Below are positions 1 to 64,000 of a DNA stretch of 64,000 nt, piece by piece. The notes beneath the pieces are model-generated. The model was not told where the DNA came from. It was given only the letters and a program-made list of their open reading frames with translations, and made no database searches. The position numbers were made by a program, and so were the translations under genes. The stretch's first letter is position 1. Every line of letters starts with the position of its first letter. Source of the DNA: Isoetes taiwanensis (Eukaryota; Streptophyta; Lycopodiopsida; Isoetales; Isoetaceae); the NCBI GenBank assembly GCA_021234155.1, contig JAJEKV010000003.1:27015166-27079165 (forward strand), in the 5' to 3' direction.

Positions 1-1930
1 TACAGTTGTGGCTGAGGTCCTTGCCCAGGTCTTCTCTCTTGCCGCACAGGAGGGAATCTTACATGGACTTCCTATGAACAATGGGTCGCAGGAGATCTGT
101 AATCAATATGCAGATGACACTTTCCTTTTTCTGAGGGCAGATGAGCAAAATTTGCAGAATCGCCATTTCCTTGTTGGATTCCTTTTTCCCTAGCATCCGG
201 TATTTTTGTGGGTTGGGCGTATGTACGACACTATGGGCATTGGACTCGCCAGTTCCACCATGTGTAGCTACCTTTTCATGGAAGATCCTTCCCTATGGTA
301 AAGCAACCAAACTTCTCGGTATCCCTATAGGTGTTCATATCTCATCAGGAGATGCGTGGGAGGCAGTAATTAAAGGCTTGGAAAGCACCTTTTTTGGTGG
401 TCCACAGCGAAGCTTTCCATGGCAGGATGAATTGTTGTGGCTAAGTCAGTTTTAAGCAGCACCCATGTGTATATGGCTTCGTTCATGTTGGCTCCACAGT
501 CAAAGATACAACTTCTCGTCAGGGTTGTCAGGAACTTCATCTGGGGGGGAACAGAGGAGGGTGCTGTTGTCAAAGTCAGTTGGGAAAAGTGCATGTTGCC
601 AAAGCATTTTGACGGCCTTGGAATGATCAATTTTCTTTTGCAGAGCAAGGTGATGATTTCTAAGTTCATTTGGAGAATTTTGAATAATGTGGATGAGTCC
701 CCGGGTTCCCGCCTTGTTTATCAGTCTTTGCAAATGTGCATTTCTTTTGGGTCTCGGTCTCTTAGGCCACTTTTCCCCTGGGCTCTGTTCTATCCACTGA
801 CAGCATACCCTAATGCATCCCCATTTCTTAGAGGATTGCTAGTTGCGTGGGAGACTGTACAATCTCTGTTTCATTTTCACCATCTTGCGCACACTAGCAT
901 GACTGCAAGTTGTTGGTGGATTCCATTGGATGGTGGTCCTCTGGTTGCTTCATTCCACCCATTGACGCAACGTCGATGGAGAGCAGCAGGTGTGCATATG
1001 ATATCTGATTGGTATAATAATCAAAGGCAGTTGCTGACATGTGAGGGGTTTAGAGCTAAGTTCCTCCTTTTACGGTGGGATCGAGCTATTTGGCAAAAGG
1101 TGTCTTCAATTCTTCCTCAAGTAGCATAAGTGGATGACTCCCAACCGTGGGTAGTTCATGAGCATGTCAAAGCAGATAAGTTGGTGAATTCCATGTATAA
1201 GGTCTTGCTTGATGCTGACGTCTTGCCTCCTTCGTCCAAGTGGCCTTTGGTCATTCCCAGGGATCGACAGAAAGCAGTATGGAAATGGGTATGGGATAAA
1301 CTACTCCATCCCAAAGTATCTGTTTATGGTGGCAAGTCACTCATCGTTGTCTGCGCGTTAGTATTCTGGTGCACAGATTTCGTCCAGAGGTATCTGCACT
1401 TTGTCCCTTATGTGCACAGAGGGACGAGACAATTGAGCATTGCTTCTTCCTATGTAGACATGTCAGACATGCTTGGTTGTGGCTTCAAGGCCTCTTTCAT
1501 TGCAATTTAAATAGCCAGCAGGTGCTATTAGTAGTTTATCCAAGTAGTTGGGATAATTTGGCAAAAAGGGCATTTCATTTGGCTTCTGCATGGATTATCT
1601 GGTCCATTTGGAAAAGAAGGAATCTTCTCATATTCAAAGGTCTTGCTTGTTCAGATGCACAGGTCCTTCTTGATGCCCAACAACGAATTGTCAAAGCATT
1701 CACGTGCTCATCAATTGCTAATGAGGTGAAGAGCCGTATTTGGGAGCACTATCTTCAGATTCATACTTACTTATGAGTTTTTGCTTGCTCTTCATATTGT
1801 TTAGATGTTGTGTTTGAGTGGGGTGGTTTTGCTCTGGTGGACATTCTCTCCACTGAGTTATTAGTCCCCATTGTACTCTGTAACTTTCTCTGGATAATAA
1901 AGGCTCAAGTCCTTCAAAAAAAAAAAAAAA
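1..1930 (+). mobile_element. LINE (L1-like), 3' portion with poly-A tail
   Basis: This is the 3' half of a non-LTR retrotransposon in sense orientation. It enters the window inside the reverse transcriptase, continues through the RT C-terminus and a cysteine-rich zf-RVT segment, and ends in an AATAAAG-containing 3' UTR with an A-run at about 1917-1930. The poly-A tail directly abuts the tandem repeats of element A, so the LINE probably inserted into or beside them. The 5' part lies outside the window. Confidence 0.88.
8..1776 (+). pseudogene. LINE reverse transcriptase C-terminal part, broken
   Basis: The polyprotein copies the element RNA by target-primed reverse transcription. The catalytic YADD motif (NQYADDTFLFL) lies near 105-135. 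The thumb/connection pattern VSWEKCMLP...GLGM is at about 575-625. The plant-LINE terminal zinc-finger-like segment (CPLCAQRDETIEHCFFLC) is at about 1400-1455. The frame changes near 150-190, 430-450 and 1370-1510, and a TAA stop interrupts at 1127-1129, so the copy cannot make a full protein. The catalytic aspartates are intact locally. The clade matches the minus-strand LINE at 45.9-49.1 kb in style, though the two copies are clearly diverged. Confidence 0.88.
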
Positions 1931-2690
1931 CTTTACATAGATGTCTAGGTTTACCACTAGACTTAAATGTCTAGGTTTACCACTAGAGTTGCATGTCTAG
2001 GTTAACCACTTTACATGGATGTCCAGGTTTACCACTTTACATGGATGTCTAGGTTAACCACTAGACTAGGTTGCATGTCCAGGTTAACCACTAGACTTAC
2101 ATGTCTAGGTTTACCACTAGACTTACATGTCTAGGTTTACCACTTTACATGGATGTCTAGGTTTACCACTAGAGTTGCATGTCTAGGTTAACCACTTTAC
2201 ATGGATGTCTAGGTTTACCACTAGACTTACATGTCTAGGTTTACCACTTGAGTTGCATATCTAGGTTAACCACTAGAGTTGCATGTCTAGGTTAACCACT
2301 TTACATGAATGTCTAGGTTAACCACTAGACTAGGTTGCATGTCCAGGTTAACCACTAGACTTACGTGTCTAGGTTTACCACTAGACTTACATGTCTAGGT
2401 TTACCACTTTACATGGATGTCTAGGTTTACCACTAGAGTTGCATGTCTAGGTTAACCACTTTACATGGATGTCTAGGTTTACCACTAGACTTACATGTCT
2501 AGATTTACCACTAGAGCTGCATGTCTAGGTTAACTACTAGAGTTGCATGTCTAGGTTAACCACTTTACATGGATGTCCAGGTTTACCACTTTACATGGAT
2601 GTCTAGGTTAACCACTTTACATGGATGTCTAGGTTTACCACTAGAGTTGCATGTCTAGGTTAACCACTTTACATGGATGTCCAGGTTACA
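1931..2690 (+). repeat. 26-bp tandem repeat, core CTAGGTTWACCACT, 28 copies
   Basis: A near-uniform 26-bp minisatellite. Each unit holds TGTCTAGGTTTACCACT or TGTCTAGGTTAACCACT followed by one of a few 9-bp linkers (ttacatgga, agagttgca, agacttaca). I counted 28 full cores and a broken one at about 2683. The GGTTAACC centre is palindromic. Linkers recur in the same order (about 1950-2200 versus 2290-2480), which points to higher-order duplication. The array lies downstream of accessory gene A1. Because the same core recurs outside the array, in other spacings and orientation, it is probably a functional binding motif and not just a satellite. Confidence 0.95.
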
Positions 2691-2767
2691 TGCATAGTTG
2701 AATATTTCAAATGGATCATAAGTTACAATGGCTTAAAACTGACATTCTAATTCGGAATCATTCTCAA

Positions 2768-3340
2768 TCAACATCAAGCACTGTTGCCATGCCTTCTGCC
2801 CGGACGTCCTCAACAGTTACATCTGGCACACCGCATGGTAGTCTCCACATCATGTCATCGAAGATATTGCATAGGGTTGGTTCAGACCCCTCTAGGACTT
2901 CCTTGATCAGAACCTTCTTTCACTGCCTCCATGCAGCATACATTTCCTTGAAGCAGGCTTTTAGGGTGTTGCCTTCCCAGACAACGTCCATAGCTAGCAA
3001 ATACTTCAAAACCTTGCCTTGGATAATACACCTCTTCAATTCAGCCAGCAATGCCCTATGGGTTCGCCTGTTAAGGTCAGTGTCAAGAGGCCTAAGGGTC
3101 TCTCTGAATTCCCCATTCTCCACGGTCTCTGAAAAGATTATGAAAAGATTAATACGAAAGTAGAACATGAATATGAAGGAAGACAAGAACATGCTTACTT
3201 CTGAACGTTTTGATGCTGTTAGGTTGGGCGAGATCTAGCCCCACATCCTCCTGAATTTCATTCAGGTGGATGAGAATATCCTCAAGACTGTGGGCATTGA
3301 TGGCACTGCTCTCACGAATCTGTTGTCGGGTCCTCACCAT
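2768..3340 (-). pseudogene. Element A accessory protein A1 (MVRTR family)
   Basis: This is a small two-exon gene. Exon 1 is 3340-3199, starting MVRTRQQIRESS. The intron at 3198-3129 (70 bp, gtaagc...ttttcag) is phase 1. Exon 2 runs 3128-2768. The protein would be about 168 residues. The conserved block is ELKRCIIQGKVLKYLL followed by a W-x-x...F-x-x-x-Y pattern, then KKVLIKEVL and an acidic tail ending VLDVD. It matches A2 (4082-4610) and the element B protein (29671-30173) along most of its length. One in-frame TGA (2920-2922) breaks it, consistent with CGA to TGA. The function is unknown and I recognise no named domain. Charged helices and the MVRTR start suggest a nuclear or DNA-associated protein; this is inference. 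Confidence 0.7.
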
Positions 3341-3436
3341 CTGTCACTTGGCTTCAACAGCAAGCAAAGGAACTCGACTGCTACTGAACTCAACTGAAAC
3401 CAACTAACTTTCTACCAAAAACAACTAAGGCAATGG

Positions 3437-3444
3437 TATATATA
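3437..3444 (-). promoter_or_regulatory. TATA box of accessory gene A1
   Basis: TATATATA lies about 97 bp upstream of the A1 start codon on the minus strand. It faces away from the A2 promoter, so the 3.45-4.0 kb repeats sit between two divergent promoters. Confidence 0.5.
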
Positions 3445-3504
3445 GCTTGAAGGCTAGAAAGAACCGTTAGAAAGAACCGTTGGTTTAAATATTCCCTTCT
3501 ATGC

Positions 3505-3815
3505 TTGTCCAGGTTTACCACTAGAGTGGGTTGTCCAGGTTTACCACTATAGTTGTCTAGGTTAACCATTATACTTATCTAGGCTAACCACTGGTTAACC
3601 ACCTAAGTGGATCATTTGTCTAGGTTAACCACTAGACTTACACGTCTAGGTTAACCACTATAGTTACATGTCCAGGTTGTCCAGGTTAACCACTAGAGTT
3701 GTCCAAGTTATCCACTAGAGTTGTCTAGTTTATCCACTATACTTGCCCAGGTTTACCACTATACTTGTCCAGGTTAACCACTAGGATCACTTGTCTAGGT
3801 TAACCAATAGCTAGA
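3505..3815 (+). repeat. Second block of element A motif, about 12 copies, irregular spacing
   Basis: Copies of TGTCYAGGTTWACCACT recur every 20-30 bp with variable linkers. The same core as the 1931-2690 array is kept although unit length is not. Conservation of the core against changing spacing argues for selection on, or targeting of, the motif. It lies between the divergent promoters of A1 and A2. Confidence 0.9.
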
Positions 3816-3816
3816 A

Positions 3817-3955
3817 TGTCGTCTCGAGGGTAGGTAAATGTCGTCTCGAGGATAGGTAAATGTCGGCTCGAGGGTAGGTAAATGTCGTCTCGTGGGTAGG
3901 TGAATGCTCTATAGTAAGGGTACGTAATAGTCGGCTCGTGAGTAGGTAAATGTCT
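3817..3955 (+). repeat. 23-bp tandem repeat (TCGTCTCGAGGGTAGGTAAA type)
   Basis: About six degenerate units of AATGTCGTCTCGAGGGTAGG plus TAA, several with an XhoI-like CTCGAG centre. It is immediately upstream of the A2 core promoter and looks like an upstream element array. It is unrelated to the GGTTWACC motif. Confidence 0.85.
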
Positions 3956-4000
3956 TTATCGATGAAGGGGTGTGTTTCTAAAACCCTAAACCCCATATTC

Positions 4001-4008
4001 TATAAATA
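4001..4008 (+). promoter_or_regulatory. TATA box of accessory gene A2
   Basis: TATAAATA is 74 bp upstream of the A2 ATG (4082). A telobox-like AAACCCTAAACCCC lies just upstream at about 3980-3994. The TATA-to-ATG spacing is typical of a plant gene with a short leader. Confidence 0.6.
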
Positions 4009-4081
4009 GTTCTACCTCGTTGCGTTCTTCCATTGTGCAGCTTCCACTCCCATTCTTGCAATTTTTTTTTAGTGACCAGCT

Positions 4082-4610
4082 ATGGAAGATGTGCTCCGAC
4101 GCTTGAACCAGATCCAAGGGGAGCTCAGAATTCGGGAGCAGCATAGTATGGAACCGGTTTTTACTAGTAAGGCCTTGCTTACATGCAACTTCTGTAGATT
4201 TTTCCTTTCTAACTTCGTGTGGGATCTTCTATCTTGGTGTAGGAGCCGTCGAGAAGATGGCCGAGAAGGGAGTCACTCGAATACCCCCTCCTCCGGAAGA
4301 GAAAGAGGACTAGGAGATGAGGATACAACAGATGAAGGTCTTGAAGAAATACATGATCGGCGAAAAGGCAATGAGGGCACTGCTTGAGGGCACTGCACTG
4401 CCTCGAAGGATAAGAGTGTGTCTCCAGGAGATGGCTCGAGTTTGGAAGCACCACAGAAAAGAGTTGATAAAAATGATTATGCAGTCAACTATATTCTGGC
4501 CCGACCTTCTCGACATGGAGTTGTGGTTCAAGGGTGATGGTGAGGTCGAGGACTTAACACTAGAAACCGTGAGTCGAGCTCGAGAGGAATACAGAGAGTT
4601 GTTCGGGTGA
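4082..4610 (+). pseudogene. Element A accessory protein A2 (MVRTR family)
   Basis: This is a paralogue of A1 on the opposite strand. Exon 1 is 4082-4166 (MEDVLRRLNQIQGELR). The phase-1 intron is 4167-4242 (gtaagg...ggtgtag). Exon 2 is 4243-4610. The intron position and phase equal those of A1: FT-R-AVEK here, FR-K-TVEN in A1. The conserved block reads LKKYMIGEKAMRALLEG and RKELIKMIMQ, with a WF-x-x-DGEVEDLTLE tail. An in-frame TAG at 4311-4313 breaks exon 2. The N-terminal MVRTR stretch of A1 is missing, so this copy may start later or be shortened. The DNA-level function is unknown. The divergent A1/A2 pair shares one repeat-filled control region. Confidence 0.7.
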
Positions 4611-4732
4611 AGTCCTATGGTTCAGATTGACTCGTTATTTTTTCATAGTCTAATGGTCTAAGGTTTCTCATAATGTAATTGTTTTTTTTAAATTTATATT
4701 TGGTTTCTTCTTATTTGAGGGAGTGCTTAGAC

Positions 4733-4815
4733 ATCTAAGTCTAGTGGTAAAAATGTATGGACAAGGTGGTTAACCTAGACATCTCCAGTGGTTAACCTGG
4801 ACAGCCTAGTTTAGT
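4733..4815 (-). repeat. Element A motif, inverted copies
   Basis: Three to four copies in reverse orientation (AGTGGTTAACCTAGACA and variants) lie between the 3' ends of A2 and the MULE transposase. Opposite orientation to the upstream blocks shows the motif is placed in more than one way across the element. Confidence 0.8.
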
Positions 4816-4949
4816 GGTTAAGTGGACTAAGCAAAATCTATAATAGTCAGAAGTTTAATATAGAACATCCACAAGTGAAGGATTAAAGTAAACTCCAAGT
4901 AAGGTATATCATAAAATAGAAGTTCCACAAGTCAAGCATTAAGAAAAAT

Positions 4950-7177
4950 TTACTCTTCAAGGTGTCGTGCACATTCACGTGCAAACAGGGTATCCCCCAC
5001 CACTTTCTTCTTCCTCTTATGGCATTCTATGAAAGGAATTGGCCTAGCTATGGTGCTCCCATTGAAGTCCTTTGTTGTTGGCATGCAAGGTGCAACACCT
5101 CTTTGAACAGTAGAGGACTTCAAATTCTCTAACTTTTGGGTGAGCTCTCGAAGAAGGAAATCAACTTCGCGAATGATGTGAGGGTTGCTACTTAATGTAT
5201 CCCTTATGTTATGAAGGCTAGCATCTATACTCTCCAACATATCTCTACGTGTAGGGTCTACAAAGCACTTACCAACATGTGGCTCCTTCTTGACATCAAT
5301 GAGGCTTGTTGAGGTCAAACTAGAAAGCACAACGTCATCGCTACACTCATCCACCTCATAATCCTCTGCAATAGATCTCAAGTTTTCCAAACCACCAGCT
5401 TGGGAACCGTAAAGAGTTCCACACTCTCAATATGTCTTCATCCCTATAACTGCCCATCATTTGAATCACTTTAATTTGATGCTTGCACATGTTACCCTTC
5501 ATACCCCATGGACAATCGCAGCAAGCCCAATTCTCATTTGCCACAACTACCATGTAAGGAAGGGCCTCTCTATTCTCATCCCAAGCATCCATGCTTTGGC
5601 TCCAAACTTCAGCCCTTCCTTGTTGGTAGTCTAGCCACCTCACTGCTGCATCAGGAATCTTTTTTGCTCCAATGATTGCTGTCTCGATAACCTGTTCCTG
5701 TCTGCGGTTGATCTTAAAACCATAGTCTTTCTTGAACCTATCAAAGGATATATGCGTCTCCATTATGCATGTCAGCATGTAAAGCAACCAATCAATCCTG
5801 CGTCCTCTCAATGAATGCTTGGAGAGACCAAGCCTCCTCTTCATAGTGGCATGATATGACTCTATGCTTGCATTTGTCTCTTGATTTGCATGGGGATACA
5901 TCCGAGTAGCAACAATCCAGGAAGTAATGTTCTTTGTCCACACCTTGCTCATGTATTTCACAACTTTCTTGTAGACCTTGTGCCTTTCCTTGAACTCTTC
6001 CAAGCGTCTTAATCCCTCTTCCTTACATGAGTCTATGTAGTCTTGCCCATATCTACCATCCCCATCAACATGAATACCATACATGATGTCTCCTAATTCC
6101 TTGAACATTTGGGCTCTGCGCTTCTTATCTTTAACCCGCTTCACCAACATCTTCAACCAGTTTCATCTCACATGCCACAAGCACAATTGGATACGTAACC
6201 CAGGCCAAACATCCCTCAAAGCATTGATCTCGGCCTGGGCATCATCCACAATGAAGCAAGAAGGGGACCAAGTGGGATCATTATTATGGATGTGTTCCTT
6301 CATGGCCACAAGCCATGGTCGGATCTCCTCTTCCTCTTGACTAGATGTGAGAACCCAAGCTACTGGAACTCCATTCCCATGGCTGTCATAAAGCAACCAT
6401 GTGTACAAACTGTAGCAATGGTCATTGGTTTTGAAAGTGGAGTCCATGGCAATTGCCTCACCTTTTTCATGCTTCAAAAGAGTTTTCAGCTGGAATGGAG
6501 TCATTATACCCAAAGTAAAGGGCCTGCCCTCTTGATACATAAACACGCTCTCAGGATGAATAGAAACCCACATTCTGACACTTAAAGCAACATCTCGATG
6601 CAACATCCAAGTGGATCTAGCAACCTTACGAGATAAGTTGTGAAGGTCATCCATGGCAAGAAATTCATCTCTATGTCTTGGTCTATCTGGATTAATTTGC
6701 TTTTGTAAGCTCCAATGCTCTTTGTGCTTGCTCATGACCTGTTGAGCTGAATGATTTTGTTGTATCAAATCCTTAGCCCAATCCTTCTTCTACTTGGACA
6801 AACGAGGTGCATTCCTCGGGTGCTTCGATATCATACTTCGGGTGGTTCAAACAGCCTGCCACTGCAGGTTGCAAGGGCCATTGCAGGAGCGGGTACGGTG
6901 ATGATTGAGGTATCATCATTCTCCATAGCAGCGACGAGTCCATTCCTTAAGCGGGTGTGAGCAGTCCCTTTCCTTCAGTTCCAATCCATAGCATGGGCTT
7001 GGGATGCATGCCTCGGATAGCGGATGGGCCATCCGGGATGGCCGATGGATGATGCATTGGCGGGCCGATGGTGATTCGATCCATGGCCGAGCTTACCACG
7101 ATTTCCTGCCCGGGTTTACCACTTCTCGGAGTAGGAATACGACGCTCCCCAAAAATGGCCTCGGTCGAGGCTTGCAT
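4950..7177 (-). pseudogene. MULE transposase with SWIM zinc finger
   Basis: This is a Mutator-like transposase of the MULE/FAR1-like plant type. A likely first exon at 7177-7097 (MQASTEAIFGERR..., 27 codons) ends at a gtaagc donor. The main body runs from about 6860. The DDE core shows AMDSTF (first D), IVDDAQAEI (second D), LCLWHVR just after it, and an E in NASIESYH. The SWIM finger is CCDCPWGMKGNMCKH near 5480-5525. A basic tail continues to 4950 after a frameshift at about 5395. Breaks are a TGA at 6163-6165 (WHVR-stop-NWLK), a TAG near 6790 and a probable frameshift near 6800. Family knowledge: cut-and-paste transposition in the nucleus, usually with 8-9 bp target duplications. None was identified here. 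Confidence 0.85.
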
Positions 7178-7249
7178 GCAAAATAAAGACAAGAAGAGAA
7201 AAAAATACATTGCATGTACTATCAAAAGATATACCTACAGAAACCATAC

Positions 7250-7844
7250 TTATAGTCATATGAAATATCATAAACAAGACAAGTTAACAGTATGTGCATG
7301 CTCTAGAAATACGCGCTTCATATGGCAAATTAAATACATGCTCTAAACCATATTAAAACCATAGCAATATGGCCGTATAAATATACGTTTTACGCGAAGA
7401 ACCATTTTTTATGATATTTGAGTTGTGAAGAAAGTTGGTGAACGCCTTCTTTATGTATTTCTATCCTTTTCAAGTGGGAGGTTAATAATCCAGCAAGCAA
7501 AAAGTAGTTGATATACATTAGCACATCAATGTTCTAGTGCTTTAATATCCTGCGGAAGATCAATATTGTGAAAGATAAATCACAACAAGTGCTCCATTTT
7601 GTATTCATTGCAAGGGTCATGTTGTAATATTGCTTGCATCTAAAGATATTCCATGCCATGATATTAGAAAACTATCTATCTCTAAGGAACGAGTCATTTG
7701 GTTTTCTAGATGGAATGTGAAGGAACATGGGTGTATACATGTGCAAAACAACGAGGACCACAATTATCTAAAGCAGTATGATGACATATGTTTCCTTGCT
7801 TAAAGCCAGATTAATTTCATGCTTATTAGGCATTTTTCCATAAA
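7250..7844. other. Intergenic, AT-rich, nothing recognised
   Basis: Only short open frames and no repeat, promoter or family motif that I can support. Confidence 0.5.
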
Positions 7845-8290
7845 GAAGTGCAAAGCAATTGCATCCATTCACGCCGGTGTAACACTGCCTCAAAATTGAG
7901 ACATGCAGATGGGCTTGGAAAGAATGAGAGAAAAGGGTATGCTAATGTTGCCAAATGGGAGTTATTGAAGATGAATGCCACACTCTTTAGAATTGTATTG
8001 TATTTGCACTTATCTAGGCATGATATGCGAGGTTTATTACAGCTAACCAACCACTATTTGTCATATTGCAGACGCCTCCAGTAGGAGCATTAGCATCATA
8101 GATCTAGAAAGTACTAGAAATGCGCGCTCAATTATACCTTCATCACTCCAATAACATGCACGAGCTTAGTACTGCTAACATTTTTCTTTCACCAACCTTC
8201 GGGTAAGAGTTTTTTTCTAATTTGAATAGTAATGGATTTGCTATATTCTTTATTTTTTGGGCTCTATGGACGATAAAAATCAATTTAGTC
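7845..8290 (+). mobile_element. LINE-X 3'-end fragment
   Basis: This is a 5'-truncated copy of the second LINE family. The C-terminal coding remnant keeps the pattern seen at 54 kb (KIE-x-x-RWA, then GVIEDE-x-HTL). The typical 3' end follows, with tctatggacgataaaaa before a short A/T-rich tail at about 8260-8290. Confidence 0.6.
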
Positions 8291-8984
8291 CTATAAACAG
8301 ACCATTCCAAAGCAAAAGTCCATATGAAGTACTCCATTTAATGCCAGCCGAGCATGCAATGATAGACCTTGCTTGAGATGTTGCATATTTATGAGATTAT
8401 AAAACCTTGTATTCATTATAAAACATTTCAATTCTTGTCCCAAGCCTGCCATACTACTAGTTTCCTTAGTGGAGCTCTTGATTACAACTTGTTTGAAGAG
8501 TCCACAAATTCAAGATAGTGCATGGACACTCGAGTCGTCGAACTCCTTGTGAAAGAAGAAAATAAGGTTCTTCGACTTACTCGTAATGGTCACCATACCT
8601 TACCAATACCTATTTACTCTACAAACAAGATAATGCATCGATGCATGTGCGTATGTATTTGTTATCATGATGGTCAAACTATATGAATGAACATAATTTA
8701 AATCCAAACACTCTACATGCAATTCTACATGATTTTGAAACTATATAGTCACTCATGGATGTATGATTTGTAGAGGAAGGAAGGTGGTTTCATGAGTTTA
8801 AATCCTAGAAAGCAATATCATTGATCCATTGTTGTAGCAACTTAAATGTGTTGGTGTCAATATGAATTGATAATATGTTCATACACAACACCGTAATTGC
8901 TTTTCTTTTTTAGGGTGAGGGGAGCACTAGGAGCTTTTAAATGAAACCAATACATATAACAACCAACATATATATGCCATTAAC
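8291..8984. other. Intergenic, nothing recognised
   Basis: AT-rich DNA with no open frame or repeat I can name. Confidence 0.45.
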
Positions 8985-9375
8985 ATTAATTAACTCAAAC
9001 CATTGCATCCAACACATTTAAAATAAAACCCCCCTAAAACCCCCTTTAGTTTGGGTGCATATTCACACGAGGGGTTACTCCAGGCACCGAGAGCTGTCGA
9101 ATGGTTGCCCTTTATTCCTTGATCTGGACCGTACATAGCAATCCTCGTTAATGGGGTATGAGTGTACAAGTTTTTGTATACTGTATATCGAGGTTTGCAA
9201 AATACTATAAGATTTGAGGGAATGTACTTAATGGTGTTAATTTTATACATGTAATGTAAGTTTTTAGGGCTCTCGCTGCCCTACGTAACCCCTCGTGTGA
9301 ATATGCACCCAAATTAAAGGGGGTTTCAGGGGGATTTTATTTTACATGTGTTGGATGCAATGGTTTGAGTTAACT
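8985..9375. mobile_element. Fold-back MITE, complete copy
   Basis: A 390-bp element with about 90-bp terminal inverted repeats. The left arm starts TTAACTCAAACCATTGCATC and contains GGGTGCATATTCACACG. The right arm is its reverse complement, ending ...GGTTTGAGTTAA. No coding capacity. Related copies or halves lie at 10676-10875, 32590-32870, 51507-51548 and 51732-52190. Confidence 0.85.
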
Positions 9376-9389
9376 AATGTTAATAGTTG

Positions 9390-9904
9390 TTGTGTGTTTT
9401 ATCTTGACAATTTTTGCATGATGTCTTAAATTGGTGAAATGTGTGCAAAAATGGAGAACAATATGGATGTAATGCGGAGAAAATGTAAAAAATGTGCAAA
9501 TATTGTGGATGAAGCATTTATGATGTATTGAAGTTGAATTTATGGACTTGAAGGTGTATAAAAGTCCTTTTCAATGGTTAAACCATGGGGGTGAGGTGGC
9601 GCAATCCTAGGAGACATGTAAGTTATTGGAGATCTAATGGTGGAGATTGCTTAAAGATGAATCGAGGAGATTTGTTGTGTAAGTTTAAGAGAAGGCACGT
9701 CTCCTCATTCTCCCCCTCTTCCACTCTTGGAGTTTTCTTGAAGATCTATTGTAGAGTGCATCTTCTATGGAAGAATTAATAATAGAAGAGGAGGATGAAC
9801 CTCCAGACTTGTGTTATCTCTCTTCTTCATCGTCTGTAATACATTCTCCTTCATCTGTGTTTTGTAGTACATTGTCATGCTGATGAAATCCATTGCATAG
9901 ACTT
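9390..9904 (+). repeat. Dispersed direct repeat, copy 1
   Basis: This segment is almost identical to 16615-17125, differing by a handful of substitutions and small indels. It has no coding content. Copy 1 is interrupted at about 9905, and its continuation (starting cagtttgcttgcctgag) resumes near 10540. Confidence 0.9.
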
Positions 9905-10537
9905 TGCTGAATCTTGTATGTGCATACTCTCTCAGCCCACGTCTGGCACTGGAGGACCTCTTACCATGGGAGTTCACAAGAGTTGACTGACGTAGCAATC
10001 CCGGCCAGGAGAACTAACGCCCGGTGTCACAGAGCACACATACATAGAACATAGAAACATGAGTCATGCCGGAGCAACCCAGGCCACCGAACCTGGAAGT
10101 CCAACCCCGGAGGATCCAAGTACATAACAAAACACGAAGACACTGTGACACAATGAATGAGATGATGACATGTGTTGTTCATTAGTTATTTACCATATAT
10201 ATGTGTCTAAACCATACCCTAGCCACTTGCCGAAGTTGCCCATATAACTGCCCATGTTGAAGTAGCAATTTCGGTGATGAAATCCCGATAATCAACCAAC
10301 CCAGGCGATGTAGCAAACTAGAACCACTTCTTTGGTGTAGATATAGTCCACTTCACAACATTAATTTCTTAAACCATCTCTAGCTATGGTTTTAATGTTT
10401 TATAATTTAAATACCGCTTCCTTAGCTAATCAATTTAATAGCACAATTAATATAGAGCCTCCAAATTACGTCTTTCCAGCTTAAATTCCATAGGGTCTCC
10501 TGACCCCAACTGCTTATATCACCTGTCAAAGGATTCC
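9905..10537. other. Probable insertion splitting repeat copy 1
   Basis: About 630 bp that is absent from the otherwise collinear copy 2 (16615-17200). No terminal repeats or coding motif were recognised, so the inserted sequence is unclassified. Confidence 0.5.
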
Positions 10538-10675
10538 AGTGCAGTTTGCTTGCCTGAGTTTCTGATTGTGATCTTGCACACGGAAATCCATTTACATTTT
10601 TTGGGGGGCATTCCGAAAAAGCAACATTTTACTGGTATGACATCGTGATGATAACCTTCAATAATTATGGCAATC

Positions 10676-10875
10676 CGACAGCTCTCGCTGCCCTACGTCA
10701 CCCCCCGTGTGAATATGCACCCAAACCAAAGGGGGTTTAAGGGGGATTTTAATTTAAATGTGTTGGATCCAATGGTTATATTTATTAATGTCAATGGTAG
10801 TTATGTGTTGGTTATTATACTAAAAAAAATTTTTGGCCCTTCGGGCCATAAAAAAAAAGCAGACGTGAGAATATA
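10676..10875 (+). mobile_element. MITE right-end fragment with GGCCCTTCGGGCC hairpin
   Basis: It matches the right arm of the 51732-52190 element (ctctcgctgccctacgtcac, then the CACCCAAACC-AAAGGGGG block). It continues into the family's outer tail with the hairpin ggcccttcgggcc at about 10837-10849. The left arm is missing. A second tail with gcccgccgggc follows at about 10972-10985. Confidence 0.7.
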
Positions 10876-12240
10876 AAAGACATTTAAAACATGTAGCAAT
10901 ATGTGTTATGTGTTTATGTTAATAATGTTAATGATAGCTATGTGTTGGTTGTTATATCGAAAAAAAATTTTGCCCGCCGGGCCTAAAATTCTGTTCTCGT
11001 TATTCTAATCAAACTAGAACATAAGCGGTTTGCATAAAAATGGAAAGCAAAGGAGTCAATTAATATACATAAGCAACTTTTGCATTAAATGTACACCGCC
11101 ATTAAAGGTTTAGTAGCTTCTTATCTTTGAGGAAAATAAGAAATGAGGAAGAGCTACATAGTTACTTCCTCCAAAAAGCAAAGCGAGAATAAAATGTAGC
11201 ATACCTTTATGAGAATACACCACTCTTCTAGGTCGGTGAAATTTCGCCATAGCTCTCAAAGGAATGCACAAGCCTAGCGGACCATGCACGGATTGAACTG
11301 AGCAAGTAGAAAAAAGGATTCACCTATTTGGGCACTTGGAAATGGACTTGGAAATGCATGTGGATCTTCATATCGCTATATTCTTCACATACATCTTCAT
11401 AGTCATCTTCATATGCATCTCGCTTCATATTCTTCTTCAAAAAGCCCGGCTTCTTCATATTCATCATATTCATTTTCATCTTGAAAATCATATCCATGAT
11501 AAATAACTTTACCTTGCCTATGTTTAGCATTTGATCTGCGAATCAGATGTTGGAAGAAACATTTAATCTCTGCTTTGAGCTCTCTCTCACATATCCCCGA
11601 ACTCGAGGCATATACTCCACGCTCCGGAGTTGATCAAGATCCAAAGCATCAAGTCCTGAGAATCGTTGAACAGATTTTTCACAAGGTATATGAATAAGAA
11701 GCACCCTCACGCTGCTTACCTTAGCTTTTTTGAAGTTCTCTCTGTCCTCTTTTAGGATCAAGCTTTCGTGTTCCTGCTGTGCAGAGGAAATCAATCCACA
11801 TGCTTGGAGCATGCCTGGGAAAATGGCAGCTTTGATTCTTCCTCTTCTGGGCGGAAACTTACATGTGTTTCTGTTTTACTTCGGAAGGGCTCGATGAGCT
11901 TCTCCTCTGGAACCCTGCTTGGCAAGCATCTGGAAGCATCTGGGCATGGACACGACTATCAGACCAGATGAAACCCTAAGTCTCTCTGAAACCCTAGAGT
12001 GCATATGCACGATGGTTGCATGTGTTCTCCCTTTTTTTTTTTCTTCCTTATTTCTTTTTTTTTTTTTCCTTTTTTCCAAAAAGTGGGCTTTTGTTGTAAG
12101 CCCTTCGATCTTGTCTTTTTAAAGAGGGCTTTTGTTGTAAGCCCTTTGATCTTGACCATTAAGAAGGGCCAAATAAAAAAGGGCGCAAGTTGCATGCAAA
12201 TACTTGGTGCGCTCTAGATGTACCAATTAGTACACCTTAT
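10876..12240. other. Intergenic; CTTCAT-rich tract and a 42-bp direct repeat
   Basis: At 11340-11500 the sequence is a degenerate CTTCAT-type microsatellite. At 12085-12155 a roughly 42-bp unit (GGGCTTTTGTTGTAAGCCCT...) is repeated twice beside T-runs (12030-12070). Open frames here reflect low complexity. No gene is supported. Confidence 0.5.
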
Positions 12241-14798
12241 GCAATACGCCCACCAAATCATATGAAAACCTTAGAGAAAACTGTATAAAAGTACAAAAAA
12301 AAACCCATGTTATTATGCTACATATTCAAGATCAAGTTACACTAGTTATAGAAGTTGGAGATTGATGGCCTTGGCAACAATTTTTATGAACCTAGATGGA
12401 ATGGAATCTTTTGGTATTACATGATGCCTAAGAAGGAGAACTTTTAATATGGAGGGGGAGTCGAGGTTGAATTCTCGTATTGTTCTGTTATATAGTCTAT
12501 GGGCAATTGAATTTCAATTATTTCTATTAATTAGTCAACATAAGTTTCGAACATTGTTAAATTGTTGTCATTATGTCTTTTGTCTCTTTTTGAAGTATAG
12601 TTATTTCTCTAAATTAATGAACATAAGCTTCGAACATTGTTAAATTATTCTTACTGACAATGCACCATGTCGCCAATACAACAACAAATAAGCACAATAT
12701 AAAACCTCAATTTTTTGAAATAATGTCACTCAATAATGAAATGATATACAGTTAGGCTATGCAATGTTTTAACCAAAAGACCGATTAAATTCAATTTATA
12801 TGTGAATTTAACGTAGGATTCAATTTCAAAGATATTGTGAGGTGTGATGTAGAGATAATGAGCTTATTAGAAGATTGAAACAGAATTACATGGTGCAGTC
12901 TCAGATTTCTTCACTAATTAGATTGATATGACTATTTTCAAGCCAAATGTTCATTCCAACTATCCATTCAATTGAATACATCTCTCAAACCAGGTCGATC
13001 AACTTATAAATATCATGTTCTTGCATTGCGATATTAGCAACTTGACACAACTACATTTGTGGACAAAACTTTTCTTTTGGATGCATGAAAGTTTAGCTTT
13101 TTCAATGCACAAAAGCTAAACATTTACCTGATATCTTGACCAAAGGAATCGAAAATACTTAATAAGATATTTCGAATCAGAAAGAGCATTTGGAATCAAT
13201 ATGAACATGCTTAATAGCAACAGAATAGTTCAAATTATCATTCTAGGACATCCATACACAATCTGTTGAAGTACGATTAAAAGTTCCCAAGCAATTCATT
13301 TAAAGGTTCATTAATATCACCACCATGTAGAAAACGACAATAGTGGATCTAATAGTGTAGAGAATGTAGAGCTACATGTTACACTCGTATAAACTTGGAT
13401 CCAACAAACAGGCTCAAAGTACAATTACCATGCAAATCAACATACAAAACGGCTGCCCTTAACCCTGGGCATGCATGCAAATTTTGCACACTTTAAAATA
13501 TCCCTTCAAGAAATGGCTTGTATCTTCAACATCGGATTTAATGAGTAAGAAAAAGAAGAGAGCTTAAATGAAACCATACAGGCTTGTAGCTATGGTAGCA
13601 AACATGTGGATAATCAGAGCTTGGATCAAGCGAAGATCGATTGCTGCCATAGGAATAGTCCAAGTCCAATTTCTAGTCAGATAGTGTCATAATAAGGACA
13701 TGGGTTGCATAGATGGAATCAATGTGAAAATGGTTAATAGTGACATTTGAATAATTAGTAATATCACCACCAAGAGCTAATAGTCTAGGTAATATAGAGC
13801 TGCACGTTATACTCATATAGAACTATATAAACATGGATCCAACAGACAGACTCAAAGTAAAATTACCATGCAAATAGATTCCTCTGCCTTATATGCCACT
13901 TGCTAAGAGAGAAATGAGCAGACCGTCTACTCCGTCTACTCTATGACTTTGCCTTGGCCAACACCAGGAGGTAATAAGAAGCACATTGTGGATTAGGTGA
14001 TGCATCATCACCTGCATAAATATAATATAAAAACATGAGAAGATGACATACACTCATCATGTGAAGAAACACATTCTGGATTAGCTGATATGTCATCTCA
14101 GCATTATGAAGCAAACTGTTCCTATTTTTGCATTCTCTAAGAAGCGCAGAAGATAAACTACCATGTAGTTAAAAGAGAGGAAGTTGGGCCAAACAAAGAA
14201 TTGATGATGTTTGGCATTAAGAGGTTATTCCAAAATCTTATTCACCAAATTAGCTCCACAATTGCAAAACTTTAGTTCCCTAATATAATTAAGCCTCATA
14301 GAAAATACAGATTATGCACGTGTGCCATGATTGACTTCTTGAATTTGGAGTGCTTCAAGCTTAAAGTTCAACCTTCACGATTCTCTCCAAACAATTATAG
14401 TTAGTAGGTCTTGCTTATAGAATTGTGATCTGCAAGAAAGCCATCAAGATAAAATCTATCATGAAAAGTGTCAAATCAACTTTCAAGGAAACGGATCCAC
14501 AATACAAACACCAGGGTTCTCCAAGCTATCTATGCTAATCATGCTTGAGGCTTTAACAGAGATGCAGAGCCACAGAAATGAGAAATAAGTTGTATTTAGA
14601 AGCTGCATAAACCAGATTATTGAAAAACCAGACATTAATAAACAAATCAAATAGCATGGCCTATGTGAAAGCTGGTTATTTCTGAGCAAGAAACATTTAA
14701 GAAGATCAGACGTAAGGGGCTTGTGTACGATCGTGCCTAAATGTGAGATATATGGATTCAGAAGGATAGGTCGTAAATGAATTATTAAACTGTTGCAG
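12241..14798. other. Intergenic, AT-rich, no gene recognised
   Basis: Mostly AT-rich unique sequence with a few internally similar phrases (for example agctacatgttacactcgta near 13370 and a related copy near 13800). These suggest an old duplicated repeat. No coding segment is supported, though undetected introns of the gene at 14799 may lie here. Confidence 0.45.
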
Positions 14799-15555
14799 AC
14801 CGCTTCAGTCTATGTAGCAAAGGAGATCCATGTGTAAGTTGAACAGAAAAGAAATTAGGTTGACAAAGAATTCACGCACCTTTAGCTCTGTAGGATATAT
14901 AACCATCGTCATAGCCAAGTATTGAAGCTCGCGTAATAAGAGAAAGAAAAATGGTCTCCAAGAGCCAAGAAACAGTACACCAGATGAAGTAGAAGAAATG
15001 ACTGAAGATACTGATGCAGGTGCTTCTGAAGATGATGATGACCAGCCTCCACCAATGGCTCGAAAACCTATCAAAGTCAGAAAGGTAACAATATCCTTAC
15101 ATTCTTTGCAGCTTCTTTCCAAAACGTTGCTTAGCAAGCTCTTTCTATGTAGAATCACGAAGAAACGATTCCAGTGGATTTGTTGGCAGTTCCTAAGAAA
15201 GCACGGACATGTATGTAACCTAAAATTGTTTGTTTTTTCTATTAAAGACCTTACTTGGATTCTTGTGGTGATATCACTTTGCACTCAGCTATGCAGAAAA
15301 GATGTCAGGACTCCGCTCCACCTCCTGTCAGTGACACTGTACAGCACTCTCCACTGCCATCCAATACTCCATCCTCAGCAATCAAGGCTGGGAAAAAATT
15401 GGTATGATTAGTTTTAAGGATATCATTTTCCTAACGATGCATGAGAATGTATTGAAGCTCCAAAAATTCCATACACCACAAAAGGAGTTCCTGTGATTTC
15501 CATCGAGAGAAGGCTTGAAATCACTAACCTGCAGTCATGGAGGAACGACGGATGA
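14799..15555 (+). CDS. Exon run of an unidentified plant gene (partial)
   Basis: Four segments join with consistent splice phase. They are 14799-14833 (TASVYVAKEIH, donor gtaagt), 14928-15084 (basic RNKRKKNG, then acidic ASEDDDDQPPP, donor gtaaca), 15153-15210 (NHEETIPVDLLAVPKKART, donor gtatgt) and 15289-15401 (MQKRCQDSAPPP...). A further exon-like frame (KGVPVISIERRLEITNLQSW) follows at about 15452-15540. It is one base out of phase and ends at TGA. The composition (NLS-like basic patches, acidic serine/proline linkers) suggests a nuclear protein. I do not recognise the family. It could be a decaying host gene, or exons captured by a transposon. There is no start codon in the part seen. Confidence 0.5.
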
Positions 15556-16614
15556 GACTGTAAAAACAAAATAACATGAGCGCCAAACGCCCCAAAAACC
15601 CCTACTCGAAATCATACCCAAAGTTGGCCGTCTCTGCAGTGCATCTCCGTGCCATATCTGACCAGGATGCTTGATCTATAACTCGACCAGGATGCTTGAT
15701 CTATAACTGCATATCCGTAGCAATCAAGCAGAGGATAGGCCAAGATAAAAAAAGCCACGAAAACTGGGGATGGATAACCCAAAACCACGAAATCCCAAAA
15801 TACCAAATCACCAAGTAATAATAGAAAAATTAATGTTCTGTGATTTTTAGATAATCGGATTTTTTTTTTCCGGCAACTAAAGTCCTTGAAATCTTAGGAA
15901 ATCAGTCTAAAAAAAATTCCAAAAAGTTTTTGGCCACACCAGAAAATCCCAAATTAAAAGGGTTGATTTATTTATTATGCCCAAGTGTTTAAAGGCGAAA
16001 ATTACTTGTTCTCTCCAAGTTATTTGAAGTTCAATTACTATTTTCAAATATGAAGATTGCATATCAATCGCCAGTATTATCTTTTTGTTTATATAGAGGA
16101 AGATCATTTATCCTCCTATTAAAGATCAAGATTATGTGGTTAGTGCTTATGCTTTTGCAATTTGATTGGATTTAATTTACAAGTTTTTTCAAGAATTCAA
16201 GCTATCAAAGGAAGTTGTACAAGTTTTATTTTTTAGTTAAGTGATTATGGATGGCATGATGGATGTGCTGGCCTAGAAAGGTAGCAGCATCACATGATCT
16301 ATATGAAATGTGATGGAAAATGTATAAGTGATGTGAAGGGGATAGAGCGCCATACCAGGCAGAGAGCGAGGGTGCCATTGACTGGATGGGACTTGCCACC
16401 CTATGATTGATGAAGATGAAGTGATGTTAGAAGTTTTTAGTATTTCTTTTCCTTGAAAGACTTCTATAGATATTTTTGAAGACTTGAAGACATTTTGACA
16501 TTGGATTTTTGTTAAGTTGTGATGCTATTTTGAGAACCAAGTTGAAGACATGAAGAGCAAAGAAAAGATTTTGAAGAATTCATCGGGACGATGAATAATC
16601 TCGGGGCGGAATAA
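15556..16614. other. Intergenic, nothing recognised
   Basis: AT-rich DNA with a short direct repeat at about 15660-15710 (ccaggatgcttgatctataa, twice). No coding region is supported. Confidence 0.45.
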
Positions 16615-17200
16615 TGTTGTGTGTTTTATCTTGACAATTTTTGCATGATGTCTTAAATTGGTGAAATGTGTGCAAAAATGGAGAACAATATGGATGTAAT
16701 GTGGAGAAAATGTAAAAAATGTGCAAATATTGTGGATGAAGCATTTATGATGTATTGAAGTTGAATTTATGGACTTGAAGGTGTATAAAAGTCCTTTTTA
16801 ATGGTTAAAGCATGGGGGGTGAGGTGGCGCAATCCTAGGAGACATGTAAGTTATTGGAGATCTAATGGTGGAGATTGCTTAAAGATGAATCGAGGAGATT
16901 TGTTGTGTAAGTTTAAGAGGAGGCACGTCTCCTCATTCTCTCCCTCTTCCACTCTTGGAGTTTTCTTGAAGATCTATTGTAGAGTGCATCTTCTATGGAA
17001 GAATTAATAATAGAAGAAGAGGATGAACCTCCAGACTCGTGTTATCTCTCTTCTTCATCGTCTGTAATACATTCTCCTTCATCTGTGTTTTGTAGTACAT
17101 TGTCATGCTGGTAGAATGGGATGAAATCCATTGCATAGACTTTGCAGTTTGCTTGCCTGAGTTTCTGATTGTGATCTTCCACATGGAAATCCATTTACAA
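16615..17200 (+). repeat. Dispersed direct repeat, copy 2 (uninterrupted)
   Basis: Nearly identical to 9390-9904 and then, without interruption, to 10540-10600. It leads into the MITE-type outer tail at about 17205-17260 (gttatattaaaaa, cgcccttcgag). It defines the insertion in copy 1. Confidence 0.9.
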
Positions 17201-17700
17201 TGGTGTATATATATTGGTTGTTATATTAAAAAAAAATTGCGCCCTTCGAGTCCTAATAAAGCCCTTCGATCACTTCGAGCACTAAAAATGGCATAACTGC
17301 ATGTAACAATTTTAGAAACACTTCTGCATGTAACAATTTTAGAAGAAACAGCATGTAATCCAATTACATGAATATGTAGCACAATAACAAGGGCTTTCTT
17401 TCGTATTTATATACATTTTTTCCTACGGTTTTTATATGATTTGTTGGCCGTATTGCACGAGGTCTATTAATCAGTACTTCTAGAGTGCACTCCGTATTGT
17501 ATTGTCTAAATTCCACATCCTCAATAGTTTACCCCCCTTTATTTTTATTCCTCGATTTTTTTTTTTTAATAAGCCGTGCATGCAAGCGTCGAGCTCTTTC
17601 ACTTTAGGGTTATTTTAGGGTTATCTGAAGCATTCTATGTCTCAGATTATGTAGGTGTTGCGGGTTCTGGATTTAATTTAGGGTTGTGAAGACACCGTGT

Positions 17701-17815
17701 TATGGTGAAGACAGATTCGAGGGATGCATATTTGCCCAGCAGATTCGGCCAAGGTCCATGAAATATGAAGGGGCCTTTTTTATATGGATTTTCAAGGTTT
17801 CTCTTATCATCGTGT
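17701..17815 (+). repeat. Left copy of element B target unit
   Basis: A roughly 115-bp unit starting TATGGTGAAGACAGATTCG. A second, diverged copy starts exactly at the other border of element B (30447), in the same orientation. The simplest reading is that element B inserted at a TATG on the junction of two tandem units. Confidence 0.7.
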
Positions 17816-17819
17816 TATG

Positions 17820-17844
17820 AAGCACAATTTCATTAATTATGGAC
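17820..17844 (+). repeat. Element B left terminal inverted repeat
   Basis: Starts AAGCACAATTTCATTAATTA. It matches the reverse complement of 30422-30446 with one mismatch (C/T at position 6). The transposase-like gene ends only about 60 bp inside it. Confidence 0.75.
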
Positions 17845-17904
17845 AATACCTGAATTTATGGACCATTTTTTAGTACACTTGCATGAATGACTCATTTTCA
17901 TACA

Positions 17905-20900
17905 CTAGTTGACATCCCTTGCGAGTGCTGCATATGCCTCAGCAGCATGCACGGGTATCTTAATAGTATTAGGTATCTTCTTCTTGTTTGATAGCTCCCA
18001 AGCGTAGTCGATAGTCTCCAGTTCTATGTGGTCACTTGCAGTCGTTGGCCTCCATCTCTTCTTCCAGCAATTGGCATAATTAGCTGGGTAGACTTGGTTC
18101 CTCACTGGGATTGGCTCCCACCAAGTCACAAGAATAGTCTCAAAGTTCTCCTTCTTATCATCCATTTGTGGGTCCTCAGTAGCTAGGCCCACCCAAGTTG
18201 GGCACAACACATCATCAGGGCATGCCATAATAAACATACCTTTCTTCAAATCTTTGTATGGGTTGAATTCTAATACAGGTTTGTCCTTCCAGGGGCCGAC
18301 ATAAGGAGGAGTGATAGTAGCAATTGGCTCCACCACTACTGACTACATGAGGTGGAGCTGCGCTGCCTACCCTGCAAGTCGTGGCGAGGAAGTCATTATA
18401 AGTGCCTTCGTCCACTGCTGATGTTCCCGAAGTTCTTGCAAGAGTTTCATCCAATATTCAATCGTGGGCGTGAATGCGTGCGAGTACTTGGCTGTTTACG
18501 GAGCACCCTTGTTACTAGTTGAACAAGCAACCCAATGCAATATATGCTTGTGGATCTTTGTTTGCTGACAGAGGCCAAGGTCCTTCACCAATTTCTTGGG
18601 AGGAAGCAGCTTAGGATATCCAACTGGCATCATGGGCTTCCCGTCCTCTTTTTCTTTCCACATCTTTATTCCACCAGCAGGCAATAAGTGGGTCGAGTTT
18701 TGTAATACATGACTGGCCAATCACCATTCATAGTGAATCTGAAAGTTAGAGGGGTGGTATGACCTGTCAATCTATCATCCCCATCTGGTATGTAGCCTTC
18801 TATAAAACCCTTCCAATCTGGAACTTTGTCAACAACATAGGGCACAGGTGTATTCAAGTTGCATTTGTGGAATTCATACAGTAGTTCTGGCATTGTGAGC
18901 TCCTCAGCCTTCTTTAAAGATGTAGAGAAGTTACCAAACAAGGCATCGATATCATCATGTGTATGACCGGGCATCATGAACCCTAACTCAATCTCTTCAA
19001 ACACACCAAGATATACTAGGTAAGAAAGATAGGAGAAGACATACCTATTCTTGTTCTGTCCAGATGCATTGTCCAGCTACAAATAAAGTATCTTGGGCAG
19101 AGGCTTCAATGATGATCCCTCAGCATGTGGCAAATTAGCAGGTATGCTGTTGTTGGATAGTGACAACTTTGACCCCAAGGCCGTGGTGTCTCGCAAGGAG
19201 GACACCCATTCTGGAGCAGATGATTCAGGCACTGACAGGTGGCCTCCTGCATACTCGTGCCCCATCTCTAATCTCTTCAAGATGCTATTCAAAGAACCTA
19301 CATTAGTCATCTGGCCATAAGTCCAGGGCAAAGTTTCCATGGGATCCATTTCCATGACCATGAGTCAATGCACCAGTCAATGTCGTTTTGAGCTTGTCAA
19401 GTCTCCAGAGAGACTTCACAGATTGTTGCAATTTTGGAATCATTATTTTCGCTTGATCCATTTTGTCGTGAATAATACAAAGACATTGGCCGGGATACCT
19501 GTGGGAGTATAATCTCCACGACCAGTACTGTGTGCGACACGAGGCCTGCTCCAGTCTATGCGCTCTTCTTTCATCATGCAGCATCCTCCTCTCTCCTTCA
19601 TCTTTGGTCTTCAGTAACTTTGTACTGATCACCTCACATGTATCACATTTGGAGAATGCAATTTTCTTTGCGATACTGACATCCCGGAAGCTCCGCCTCC
19701 ACGTTCTATGAAAACCTGTCGGTGATACCTTCTTGTCAGTCAATGCCACAACCTCTGCATTAACCTCTTCTAGGGGATTCACCGTTCTCCCTCACAAACA
19801 TGGAAAACACGGCCTCACATGCCAACGTTGAGGAGGGAGGCTTCAAGGTGCCACAGTTAACATGTTCGGCCTTGCGTGCACCCTCAAGAAATTGGGCCTT
19901 CCATTTCAGATACGCCGACTTTGAGATCCCGAGACCAAGGTACCACGCCCTTTCGCAAACGAGATTCCCTTGCAGCACTAGTCGTCCCACTCTTCGACCT
20001 TTTATGTTGTTGGCGAACATGTCATAAACAAAAGTAACCCTATCACTTGATTTCATGGCAAGGAATTCCTTTCGCATGTTAATAACTTGATTCGTAGAGA
20101 ACTTGATGCAACACCTATTCTTGCAACTCAAGGTCTTCCTGTAACTGAGGATAGCATTCTGAGTGGTGAGACGAGCAAGCTTTGGTGGCCTTACAACCTT
20201 CCTGGGCTGTCGGGAATGAAAAGTGTAATGTCGTTTCTCATAATTTGGGTGCTTCTGATGCCCTGAGCTCCCCGGTTGGACACTATATATCGCTTCCCTG
20301 TTGCGGTCTTTGCGGTCAATATCTTCGAGACCTTTACTCCATCACCACAGACGAGGTCATTGTTCCATCTCACGAGCATCCCCAGTTTCGGCAGCTGCAA
20401 GCAACCCTGGCAACAGATGTTCACTTCAGAAAGGGGAGGGAAACCTTGATTCTGAGATACTCCCACAAACTTGAAACCCGTGAAACCTGGTCACAAAGTC
20501 TGCATCATCGGGGCCAGTGAAAGATATGAATCCCTTTCCGGCGATAATGGAGTCACAGGAGTGCCATATCTCACAATCCTTTTCAAGAAGGGTATATCTT
20601 GTCAGCCGTTGTGTCTCCTTTCCCACCCTCGTCCATTTGTCTTTTTCTTTGGGGACGTCATTACCAGACGACTCACGAGCATCTTTACTTCTCCAGAGAA
20701 TGAATGAGCCCCTGGCTTCTGCTATTGTGTTTGCATCTGGAGTTGGCCAAGGAAGGGTATGGTGGCCTTCGAACACTTCCTCCACACCTATGCTAACTAC
20801 TCCATTCGATATTTCCTTGAAGTGGCATTGTGTCATTTGCCCCACAACTCCCTTTGCTACTAGATGTTCATTAAGGAAGAGATACACAACCTGCACAAGG

Positions 20901-21025
20901 ATTTCAGTAGTGTCAAAATTGAGTAAGGAAGACGAGAAAGCAATGCAAAGGACATGGGGGGAAGGCCATTCAATGGGTAGACGGACAATGAAATTCCTCT
21001 TGTTCTTAGATTCCCCTTGTTGCAA
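17905..21025 (-). pseudogene. Element B transposase-like protein (DUF7869-type)
   Basis: Read right to left, the decayed frames form one protein. The N-terminal region (21025-20480) has LPWPTPDANTIAEARGSFI, resembling the plant DUF8039/Tnp1-like domain. A linker follows at 20466-20191. A cysteine region (CKNRCC, 20131-19760) with VCERAWYLGLGISKS comes next. Then come FSKCDTC and IIHDKMDQAK (19782-19303). LDNASGQNKN and a MPGHTHDDIDALF block lie at 19076-18666. A C-terminal TWVG/VTWWEP segment ends at 17905. The D-containing motifs (DKMDQAK, LDNASGQNK) and GHTHDDID are those of the RNase-H-like DUF7869 family found in transposons; the name is from memory. Breaks include a TAG at 19077-19079 (CAG to TAG) and frameshifts near 20475 and 19330. 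The true start is uncertain, as the frame opens at a TTG inside a palindrome. Confidence 0.75.
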
Positions 21026-21365
21026 ATTGGGCGGCCGCCCAATTTGAACCGAATGAGGCGCTTATATGAGGTTAGTATAGATGTAGGCAGTCTCACACTG
21101 GGCACAAATAAAGGTTCTTGCTCTGAATAGGCTATGACCGCGGACAAATTGGGTGCCCGCCCAATTTGGTCGTGATTGTAGAAGAACTGTAAAGAAGGCA
21201 GAGACTCGGCGCCCGCCCAATTTAGCTGCCATAGAGAAAACACATTCGGGTGACAACTTGAGAATAGGCACAATAGGCACAACTTGAGATACAGTTTGCC
21301 CAACCGGCCAATTTCACCTATCTCGTCATCTAAACAAAGGGACAAACTGGGCGGCCGCCCAATTT
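21024..21365. repeat. Palindromic motif cluster 1 (4 copies)
   Basis: Copies lie at 21024-21045 (perfect palindrome, centre GGGCGGCCGCCC), 21146-21167, about 21207-21223 (degenerate) and 21344-21365 (GGCGGCCGCC centre). They occupy the 5' side or first intron of the transposase-like gene, facing the ParB-like gene. Confidence 0.9.
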
Positions 21366-21702
21366 GTCCCTTTGTGTAGATAAAACTGAACGAGGTATAC
21401 ACTAAAAAAACCCCTTTTGATTGAAGGGACAAGGGTTGGACTGCACACCTGAGTGGAATTATCATTAAGCTACCAAAACAAATACAATCGAGCATTGGAA
21501 GGGCCTGACTGCAGACAAGGGTGGACTTATCAGGGTAGTTCTTGGGGACAAACAAACGACCATGGAGAAAACAGCAAGCACACAATTCCTGCACACCAAT
21601 TTCAGGAAAAGGAAGGACTGCATCAAAACTTAGAGTTTATGTAAATGTGATAGTAGATGTCAAAGTCCAAACTTCAAAAATGTGACCGAACTACCACACC
21701 GG

Positions 21703-21850
21703 TGAATGATGAGGAATAAATCAACAGGCGCCATCGAAAAGCCGTGAATGAAGAGGTGCGAATGAACAGGCGTGAATGAAGAGGTGTGAATGAATAGGTG
21801 TGCTTGAAGAGGTGTGAATGAACAGCCGTGAATGAAAAGGCGTGAATGAT
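21703..21850 (+). repeat. 14-bp tandem repeat (GAATGAASAGGYGT)
   Basis: About eight clean units at 21746-21850, with degenerate units back to about 21703. It sits in the central noncoding region between the two divergent main genes of element B. Confidence 0.85.
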
Positions 21851-22029
21851 TACATCCCTTCAGATTAGTTTTGCAGCAATTACACATCGAGCTATGGCGA
21901 ATAAAACTGAGGAGCAGCACAAACCTTTGGAGATTTCGTGGCTATGAGTATGAAGCGCTGAAGATCTTTGCGTCTTGAAGAAAGATAGTAGCCAAACAGA
22001 GCAGTGCCAGAAAAACAATAGGTTTGAAG

Positions 22030-22180
22030 CGCATTTACATTTAAACACAAATTCCCCCCAAAATTTGAATGTAATTTTCCCCCTATTTTGAAAGTTAAAT
22101 GTCCCCCCTAATTTCGAAGTAATATGTCCCGCCCCGAACTTTTAAACACAACTTCCCGCCTAAAACACGTGCGCCACGTG
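22030..22180 (+). promoter_or_regulatory. C-rich 26-27 bp repeats and twin CACGTG boxes
   Basis: Five degenerate units each end in CCCCC or CCCGCC (aaatttgaatgtaattttcc and variants) and are followed by two G-box cores CACGTG at 22166-22171 and 22175-22180. G-boxes are known bZIP/bHLH sites in plants. The block lies about 470 bp upstream of the first ATG of the ParB-like gene, so promoter function is likely but inferred. A half-motif TTTGGGCGGGC is at about 22196. Confidence 0.5.
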
Positions 22181-22979
22181 CATGACTCGAATTAAATTTG
22201 GGCGGGCTTTAAATGACGGATTTGAAATTTAAAATCTCCGTGCATTTATTAATAAGGTCCACAATTAATTCCTAACACTCGAACCCATCAACGGTCCATT
22301 TTTATTTGAAAAGGCCAAACTCTCACATGCATGACACTTGTCTTTCGCTCATGAAAGGTCCATACCCCTTTAAAAGCCCTTCATTCTCCTTGACTGCAGT
22401 TTTAGAAAATTCTGTGCTTCTTTGGCGCTTTCTGGTTTGCTTAACACTGTCGCCTTCATATTTTTTACCTACGAAACTCATTCTCATCCCTATCCTGTCG
22501 CCAAGAGACTATACTCCCGAACCAGTTGCGGCCGGATCGAGCACTGGCGCCTTGTGTTTTCGGCCGCTTGTCGCCATCTGTTGGCGCCTTCCTCATTCAT
22601 TGTCCTATCGCCTGGGAACCCCTGTACACCAAGGAATCTTAGCAGTTGATGGCATCTCGCCCCACCACAGGAGGCAAAGGTAAGCTGGACTACTATCTTA
22701 ATATAAACTTGAGCGCCTGCCCATATCATAAACCTCGGGGTATCCCACTTATGCTTTGAGGAAATTGGGTTGTGGCTGACAAATTGACCTCTTCTAGATG
22801 CCTCACTGGTCCCCACAAATGCATATCTGTGTGCAGAACTTCATAGGGCACCCAATTGCTTCCCCGAGGGGCTTTCATTTTGCACAACATTGACCTTTTT
22901 CTCCAGTAGGCTACCCTTCCATCACGAGGGGTATCTTAACTATGCTCATGGGCAATAGAACGAACTTCTCCCTCATACC

Positions 22980-23405
22980 AAATTGGGCGGACGCCCAATT
23001 TACTCTTAAGGACACCACGACTTCCTTGGATAGTATACTTGGGCAGAAGTAAATTGGGCGGGCGCCCAATTTGGTGTGCATAGGGATCCGGCCAAATTGG
23101 GCGGGCGCCCAATTTGGCCTCTATGATGCAACAGTCTCTTCAGCCCCAAGTCTCACCATGAATTGAGCGGGAGTAAATTGGGCGGGCGCCCAATTTGTTG
23201 TGCGTAGGGATCCGGCCAAATTGGGCGGGTGCCCAGTTTGGCCTCTATGATGCAACCGTCTCTTCAGCCCGAAGTCTCACCATGAATTGAGCGGGAGTAA
23301 ATTGGGCGGGCGCCCAATTTGGTGTGCGTAGGGATCCGGCCAAATTGGGCGGACGCCCAATTTGGCCTCTATGATGCAACCGTCTCTTCAGCCCCAAGTC
23401 TCCCA
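22980..23405 (+). repeat. Palindromic motif cluster 2: about 7 copies, 124-bp higher-order tandem
   Basis: Motifs lie at 22980, 23051, 23094, 23175, 23218, 23299 and 23342, each 22 bp. From about 23040 the DNA is three tandem units of about 124 bp. Each holds two motifs separated by gtgtgcgtagggatccggcc and a shared spacer (ctctatgatgcaac). All are in the GGGCGGGCGCCC orientation except for point changes. The cluster lies in intron 1 of the ParB-like gene. Confidence 0.92.
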
Positions 23406-25092
23406 AGTTCTAACACTACTTTCCGATTCTGGCAGAATTATTATGGCTTGAACAAAGCGGCATCGCTTTCGGGTTCAGGTCCCGCACCCAGATTTGTAGA
23501 GGCTATAGCAAGAGAGGATGCAAGAACAGAAGAAGAGAAAGAACTATTTGCTGGCATCCAGGTAGTGCCCCATGAAGTTTTGACGGTTGCTGAGAAATGG
23601 TACTAGTGCATAGAGATAGGGAATATTCACCCTGGGTCCCAGACAAACCACCTCAAGGATCTTTTGCTTTTCTTTGGCAAGAGAGGGACATGAAAAATGA
23701 ACTCGGCGGGTATCGTCATCGACATGGAGGTCTCGCCTGAGAACAATCATGACTTCCTCATCGATGTTGAAGACACCGTAGATCGGGCTTTCGTCCGTTA
23801 TAAGGTTTCACTTTCTAGCTACGAGCCATGTATGATGAACGCAAGTATAAAGGAAAGCCCACAATCTTGCGCTCATAGAGGATGGGCACTAGACTCATAT
23901 GAAAGTTTAGAGAGCTCGGGCATCAAATCAAGAACGATATCTTGGATGGCTACTACATTTGTCGGCGGTGGATATTAGAACACAAAGCGAGCAGTCAGTG
24001 CTAATCGTTCACGGAGTATCAAGGCAAAAACTAACCTAAAGTATACGATACTAAGTGGCTTAAGTCTAGATACAAGGAGAGTGAGACATCCTGGCCTTGA
24101 GCGCCGGGCCCATGGAGACCGAGACATCGACAAAGAAGGCGAGGACACACCTCTGACTATTCCCGTAAAAGCGCCCCTAAACTTGTATTGGGTGGAGTGT
24201 CGAGAACAGCAAGGTCGCCCAATGTGAGTCTGAGAGAAGAGGAACAGTCGTCGAAGAGGAACCCTCTAAGCATACGGGGAAAACATTTAGCTGGTCCTCC
24301 CAAGAGGCGCAAGCGGGACATCTCACCACGAGCCCAAATAGTTAGGAGGGAGTCTTTATGCCTTCTTCAACCGAAGAGCGGGAGACTAGCCGGTAGATCG
24401 TGAAGTTCACTCCATCCGGTGGCGGCGTCACTGGGAGAGCGGGACATGAGTTGTCACAGGCGCCATTGCAAGCATCAAGCTAATGGGGAGAGAATCTACC
24501 CTCCGGGGATGGGCTTGAGATTGAAGTCGATGTGTTCAAGATGCATAAAGCCCGGCAAATATGACTTGTAGGGTCATAAGTCCAGAGCACTTGGACACTC
24601 TCTACGAATCGTTTATCAGCCATCGATGCACCCTCCCCGTCTTTGATGTCGTGCCGATTCGATCCACGCATGAGCGGCGAGCAATTAAGTGGAACAAGGC
24701 AGAGGACCTGCAAAATGCAGAATTTTGGATTGTAAATGGCAACCATACGACCACGGTTGCTCAACTGCTTGTCACACAAGCTTTGGCATGGCCTCCTGAA
24801 ATGAAGCACTTGGCAGAACTGATATTCTTTTTCTATGCCAAAAGGAAATGCCGAGTCCTGGCAGGAAATCTCACAGCAATCGAGTACGTTCGTGTCAGCC
24901 AAGGGAATAATGACATAACAAAGAAGACTATACACGAAGAAGTATTCTTCGAAGAAATTCAGCAGCTTCAAAACCAGTGGGCATTCTACGGGAAGCCTAA
25001 GAAGGGCAAACGCGGGCACTCCGTCGGTGGAGCTTATTCTGTGAGTGCACTACCACCATTATTTTTGACAGTTTGTGCTATCCACCAGTGCC

Positions 25093-25273
25093 AAATTGGG
25101 CGCCCGCCCAATTTCAGACTGTTGACACTCTGTTCAAATTGGGCGGCCGCCCAATTCCCTTGAACGAGTGCCAATTGGGCGCCCGCCCTATTTGGGACCC
25201 GTTCAGGGAAATTGGGCGCCCGCCCAGCTCAGCTTAGTGTCAGATGGTCTGAAATTGGGTGGGCGCCCAATTT
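25093..25273. repeat. Palindromic motif cluster 3: 5 copies inside an intron
   Basis: Copies start at about 25093, 25136, 25172, 25209 and 25252, about 40 bp apart, mostly in the reverse form (GGGCGCCCGCCC). They lie wholly inside the intron 25040-25342 of the ParB-like gene. Spacers differ between copies. Confidence 0.9.
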
Positions 25274-26359
25274 GGGACTGCTAGTGCAGGCAAATTAAGA
25301 TGATGTGTATGGGCCTTATCTAATGCCTTCTGTGTCATGCAGGATTGGAAAGCTGTCGCGCTGCAAACAATTAAAAATGCAACTATGCGTGACTACGACT
25401 ACTTCGTATATCTTGATAACGAATCGTGGTCAATGTGCACCGAAGTTGCCCAGTTATTTTACGAAGACCGGTTGAAGGATGAGAAGGGAGAAAGAATTGA
25501 AGTGAAAGATAGGCTCGGACTTTTCACCAACAATTCCTGTCGCCCATTAAAGTCCATGCATCCTCTAGATCTGAAAAGGCTGATGAAGGAGATCAAGGAT
25601 GGCACCATATTCCTGAAGGGAAGCAAGGACTATACTGGAAGACGTACCATGAAAGTCAGAGCCTTAGAGCTAAAGAAGATTGGAACAATGGAGCGGGCCC
25701 TTGTCAGATACATGAAGGAAGTGAAGAAACTTCCTTTTCAAGACATGGCTGCCTTGAGGCAAGCTCATCCCATATTCACAGAGAATCTGATGCTTATGTT
25801 CGCCAGTAGTATCAGTGGATGGGCAGAAGGACGCAAAGAGATGGAGAAGGAGCTTTCCGGAGTCCCTCTACGGCAAAGTAGACGAATATCTTCTTGGGCC
25901 AGTTGAGGAGGGTGGCAAACCGTTCAAGTGTTTCCACGTTAGTCCACTAGGTTTGTGCGTGGACGTGGTGAACACTTCTGCCCGCTTCATTGGATGTGAC
26001 TTCAGATATACAAAGAAATGGCCAAAGGAAGATTATAAAAAATTCCTTGACTAGCTTAGCACGATGACGGACCAGCAGCTTTACTGGATAGCTATATTTA
26101 TTACGCCAGACCGCCTCAATGAGTGCCTATCCGCCATGAAGACAATAGACGGTGGCAGCCGTGTTTGGGTTGGTTCCTACCAGGACCCCCGGGCCAGAAC
26201 TGCTTCTACCTCTAGAGTTCGAGAGTTGCAATGTCTTGTCCTGCTAATGTATGTTGCCAGAGACGCAGCGGCTCCGCCATCTGTACAGGAAATAAATATT
26301 TGCTTCGCCAATTCCGACCATCCTAAGCTGATCATGAGTGTGCAGCAGGTATGCATTTC

Positions 26360-26381
26360 AAATTGGGCGCCCGCCCAATTT
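26360..26381 (-). repeat. Single palindromic motif in a short intron
   Basis: A complete 22-bp motif (reverse form) fills the middle of the 70-bp intron 26350-26419, between a gtatgc donor and a ttcctacag acceptor. Confidence 0.85.
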
Positions 26382-27405
26382 TGTTGTTGACTATGAATGT
26401 TTCTTTGTTTTTCCTACAGCTTATTGGCTGTATCGTCCTTGGTGCGACAAGGGTGCAGCAGGTGGGGGAGGAGTACTCGTGCAGAATCAGTTGGAAAGTA
26501 CGACGTGCACCTATCTAGTACAGAAGTTGATGTTGGAAGGTTGCACTTTGTTCTCGACTTCTTTTCGGTGGTGCTTTTAAGCGAAGCTGCGGTGTCGCGA
26601 GGGCTATAAAACATTGTCTTTTGAGACAGACGAGAAGCTGGAAATTAAGCTTGTACAGATATTCGAGCAACTCGATGTCATGTTAGACGAGAAAAAATCA
26701 AGAGCTCGGGCACTACAAAAGATCAAAGAGGGAAAGAAGAAGGCGTCTACTTCCAAAAATGTTCCTCAGCCTCAGCTTCCTGCTCCTGAGACACCTTGTC
26801 CGTTCTCCTCTACAACCATAAACGAAGTGCAATCCATTCTGAGACAGGACAAGAGCTCGATTCAGCAAGAGCTCAAAAAGGCAGCGGCCCTTGGCTCTCA
26901 AGATTTGGAACTATTTAGGAGAAGACATCAACGCATTGGCAGGGACGGCACTGGTGAATACTCAGGACATGATTGAGGCGACCTCAAAGTTCGAGGAAGA
27001 GGTTGCTAGGGATCCCGAGTGCATGCGTTGTCATGGAAACACGGGGAAGGGGACAATCGGGGATGGAGAGGATATGGTCCCCAACACATTGAACAATCAA
27101 GATGTAGAGGAAGAGGTCGCGAACGAGTAAGACAATCGGGGTGCGGATGAGGAGAATGAGGACTGGGGTCCCGAAGATTTTAGGCAAAGAATGGAAAAGA
27201 TCAAGGAAGCAGCACAACAACCTCCGCCCCAGCATGAAGAACCCAGCAAGGATCATTCAGAAGAGGTGCCTCCAGATGAATGAGCGATTTATGATTTCAA
27301 AATATGGGAAATATGTTATGAACATTTGTAATTACTTCTTTTTCAGAAATGATAATGTTGCCCTCATTTCCTTGTCTTAAAATTCTCTAGTTTACTTTGC
27401 TAACC

Positions 27406-27539
27406 AAATTGGGCGGGCGCCCAATTTGGTTACCGTAGAAACTAAAACCTTTAATTTAATTTATTTCACGACCAATCTTGTTGCTGTTAACTTGAGACCT
27501 TCGCTATCCTCGGCCAGAAATTGGGCGGGCGCCCAATTT
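27406..27539 (+). repeat. Palindromic motifs downstream of the ParB-like gene (2 copies)
   Basis: Forward-form motifs at 27406-27427 and 27518-27539, just after the C-terminal coding end. Confidence 0.9.
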
Positions 27540-27715
27540 ACTAGCAGAGGAAACATCATCAAACGTGAAGTGAAGTGGAGGTGCAGAAACAGTGGAGATG
27601 AAAGAGCAGACCCTCAGGAATTATTCAGGTACGTTACATTATATAATATTGACTATGCTTATTACATCCTTACATCATTATTATATCCTTGTCAGGTACA
27701 GTAGTCTACAACGAT

Positions 27716-27958
27716 TCACTCGTCGTCAACGCCTGCCAAGGCGATGCCATTCAGCTCAAAGACCTGCTGATCAGGAAGCCAATACAGGTGGACCACAACA
27801 CGAGTGAGCTTCCTGCAAGCACTCGCAGGTCCATCTGCTTTGGACTGGAGCCATGGATCAAGACTAACACCATTCATATAGCACTGGTTAATATCGTTGT
27901 AGCTCAAGTAGCACTTGAAGGATCGGATGTTCTCCGGACGATCCGGCAAGGAAGCCAT
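27716..27958 (-). CDS. SLDPWL small protein, copy 1
   Basis: An 80-residue open frame. Key pattern: FKCYLSYNDINQCYMNGVSLDPWL, shown here as YNDINQCY-x-x-GVSLDPWL, then VVVHLYWLPDQQVFELN and an acidic end. It aligns with the plus-strand copy at 28599-28898 (FDDLHACGFKGISLDPWL, VTIHIVWVPEREAFEIN). Conservation of the pattern between diverged copies on opposite strands argues that it is translated. The family is not recognised. The open frame appears intact. Confidence 0.55.
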   Translation of the reverse strand: MASLPDRPENIRSFKCYLSYNDINQCYMNGVSLDPWLQSKADGPASACRKLTRVVVHLYWLPDQQVFELNGIALAGVDDE

Positions 27959-28070
27959 GAGAGATGAATGCAGTGGAGCTGCTTTTATAGTGGTGAAAAA
28001 TTATTGATGTCAATTATTGGCATACATTCTAGCGCCAGTATTGACTGTATACGGTATACCTGTATAGCCA

Positions 28071-28157
28071 CGCGAAATTGGGCCCAATTTCGCGTACCAT
28101 TCACTATGCGCATTCAAGGGGAACCATTCTAGGGCAAAGTGGGCGGGCGCCCAATTT
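28071..28157. repeat. Palindromic motifs between SLDPWL copies 1 and 2
   Basis: At 28071-28094 lies a 24-bp perfect palindrome with a shortened centre (CGCGAAATTGGG and its complement). At 28135-28157 lies a forward-form motif with AAAGT replacing AAATT. Confidence 0.85.
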
Positions 28158-28261
28158 CACGGGACATGTTGGACAAGTTGCACATATAGAAGACAAGTTG
28201 TACTAATACTTTATCTCATAGATGATTACAGTCTGATTACAACAATATGACAAGCGTTCAT

Positions 28262-28461
28262 TTAGGGAGACTCTTCTGAGTCATTTTCACCGGGCACCCC
28301 AGCGATCTTCTCTATCATGTACATTTGATGCTCTCTATTCCATATCAGATGGATGATAACATCAAAGGGATCAGGATAATGGCGAGGATTTAGAGCTCGC
28401 GGCACTGCTTGAAGTTTTCGTGATTCATCTTATCACGTTCAGGACCAGAATGAGACCACAT
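28262..28461 (-). pseudogene. SLDPWL small protein, copy 2 (frameshifted)
   Basis: It starts MWSHSGPERDKMNHENF on the minus strand. A stop/frameshift occurs near 28392. The continuing frame reads YPDPFDVIIHLIWNREHQ, then MYMIEKIAG and an acidic end (ENDSEESP). The IIHLIW-x-x-EHQMYMIEKI part matches the VTIHIVW and VVVHLYW parts of the other two copies. It is the most diverged of the three. Confidence 0.5.
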
Positions 28462-28598
28462 GGCTAGCCGAAGGCCAAATTTGATGGACAAAGTTGGTTT
28501 GAGATATATTTATACCCACTATAATTATTGATGGTATTGTACGCAAAGATTATTGGATATACATACTACTCGTATATACACCCAATAATACTGCTACA

Positions 28599-28898
28599 GT
28601 GGTCATCAATAATTCCATGGCTATAAATATAGCCGCATTCGAGGGCACAGCACAATCCTTTGCCATGTGTCGCCGTCTTCAGAGATCCCATCTTGACACC
28701 CTCACTTGCCTTATGACCTTTGACGATCTTCATGCCTGCGGCTTCAAAGGGATCTCCCTTGATCCCTGGCTATATGGTATAGCTACTGGTCGAAAGAAAG
28801 ACTCCCCCGGCGAGTATCATGTTACTATCCATATTGTGTGGGTTCCGGAGCGCGAGGCTTTTGAGATTAATAGAATCACCAATAATTACAATCTATGA
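28599..28898 (+). CDS. SLDPWL small protein, copy 3
   Basis: A 99-residue open frame, MVINNSMAINIAAFEGTAQS then FDDLHACGFKGISLDPWL and YHVTIHIVWVPEREAFEIN. It is homologous to copies 1 and 2. A second possible start (MCRRL...) lies at about 28664. No signal peptide or membrane segment. Transcribed away from copies 1 and 2. Confidence 0.55.
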   Translation: MVINNSMAINIAAFEGTAQSFAMCRRLQRSHLDTLTCLMTFDDLHACGFKGISLDPWLYGIATGRKKDSPGEYHVTIHIVWVPEREAFEINRITNNYNL

Positions 28899-29022
28899 GT
28901 CATGTATTTCATAACTTTATATGATATGACTGTGTTGTGCATCTATCAGTTGTTATCATTCAGTTGTTATCTTCGTTTCTGATCTAGTTTTTATCATTTT
29001 CCATTCGCTTGCAACTCCAAGG

Positions 29023-29500
29023 AAATTGGGCGCCCGCCCGTTTCTTTCTGGAGGTCTCGATGGAATTCCCAAGGCAAAGTGGGCGCCCGCCTAATTAAGC
29101 TGGGAAGCTTCCAAGGAGCTTTGTTCAGACAATTCCAAGGGCAAAGTGGGCGGGCGCCCAATTTGCTCTGGAGGACTGGAGGTAACTTTCATCAGATCAT
29201 CTCCAGGACAAAGTGGGCGGGCGCCCAATTTGTCGGCGTGGCATCGGGAAAGCTTTGTTCAGACAATTCCAAGAGCAAAGTGGGCGGGCGCCCAATTTGC
29301 TCTGTAGGACTGAAGGTAACTTTCATCAGATCATCTCCAGGACAAAGTGGGCGGGCGCCCAATTTGTCGGGGGTGGCCTCGAGAAAACTTTGTTCAGACA
29401 ATTCGAAGAGCAAAGTGGGCGGGCGCCCAATTTGCTCTGGAGGACTGGAGGTAACTTTCATCAGACCATCTCCTAGACAAAGTGGGCGGGCGCCCAATTT
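29023..29500 (+). repeat. Palindromic motif cluster 4: 8 copies, 67-bp period
   Basis: Motifs start at about 29023, 29075, 29143, 29210, 29277, 29344, 29412 and 29479. The last six are spaced 67-68 bp and all in forward form, with AAAGT on the left edge. Spacers alternate between two types (attccaagagc and catctccaggac), giving a 134-bp higher-order repeat. It lies downstream of the MVRTR-family gene. Confidence 0.93.
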
Positions 29501-29670
29501 CTTGGGGATAGCCTCCAGATGTTACTTTATCAATGTAGACAAGAAGCATTCTATTCATATAGGAATGTAGTACGTGGCTGGAATACATAGATAATAAAAA
29601 GAACTAAACATCATGCCTCGAAAAAGATAGTTGAACATAAACATAATAGATAATATTGTACATGGAGGTT

Positions 29671-30173
29671 TCAGTCAATGCTCAGTTCCACCGCAATTAG
29701 ATCCCCCAGATCGAACTCTGTAATGGCATCGGCTATCTGAGATCAAACCCGATCATTCAATTCGCGATCGAATGGGGGTCTTTGAGGATGAGCTTCGTTA
29801 CCAAACCCACACGCTCCCTTTTTTCCTTCTTGTAAAGCTTCTTAAATAAGGACCGGAACCTGTTGTGCAGCCAAACATCCTCCATTTTCAGCAGCCTCTT
29901 CAGAGCTTCTGCCTTGTAAATATGGCGCTTCAATGAAATCAAGCAGCCTTCCAGCTCCACCCTGCTGAGGTGATCCGGCTCATCGCCATCCTTCATCAAC
30001 TCTCCCCTACGGAGGAGCTTCCTGAGTTGGTTTCTCATTTCTTCTGTTCCATCTTGGTTTATATCGTTCTGCACCTCGACATGAAGCTGATTCACATGAG
30101 CTAATATTGGCTCGCAGATATGAGACTGCATTTCGCTCATTGTGAATCCATCGTTGCGCCTGGTTCGGACCAT
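29671..30173 (-). pseudogene. Element B accessory protein (MVRTR family)
   Basis: It opens MVRTRRNDGFTMSEMQS at 30173. The conserved block reads SLKRHIYKAEALKRLLKMED, then VW...F-x-x-L-x-KKLYKKEK and LVTKLIL. This lines up with A1 and A2 of element A (LKRCIIQGKVLKYLL; LKKYMIGEKAMRALL). Unlike A1 and A2 it has no intron at the shared phase-1 site. Near 29780 a one-base shift moves the rest into another frame (FDRELNDRV, a TGA, then AITEFDLGDLIAVELSID), ending at 29671. Length would be about 165 residues. Function unknown. The gene is the rightmost of element B, about 250 bp inside the right TIR. Confidence 0.7.
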
Positions 30174-30421
30174 TTTGACTGTCCCGACTACGAATCTACA
30201 CTATGCAGATTTGCGAATGCGGGCTACTGTGGCGAGACAACCTCTAGTCAAGGCGCTTGGGCAGAACAAAAACTCAGATGGCGCTTCTTTGGCTAAATAG
30301 ATACAAGGCCTGCCATCTCACCTACCTGCACGATTCCCGAAGTTTAGCATCATTCTAACGAATAAAACCCCTATATTCTAAAAATTCGGGTCCATTTGGG
30401 AGTCATATGGACTTGGAAAAA

Positions 30422-30446
30422 GTCCATAATTAATGAAATTATGCTT
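30422..30446 (-). repeat. Element B right terminal inverted repeat
   Basis: Ends ...ATGAAATTATGCTT and is followed by TATG. Inverted match to 17820-17844. Confidence 0.75.
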
Positions 30447-31033
30447 TATGGTGTAGACGGATTCGAGGGATGCATATTTGACCAACAAATTCAGCCAAGG
30501 TCCATGAAATGCTGTAACGTTCCTAACCGACATGCCCTTAACTAACTGAGCAAAACCGTCTAGACATTTATGAGTAGTCACTTCTACCCATTTATGCCAG
30601 TGTCTCGGGAACGCCCCACATGCACATTCAAGGTTCGAATACTCGAGTAGTCTACCATGGGCCCGTTACAGTCTCTCCCACTAGAACTATGCTCGTCCTC
30701 GAGCATCCAAAGCTATACCATGTCACAATGATTACCAAGTCTTTGCAAATTACCCATGCATATAGGCACCCATGGAGACCCGGAACTTCGAGACCTACTC
30801 AAATTACCAAGCTAAGCGTTCCTAACAGGCATGCCCTTAACCAAGCGAGCAAAGCTGTCTAGACATTTATGAGTAGTCACTTCTACCCATTTATGCCGGT
30901 GTCTCGGGAACGCCCCACAGGCACATTCAAGGTTCGAATACTCGAGCGGTCTACCATGGGCCCGTTACAAATGCAAAGGGGTCTTTTTTGTATGGATTTA
31001 CAGGGTTCCTGTTATAAGACTGATTCCGTGTGT
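30447..31033 (+). repeat. Right copy of element B target unit, split by a TRIM
   Basis: Diverged second copy of the 17701-17815 unit (TATGGTGTAGACGGATTCG...). It runs to 30512 and resumes at 30970 (aaaggggtcttttttgtatg...) after the TRIM insertion. It ends near ccgtgt at about 31033. Confidence 0.7.
30513..30969 (+). mobile_element. TRIM (miniature LTR retrotransposon), complete
   Basis: Two direct repeats of about 158 bp (30513-30670 and 30811-30969) begin TGTAACGTTCC and end CCCGTTACA, with the TG...CA ends typical of LTRs. The second copy's first bases are altered. About 140 bp of noncoding DNA lies between. A 5-bp target duplication AATGC is at 30508-30512 and 30970-30974. The LTRs are about 93-95 percent alike by eye. 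No standard primer-binding site was recognised after the first LTR. Confidence 0.85.
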
Positions 31034-31039
31034 TTTCAG

Positions 31040-31190
31040 AATGAATTGAATAGAATAGTTTTTTAGCGTCCACGGAGACCAATTGGCCTATGGGACCCAA
31101 ACAAAAAGAGAGCAGCAAGCGTATGCTTGCGAGGATTAAAAACCCCCATACGAAGGGTTTTAGGGGAAAAACCTTAGCAGTAATAAGCAT
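31040..31190 (-). mobile_element. LINE-X 3'-end fragment, minus strand
   Basis: In reverse complement it reads ggtttttcccctaaaaccct, then tttgggtcccataggccaat and ctccgtggacg, with an ATTCTATTCAATTC-type tail. This matches the 3' end of the 33.9-36.05 kb copy. Strongly 5'-truncated, as expected for target-primed insertion. Confidence 0.8.
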
Positions 31191-32589
31191 CTTTGGCACC
31201 TTTGTCTACAATTGCATAGGACAGTTCAATACCGTCCCGTAGGACACAAACGAGTCCATGCATCCATAACCTCCTGGAGGTATGACCCCAACAATCCCAC
31301 TGATGCCGTAGTCAATAATGATGCAACGGCTGGCCAGGCACTAGTAATCGAACATATCGCTCTCGGATATGGGCAAATGCTGGGCAGATCAAAGATGTTT
31401 TAGGGTTTTAAAGAGCAGCAGAAGAAGATGTTGCTTCAAGTTATCTCCCAATCATCCGCTAATGAGTTGTGCATCCCTCCTGTTGGCCAAATCGAGCCTT
31501 CTGAACCCCTTTCTATGAGGTGTTTTGATGGAAAACAGATACGAATTACAAACTGGGTCCAAATGTTGCTTTTTTTATTGAGGACTTCTTGCCGTGAGCA
31601 CCTATTTATCTTCTATGACTACCATAAGAGATGCAAAAGACCACAATAAGTTGTATGTTGCAAGCTATATTATGTTTTGGAGTTTAATTACTATCAAATT
31701 TAGTTCAGTATGTGAGATTTGTAGGTGCGGAACTTTATATAGATTGAAGCGGAAGAAGATTAATATTAGGGTTTGGGTGCCATTTCGAAATAGATGGACC
31801 CATCACTTATTTTGCCCAGAAGTTCAAGCCAACTGATTAGTTGATGTAGACTATTTTAGGGCCATCAGCCATTGAAGGTATTGGCGAACAATAAGCTTAT
31901 TTCAGTAATCTATTCGCTTTGTACGCTTTGCATTTGAATTGGGGATATGGACAAGCACTTATATTTAGTGGTATATATCTGGAAAGGACAGAGGCATTTG
32001 CGCAGATGAATCACAATGTGATAAATTTGCAAGACCATCTCTTCTCAAATTCACGACTTAAAGCAACATATGGAGCTCAACACATCTCATTATTCTCCTA
32101 TTTTTCCAAGAATGATCAATACAGGGAATATGTAGCAAGCATTACTTAGACGATGAATCTCTGCAGATTTCAAATGATTCTAAATGCCTATGCTACAATA
32201 TATATCGAGATCATTTCTTCCTATATTTTGTTATTTTTATATGTATTCAGAGACAATTAAATTATAGAAGTCCCGTACCATGTGCTATTGCATTGTTGCC
32301 TTCTTTATGCTTCATAATCCACTGCTTGGTAATGTTTACCTCACATAGTAGTTATGTAGTGCAGATATTTAGTGCAGATATTTCATACTACAACACCACA
32401 ACAGATGTTTGATGCTACAGTATTCGCCATGCAATGCAAGCTCAATAAATTTTGGCAATATGTTAGTATCTGTAGCATGCTTACGTGATTATATGGTGAC
32501 AATTGTGCAAGCAACATTACAATGTTTTTTACTTTGTTGATCAATACCAACACAATTCCTAAGGCCCCGAAGGGGCCATAAAAATTTTC
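31191..32589. other. Intergenic; short open frames only
   Basis: Open frames at 31212-31403, 31428-31649 and 31919-32149 resemble no family I know and have no splice context. A ggccccgaaggggcc hairpin at about 32563-32577 is the outer tail of the MITE that follows. Confidence 0.4.
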
Positions 32590-32870
32590 ACCATTGCATC
32601 TTATACTTTAAAATCAAATTCCCCCTAAACCCCCTTTGGTTTGGGTGCATATTCATAAGGGGGGTGACTCCGGGCATCGAGAGCTGTTAGATGGGCATAT
32701 TTGCCCGTTGTTCCTCGATCCAGACAATACATAGCAATCCTCGTTTGTGGGGTATGCTTGTACAAGTTTTTGTATACGATATGATGAGGTTTGTAAAATA
32801 CTATAAGGTTTTGGGGAATTTACTGAATGATGTTGATTAATGACAAAACTGCCTTGTTTTTAATACAAAT
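32590..32870 (-). mobile_element. MITE, left arm and body only
   Basis: The arm aatccccctaaaccccc-type through gggtgcatattcataagggg, then gactccgggcatcgagagct and the body with caatcctcgtttgtggggta, as in the 8985 and 51732 copies. The opposite arm is missing. Confidence 0.7.
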
Positions 32871-33899
32871 ACAATGATTGCATTAGTTGGATGATGGGAT
32901 GCCTTCCCCATAACTACAAATAGAGTTATGACCATGAGGCCTTGGAAGTTTTTAGATTAATGGAGTTGAAGAGTGTTAACGGCAACAATGTCACGTATGT
33001 AACTGCTCTTGATGCATGCTCCAGTTTAGAATTTTTTTGAAGTGGGAAGAAACATTCACGTTGAAGTATTGAAAAAAAAAAAAAAAAAAAAAAAATTGAA
33101 AACTTTTTATTTTGGTGTATTATGGGATGTATGCTATATTTAATGGTTTATATGTCGTTCATAAACTTGCCAACGTTTTTTGAACCTTTTTTTTCAAGAA
33201 AAAAAAAAAAACATCTTCCATAACACATCAAGAAAAAGCACATACAAATAAGTTGCTACAAGAATAAAAAAATGCAAATTATAAGAGGTACTGTTGAGAA
33301 CCACCAAGAAAAAGCATTTAGTACTATGAATAAGTTGCTACAATAACAAAAAATGCAAATCATAAGAGATATTGTTGAGAATCAACTAATATTGAGGTGT
33401 ATCTCTCCATTGGATCAGATGCTTTTATGATGGTCAACAGTCACGTGCATGTTAGAAATTGTAATTATCCATCAAGGCTACAAAAAATCTTTTGTTGTAT
33501 CTCATTGGCTCTTAAGTACTCAGCAACAATGGATGTGCGCTTTGCTCCAAGATTAATAAAAGTTTGGAATCTTAAATAATTCGCTAGGTTGATTTATTGG
33601 TCATGCCCATTTGTTTTGCAATTATAAGATTCATTCTTTAGTTTAGACATTTGGCCCCAATAACCTTGATCTAATGTATGTATTAGGTCAGATATATTTT
33701 ACATTGATCATGTATATAGCAGGATCTTCAATAGTTTAGGATAGATTTCCGTCTCGAGTTGTATCCTCATTTCTTGTTTCAAATTTAAGTTGGCTACAAA
33801 AAAAAAAATTTGTTTCAGTACCACCTCATCATTTTTGGGTGACATACTTTGCGGAAATTGTATGACCTAATGGGAAGTCGGACACGGTACCTCCCATGA
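32871..33899. other. Intergenic; A-runs, nothing recognised
   Basis: A 26-base A-run at 33072-33097 and smaller ones at about 33195-33212 and 33800. A 36-bp phrase (gaataagttgctacaa...) is duplicated near 33245 and 33325. No coding segment is supported. Confidence 0.45.
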
Positions 33900-36050
33900 G
33901 GCAGGCCTAGCACTTGGTCATTACTAAAGGGGATGTCATAATGGGCACCTAGCGCCTAAGCTAGCAGGGAAAGCGGTGATTTGGATGGTATGCGGTGAGC
34001 TTCTCAAGTGGGTAGGGCCCCCAATGGTGCGGTTCTCACATCACTCTTCAACGGGGCATTGCAAGAAGGCTTTCCCCGCCTTTGGACTACCCGGTAGAGT
34101 TGTGCCCATATACAAAGCGAGGGACCCCCACATTGACCAACTATCGTGCCATTATGGTGATTCTGTCTTTGCCAAGTTGCTTGCTTGGGATTCTTGGCGG
34201 TGGCGTGACACTTTGGGCGGAGGATGGAGAAGTCTTGGCTCTCACTTGGCGCGGGCGCCCTTTGCATTCTACTATTGACCATATCTTCACTCTGCGAACA
34301 CTTTCGTAGAGGATAGCGGAATCAACGCCCGAATCGTATTGTTGCTTTGTGGATTTCGCAAAGGCTTTTGACACAATGCCTCGGGATAAGTTGTGGGGCA
34401 GTATTGAGGCGACTAGGGACCCCGTCGACTTGCGAGAATGCTATATACAGACTATCACGAGGCTTGCTCGGTCATCTCACACTTGTTGGGGGCCCGTTGT
34501 TAGTAGCATTGGGGTGCGCCGGGGCTGCCCTCTATCCCCGGCGGCTCTTGGCTTGTACATTGACCAGCTAGAAGAATGGCTAATTTGAGGCATGGGGGGC
34601 TTTCAGTTGATGCACCACATAATCCGGCAACTCATATATCGCGATGATGTTGACTGCTCGCATATACCCGGAGGACATGCAAGCGCCACGGATGCTTTGG
34701 ACACTTTACGCCAATTCGACATGAGAGTTAACTTGGCCAAGACAAAGGGTCTTCTGGTCCCATCATCCGGCACCCACACCTTCCCTCATTCACTTACCCG
34801 AGGCGGGGTAGTGGAGGTGGCTCGATCTTATAAGTATTTGGGCATTGAGTTTTCTACTACCACACACCTTTGGGATGCATCCATCGGGTTATGGATCACT
34901 GCAGTGGAAAGCCCACAGTATGCAATGCAAAACAACTTGATCACAAGGCGAGATTTTGTATGCATGGGGTCACCGGGCACACTTGTTCGAGGGCCTTGGT
35001 TGAACCCGATCCTCCTCTATGGGGGGCGAAGTGTGGGGGCGGTGATATCCCTCACCACTTGGAGCGATATAGAGCAGTGTGAAGGCCTTCTTGGCCGAAC
35101 GGGAGTGTGAAGTCCACGGTCCCATATCGGATCTTGCTCGGGGAGACATGCTTCCTTCCATTCTGAGAGGGCTCTTATTTGGGCGCCATATTATTTACTT
35201 CCATAAGGTGGTGGCTATGGATGAAGGCGGCTGCCCAACCTTGCTTTGGCGATGGCGATGGGGCCCTTGGCGACTCAAAGCCTCTTTGGAAAGACAAGCA
35301 AGCCCGGTGGTTTCGTTATGGAATGTGCGGGCCGAGATGTGGACCGGTGCATACAGGAAGGAACGGCGCTGCCTTGAAGCGATGCTTGGATGCTTGCTTC
35401 ATGGCCAAGCTTTGGGATGCGAGGCCACTGTCACATGTCAAGGTGGCAAATTATCGGACAGCCGAGTTAATCCCATGCTCACAAAGGGGCCCACACCACT
35501 ACTGCGCACCCATCTACCCATGAAAAAGCGCGGGGTGATTGCTTCCATTCCGCAGTGCACACCACCTCCGCATTGGGGCGGGGAGATGGATTCGGGGGCA
35601 GCGTGAGGGGCAGTCTGTCGGCCGGTCCGTCAGCGTGGCGCCATTGAGGATGAAAGTCACGCCCTCGGGCTGTCCGGTGTACCCGGCATATCCGGGCTCG
35701 GTATGCTTTCGGTTAGTTGTGCCCCATCGGGCCTTGCATGAGCTCACGAGCCGCGGCCTCTGTAGGCTTGTTAGGATCATTACCTCAGGAGGTAATGGAT
35801 ACTTGGACTCGGTTATGCCCCCTGTCCAGGCATTAACCTGTTTGTACTTGTGATTATGTATATAACTGTGCAGTATGTCAGCATCCTTATTGCTACTAAG
35901 GTTTTTCCCCCGAAAACCCTTCGGGGCGGGGGTTTTTTAATCCTGGTAGCAATACGCCTGCTGCTCTCTCTTTGTACTTGGGTCCCATAGGCCAGTTGGT
36001 CTCCGTGGACGATAAAATCATATTCTATTCTATTCTATTCTATCATAAAT
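33900..36050 (+). mobile_element. LINE-X, longest copy in the window
   Basis: A non-LTR retrotransposon of a clade distinct from the L1-like LINEs. It ends not in poly-A but in a pentanucleotide tail (ATTCT)n after gtctccgtggacgataaaat (36000-36045). A hairpin-like ccgaaaacccttcggggcgg precedes the end. The same 3' end recurs at 31.1, 54.4 and 55.1 kb. The 5' end is not defined. Confidence 0.75.
33976..35853 (+). pseudogene. LINE-X reverse transcriptase, broken
   Basis: RT blocks in order: STIDHIFTLRT (about 34260), CCFVDFAKAFDTMPRDKLW (34335-34390), GVRRGCPLSPAALGLYIDQL (34513-34570), QLIYRDDVD where family members have YADD (34628), then MRVNLAKTKGLLV and YKYLGIEF with a C-terminal tail. 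The frame shifts at about 34310, 34590 and after 35100. The RT metal-binding box reads YRDD rather than YADD, a further sign of decay. A cysteine/histidine motif near the C-terminus, clearer in the 54-kb copy (CQCQLGVIEDEDHTL), is degraded here. Confidence 0.75.
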
Positions 36051-37092
36051 TCAGATAGTAGTATTGTTCAACCATAATGCATCATTGTGAAAATGCCCAT
36101 ATGATATACTCTAGGTTAAACAAATTTTCACCTTGGTTCATACTGTGATTTGTCAATATTTCAATTGTATCAACTATCTAAATTATGTAATGAATTTTCA
36201 ACATTGGTCACTTTCCCTCAAGAGGATTTTTGGCCACTTTCTCTTTCTTTCCAACTCTTCTGATCACTTTCTTTCACTAGGGTTTCAATCCACTCTCTCT
36301 TTCTAGCTATCAAAGTCACACTGACTGTACCAATAACAGTTCCAAAAGGTTACAAAGCTCAAATGCATTGTGCGAGTGACTCCTAGTCTATTTGAGCGCC
36401 AAATGAACCCAAATATGTTGTGTGAGTGTCTTCTAGTCTGTTTGGATGTTAAATGCGCAGTGCCATCAAAAGGTTTTAGAGCCCAAATGTGCTATGTGAG
36501 TGACTTCTATTATGTAAAAGTTTGTTGAGTCCAAATGCATTGTGTAAGTGACTTCTACTATATTTGGACTTCATGCACTGTATGAATGGCTTCATGTGCT
36601 ATATGAGCGACTCCATCTCTGTTTAGATATCAAAGAGGTTGTGTGAATGACTCCTAATCTGTTTGTGTTGAACGTCAAATGCATTGTGTGAGTAACTCCA
36701 TGTGCTGTATTAATGAGTGACTCTTAGTATGTCTGGGTGAATGACTTCTAGTATGTCTGTGTGAATAACATAATATTAGACAAATGACAATTAGATAAGT
36801 GCTCTTGGGCCTTTGACTTCTCGTTTGTCTGTGTGAATGACTTCTATTTTGTCTGACACGTTTCGATTCTCAATGGTGATTTTTTGAATGAGTGCCCATA
36901 CCAGACGAATTAATACTAATTGAAGAATAATGATTATTTATATGACCAGATCTTCAATTTAGCAATCATCAACTAACTAGACAATTATGATGAACTTCAA
37001 TATATTATGCAACTTCAAGATAATCATATCATCATATGACTATTGAATATATATATATCTCTTATATATATACAATTATATAAGCACCCCCC
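36051..37092. repeat. Degenerate TGTGTGAGTGACTTCTAGT repeats
   Basis: Between about 36350 and 36850 the phrase gtgtgagtgacttctagtct and variants recur roughly ten times with irregular spacing and half-related fillers (aaatgcattgtg). It is an old, decayed tandem array. The rest is AT-rich with nothing recognised. Confidence 0.6.
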
Positions 37093-37183
37093 ATGTTCCA
37101 GTACTTTGAGGTGTCGCCGTGTGAGCCGTCCAGATCTGAGATCGACGGTCCATGCGAGGACACCTCAAAGTATTGGAACATGA
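37093..37183. repeat. Short fold-back element
   Basis: Arms TGTTCCAGTACTTTGAGGTG and its near-perfect complement (cacctcaaagtattggaaca) enclose about 45 bp. A small MITE-like hairpin with no coding content. Confidence 0.7.
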
Positions 37184-37559
37184 TGAGGTGGCAGCAATAT
37201 TTGGTGTAGCAGATCTTAACCGTTAGATCAAAAGGTGAGCTTAAATCCTAGCCATTAACTTTCTAATATTAAATTTTTTTTTTTAAAAGGAGGTGAGGTG
37301 GCACCCTCATTAATAAAAAAAGTAGTGAGGTGTCAAGGCATTTATGAGTGGACATTCTAGGAAGCTTCCTTTTGCTTAATCGCCTTCAAATGCACATAGC
37401 TTGCAGTAGAGGGGTCGGATGAAGGTGGAGCCCACGCCGTTGGATTGCTCTCATCGAGAGCTTTCCAATGAGTGGTGCTTTGGCACTATTTTTCCGCAGT
37501 TGGAGCCAACATGATCGAATACTAAGAATCTTCTGGGAATCTTTGAGTTTCAAGTAACC

Positions 37560-38180
37560 TATGGTAAGTTGAGAGAATCTAGGAGAATCTTTATAGGATC
37601 TTAGAGAATCCAAAGGAATATCATGAGAATCTTAGAGAATCTATGGGAATCTCAAGATAGCATGTTTGAGAATGTAAAGGAATTTGTAAAGGAATCTTGA
37701 TAAAATTTTTAAGATCCTAGAGGAAACTTGAAGGAATCTTGGGATCAAGGGGAATCTTTATGGAATCTAAAAGTAATCTTGATGGAATCTTGGAGAATCT
37801 TCATAGAATCTTGGAGAATCTATAGGAATCTTGGGGTATTATTTTGGAATCCAAGGGAATATAAAGGAATCTTCTGAAAATCTTTAAGAATCTATGAGAA
37901 TCTAGATGGAATCTTGGAGAATCTAGGAGAATCTTAATAAAATCTAAGGGAATCTATCTAGAATCTTAAGAGTCTAGGGAATCTTTGTAGAAATTTAAGA
38001 ATTTTAGAGAATCTTTGAGAATCTAAGAGAAACTAAGAGAATCTTTGAGAATCTTTCTGGAATTTTTGAGAATCTAGGGGAATCTTGATGGAATCTTAGA
38101 GAGTCTAAGAGAATCTTCATAGAATCTTGAGAAATCCAGGGGAATACTCATAGAATCTTGGAGAACCTAGAGGAATCATG
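37560..38180 (+). repeat. GAATCT-rich degenerate minisatellite
   Basis: About 620 bp made of 8-12 bp words of the form (g)gaatctt-gagaatcta-gg, continuously varied. No fixed period. It gives no coding frame. Confidence 0.85.
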
Positions 38181-38820
38181 CTTTGTTGTGTGACTGTTGG
38201 GTCCTGCCTAATATCATTCATGGTACAACCACTCATAATGCAACTACTCATAGTACAAAAACTTGTATATATATACAAGTATGGGTACTATGAGGAAGTG
38301 TACAAAGCCGAATGTACATACGTTGGCAAGAATAGATTCCCCGAGTTTCTATAAGATTTTCAAGTTTACCAATATTCCATCAACTACATTGCATTGAAGC
38401 ATTATATAGAAGGGGAGTTTTCGTCCACACCCGAAGTAAAGTTGGAATTTAATGGAAAAGCCAATAAATTCATGCTTTTTGAAAATTACATGGCACGTTT
38501 TTCATGTTCCACCATCAGAAGTTTTCTTCCAAAAGGCTAAGAATTCTCAGTTAGCAAAACCTCCTACATGAGGAGTTTTAGATTTCTTACAAAGTTTAGA
38601 TAAGGATCGCGGTTACGTTACTTGTTGATTCTTTGTGTCAAAAGTATACTTGTCGATTCTTTATGTCAAAAGTATTTGAAACCACAACACACTGGTTTAA
38701 GAAGTTTCTAAGAAATTTAAATTTTGCATACAACCATATCCTATTCACTAATAGCAACCTCTCATGTGTTCAATGATGATTACTACCTTGCCAAATCTGT
38801 TGATGTGTTTCATGAGAGGG
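38181..38820. other. Intergenic, nothing recognised
   Basis: AT-rich DNA. A short tandem (cttgtcgattctttgtgtcaa, twice) lies near 38620-38670. Confidence 0.45.
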
Positions 38821-38924
38821 ATAACACCCTGGAACGAGGGTGTTATGCCCTATTATAACAAACGAGGGCCGGAGGCCCGAGTTTGTTATAGTAGGGCATA
38901 ACACCCGAGTTCTAGGGTGTTATC
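38821..38924. repeat. 104-bp near-perfect hairpin
   Basis: Two arms of about 50 bp, starting ATAACACCCTGGAACGAGGG, pair with about seven mismatches around a 4-bp centre (ggag). Inside each arm ggGTGTTATgccc is itself repeated. No TIR-type flank or coding potential. Confidence 0.85.
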
Positions 38925-40392
38925 CGCCTTAACAACCTAGCCCGAGAATTTTATAGTGGTTTTATGGTTTTCATAACAAGCTAGGTGTTTATAGCCATTT
39001 AGCATAACAAACTAGGTGTTTATGCACTTTTTAATGTGTTACTGGTGGGTAACACTCTTGCAACCAACGGTTGAGATTTAATCTCAGCCTTTAAACTTGA
39101 AGGCCAGGTTGTTAAGGAACTCTAATCCCATTATCATCGAAGATGGTTAAGTTCTAGTAATTTGATATCCAACTCCAATTTTGAATGTTTAAGTATAAAA
39201 AATGTTGTGCATGTCATGCAAGGACCAGACCAAACGGATTGGAATCGGGCCTGGGAAAACTGATTTAGCCTGCGAAAACTGATTCAGCTCACACTATATT
39301 CGCTCAGCTTGGCTAACATCGATGCAACCGTTGGTATAAATACCATATTATATTTTTCTTTACGGACGTGTGTTGCCCTGTTTTATTGGCACTTATATTT
39401 TAATCTTATATTTTGATGGTGGATTTAACAGTGAAGGTGCTAGGCCCTTTTACCATTTCCAATGTCTGGTCTTAACAAAATTTTGCATTCATTCTCTTAT
39501 TCAAGAACATCTGCACATGATTACTCCATTGTAGTCGTGTTAAAACATCTTTAAAATTAAGTGACGAATAACTTGTTCATCCAATAACATAAGGCAAGTG
39601 ACATGAATAAAATGGTATGATACACGACCATTTACTTATGGGTTCGAACTGAGAGCAGCTTACCTATAAATGATAGAAGCATCGTGTTTACAATTATGAT
39701 TTGAAGGCTGAATTTTACATCAATATTCACAACTTGGTTAAAACAACTACATCGAACACTAGATCCTCGTTTGGTACCATGTAGAATGCACTATATCCAT
39801 TGTACATACTTAGTGAGTAGCATGAATGTAGAGTAAAACATAGTCGTGCGCTTTACTTGACTATTTAATAACCAAGCTGAATACCATCTGGCACCACCTA
39901 CCATCTGGACCACCAGACAACAATAAAGCTTTGTGCAAACTGAGCTTCCATTTTCTTACTTTGGTTTAAGCTGAGAAATCGGTTCCAAGTGTCACTTATG
40001 TATCTCAAAAAGGAAAAAATTACAAACTAAAAAATAAGTAACCTTGTAGGAATGATGACATCCCTATGATGACTCCTATCCACTGGAGCAAGGCAGGCAT
40101 CTCCAAAGAAAATACCCCTGCACATTCTACAGAAGGAAACAAAGCACTCTGATTGCCACATCAACAGATTTGATATGGTTTCATACAAAAACTAGTCATA
40201 GAACGTACAATTGAACGTGTGAGAGGCAATTCATCCGATTGAGTCTGAAGAAGATGAAAGAATGCAAGTCAAATGCACATGGCTTCAAATATATAATCTC
40301 TTTAGTCGTTACCCAAACACCCACGCAGCATTAGTTGTAACACTTGGAAAGTCTGTATAATGCTACTTTTGAATAAGACATTCCAGTTGTAC
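38925..40392. other. Intergenic; one exon-like segment
   Basis: Mostly unique AT-rich DNA. On the minus strand 40126-40043 is bounded by a tctgtag acceptor and a gttact donor and is open in two phases (one reads FFGDACLAPVDRSHHRDVII). It could be a downstream exon of the gene at 40637-44564, but the phase cannot be tied to it. Confidence 0.35.
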
Positions 40393-40510
40393 ATTTAAAG
40401 TCTCTTGCATTGCAGTCAACAAAGTTCTCCCATCTGGATTAAAGATCATTGCACGGACTCTAGTTCTAGAGGCCGATGTGCAAATAGGGCATTATATTGA
40501 GGGCATTTCA
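40393..40510 (-). pseudogene. Katanin p80 (KTN80)-like exon relic
   Basis: The minus-strand frame reads TRVRAMIFNPDGRTLLTAMQ, then ETLNV, close to the plant katanin p80 WD40 segment (G-V-R-x-M-x-F-N-P-D-G-R-T-L-L). A possible exon end lies at the same point as in KTN80, after the KV position. A TAA interrupts upstream (FEMPSI-stop). Katanin p80 targets the microtubule-severing complex, but this fragment has no role beyond a relic. Short match, hence moderate doubt. Confidence 0.4.
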
Positions 40511-40636
40511 AATGATACTGTTCCAGAGCTTCTAGAAATGTTAGAAATATTGATCCCAATGTGGTGGTGAGGGGAAATAGGTAAATAATAAACGCTTATT
40601 ATCATGAAAGAAGTCAGTATTTAACCGTAAGTTTAC

Positions 40637-43600
40637 CTTGTATAAATGATAACCAATATCTTTGGTGAAGCAAGCAAACTCATCTTGGCGAGCTCTATAA
40701 CAAAGCTTCGGTATTTTGCCATCACCTTTGCATGACACGTGCTTTGCTTTTCGCTTTTGTTCTTCCTTACTTCTCGTATAATCCCACGCACAACTAGAAA
40801 CTACAAATTCAATAAAAAAAGGAATATAATAATGGGTTGTTCCTTGACATTTGCAACCTCAAACTATATGAGCTCGTCCTACATTCAGTGGACTCGAATT
40901 CATGAGAAACAGGAAAACCATATGCAAGCAAAGATTCTTGTAACGAAAGACATGAGTGCTGGAAGGCCTCTTATAAACAGATAGTTTTTAGGAATTCAAA
41001 TGGCATTCTAGATGCATTGTTTTTTTAGTAATTCAAATCGCATTCTAGATGCATTGCCGTAATATAAAATTGACCCATCTTCTAGAAGTGGACTGTAATA
41101 TATGAATTTGGCATGGATGGAAAAATAGTGCAGTTTTGTAGAAGTAAAATTCGTCCCGCAAATGCCTGTCAATCGCAGAGAGGAATTACAAATCTAAATT
41201 TAGATTTGAATTCTCTAAATTTCAAATCCTCTACAGTAAACAAAGCTGCCCATCGCAAGGATCGACTCATCAAATTAAGAGAAGTTTCGGCAAAATGGTC
41301 AGGAAGTACTCACGATTTTTTTGCTTGCTCCAAGGATCTCGCATGCTTGGAATGAGACACATCATGGATGGCATCCTCATAAACTCATCTGCATGCGGCA
41401 TCCATTATATTTCAATACCAGTCCACTTCAATCGTGGTGCTGCAAATCATGGTACCGTATTGATATGATAAAGAACTTCGTGAAAAGAGGCATTGTGCCC
41501 TCGTAATATAGCTCCGTAAATTGTAATAACAGGATGGAAAAAGATATAACATCTATGCATCTTTATAAGAAGAAGCAATGCATGCTTGCTTCGGATAGAT
41601 GGCAGACCATGACTTGGATCCTCTTCTTATTATAAAAGCAATATGTTGGAGAACACGAAAAAAGTTAGAGAAATCCACGAAGAAGGGCTTCAAGGCAATA
41701 TGCCACAAAGGCAATATGGGTTTGAAAACTATTTTTGCTTTCTACCCATTGGTATTATTTGTTTTTGAGATATTCATCCCAATACTGCTTAGCCCGAGAA
41801 CCGAGGACTAGATTTAATGTAGAATCTAACGATGATTGAAATCCCTCCACAAAGCCCTTGCTTCATGATTTCCTATCCCATCCATCTCTATAAACCGATG
41901 GTGAGATCATCTTCTTTTTACGCAAAATTGAAGCAGATATGGTAGTTAATAATACAGACAAGCAACCAAATTCAATAAAAGCATATGAAGCAACACAAAT
42001 TTAATAATTGTTAAACAATTTCAGGTGGCAACTAAGAGCCGACACATACCTGGTGGTCGTATGGTGGTCGATATCTGCGATTCTGAAAACAAAGGGCACA
42101 CCAACAGCTTTGGGAGCATCTTTCTTGACAGGATCCAGGGCATTACCACAACAGTTTGTCAATCATGGCTGTATGTAGGGCAGACACGAAAATTTAAAGG
42201 GTAAACTCTAATCTGTTCTACAAATGTGCTAGAATCAAAACACAGAGAGCTGGTCGCAAGCCTGCTGCTGCAGTTTGAAGATGGAAACCCTTCTACGGCT
42301 TTGATTCAAGCTGAAAAATGTATCAAGGCCACTAAATTCCTTTACCAAGACCGTTTTGTTCTGAAACAAATACTGGCAGAAAATTTGAGACATGGCGTCC
42401 TCTGCAGGTTAGCCAGAAACATAAGGGCATAAGAGATCCCTTACTTCAAAACATGAAGGAAAAGCTGTAAAGGTAGATTACATCCCGCCAAATAAAGTAG
42501 CACATGCTCCACTTGCTTCAAAAAGCGTCGGACTAACTCTATATGCCGGCCGTCAATCAAAGAGAGCACTGAAAAGATGGGTCCTAAAACCGGGTTCAAT
42601 TTTCCTTCCATGCAACCTTCAAGCATATTCTTTGGCCATAAAAAACATTTTCCCAGCTTATCTGACTTCCATAAAGCTCGGTTTTCCTTCTGTGCAGAAT
42701 TGAATTATAGTTCCATGAAGGGCCTTTACAGAGTTATCTGAGATTTTGGGAACCCGATCCATGGCATTTCAATAACTTGTTTCAATCGGATTATTAGGTT
42801 CGGTTTGAAAAAGACATAGACTGGACAAAGCTTCAAGTCACAAAAGAACCAGGCGGAGGGAGTTATCGAGTTTCTCTGTCTAATTCTTGCTATATGCTTA
42901 TTTACTCAGGCATTTTAGCAGAACTGGCAAATGGGCAGGGATTTTAACAGAAATTGGCAAGGGCTAGGGCTCAATCCCAACGGTTTCAAGGAACAAAAAT
43001 TACATTTAATCTGAATGCTCGGCCATTTGTCTTAGCAAAATTTACATTTGCAATTAATCGGTGCTAAACATCGAATGCGCTTCAACACATCTAAATTGCG
43101 CAACATAGAGGCCGGATGTGTTAGTCCCGGTCTTCTGTTTGTACTTGGAATAACGGCACATACCAGCTAAGCGGTTGCCTCATCCTCTCACCCTTCACCA
43201 ATGACATTTGATACATCCGACCCATAAATTATTCCAAGCTAACCCTCAATTTCATTAACATGCCTCCGGATTCTCCATTTTTGTCTTTTTGCAACATCCG
43301 GATTATTAAAATGTTTCTTCTCAAAATGGTTGCAAACCAAATTTAAACATTGACCATGACAATTGCTAAAGTAGAACACCTACTTCCCACCATATCTCAT
43401 TTCGAGTATTTCCTGCTCCCTTGACTCAAGTTTTGTCTTCATAGGGGCATTCGACTCCTCATGGGAAAAGACAATATGAAATGTTTTGGATATTGATGAA
43501 GCTCATACCTCCACAAAGCCTTTCTCGACCATTATCCGGGGCTGCATTTCAATATTTGGATCTGCAAGAAACTCGAGAGAGAAGAAAAAGTTTTGTATTA

Positions 43601-44564
43601 GCCCTCCATAAGCAAAGGAATCGAGTTCTATTTAACACGGAAAGATAATGGTCTTACATGGTGTAAATTATCTCCCTCATTTAAATCGCCATTTCTCTTA
43701 CATTTGTTTTGATAGACCCGAGCTTACGTTGATTTTACTCTATACCTACTTGCACGAAAAATACAAAGCAACACATGGAATTTGAGCTCTCCAAAAGTTG
43801 CAAGAGATGTTGGTTATCACGGAGGGCACGCCTTGCACGCTTATTCGTAATTTTAACAAACACTAGCAACCTCCTTCGGGACATTGAGCTTTACATCAAC
43901 AAACCATGAAGTTACTAACTATATCCGAGGATCTTTGACTATAAAAACGACAGAAATTTAAAACAACCATTAAGGGTTTGTTCAAAGGCATGGGCGGTAC
44001 AAAGAGGCTGCAATCTTTAGAAAAAGTGATCACACATTGGTTAAAATGTAGAAAATAGCAACGAGAGCTGTTGACTTGACAGATTGTCTCAATAAGATGA
44101 AATGGCACCCTGACAATTCTAGAAAATCTTGCAATCGATCTTGTGATACCCTGGAAAGAACATATTTTAAACCAATCCTGTTCTAAAACAAAGATTACCT
44201 TATCTTACCTAAAGTATCCACCAGTACACTAAAGTATCCACCAGTACACAGTACACGTAAGTACAAAACTTATATCCTTTTGAAGCTGCAAGATCACAAG
44301 GAATTCCATACTTGGAAGTTCAAAACTACGTCCCTCCATGAATATGAACCATGCTTGAGAATCCAGCCCTCTTTTGTCTACCCATCATAGATATTGTCTA
44401 CCCATCATAGATACGTAATCGTAGGTAACAACATATGACCAAGAAATAGAATGCAGAACAGTTAATATCACGAAGTGCTAGAATAAACATAACATATCTT
44501 ACATGAATGTAAGCAGAGGTATTTTAGAATTACCTTTTTGAGCAGCTATACGGGAAACTTGCAT
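40637..44564 (-). CDS. Possible multi-exon plant gene, family unknown
   Basis: Splice-bounded segments on the minus strand. Exon 1 is 44564-44534 (MQVSRIAAQK, phase 1, donor gtaatt). Exon 2 is 43561-43509 (PNIEMQPRIMVEKGFVE, acceptor ttcttgcag, donor gtatga). Exon 3 is 42085-42053 (NRRYRPPYDHQ, acceptor gttttcag, donor gtatgt). A later pair is 41383-41314 (YEDAIHDVSHSKHARSLEQ...) and 40793-40637 (CAWDYTRSKEEQKRKAKHVS..., ending GYHLYK at gtaaac). Phases agree for 1-2-3 and for the later pair. Between 42053 and 41383 an exon is missing or the phase is broken. The protein is basic with cysteines. I do not recognise it. It could be a real low-expression gene or a decaying one. Confidence 0.4.
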
Positions 44565-44980
44565 ACCGGTACAATTGCGAAAAGGGTTTGTTCATCTCCA
44601 TTGCTCGGTCGTTTAACACGGGCATATGAAATCTTTGGAGGGAGTAAAACGGTGATCCAAAGCTCGAAAGCAGAAAATCGGGCGGTGGAAGCGAAGAAAA
44701 TCCGGGAGTAATGGATTTCACGGATCGATCAATTCGGCAACTCAAAATCCAAAAGGTATTCTCACTTTGGTTGCCCTATATACCATAAATCTCGCGACCC
44801 ACACAAAAGTAAAAGCGGATATGAAAAAAAATAGGATGGAACCATAGCCACGAGAGGGAAATCACTCCAACATTGTCGCCAAAACTCAAGAAGCTCCTCC
44901 TCGAGGCATCCGATGCAAAGCGTCCATGTTTTTTTTCCAGCTCAAGATTCCGCCATAACACGTGACGCGCTAAGAAATCC

Positions 44981-45012
<32 letters not shown>

Positions 45013-45859
45013 CTGCAAATATATTAAAGCCCAAATATGCATGATTCGAGTCACTATCAAGAAGAGTTACTTCCACGAACGTAAAAGCGGGCTATGGCAA
45101 AATCGCAATGAACACAATCCAAATAAAAGCAGTAAGTCGGGAGCAGAGCTGAGCCGAGGTCCGTCAAGAACATCCAGGAAATATGCGGGCTCAGCTCTGG
45201 CGTGAGAACAGAGGATGAAAATTTGGGGCTTTTGTTGTGGGCCGTTCATCCCAGAGATGGACGGCCGAGATCAATCTCTACCAACATTTTGGTACACCAA
45301 CAATAGGGATGCTTGGGGAGTTACGAGGTGGCACCGTCTGGACCGTCCATCTCAGAGATGGACGGCCGAGATCAATCTCTACCAAAAATTTGTGGCATAA
45401 TCTCTACACCATTTGAGACTCTACATCATTTGTGGCACCCAATATAATTGTATATATATAGTGATATTCACATAGTTTTAACCATTATCAGATCAGAACT
45501 ATTCTTCGATAGCACAAGCCTTATATGAAAATGAGCTTCACAACACCGATGTGTTATATCAAACTTCTCCTTGTGATTTTATAGAGCCAAATTTGACCAC
45601 CTAGGTCTAGATTCGGCTGCTTAGCAACTATGATTGGCCGCCTAGCCGCTTATCAGAGTTACCATATTCAAACCATAATTTGGCTCGTTGAAACCATGAT
45701 CTCTGTCTGAATACCTTTCACATATATTATTTTTCTTAATAACTAATGTCAATGGTTAAACTCATTATATCATAACCATTAACCTATTCTTATCCAATGT
45801 TGCCTCAACGTACGGTTATTTGTAAATCTACTTAGAAGACTAACAGTAAAGAAAATATC
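44565..45859. other. Upstream region with a duplicated 42-bp unit and A-run
   Basis: A 28-base A-run at about 44981-45008. A roughly 42-bp phrase (CAGAGATGGACGGCCGAGAT...) occurs twice in direct orientation at about 45250-45285 and 45350-45385. No coding region is supported. Confidence 0.5.
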
Positions 45860-48800
45860 TTTTTTTTTTTTTTTTGAAGAAACGGCAGAAAATATATTAC
45901 TGTATGAAAAAGATTACATGATCATACAAAAACCCAAGGTAGGAAACAACCATCCATTGGGAAAAGATGTTGACACCTAAGGCTAGCCATCAAAAGCCCT
46001 TCATAGGAGGGCACTAAAAGTAGTACGGAATAAAAACCACTTTAAACCAAAAAAGATTGTTCAGAAGTTATGCAGCTCAGAACTGCTATACCATAATCTG
46101 CTTATAACATATCCGGTACTCCATCCAGTGTGATGATAGCAAAGGCCTCATCTATATGAACAAACATCATATTATCAAGCTCATTAGGCCCAAAGCCAGT
46201 AGAGTCCAGCAGATGCATGATCCAAGAGTCCTGAGCATCCTCATGAATCTTCTTCTTCGCCTGGAAATACGGTTTGATCTCTTGATTGAACCTCCAGATA
46301 TCTTCATCAGCCAGCAGACGATCAAAAGTAATGCAACTAATGACTTCTATCTTGACCCAGAATAAAGCCTCAATGGCTTCTTGATTAGATAACTGGGTCG
46401 TGGAAGGATCCACCTCACATACATGTCCTCCCGCATAGTGTCTCTTCAACAGAAATTCTGTCAAGCAAAGCATCCAAATTGTTAAAAGGAATGGAAAAAA
46501 ATTGGAAGAAACCATTAAAAGTTCCTAGAGAATCCCATTGTCGATCATAATTTAATCCATTCTTTGCTCTATGACCCATGGCAGCCTCTGCTAAGAGGAT
46601 CTGAAAGGAGGCTTTGAGTTCAGATTTGGGGCCGACCCTTTAATGGCCACTACATTTCTATGCTTCCATATGGCCCAGCAGCTTAAGGTTCTGATTGTCC
46701 CCTTAAAGGGTGAAGTGTTATTGAGATATTGGAAGAGAGAAACATTATCAAATGGAGTTTGCTGCACCAGAGGTCGGATCCATTGCCAGAATGGGGAGAG
46801 CCAAGAGCAGGTAAAGACATGAGAGCTAGTCTCTCGCTGCCCACACCCCAAGAGGCGCAGATCTGAGATTTGATTGTCAAATTGGGCCCTAAAGCTATTG
46901 GTTTTGAAGCTTTGATTAAGTAGCAACCATCTGAAGAAGACAATCTTATTAGCACACTGGAGCTTCCATACCTGTCTGACAATTTGTATGGCAGTATTTT
47001 GTTGGCAGTTCCAGGCCTTGTTGACTTTCAGCTGATTTTTGTCCAAAAGCAAGCTATATATCTGAGACACCTTATATCCCTGGCCCCCACATGTCCAGTT
47101 ATGAGAACAATTACCCTGTCCCTTAGGGTTCCTGGTTACTATTGAATATACCCTTCTGTTGGTATCTGTATCAGAGAGTCGAGTAGTTAGCTCACTCCAT
47201 TTTTTCCAAGTATCATTGCTCCTTAGGGAGCCTATAGTGTGCAGCTCGGCTTGATGCCATTCCTTGTATGGGCCAAGCAGCCCTCACTCTCATCAACCAA
47301 GTCCTGATGCCAGAAGAAGCCATGATTATCATTGACAGAGTCCAAGGGCCTGACTCGAAATCATGAAGAGGCCAGGTTCCAAGCAGAGAAAATATGCTTC
47401 AAGATTTTGGAAGTACCCGGGGCAGCTCTAAGTTGGTAAAAGGCTGAGTCAGGGAGTTGATGGGGAAGAGCAGGGGCTCCCATTATAGTTTTTGTCCCTA
47501 ACCAATACCTCACCAGCTTGAGGGCAGGTGAGAGAGCATCTGAAATCAGGAATCTCCAAACTATCTTGGCAGCCAAGGCCTGAGCTTGGATAAAGAGGTC
47601 TTTACAGCCTAGTCCCCCCTCCTTTTTTGGCAATGTCAAGTTTTCCCAAGAGACCATTCTGGCCCCTTGCCAAATATAATCCCTCATGGCAGACTCCAGT
47701 TTCCTGTAAGAAGGTTTATCAGCAATAATAACAGAAGAAAAGAAAATATGTGTGCTGGCAATCACACTGTTGACTATTCCCACCCATTCTGCAAGTGAGA
47801 GTGACTTGTACATTTGAATCTTCTTCTTCATCCTATTAACAATGGAATCCCAAAGACCTGGTAAGTTCATATTTATTGTCAAAGGGAGACCTAGCAGTTT
47901 AGCAGTTTTATGCCCTGTAACTTTGATACCATGTATCTCCTCCTGATCTGTTTGCATCACAATTGTGCTTTTACTTTTGTTGAGTAGGACACCAGAGGCA
48001 CCCCCAAAAAGATGTAACATCTGAAGAAAATTTGGCAAACTAAAACTATCATTTTGAAGGAACGCAAATGTGTCATCAGCATATTGCATGATGGCAAAAT
48101 CTCCCAATCCATGTGGCAATTGAAGACACTGAATCCTCTTTGCAGATACCAGGAATAAGGTGGCCCTAGTTACCATTTCAGCAACTATGAGAAAAAGGTA
48201 AGGGGCCAATGGGCATCCTTGTCGAACACCTTTTTTACACTCAAAGAATTTCATGGGGGTCCCATTTACCAGAACAACAGAACAACCAGCTTCATTAAGA
48301 CTGTACACTTTCCCTATGACTTTATCAGAGAATCCAAGTTGTGCCATGGCCTTATAAAGAAATTTCCAATTGACGGTGTCATAGGCACGCCATAAATCCA
48401 TCTATGCTAGCATACAATTTTGCTTGGAATAAGAATTCCAATGCAAACCCTCATGGGCACCAACAAAATTATCCAAGATAATTCTTCCTGGCAGAAAAGC
48501 AGATTGAATTGGATTGATTACCTTTTGGAGGACCTCTTTAATTCTGTAGGTTAGAATCTTGCCAGGATTTTGTATGTTGAATTTGTAAGGGAGATTAGCC
48601 TCTAATCAGAGAATGAAACTGGAGCATCTACTTTGGGTATCAGAGCTATAAGACCTACATTAATTGCAGGATGTATCTTTGGTGCAGACCAAACCCCTTG
48701 TATGAAAGTAGTCAAGTCTTGCTTCATTATATCCCAGAAGGAGACAAAGAACTCGAGGGGAATTCCATCTGGGTCAGGGCTCTTTCCATGAGCCATGCCT

Positions 48801-49105
48801 TTCAGGACTCTTTCAATCTCAATTGTTGAAGGCTGCTCTAGCAAGATAGCATCATCAACTGCAGGGTCAGCTGTCCCTAGCTTGCCAAATAAATCTTCAA
48901 GACTGATATCATCCACCTGTGTTTCAGCAAACAAATCTTATACTTATCATGGAAGAAATCCATTAAGTTCTCTTGCCCAGATATTGTGTGGCTCCCTCTG
49001 AAACCGAAATAATTTTATTATTCATGCCTTTAGCAGTCTTGAAAAGGAGCTTGGAGCTACATCTATCCATACTATTGATATTGATACATTTGCTTTTGAT
49101 AATTA
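45860..49105 (-). mobile_element. LINE (L1-like), minus strand, with poly-A tail
   Basis: The T-run at 45860-45876 is the poly-A tail in reverse. The element extends leftwards from at least 49105, where a SINE abuts or interrupts it. The region 49000-49100 still reads as LINE in reverse (SKLLFKTAKGMNNK). The endonuclease end is not in the window. Confidence 0.85.
46591..48934 (-). pseudogene. LINE reverse transcriptase and zf-RVT, broken
   Basis: RT signatures in order: GKSPDPDGIPLEFF (about 48790), LIALIPKVD, AYDTVNWKFL (48370), GVRQGCPLAPYLF (about 48220), MQYADDTFAF (48090), VSWENLTLPKKEGGLG (about 47640). The C-terminal segment 47070-46591 has CGQRETSSHVFTC and W-x-x-RN. The catalytic YADD is intact. 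Breaks: TAG at 48602-48604, a shift near 48550, a TAG at about 48404 just before MDLWRAYDTV, and shifts near 47300. It makes no full-length product. Confidence 0.88.
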
Positions 49106-49330
49106 GGCCCCTGGCTTCTGGTCTAGTGGTAACACACTAGTTCCTTAGCAATGTGGTCTCGAGTTCGAGACCGCCCGACTGCACTTTCGATGCTTGTTGG
49201 GGTCAAATCCCTAAGGCGCTTAATGTAAGGTGGTTGGAGGCAGGGCCCAACCGAGCAATGTAGTGTGGTGTGTGGTCACATGTCCAGTTGGATGCTGCCT
49301 AGTGGCGTGACGTTAAAATCTATCTATCTG
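49106..49330 (+). mobile_element. tRNA-derived SINE with (TCTA)n tail
   Basis: The head has a box A-like TCTAGTGGTAAC at about 49122-49133 and a box B GTTCGAGAC at 49163-49171, the internal RNA polymerase III promoter. A body of about 130 bp follows (aggtggttggaggcagggcc...), ending gtggcgtgacgttaaaatct and (TCTA)n. A diverged reverse copy is at 55348-55450. It is not a working tRNA, because the acceptor stem does not pair. Confidence 0.75.
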
Positions 49331-49785
49331 ACTCCTCAATGTTTTTAACTTTCCTTTCAAGATATTCCTCCTTATGCAAACAATGCACCAAAAGTGATCT
49401 ATTGATGCTTGCACAGAAAGGTCACATGGCATACACCAATATCGAAGGGATGATTTTTACCTAAAAAGGATATGGCGTACTATGTGCCCATATTTCAAGT
49501 GCATTTGTGATGATAAGGGAAAAGGAAAGACACCCAACCAGTAACGAGAATATGATTTGGTTCGACCATGGAGTCTGGTATATGCTCAATAATCTCAATA
49601 AAATTTATCCTAACATGTCTATTGCTGGACAGATGGTTGCCTTTAGAAATTGTTTGAAGACCATACTTAAAGAAGGAGTTGCCAATTTTGTGGCATATCT
49701 GGAGGTGAGACGGATCCTAGTTGGAATGACCATGAAATTAGTGGATAATGCAGATGCTGACCTGAAGACTAGGTCCCCTTGGATT
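49331..49785 (+). other. Open frame of unknown nature (49507-49821)
   Basis: A frame reading MIWFDHGVWYMLNNLNK and MTMKLVDNADADLK is open, and extends upstream past one TAA at about 49466. No family is recognised. It may be part of a transposon cut by the LTR at 49786. The first 55 bp (tgactcctcaatgtttttaa...) are repeated at 51665-51720. Confidence 0.3.
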
Positions 49786-51367
49786 TGTGACGTTCCAAGT
49801 ATTTATACGGTCTACGTATAAATATATTGACACGTCACAGTATAGATACGCCACCCTGGGGTATGATAACCTAGGGGGTTGGCCACAAGGGATTTAATTA
49901 GCTATGTTAAATTAATTATAAAGGATAATTATCTAAATACTTGCTATTAAGTCACCTAATGGTGGGAAAGCCACTTGGCATAACACGAAAGTGGTCAAAA
50001 GCATGGGGTTGCTAAACCGAGCCACCAAAGCGGCGCCACCCCATCTTACCCCATTTTCGACCCGGCCCGGCACCGAGGGGCAGCTAAAGCTCAAGGAGCG
50101 ATTCTTTGAACACCCCCAACCGCCAAGACACCCTCCGGTGTCATTTTGCCACCCGATCTGACACTATGGAAGCACCCCTTGACAACGGGTCGGCCCGAAA
50201 CTTGGTTAGTGGTAGTTTAACTTGCAAATTGTAGAATAATACTTTGGTGTTCTTCTCGACTAGTTGGTTAAGATTAACCCTTCTTTGGTAATCGGGAATA
50301 CTTTTCAATTATGATTGATGCTCTGTTATGGAATGGTCGATGTCTCTATGAGTTAGTTAGGTAGTTTCGATGCTTGAGGGGTTAAAAGGGGGTAGAGGCC
50401 TCTGAACTTGAGTATAGAATGCTCCTAGTAATTCCTTTAACACCCTACTAGTTGCGCGCACGTGTACAAGAGCCCATCGGGTCATAGGCGCTATGGTGCG
50501 GCTTAGCACCGGACAAGGGACCTGATGGTGAAGTAGGGGGTGGGGTCTTGCCACGAGCATAAAGGCTCCCGAGACTCCTACTGATGGGCTAGGCGATAGC
50601 CCGGTCCGCGAGGGGCGGGTATGGGTCCGACACTCACAGGTGCAGTGGTGTGACCCGTATGGGGCACCATGCACTTTGAGTAGATTTAGGGTGAGTAAGT
50701 TGGGTGCGGATCACGAGGGGTGCGGCGACGCCGGCACGTATTCTCTAGCTCACCCATGGAACCACTGTGATCCTGGAAGGGGACACTTCCCCGACCTGCC
50801 TCATCGGACCAGGTGTCATGATCCTGGAGTAGGCTCAAAGGGTGATACCTTGAGTCTGCGTCTCCGGAAGGCTATAGCGAAGCCATAGCGTGAATCGACC
50901 CATCTGCAAAGTGTGCACAGGAGGGGCGGATGGAGTGGACAACCCTAGCCGATGTTCTATGCCAGCCAACGCCATGCCAAGACTCGGTCTGCTGATCTCC
51001 ACGAGACCCGGTAGGTCGATTCGCTCCTCACTAGAGTCTGAGCCGGGGTAGAACCTGGGGTTTGGGTGTTTTCTTAGTTTAGATGCATATTCTTTGCCGT
51101 TGGTACTTGGATGGATGTGCCACCCCTCGTGGTGGTTGTTTATATGTGATTTATGTTGTATGCTAACCTTGTATTCATGCTTCCGCGACGTAGGAGCCCC
51201 ATTGAAGGCGTGGGCCGAATGACCCCTTCGTGTCCTTCTTTCGGGCATCATTTCATAGATGGCCCGGAATAGACGGAGGGCCATGCTCATGGCACGTTGG
51301 TTGCCATGGGACGGGAAAGTCCCCGTATGTATACGGCCGGTGGCGTATATAGTCAGGGAGCGTCACA
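49786..51367 (+). mobile_element. LTR of a retrotransposon (1.58 kb)
   Basis: Begins TGTGACGTTCC and ends GAGCGTCACA, giving the TG...CA inverted ends, and is directly followed by a primer-binding site. The open frames inside have no protein support. No second LTR or gag-pol exists in the window. About 125 bp of leader follow before other repeats take over at 51507. The length is in the Ty3/gypsy range. Confidence 0.75.
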
Positions 51368-51368
51368 G

Positions 51369-51380
51369 TGGTATCAGAGC
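51369..51380 (+). promoter_or_regulatory. Primer-binding site (initiator Met-tRNA)
   Basis: TGGTATCAGAGC, the standard plant retrotransposon primer site, one base after the LTR end. Confidence 0.85.
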
Positions 51381-51506
51381 CGTGTTTTCGGTTGCTCAAA
51401 ATCATAGCACTGGCCAAACACTAACTCGTAGTACGGTAGTTAGGAGGAGGCTAAGTTAATGTGTTTAGTCCTCTTTGATGTTTGGTTCGGTGTTAGGTTA
51501 AATTTC

Positions 51507-51548
51507 AGAACACATTTAAATTAAAATCCCCCTTAAACCCCCTTTGGT
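51507..51548 (+). mobile_element. MITE left-arm fragment
   Basis: gaacacatttaaattaaaat then the cccccttaaacccccttt block. The copy is cut by the (TATC)n tract. The same arm recurs whole at 51732. Confidence 0.75.
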
Positions 51549-51555
51549 TTGGATG

Positions 51556-51665
<110 letters not shown>

Positions 51666-51731
51666 GACTCCTCAATGTTTTTAACTTCCTTTCAAGATAT
51701 TCCTCCTTATGCAAACAATATTATATGGTCA

Positions 51732-52190
51732 GAACACATTTAAATTAAAATCCCCCTTAAACCCCGTTTGGTTTGGATGCATATTCACACGGGGGGTGAC
51801 TCCGGGCAACGAGAGCTGTTGGATAGGCATATTCACCCCTTATTCCTTAATCTACACCGAACGAAAAGTTCCTCGTTTGTGGGGTATGCAAGTACAAAAT
51901 TTCCTATACTGTATAACAAGATTTGCAAAATACTATAAGATTTTAACCAAAATACTATATGGTGTTGATTTTGTACGTGCAAAATATAATTATAAGGGCT
52001 CTCGCTGCCCTACATCACCCCCCGTGTGAATATGCACCCAAACCAAAGGGGGTTTAAGGGGGATTTTAATTTAAATGTGTTGGACCCAATGGTTGTGTTA
52101 ATTAATGTTAATGGTAGTTATGTGTTGGTTGTTATGCTAAAAAAAAATTTGGGCCCTTCGGGCCCTAAAAAAAGCAAATATACATAAAAA
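51732..52190. mobile_element. Fold-back MITE, near-complete copy with outer tail
   Basis: Left arm 51732-51800 (gaacacatttaaattaaaat ... attcacacgg) and right arm about 51998-52080 are inverted copies. The body contains cctcgtttgtggggtatgca. Beyond the right arm the outer tail carries the hairpin gggcccttcgggccc at about 52153-52167. Confidence 0.8.
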
Positions 52191-52974
52191 CATGTAAAAC
52201 ATGCAAAACTTCTATGATCTTCTTTCTAAAAGCATGAAATAATCGGTGCCTTTCCAACATGCAAATACATGACCACCACTTTCTAATGTCCATGCATATG
52301 TGCTCCATGTTGGCTAGTGTTGCTCCTAGCATTGTATACTGTAAAATGTAAAATAGATGCTATATTCGATATTTTTGGGGGATTTCATCCCACATACAAA
52401 TATCAATTTCATTGTGTTGATTATTTCTTTTTGCTTCCTGTAAATATCCAAATTGGAGCGCCTGCAATTGTTTAGTGGGTAAATGCTGTTTTAATACATC
52501 AGATACAATATGAAACAACATATATATCAAATGGTAATAAAATAACCATGATATGTTATCATAATAATTGATGCTATAGTTTTCAAATACTTGAAGTATT
52601 AGATCTTTTCTCCAGCAATCACAAAAGGTCCATAGCCGAACCCAAAAGGTGAATGAAACTAAAAACAAATCACTTGTGGAGCACTGTAGACAGAAAGGGG
52701 AAAAAAACCTGGAAAATGAATGAGCTGAGGATCATAGAGCAGCTTCCACCAGTATCCAGCAGCCCCACAAAACCGAATGCACGTGCTGGAGAATTCTGCC
52801 TGGGATACTGACGCAATCTCTAAGCTTCAGAGACTGGAAGAAGCAAGCAACTGTCCATCAAGATCATGACATTTGCAAGCTGAAAAAGACAATGGCCTCA
52901 CAAGGCGAGGGCCTTCATATTGATGCTCACGAGCAAGTACTGAAACCTAGTCAGCTCGAACATCACTCTTAGGT
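52191..52974. other. Intergenic, nothing recognised
   Basis: AT-rich DNA. No coding or repeat structure that I can name. Confidence 0.45.
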
Positions 52975-54480
52975 AGGATTATCAATAGTACTACTGGAGT
53001 CCAGTAGGGTTGTCCACTATCTCCTACGATGTTTGGATTATACATTGATCAGTATATAATATGGAGGTAAGGGGCAGGTTTGCTCACCATATAATTTGAC
53101 AACTGATATATGGTGCATATATATATCCTAACGAGTATACATCAACATCTAGATATCTTGAGTACTTTCTATCAAGCCACTGAAATGCGCGTCAACTTGG
53201 CTAAAACCAAGGTGTTCCTGGTGTCATCTTCAAAGCAACAGAAACGACCTCGCTTCACTTGCCAAGGTCAAGATGTGGAGGTAGTGCAAAAGTACAAGTA
53301 TCTAGGAGCAGAGTTCACTACAACAACATATTGGAATACTTGTATTAGGCACTGAGTGACGATAGCTTGGAAGGCTTTCTATGCAATGCAGAATAACTAT
53401 CACAGTGTTGAACTTTACGATTGGTCACACCAATCACATATTTTTTTAGTGTTGGTGGAGACAATGCTTTCATATGGAGTGGAGGTATGGGGACCAGTGT
53501 TATTACTTAATACTTGGGATGCTCTGCAGTAGGTGCAGAAAGTCGTTAACCCAAGCCCACAATCCCTTATCATATTCAGCAGGTGCAGATAGTCATTCTA
53601 ACCCGAGCACTTAGAGTCAAGTCCACCATCCCTTATCATATTCTTCTGCAAGAGATGGGTTTTCTACTTCTTTAGAGAGCTGCTCTGGAGTGTTATATTA
53701 CCAGAAACTGGTGAGCATGAGTGACTCACGCCTTCCAAACCTCGCTTACACAATGGTGATGGGTCCAAATTGCCTTAAAGCATGTTGAAAGGAGAGACGA
53801 GCTACTTGTTTCTCTAGATGGGATGCACAAGAGCATAGGTATATACAAATGCATAAGAATGAGGATCGCAATTGCCTGCAAATTATCTGAACATATGTTT
53901 CTAAAGTAAGCTTTAGAATAACAATGCTTTAAAGCTGGTGAAAACATTGCATACAAAAACCAGATTAACCCTACGCTTGCCAGGGTTCTACAGTGGTACC
54001 TGCTAATGCATTTACTCAGTAGAGCAACTGCCTCTATTCGTAGAGGAGCACACACCTCAAAATTGAGGTAGGCAGATGGGCACAGGAAGAGCAAGAACAG
54101 AGGGGCTGCCAATGCCAGCTAGGAGTTATTGAAGATGAAGACCATACTCTTCAACGCTGCCCAACAATTGCACCTACCCAAACACGTTATGAGGGGTTGG
54201 TTATACACCTAACTGACTGCTATATATGGAGATGAATACAGCTGCAGTAGGAGTCTTGGCATCTTACATAGATATTAGACATGTGGGCTCAGTTAAGCCC
54301 CTGATTATCATACAGCCATGTACATATGTATAGTGATCAAGTCTATTATTGCTAAAGTTTTTCCTTCAAAAACTGGAGGGAGGGTAGTCCTGAACTGTAA
54401 TAGACTGGTTGTTCTCTGTTTCTTAGTTTGGGTCCCATAGGCTGCTTAGTCTCTGTGGACGATAAAATTCAATTCAATTT
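52975..54480 (+). mobile_element. LINE-X copy, RT palm to 3' end
   Basis: Remnants run from GCPLSPTMFGLYIDQ (about 53015) through MRVNLAKTKVFLV (53181), YKYLGAEF and SYGVEVWGP (about 53475) to the C-terminal CQCQLGVIEDEDHTL and LQRCP (about 54100-54155). It ends tctctgtggacgataaaatt and a TTCAA-type tail (54470-54490). Many stops and shifts. The C-x-C...H...C motif is best preserved here. Confidence 0.75.
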
Positions 54481-55125
54481 AATTCTTTAAGACCAGATGG
54501 GCAGAGGCAGTAGATGTGCAGGCCCTCATGCAAGTAGGCTTTAGACCTCGGCACTCAACCATTGACCATATCTTGAGGACCTTGGTTGAAGACAACAGAA
54601 ACTGCCGACATGACCTGTATTGTTGCTTCGTTGGCTAGTCCATGGCCCATACCACTATTTGCGTTCACATCTACCCATGAAAAAGCGCAGGCTCATCACC
54701 TCCATTCGTACATGTGCCCATCATCTCTGAATTGAGATAGGCAGGTGGATTGGGCAGCCATGCCAGGACAGACTTTATCAATGCTACTAGATAGGAGCCA
54801 TTGAGGATGAATGTCATACTTTTCAGAACTGCCCGGCATATGATCAGATCCAGGCATGCTACACTCTCTTGGTCAGCATTCAAGGAATAATGGATCTGAG
54901 GGCTCAAATATGCCCCCGGACAATTACTTGATGAGCAACAAATACTTGATTATGTACATATACATATTTGTACAACTTGTCAGCAATTTTATTGCTACCA
55001 TGGTCTTTCCCTCGAAAACCCTTGGGGGGGAGGGGGTAATCTGGGCAATAATACGCCTACTGCGCTCTTGTAATTGGTTCCATAGATCGATTGGTCTCCT
55101 GAACGATAAGAAACATTCAATTCAA
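54481..55125 (+). mobile_element. LINE-X copy with internal deletion
   Basis: The early RT segment (FRPRHSTIDHILRTLVED, then LYCCFV) at 54545-54640 joins directly to the C-terminal region at about 54660. It lacks roughly 1 kb present in the 33.9-kb copy. It ends with the family 3' end (ttggtctcctgaacgataag, ATTCAATTCAATTC). Confidence 0.7.
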
Positions 55126-55347
55126 TTCATATTTAATTTTATTTTTGTAGTTTGTGTACTTGGGATTCATAGCTATATTTCCTCGTCCAATATATTGTTC
55201 TATTTGTCATCAAGGATAAGGGATAACTTCCAATGAGGGCATGGATGTGATGAGCAAAAAAGTGGAAGCGGATGTTAAACGACATCCAATGGGCTTAGCA
55301 TAGAAGATAGATAGATAAATATTAACGTTAAGGAAGGAAAAGGAGGA

Positions 55348-55450
55348 ATTTTTACATCATGCCACATTGGCAGCATCCGTTTGGACATATGACACGCACA
55401 CCACACCAACATTGCTTCGTTGGGTCCTGCCACCAACCATCTTAATTTGT
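55348..55450 (-). mobile_element. SINE, diverged 3' part, minus strand
   Basis: In reverse complement it reads aagatggttggtggcaggac then caacgaagcaatgttggtgt, matching the body of the 49106 SINE. A GATA run at about 55303-55318 fits its tail in reverse, separated by about 30 bp. The head with boxes A and B is missing. Confidence 0.65.
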
Positions 55451-56627
55451 GAGTGCCAAGCAGAAGAAGTGCAATGCATGCTTGTCATAGTGTCCACCGT
55501 TCAGAACTATATGAGCTACTTGAGGTAGCCTAGTTTTCTAGATAACATTAACGCTGATTTCATTTCATTAAATTAGATTAACGATGAAGCTAATTGTAAT
55601 CATACACTATATATCCTACACTATATATCTTTATAGCCATTATTAGTAATGGATCAAGTTGTTGCAGAAATATCTAGAAGTTCGTGTTGCAGTGACTTTC
55701 ATGATGCGAATTAATGGCGCGATCACACAACCATTGGATCATGTTGAAAGCAGGATTTGCTTGTGGTCATTTAAGGGTTAATACAAGTGGACTCTTCAAA
55801 CTGTGTGATTAAATGGTTTACTCATAGATTTTTTTGGGAAAATTTGAGGTTTTGCTAGGTGCTACTGAACGATCTTCGTACGTCTTTCTCAACTGCCACA
55901 GATAAGGCATAAACCCTTACGATGAAAGCAATAAGCTAATTTTGTTGTAGCCACTCTTTGCAAAGACCACACAACAAAGGTGCAATGAATGTGGGCCATG
56001 AATGTGGACACTAGAAAAGTGGAGTTGGCGGCGTGGGCGGCATTCTTTCAACTAGAGCTTTTGAGAAAGATAGAAAATTGCTTGAAAATATCATTGTTCA
56101 TTGTATCATCCTATGGCCTTTTGGTGGTCTTCGTCACATGGCCTTTTGTGGTCTTCGTGGACGTAAAAATTCTATCTATCTATCAATCTATTTATTTCTA
56201 TTCATCTTTCTATATATTTTTCAGAAACGTGAGGTGGAATTCATTGATTGAATAATAGAGATCCTTAATAAGAACGTGCTTACACTGCAGAAATATACCG
56301 ACAGTTCTATACCCTCCTCTGGGCCTCCTCTGTATGCATATTCTGGGCCGTGTTTTCCTTCTCGAGGACGGCAACCACATTTCGTATCAGTCCCATTCAA
56401 GCCTCCATCATTCGATCCCTTTCCCCTGATATCAGCACCCACTTGTCGGATTCTAATCTACCTCTTGCATCCTTAAATCTTCCGTTTCCTCATGTAATTT
56501 TCTAATCCAGCTTTGTTTTGCAAAATGCTGGCATAATTCTTGTGCCCAGTTGATAGATCACATAAAACAGCAATGCCCACCATGAGCTTCTCCACCGAAG
56601 ACAGGCGCTGCGGCAATTTTGTCCACG
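55451..56627. other. Region upstream of the MA3 gene
   Basis: AT-rich DNA. A TCTA run at about 56166-56185, preceded by gtggtcttcgtggacgtaaa, looks like another LINE-X-type 3' end. The leader of the MA3 gene probably lies in the last few hundred bases. No clear TATA box was identified. Confidence 0.4.
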
Positions 56628-59449
56628 ATGGTCGAGTTCCGTTTGCATGAGGAAGAAACTTTTTCTGGGTACAATTTTGGGATCGAAAATCCTGCCATGG
56701 CAAGTAATGCGGGGTTTCTTACCGAAGAACAGCGCTCATTGATGTGTTCTGTTTGGTCTGGCAAAAACATTTTGGTGCGTGAAGAGCCTGAGGTTTGTTC
56801 GGGAGATGATTGCTTGAAAAATCTTTCTAGCAGCCCCCGTAAAAGCCCCAAAGTTATTTCCCAATCAGTAAAGGAGAAGAAAAGCCATAGCGGAAGAAAC
56901 GGCAGGCCAAAGAAGTGTACGCTTTTGTTTTGCTCTATCCGTTCTTTTAATTCTATTATATTTTAGTTTTATCTTCATGCGGTATTATGGGTTTGGCAGG
57001 TGGCTGGGGGCGGAAAGGAGCCTGGGGAACTCCAATGGAAGATGGGATTGAGCTGCACACTGATTATAGTGATCCAAATTATGATAGCGAAGAGGTAAGC
57101 CTGGTATTTATTTGTTCTGTGTATTTTCTTACTCTGTAGGGTAATCTTTTTAATGAAAATTGGAAGTATATTATGCGGGAAGTCTATGTTTATTTTGCTT
57201 AATGCTCTTTAATTGCGGACATTCAAATCCCTTGGACTGATAGACTCTTATATGCTCTCTCTATTTGTTTCTGGGCTGATAAACTCCCAATATGCTCTAT
57301 TTGGTGTTTTTGTTTGTTGTGTGTTTTGGTTTGTAAGAGTTGATAATCTTTTGCTGCATTCAATAGCATCTTTGTGTTTTTCTGAGGATCTTGAAATTAA
57401 AGTTGTCTTACATAGTACGATTAAGAATTAGAGCTTGACGTATACAAGATAACTTTTCTTTAAGTTTTTAAGTCCATTAGCGCATTCTGGAATTCATATA
57501 TCCGCTCTTTTATTGCTTTTGTCCTCATTATGTTTCACCTTGTGAAACATTTCAGCACTTAGTAGTGTTCAAGTAGAATAACCAGTTACTAGATTGTTGT
57601 ATCTGGCCAGATGGTAAAGGGTTGCTATATGAATGCATTCGTCGTACATTTAGATTTAATCTGCTTAATGTCACATTCTCAGGCACCTTTTCAGTTGATA
57701 GAGACACCAGTTGCTCGATCGCTTGAGGAATTCAAGGAGAAGGTTGTTCTCATTGCTACGGAGTACTTTACTAACGGGAATGTGGATGAAGCTGCCAACG
57801 ATTTGCGGGAGCTTGCTTCTCCAAATCATCACCATTATTTTGTTAAGAAACTCATCTCAATGGCTATGGACAGGCATGATCGAGAAAAGGAAATGGCAGC
57901 TGTTTTGCTGTCTGCATTATATGCAGATGTTATTAATCCTGAACAGCTTTCAAAGGGCTTTGAAAGATTATTGGATTTAATCAATGATCTGGTTCTTGAT
58001 ATTCCAGATGCAGTAGACACCTTGGCTTTATTTCTTGCTCGAGCTGTAGTTGATGACATCCTGCCTCCCTCCTTTTTGGACTATATGAAGAACGAACATA
58101 TTGGAAGAGGCCTTGAAGCATTAGAGAAAGCTGAAAAGAGTTATCTGAAAGCTCCTCATCATGCAGAAGCTATTGAGAGAGTCTGGGGGGGAAGCACTCA
58201 TACCACTGTTGTGGAAGTTAAGAAAAAAATTGATGAACTTCTAAAGGAGTATGTTGATAGTTGTGACATGACAGAAGCATGTTATTGCATACGAAAACTC
58301 AACGTGCCTTTCTTTCATCATGAGATAGTAAAACGGGCATTTATTCTGGCAATGGAGAATAGAAATTTGGAGGACTCTCTCTTGTCACTGCTTAAGGAAT
58401 GCCTGAATGAGGGACTCATATCATCGAGCCAGATGTACAAAGGTGTTAATAGAGTGTGCGATTCTTTGTCTGATCTCACTCTTGACATACCTCATGCCAA
58501 GGACATCCTATACTCGATTATATCTACAGCACACGGTGATGGCTGGCTCCAATTTTGCTCCCTTCATATGATACCTACTGATGTGATGAAGGCTCCTGAA
58601 CGAGATGAGATTTCCATATACAAACAGAAAGCATTAGCTGTGGTCCAAGAATACTTCCTCTCTGATGACATTTCTGAGGTGTCTCAAAGCCTAGATGATA
58701 TTTGTTCACCAGATTTCAACGTTATTTTTGTCAAGAAACTAGTGATGCTTGCAATGGACAGAAAAAACCGTGAAAAGGAAATGGCTTCTGTTCTTCTATC
58801 TGCAGAACTTATTCCATCCGAACAGGTCATGGCTGCTTTTGTATCACTTCTTGATTCTGCAGAGGATACTATTCTAGACATTCCTAATGCTGGAAATGAG
58901 CTTGCATTTTTCCTTGCAAGGGTTATGATTGATGATGTAATACCCCCTGTGTGTATTGAAGAAATGAATATGCAACTAGAGGAAGGAACATTTGGGAAAG
59001 AGATTATACGAATGACAAAATCACTTTTCTCAGCAGTTCATGGTGAGGAGCGAATACTTCGATGTTGGGGGGGCAGCAGTGGATGGGCTATTGAAGATGC
59101 CAAAGAAAAGATTATGAAGTTGTTGGAAGAGTTCGATAGTGGGGGTGATTTTGACGAGGCCTGTGAATGTATTCGGGATCTTAATATGCCATTCTTTCAC
59201 CACGAAGTTGTGAATGCAGCATTAATAATGGCTATGGAGAAGCAAAATGACCAGATTTTTGATCTTCTAAAGAAATGTGCAGATGAAGGCCTCATTACAA
59301 CCAGTCAGATGACCAAAGGTTTTAATCGTGTGATAAATCATATTGATGATCTTTCTTTAGATATTCCAGATGCAAAGCAGAAAATAGCACACTATGTTGA
59401 TATAGCCCTTGCTGCTAAGTGGTTGACATTCCCTGGACGAAAAGTATGA
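56628..59449 (+). CDS. MRF: MRF/PDCD4-like protein with four MA3 domains
   Basis: Three coding exons in phase: 56628-56916, 57000-57094 and 57683-59449, giving 716 residues. All junctions are GT-AG (gtacgc/ggcag; gtaagc/tctcag). The N-terminal part has the family's RKGAWG and DPNYDSEE motifs. Four MA3 HEAT-like domains start near residues 141, 304, 437 and 598. Odd and even domains alternate in type (YFVKKLISMAMDRHDREKEM versus FFHHEIVKRAFILAMENR). In PDCD4, MA3 domains bind eIF4A; plant MRFs act in the cytoplasm in TOR-linked translation control. Length and domain count match plant MRFs. ATG 56628 is the first in-frame start after a TGA. No damage seen, the only clearly intact multi-domain host gene here. 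Confidence 0.93.
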
Positions 59450-60489
59450 TTTAAGGAAAAAGGTCGAAAATTTATTAAGTTTGGGTTCATTTTTGCACTT
59501 TTATCTGACATTTGGTGCACAGTGTTTCGTCTTTAGTGAAACGCATATCTTCAATTGTAATAAGCTGGAAGGTAGAATGAAGGACAGCCGTTGCCAATGA
59601 TACCATCTTCCCTAAAGGCCCTTTTTAACCGTGTCCTTTTCTTGGCTTCAGCTGACTTCAGGATATTTTGATTGATTTTTTTTTTCTCTGGTAAGCTGTT
59701 AATAATACTCAATTTTTTACTTTATGATCTTAATTGGATGTCGAACATTTTTTTATTATTGATTGCATGGAATTGTTGGATGGGTTTTAGTTTATAAAGT
59801 TGATGATCTTCACATGCCAGCTAGAACCAGAGCTAGTAACTCATGTGATATGGTATCAAGGATGCACGATACCATATTGCAAGAAATTACAGCGGCTGGA
59901 ATGTGGGGTTGAACCCAAAATAAACATTTCATTATACAATGCTTGGTTAATGATGGATTTGTGTCAGTCTGAAACCCAATTGCCTTGCCCAATTATAATG
60001 CATAGCAAGTTTTGACTAACAAAAGTAACCAAATTGTGAGTATTAAATTGCCCAATCATAAGTGTAACTAACAAAAGTAACCAAATTGTTGGGTATTAAA
60101 ATGGTGTGGAATTGTGGAACTACTATAGTAAGAGAACTTCCCAATTTGATCTTGATGGCAAAAACACCACGCCATTTTGCCTATGCCACTTTATTTAGCA
60201 CCTTATTATTCAGCATCTGTATCTCATAGATTTGACATCTCCTTTTGTGGAAACTAAACATTAGCTTAAGAGCCAACGCCAGTACCAAACAATGAACTTA
60301 GCAAGAGCGCTTCAAAGGGAGACAAGGAAAAAGTTGGTGGTTCTGCTAGTATCCAAAGGTAGAAATGGGCAAGATAGATGGTGCTGGTAGATATGCAAAT
60401 ATGCAAGATGGAAAGATAAGTGGATTGCTTCCTTGATCCATCTCTGAGGGGAGATCCATGATGAATTTTCTAGACCCCTCAAGCAAGGT
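59450..60489. other. 3' region and intergenic DNA
   Basis: Holds the 3' UTR of the MA3 gene. A phrase gtaaccaaattgtgagtatt is partly duplicated near 60025-60095. No gene recognised. Confidence 0.45.
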
Positions 60490-60906
60490 GTGAATCTTTG
60501 GATTACAGTTTGGACAAAGCTTGTAGCAGTGTGCCCGGACTTTTACAAGGATCACGAAGCATGCAAGAAGAAGTGTAAGGCCTTATACAATGAATTCAAA
60601 AGAATCAAGGCACATAACAGTGTCTCAAGCAATGATAGTTCATATGGGTCTCAGTGGTACCTTTTGATTGATGAGTACATGGGGAATAGAGCAAATGTTT
60701 GCAAAGCAATCCATGGTGCAACTATCTCAGAAACAATTAATGATGCAGATGTTCGAGTTAACGAGAAGCCAAATAGAGCATGGAGCAGGTCATGGGAGAA
60801 AGAACGGGCAAGAACTGTTTCGACACATGGTGGTTTGGGAGAGAAAAGAGTTGCAGCTATAAACAGCCTAAATGCATCTATTGCATTTAGGCTGTTTATA
60901 GCCTAA
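60490..60906 (+). pseudogene. Myb/SANT-like (trihelix-type) protein remnant
   Basis: The frame reads WTKLVAVCPDFYKDHEACKK, then ALYNEFKRIKAHN and WYLLIDEYMGNRANV. This resembles the Myb/SANT-like DNA-binding domain encoded by Harbinger-type elements and by many plant genes. The N-terminal tryptophan helix is incomplete, and the frame ends inside a hairpin duplication. Likely a transposon-derived fragment. No transposase partner is nearby. Confidence 0.5.
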
Positions 60907-61024
60907 ATGCAATAGAGCATGGAGCAGGTCATGGGAGAAAGAACGGCAAGAACTGTTTCGACACATGGTGGTTTGGGAGAGAAAAGAGTTGCAGCTATAA
61001 ACAGCCTAAATGCATCTATTGCAA
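60776..61024 (+). repeat. 110-bp direct duplication joined by a hairpin
   Basis: 60776-60886 (agcatggagcaggtcatggg ... tctattgca) recurs at 60913-61024 with a single-base deletion (acgggcaag to acggcaag). The junction holds an inverted repeat AAACAGCCTAAATGC...GCATTTAGGCTGTTT. Confidence 0.9.
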
Positions 61025-63572
61025 AGCTAGTCAAGAAAATCTAGGCCCATATCCTGTTGAATCAATTTAAATATTGTGATCTTGATTCTACGACTTGAGT
61101 ACTAGTTTATCTACGTTGTAATTGAACACCTATTTACTTTATGGAAGATTTTAAGTTTTCAGTTTATTATTATGTTTTAAGCAGATTGCACTTGATGGGC
61201 ATTTTATTTTCCTTCTATTCCATGCGTTGTAGGTTTTACGTAAAAAGAGTCTGCATGCAATCATTTTTTCTCTATGCAGCTTTACATTTCTAAAAACTTT
61301 TAACATGGGGATTTTCTCTACTGTCTCCAATATTAGGGTATTTGCGGCATTTTTATTTATTTTAGGTGGAAGGTCCCTAAAAGATTGTCATCTCCTTAGG
61401 AGTCATGACAGACCATCAATCATGGAAACCAGTGATGATTTTAGGGGCGAATTTTCGCAAATAAGCGAAATTTTTGAAATTTGAAAAAAAAAGCCACGAT
61501 GGTTGAGTAGGTCCTGTTCATTAATTTTTTTCTTTTTTTAGCCCAATTTTTTTTTAGGTCGGTTCCCGCTCGTGCAATATTCGCCTACAGTTCTTGAGTC
61601 CGGGAGGAAAACTTTCGCCCTCCATTTTATACAATTTCATTCTAATTTCCATCTGTTCGCCAGGTTAGAGATGCTTCAATGGGAGTGGTCCTTTCATAGC
61701 CAATTCACGTTAGCATTAATTTTTTCTATATCATCTTTGCAAATTTTGGACTGAAAGCATTTCTTTGACATCAATTTTATAGTTTTTAAGAATGCACTGC
61801 CCGAGGATGATCTGAGGCTATTGCTTTTTGATTATCAGATGAGACGATTTATTTAATTTGCTTTGAGATTGAAGGCTTGTGTAGGTGAGAATTCTTATTT
61901 GATTTTGAAATATCATAAAGTTCTGATTGCATGTTGTCATTCTAATTTTTTGCAGCCCAGCATATTGGTTGCAATCTTGTGTTGAGAGCTTATATGTGAT
62001 TCAAGTACAGGTAATTAAATTATACTCTTTATTACAGTAATGAAATATGGAGATGACACTACTGCATTAGTAATTAACTATGGAACAGGACTTGGTATCA
62101 CTAGTCTCACTCCATAACTTGGTATCTTTGAAACTTGGTCTCTCCTTTATGTGTAAGCACTTGATCTTTAGCCCTTACCTCTGATCTTCTGCCTCATCAA
62201 GCAAACCAAAACGCCCAAGGTGATCAAGAAGGCAGTCATAGTGATCAGTTCTTGGTGACACATTCTTATGGTTACTGATGTAAAGGAAATGGTGAAACCC
62301 CTCATGTATTAAACCTGCATGGCTACATGCTGACAGAATGGCAACAAATGTGATTCCTCTTGCCCTTTAGCTATGGCTCCCAAGCTCTTAGACAAGCACA
62401 TGCATCAAGCAAACTAACAAACGTGGCCTTGTTTGGCTTTATGGATCTCTGCTGTACTGCCCTGCTTCTAACCACTGCTTCTAGATGGTGTGTTGTTTGT
62501 CCTGATATCCTATGCATTTGTATTTAGCATCATTCTACTGTATTCAGCCCAATGTTTCTTTCCTTTCCTTTGTTTCAGCTCAATGTGAATGAAGCACTCT
62601 TACTATTCCCTAGGGTTGAGTTAATTGTGGAAATGCTATTTGGGTTGCCCAGCAAAACCTTGTTTGGTGGTATTGTATAGTGGGGTGGGAATATGTCAAG
62701 ATTCCCAGGCCATAGAGACAATATGAATCAAGAATAGCAGAATGATGGAAAAATCTGTGGAGTGAACTCTATGAAATACGGGCGTAAATAATTTTGCATG
62801 GAGTGAGACTTCTCTAGGAAATACAGGTGTAAATAATCTCCAATATGTGCATCCTCTTCACCTGGCTTATGATAATTTTCTCAGAGTCTCAAGTCTGTCC
62901 CAAGTCCACTTTAGATGCCACTCTCATGACACATTTCATGACATATTGATCTTCCTGAGATTCTGGAAGTCTCAAAGCACTGAACATGTTGTAAAGCAGG
63001 ATCTCCTGGTAACCAGCAAGGTCTGCTGATGAAATACGAGGTTCCTTACCATCCCTTATCAAAAGCAGCTTCTCAATGCATGTTGCTCTACTGCTCTACA
63101 TTGACTAGATCTGTTTCCAGGGCACCAATCGAAGCTTGCTTGGGTGCTAGGGTAGCCACGAGGTAAATTCCACAGTCTTTCTCCCTCTAGTTTTCAACTG
63201 GATTAGACATGTATTTATCCAGCATGCTCTGGATATAGCTCTAAACATAACTGTTACTTGTTCCTTGTAATGAGTCAGCAGTCCTTTAACAAGCTCACAA
63301 GACATTCGTCTTCTTGTATCAATATCACTTCCTTCCATATCTTTCCTAATATATTCAAAAGGATTACTCTCAAATAGCTCATCATCTTTAGCATATTTTT
63401 GCAGCAGAAATCAGATCCTTTTGCTAATGGAAAATCCTTTTGCTTATAGTTCATGCACATTGCATAGGTTTATGTCTGCTTTATGTCCATTGTTACAGTC
63501 TTGCACTATAGTTTACATATAATTCTCCTCTTTATACTAATTTGCTCCTTGAATCCATTTGCAGAATTTGTA
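61025..63572. other. Probable 5' untranslated region/introns of the following gene
   Basis: Mostly noncoding. A segment 61956-62010 has a strong acceptor (aattttttgcag) and donor (gtaatt) and no open frame, as expected of a 5' UTR exon. The acceptor atttgcag at 63557-63564 opens the coding exon. The strand and link between them are inferred. Nothing else recognised. Confidence 0.4.
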
Positions 63573-64000
63573 ATGAAGAGCATTGATGCCTTTTTTTCTT
63601 CTCAACGAGAAGACATTCCAAGCTCAAGTTCAGCGAATGCCTCATTTGACGATGTTAGTGGTTCTCAAGAGACATTTGTCTCCCAATTAAATTCTGGTAT
63701 GCATATGTCTGCTAGTATTTTAGTAAATAATGTTGGAGGTGGAGAAAATGTTGAGGGAGTAGACAGGGGTTTGGATAACAGTACAGGCTTCGGACATGAT
63801 GAGACAATCAATGATAAGGCAGAGAAAAAAGGAAAAAAGAGAAAGAGTGGAGATTGGGATGCAGGCCAAAGATTCAAGATTAATTGGGCTGAGAAGTACC
63901 TGTATATTGAAGAGGAAGTTGACCCTAAAGGTGGACCAGCAAAAAGGGCTCGTTGTGTGCCTTGTTCTTGGAAGGATAGAAAACCGTGTTTGTTGCAATT
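63573..64000 (+). CDS. Zinc-finger, hAT-like protein, N-terminal part (runs off window)
   Basis: Open from ATG 63573 to the window end (142 codons, no stop). A serine-rich start MKSIDAFFSSQREDIPSSSS, an acidic middle, and an NLS-like EKKGKKRKSGD lead to KINWAEKYLYIEEE, then ARCVPCSWKDRKPC. That last C-x-x-C pair resembles the BED/TTF-like zinc fingers at the start of hAT-type transposases and their domesticated relatives. The start codon lies 8 bp after a good splice acceptor. The catalytic part would lie outside. No damage seen in the visible part. Confidence 0.6.
   Translation, partial: MKSIDAFFSSQREDIPSSSSANASFDDVSGSQETFVSQLNSGMHMSASILVNNVGGGENVEGVDRGLDNSTGFGHDETINDKAEKKGKKRKSGDWDAGQRFKINWAEKYLYIEEEVDPKGGPAKRARCVPCSWKDRKPCLLQ

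Follow-up and report, generated by a model that had tools for sequence, protein, structure and literature searches.

A 12.6-kb mobile element of Isoetes taiwanensis spans positions 17820-30446 of the window, the 64-kb stretch of DNA analyzed here. We read it tentatively, and with a little less than even confidence, as an autonomous cut-and-paste DNA transposon with an accessory protein that would read palindromic sites for anti-silencing. The earlier note on this DNA had described 25-bp inverted ends and a TATG duplication, and both were recovered at the expected places (Table 1). The left end reads AAGCACAATTTCATTAATTATGGAC, and the right end, reverse-complemented, reads AAGCATAATTTCATTAATTATGGAC and is identical to the left end at 24 of 25 positions. 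In the 10 genome copies aligned, the left border lies at 17820 in 4, with c7 beginning at 17812 (8 bp further out), and the right border lies at 30446-30449 in 8; both ends are reached by 4. Exact 4-bp target duplications flank four of the five copies having both ends, the window copy counted. Their sequences are TATG, ATAT, TCTC, and AAGA, and the duplication of c7 is imperfect (TAAT/TTAT). Among the ends listed, left and right ends are paired at 12,626 bp in the window and at 12,520 bp on C1018. The marks of cut-and-paste transposition are thus found together: inverted ends, a duplication of fixed length, recurring borders, and, for one of the four joined flanks, insert-free relatives of the target. 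For c11, the joined flanks match three distinct loci across the insertion point (66 to 70% identity); for the other three joined flanks, no insert-free relatives of the target were found in the sequence searched.

In c2, c6, and c7, and with deletions also in c11, the same pair of ends encloses the transposase gene, the large accessory gene, and the MVRTR region. Because borders and gene order recur among copies, a chimeric element or a chance gene neighborhood is ruled out, and the proposal that all parts form one element holds; the other copies were checked for deviating borders and for genes occurring apart from one another, either of which would have refuted it, and neither was found. A 65-bp direct repeat is present at 17700 and 30446. 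Longer or direct-repeat ends were considered and rejected, and this repeat is probably host tandem sequence, the flanks of the other displayed copies being unrelated. The published I. taiwanensis assembly is described as Nanopore based with Illumina polishing (PMC8566536). A number of frame breaks are shared, in similar form, by many copies and may reflect assembly errors at methylated sites.

The left-hand gene, already called transposase-like, is by its sequence a DUF7869-type transposase gene. It consists of pieces at 17905-18336, 18666-19004, 19077-19782, 19760-20341, and 20426 to about 20905. The window's own open reading frame (ORF) matches PF25273 (DUF7869) in Pfam with an E value of 4.8e-20 (72.4 bits), and a model joined from two copies matches it with an E value of 6.5e-42 (143.7 bits versus a cutoff of 26). 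For this joined model, Pfam gives DUF7869 alone at E values up to 1, and the MULE transposase domain is absent. About 85 bp are missing at 19774 in the window copy and are present in all six copies displayed (c2, c3, c6, c7, c8, and c10). Measured against a dN/dS baseline of 0.79 to 1.09 in four control frames, three stretches of the transposase gave 0.43, 0.32, and 0.29, and its N-terminal exon gave 0.60 (20426-20850) or 0.90 (20426-21025). The minus-strand ORF at 20426-21025 was rejected as a separate gene; we assign it to the N-terminal part of the transposase because it matches the N terminus of the relative P0001, which is 37% identical to the transposase overall, with a matching N terminus. 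P0001 also shows a weak match to Transposase_23 (E = 0.023, below the cutoff).

A large accessory gene of four exons runs divergently from the transposase gene and encodes a protein of about 1,180 residues. The "ParB-like" gene of the earlier note is a real ORF but represents only one exon of this gene, and its resemblance to ParB is a motif seen by eye (FWIVNGNHTTTVAQLL), faint and at motif level. Exon 1 is conserved, with changes mostly at third positions and small deletions in c2 and c11. The dN/dS values are 0.29 for exon 2 at 24594-25040 (earlier stretches are weaker, with best frames of 0.73 and 0.54), 0.15 for exon 3 at 25343-25879 (the lowest of the tested stretches) and 0.43 at 25920-26327, and 0.47 for exon 4 at 26614-26940. 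Part of exon 3 is more strongly constrained than any transposase stretch tested; the remaining parts of the gene (0.29 to 0.73) are constrained no more than the transposase. The window copy lacks 58 bp at 26328 in exon 3, and intron 3 (71 bp, 26349-26419) was read in 8 of 19 copies.

No protein homologs were found among 5.8 billion at an E value of 0.001 (query of 1,183 amino acids) or of 1 (415 amino acids), and Pfam gave no family for the whole accessory model at E values up to 1. ParB, methyltransferase, and VANC domains were not recognized by Pfam, PHROGs, PDB sequence search, or phage tblastn. A weak alignment connects VLDFFSGGAFSRAAV with the SAM-binding motif of the RsrI methylase (E = 0.61), and no catalytic DPPY-type motif was seen by eye in the accessory protein; further weak matches are to DUF4729 (E = 0.12) and phrog_21182 (E = 0.15), both of unknown function. 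AlphaFold models of exon 3 and of the ParB-like region had a mean pLDDT of 37 in both cases, too poor for use. As profile support is absent, the assignment of the accessory protein to ParB or to a methyltransferase was dropped, and the motif-level likeness was kept. The methyltransferase-like C terminus may act on DNA or merely bind it.

The other genes reported earlier fared unequally. The MVRTR gene and SLDPWL-1 look constrained, SLDPWL-3 is weak, and SLDPWL-2 is ambiguous (dN/dS of 0.31 in one frame and 0.45 in another, with stops in both). For the MVRTR protein, Pfam gave no family above the cutoff and three weak matches (E values of 0.03 to 0.04).

Table 1. Features of the element and its flanks, in positions of the 64-kb window
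Feature	Position	Strand	Remark
Left target-site duplication TATG	17816..17819	.	c2, c6, and c11 have their own exact 4-bp duplications
Left terminal inverted repeat, 25 bp	17820..17844	+	Same start in c2, c6, c10, and c11
DUF7869 transposase gene (by sequence)	17905..20905	-	Several exons or broken frames
4 palindromes	21024..21365	.	Upstream of transposase gene
Accessory exon 1 (MASRPTTGGK)	22649..22679	+	Followed by donor GTAAG
7 palindromes	22980..23363	.	Intron 1; six in 124-bp tandem array
Accessory exon 2	23436..25040	+	H3-like MARTKQTAR start; ParB-like motif region from about 24500
5 palindromes	25093..25273	.	Intron 2
Accessory exon 3	25343..26348	+	First half has the strongest constraint among tested stretches
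1 palindrome	26360..26381	.	Intron 3
Accessory exon 4	26420..27283	+	SAM-motif-like stretch as in adenine DNA methyltransferases, then acidic tail
2 palindromes	27406..27539	.	Intergenic
SLDPWL-1, 80 amino acids	27716..27958	-	dN/dS 0.50, looks constrained
1 palindrome	28136..28157	.	Intergenic
SLDPWL-2, possible small gene, broken here	28262..28460	-	dN/dS ambiguous
SLDPWL-3	28647..28898	+	dN/dS 0.78, weak
8 palindromes	29023..29500	.	Intergenic; most in 67/135-bp tandem array
MVRTR gene, 138 amino acids	29757..30173	-	dN/dS 0.48, looks constrained
Right terminal inverted repeat, 25 bp	30422..30446	-	Eight copies end within 3 bp
Right target-site duplication TATG	30447..30450	.	

The element carries a 22-bp palindrome, AAATTGGGCG-NN-CGCCCAATTT (in full, AAATTGGGCGNNCGCCCAATTT). 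The earlier estimate of about 29 motifs was right: 28 sites are found inside the element at no more than three arm mismatches, and shuffled sequences gave none. Genome-wide, the palindrome occurs at 2,720 sites versus 0 for the pattern read backwards, with about 15 to 30 sites per element; none was found in the rest of the 64-kb window or in the flanks of c2, c6, c7, and c11. None of the 28 sites falls in the coding exons of the gene model, all being intronic or intergenic. Identity is 88.8% in the arms, 72.8% in the center, and 78.6% in the flanks. In our reading, the palindromes form a recognition system specific to the element, and its likeliest role would be anti-silencing. That they form a site system of the element's own, as had been claimed, is supported by their confinement, by their conservation, and by another palindrome near a distant gene of the DUF7869 type; we infer that a protein of the element reads them.

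Could the palindromes be passive, that is, hairpin-forming repeats spread by slippage and tandem duplication in non-coding DNA and having no reader? Several of them do lie in the 124-bp and 67/135-bp tandem arrays. However, the arms are better conserved than the flanks at 26 of 28 sites, the center varies freely whereas the arms stay constant at thousands of sites, and the intron 3 site keeps its position in all eight copies read (exact in five, with one change in c9 and c11 and two bases lost in c4), so that we hold this explanation to be distinctly improbable.

A second palindrome accompanies a distant DUF7869 gene of the same genome, which has about 16 sites of ACTTCCAAC-N4-GTTGGAAGT (22 bp; ACTTCCAACN4GTTGGAAGT) 3.3 to 4.9 kb upstream. 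Another DUF7869 gene, on C279, has seven such sites 3.4 to 5.1 kb upstream, and the pattern occurs 587 times genome-wide versus 0 for the control. These sites bear on two further explanations. (i) The palindromes may be sites through which a host factor, for example a regulator of growth or of the cell cycle, drives the element's transcription or replication. The palindrome arm is presumably similar to TTGGGC/GGCGGG-rich elements of plant promoters, which would fit such a factor. However, no site exists outside the element within the window, and because the palindrome of the distant family is unrelated, a single host factor would fail to account for the two; this possibility seems very unlikely. 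(ii) The palindromes may be binding sites of the transposase itself, dispersed accessory sites serving assembly of the transposition complex or transcription autoregulation, with the large protein doing something else. Repeated motifs bound by the transposase are known in En/Spm and Ac. In the second family the palindrome cluster goes together with the DUF7869 gene, and no relative of the accessory protein was found in the 4-kb stretch read beside it, so that the reader of the second-family palindrome may be something else. In the element, however, the sites are spread across 8.5 kb, with many inside introns of the accessory gene, and the 3.2 kb adjoining the left end are free of them. Binding by the transposase is, in our estimate, somewhat unlikely.

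Under the preferred reading, the transposase would cut at the element ends and the accessory protein would bind the palindromes. Binding as a dimer is proposed because the arms are two-fold symmetric and the center is free. The bound protein would keep the chromatin of the element open, an anti-silencing effect that would be limited to its own element family.

Known transposons offer partial parallels to such an arrangement. In En/Spm (CACTA), repeated motifs are bound by the protein TnpA, which is also connected with the control of methylation; it thus resembles the proposed accessory protein in being an element protein on repeated motifs, but the CACTA ends and 3-bp duplications of En/Spm are absent from the element described here. 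The VANDAL elements of Arabidopsis are MULE transposons with long target duplications, whereas the present element has DUF7869 and 4-bp duplications. A further difference from VANC is that no Pfam domain was found in the accessory protein, whose putative motif is a 22-bp palindrome. In other respects the two systems are alike: VANDAL elements are described as DNA transposons with a second, non-transposase protein and with a short family-specific motif in non-coding DNA that is often arrayed and differs in related families (PMC5735166, PMC10398659). The VANC target motifs are reported as intronic, intergenic, and terminal non-coding, in tandem repeats, and family specific (PMC5735166); here, too, we find a family-specific motif in non-coding DNA, arrays, and another motif in one other family. 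Sola2 elements are likewise described with 4-bp target duplications, short inverted repeats, and a large transposase, and with capture of a passenger gene, Fanzor (PMC3627910). Their duplications are AT rich (AWWT and similar; PMC3627910), as are TATG and ATAT here, with TCTC and AAGA less so. Fungal transposons with a TET/JBP dioxygenase also carry a chromatin- or DNA-modifying gene of their own (putative in the present case) but differ in belonging to other transposase superfamilies and in encoding a 5mC oxidase, and no palindromic site system is mentioned in the available part of that account (PMC12730594).

Near its start, the accessory protein contains MARTKQTAR, identical to the histone H3 tail at nine of nine residues, which suggests a possible route to escape plant gene silencing. 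Through this stretch, the protein would engage or tie up host readers and modifiers of H3 tails. Exact coding DNA for MARTKQTAR is found in 12 of 40 accessory-gene copies among the matches listed and in none of 15 host H3 genes. Of 19 copies, 17 were aligned here (c4 and L031 are without the region); the stretch is intact in 3 (c8, c9, and L038), and in the window copy it has decayed at 23443. Exon 1 may add 12 residues ahead of it; as the reading frame continues from exon 1 into exon 2, the stretch would then begin at residue 13 and not form a free N terminus. Such an internal position, if translation begins in exon 1, and the disruption of the stretch in 14 of the 17 aligned copies would suit an old captured H3 exon end, or a coincidental reading, that has no mimic function. 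On the other hand, nine consecutive residues including the start Met are hardly chance, the exact DNA recurs at 44 genome places with codons that differ from those of the one host H3 gene read, and L038 has a synonymous change within MARTKQTAR. We consider the absence of a mimic function a real, if doubtful, possibility. No case of transposon-borne histone H3 tail mimicry was found among the titles and abstract openings listed for searches of the open PMC set.

A bolder version of the anti-silencing reading, which we think unlikely, is a sequence-addressed histone decoy. The body of the accessory protein would bind the element's own palindromes and its start would present ARTKQTAR, so that each element would be studded with H3 tails, on which silencing or activating enzymes of the host would act instead of on nucleosomes. 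A separate palindrome code would have arisen in each DUF7869 family, and lycophytes would harbor a second, independent origin of VANC-like, sequence-specific anti-silencing.

If an element protein reads the palindromes, this would be a VANC-like, family-coded recognition system in a plant lineage, and in a type of transposon, remote from the VANDALs of Arabidopsis. The genome would then hold at least two palindrome codes, which would make the coevolution of reader and site testable. A transposon protein bearing the sequence of the H3 tail would be an uncommon example of a selfish element that mimics a histone.

The assembly of 1,658,258,908 bases was searched with a 603-bp query from the ParB-like exon (part of exon 2 of a large accessory gene). 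The best 40 of 370 first-look candidates were scored and, the window's own apart, showed 87 to 97% identity; 39 further rows were short cross-matches among palindrome-bearing DNA. Ten copies (c2 to c11) were taken with their flanks from the exon matches and aligned to the window. In this alignment, the left border falls at 17820 in c2, c6, c10, and c11 and at 17812 in c7, and the right border falls at 30446 to 30449 in eight copies (c2, c3, c4, c5, c6, c7, c9, and c11); neither end of c8 was reached within the stretch read. Both ends are present in five copies (window, c2, c6, c7, and c11), four of which have an exact 4-bp duplication (TATG, ATAT, TCTC, or AAGA); that of c7 is imperfect (TAAT/TTAT). 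A 65-bp repeat (91%) at 17700 to 17764 and 30446 to 30510 is probably host tandem sequence divided by the insertion.

The left 90 bp of the element is 99 to 100% identical in all of the best 40 of 644 candidates scored, and the right 97 bp is 92 to 97% identical in the 39 besides the window among the best 40 of 300. Among the matches listed, there are at least two left-right pairs of ends, spanning 12,626 bp (the window) and 12,520 bp. A ParB-like exon match lies 6.6 to 8.8 kb downstream of 8 of the 40 left ends (window included) and 16 to 29 kb from three more, and a right end lies 5.9 to 7.5 kb from 5 of the 40 exon copies and 17 to 32 kb from two more, again among the matches listed. When the joined flanks of four copies (window, c2, c6, and c11) were compared with other loci, those of c11 aligned unbroken to three distinct loci at 66 to 70% identity, as would be expected for related sites without the insert that are too diverged to resolve 4 bp; those of the window, c2, and c6 had no unbroken match at the loci compared. 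The proposal of an earlier note that this is one mobile element is thus borne out by borders, ends, and duplications that recur in other genomic copies, and we consider it nearly certain that the whole element is a single transposon.

The minus-strand frames at 17905 to 20341 and 20426 to 20905 form one transposase gene, whose 765-residue model (joined from c2 and c10) matches DUF7869 (E = 6.5e-42), a name absent from the open PMC literature searched. Ten database proteins match the model, six at E values below 1e-60; a protein of the liverwort Riccia sorocarpa is among them, and two from amphioxus have E values of 1.8e-42 and 6.6e-34. The best match, P0001, has 37% identity across the model; at its N terminus it matches the window's N-terminal transposase exon at 24%. 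We read the D..D..HTH(D/E)DIDA motifs of the family as putatively of the DDE-enzyme kind. P0001 gave 16,989 first-look candidates in the genome, of which the best 44 were scored, yielding 47 matching stretches, many with open frames of 750 to 1,100 residues; these roughly 17,000 candidates (44 scored) perhaps reflect a very large expansion of the transposase group.

The ParB-like open reading frame claimed as a gene in the earlier note does exist, but translation of other copies makes it only part of a larger four-exon gene with GT-AG borders.

Exons of the large accessory gene
Feature	Window coordinates	Strand
Accessory exon 1	22649-22679	+
Accessory exon 2	23436-25040	+
Accessory exon 3	25343-26348	+
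Accessory exon 4	26420-27283	+

Across 11 copies, window included, dN/dS is 0.29 at 24594 to 25040 of exon 2 (best frames, 0.73 at 23700 to 23960 and 0.54 at 24295 to 24545), 0.15 at 25343 to 25879 and 0.43 at 25920 to 26327 of exon 3, and 0.47 in exon 4. The transposase gives 0.29 to 0.43 in three stretches and 0.60 in its N-terminal exon (0.90 over a longer stretch), and four control frames give 0.79 to 1.09. Thus, one half-exon of the accessory gene is under the strongest constraint, the remainder being constrained like the transposase or more weakly. The 1,183-residue protein model (exons 1 and 2 of c9, exons 3 and 4 of c2) matched no Pfam family at E values up to 1 and none of 5.8 billion proteins. 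Two motif-level leads are VISPEHLDTLY..FWIVNGNHTTTVAQLL, which resembles a ParB/Srx core, and LVQKLMLEGCTVLDFFSGGAFSRAAV, which resembles the SAM motif of adenine methyltransferases; the sole computed hint for either is RsrI methylase (E = 0.61). The window copy has a broken exon 2 frame and, compared with the copies displayed, lacks 58 bp of exon 3 and about 85 bp of the transposase; it is therefore probably not coding competent.

Exon 2 of c9 starts with ATGGCGCGAACAAAGCAGACTGCTCGA, encoding MARTKQTAR, an exact match to the nine residues that begin histone H3. Among 17 aligned copies, the peptide is intact in 3 (c8, c9, and locus L038, of which L038 carries a synonymous change), has one residue altered or a stop in 3 (L035, L036, and L033), and is deleted, frameshifted, or rearranged in 11. 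The exact coding DNA occurs at 44 genomic places (reversed control, 0), which were placed only against ParB-like exon copies, left ends, and host H3 genes: among the matches listed, it lies 0.9 to 1.1 kb upstream of the exon in 12 of 40 copies and 3.8 to 6.1 kb downstream of 10 of 40 left ends, and it is at none of 15 full-length host H3 genes. The codons of the one host H3 gene read differ from the element's. Among copies, exon 1 varies mostly at third positions; it joins exon 2 in frame, so that the protein may carry residues before the peptide and may read MASRPTTGGKGI(N)-MARTKQTAR-VPGPAPR. A free ARTKQTAR end would arise only from a start in exon 2, and the exon 1 join speaks against a simple H3 mimic. 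A weaker similarity to the H3 tail (STGGKAPR) is seen in the pieces TTGGKG and PAPR. Similar odd replacements at the exon 2 start are common to several copies (e.g., CTTGAACAAAGCGGC for GCGAACAAAGCAGAC, window 23443 to 23475) and may reflect systematic Nanopore error at methylated CHG positions.

Separately, the genome holds a large family of frames (up to 567 residues) with a histone H3 core, 72 to 87% identical over a span that begins at residue 3-37 and runs to about 135 (Pfam Histone, E = 8.1e-41); these frames account for 135 of 150 scored matches (best 150 of 9,033 first-look candidates). In the two loci read, L043:345-2045 (G000:C974:15273500-15277500) and L044:57-1190 (C919:2261500-2265500), the core lies at the end of a long frame whose N terminus is foreign, and a second frame of 386 to 499 residues comes after it; the family has the look of a mobile element in high copy number that carries an H3 core. 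Because window positions 51303 to 51500 share 90% identity with the first part of L043 (7 to 207), a piece of this repeat may lie in the window. Elsewhere in the window, minus-strand frames at 4950 to 6789 belong to another transposase-like gene, MULE-like in our reading (SWIM zinc finger match weak and below the cutoff, E = 0.0016), and an unbroken 618-residue frame at 57593 to 59449 with four MA3 domains (E = 8.2e-108) is probably an ordinary host gene.

Palindromes with up to three arm mismatches number 28 in the window's element and 15 to 19 in each of c2, c6, c7, and c11; the window beyond the element and the fetched flanks of these four copies contain none. The gene models place all 28 in noncoding DNA (13 in the three accessory-gene introns, 15 between genes); mechanical open reading frames running through some of them were not accepted as genes. 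Two groups form tandem arrays. Identity to the window across ten copies is 88.8% in arms, 72.8% in centers, and 78.6% in 20-bp flanks, with arms better than flanks at all sites except 21024 and 29076 (26 of 28), a comparison in which blastn alignment may favor conserved cores. The palindrome pattern AAATTGGGCG-NN-CGCCCAATTT occurs exactly at 2,720 genomic places and its backward reading at none.

A second palindrome accompanies some other DUF7869 genes. The 4 kb upstream of a divergent one (C1080:6277052-6280030, 41% identical to P0001) contains no core of the element's palindrome, and no accessory-protein relative was seen there. About 16 copies (seven exact) of ACTTCCAAC-N4-GTTGGAAGT, likewise 22 bp with a free center, lie 3.3 to 4.9 kb from this transposase (L045:187-1800). 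The pattern occurs at 587 genomic places (control, 0), and at least seven sites cluster 3.4 to 5.1 kb upstream of another DUF7869 transposase (C279:448565-451501); with two DUF7869 matches on the contigs covered, the one at C279:93179 had no site nearby among the matches listed. As the clusters near the C1080 and C279 transposases show, palindrome codes accompany some DUF7869 genes. The main rival to a role of the accessory protein is that the transposase itself binds the palindromes.

DNA transposons with chromatin-active cargo are already known, examples being VANDAL elements, fungal TET/JBP elements, and SET-domain elements (PMC12730594). Among the matches listed in the open PMC literature for ParB and eukaryotic transposons, Isoetes or lycophyte transposons, and histone mimics and transposons, no DUF7869 element combining a palindromic site system with an H3-tail protein was found. 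According to PMC5735166, VANC21 binds YAGTATTAY in introns and in intergenic and terminal noncoding regions and removes methylation. Like VANC/VANDAL systems, the element has a second protein under selection and a motif that is specific to its family, restricted to introns and intergenic DNA, and expanded in tandem, with a different motif in a related family. Because this anatomy is that of VANC/VANDAL systems, our preferred reading, held tentatively and at somewhat short of even chances, is that the accessory protein would act in sequence-specific anti-silencing of the element.
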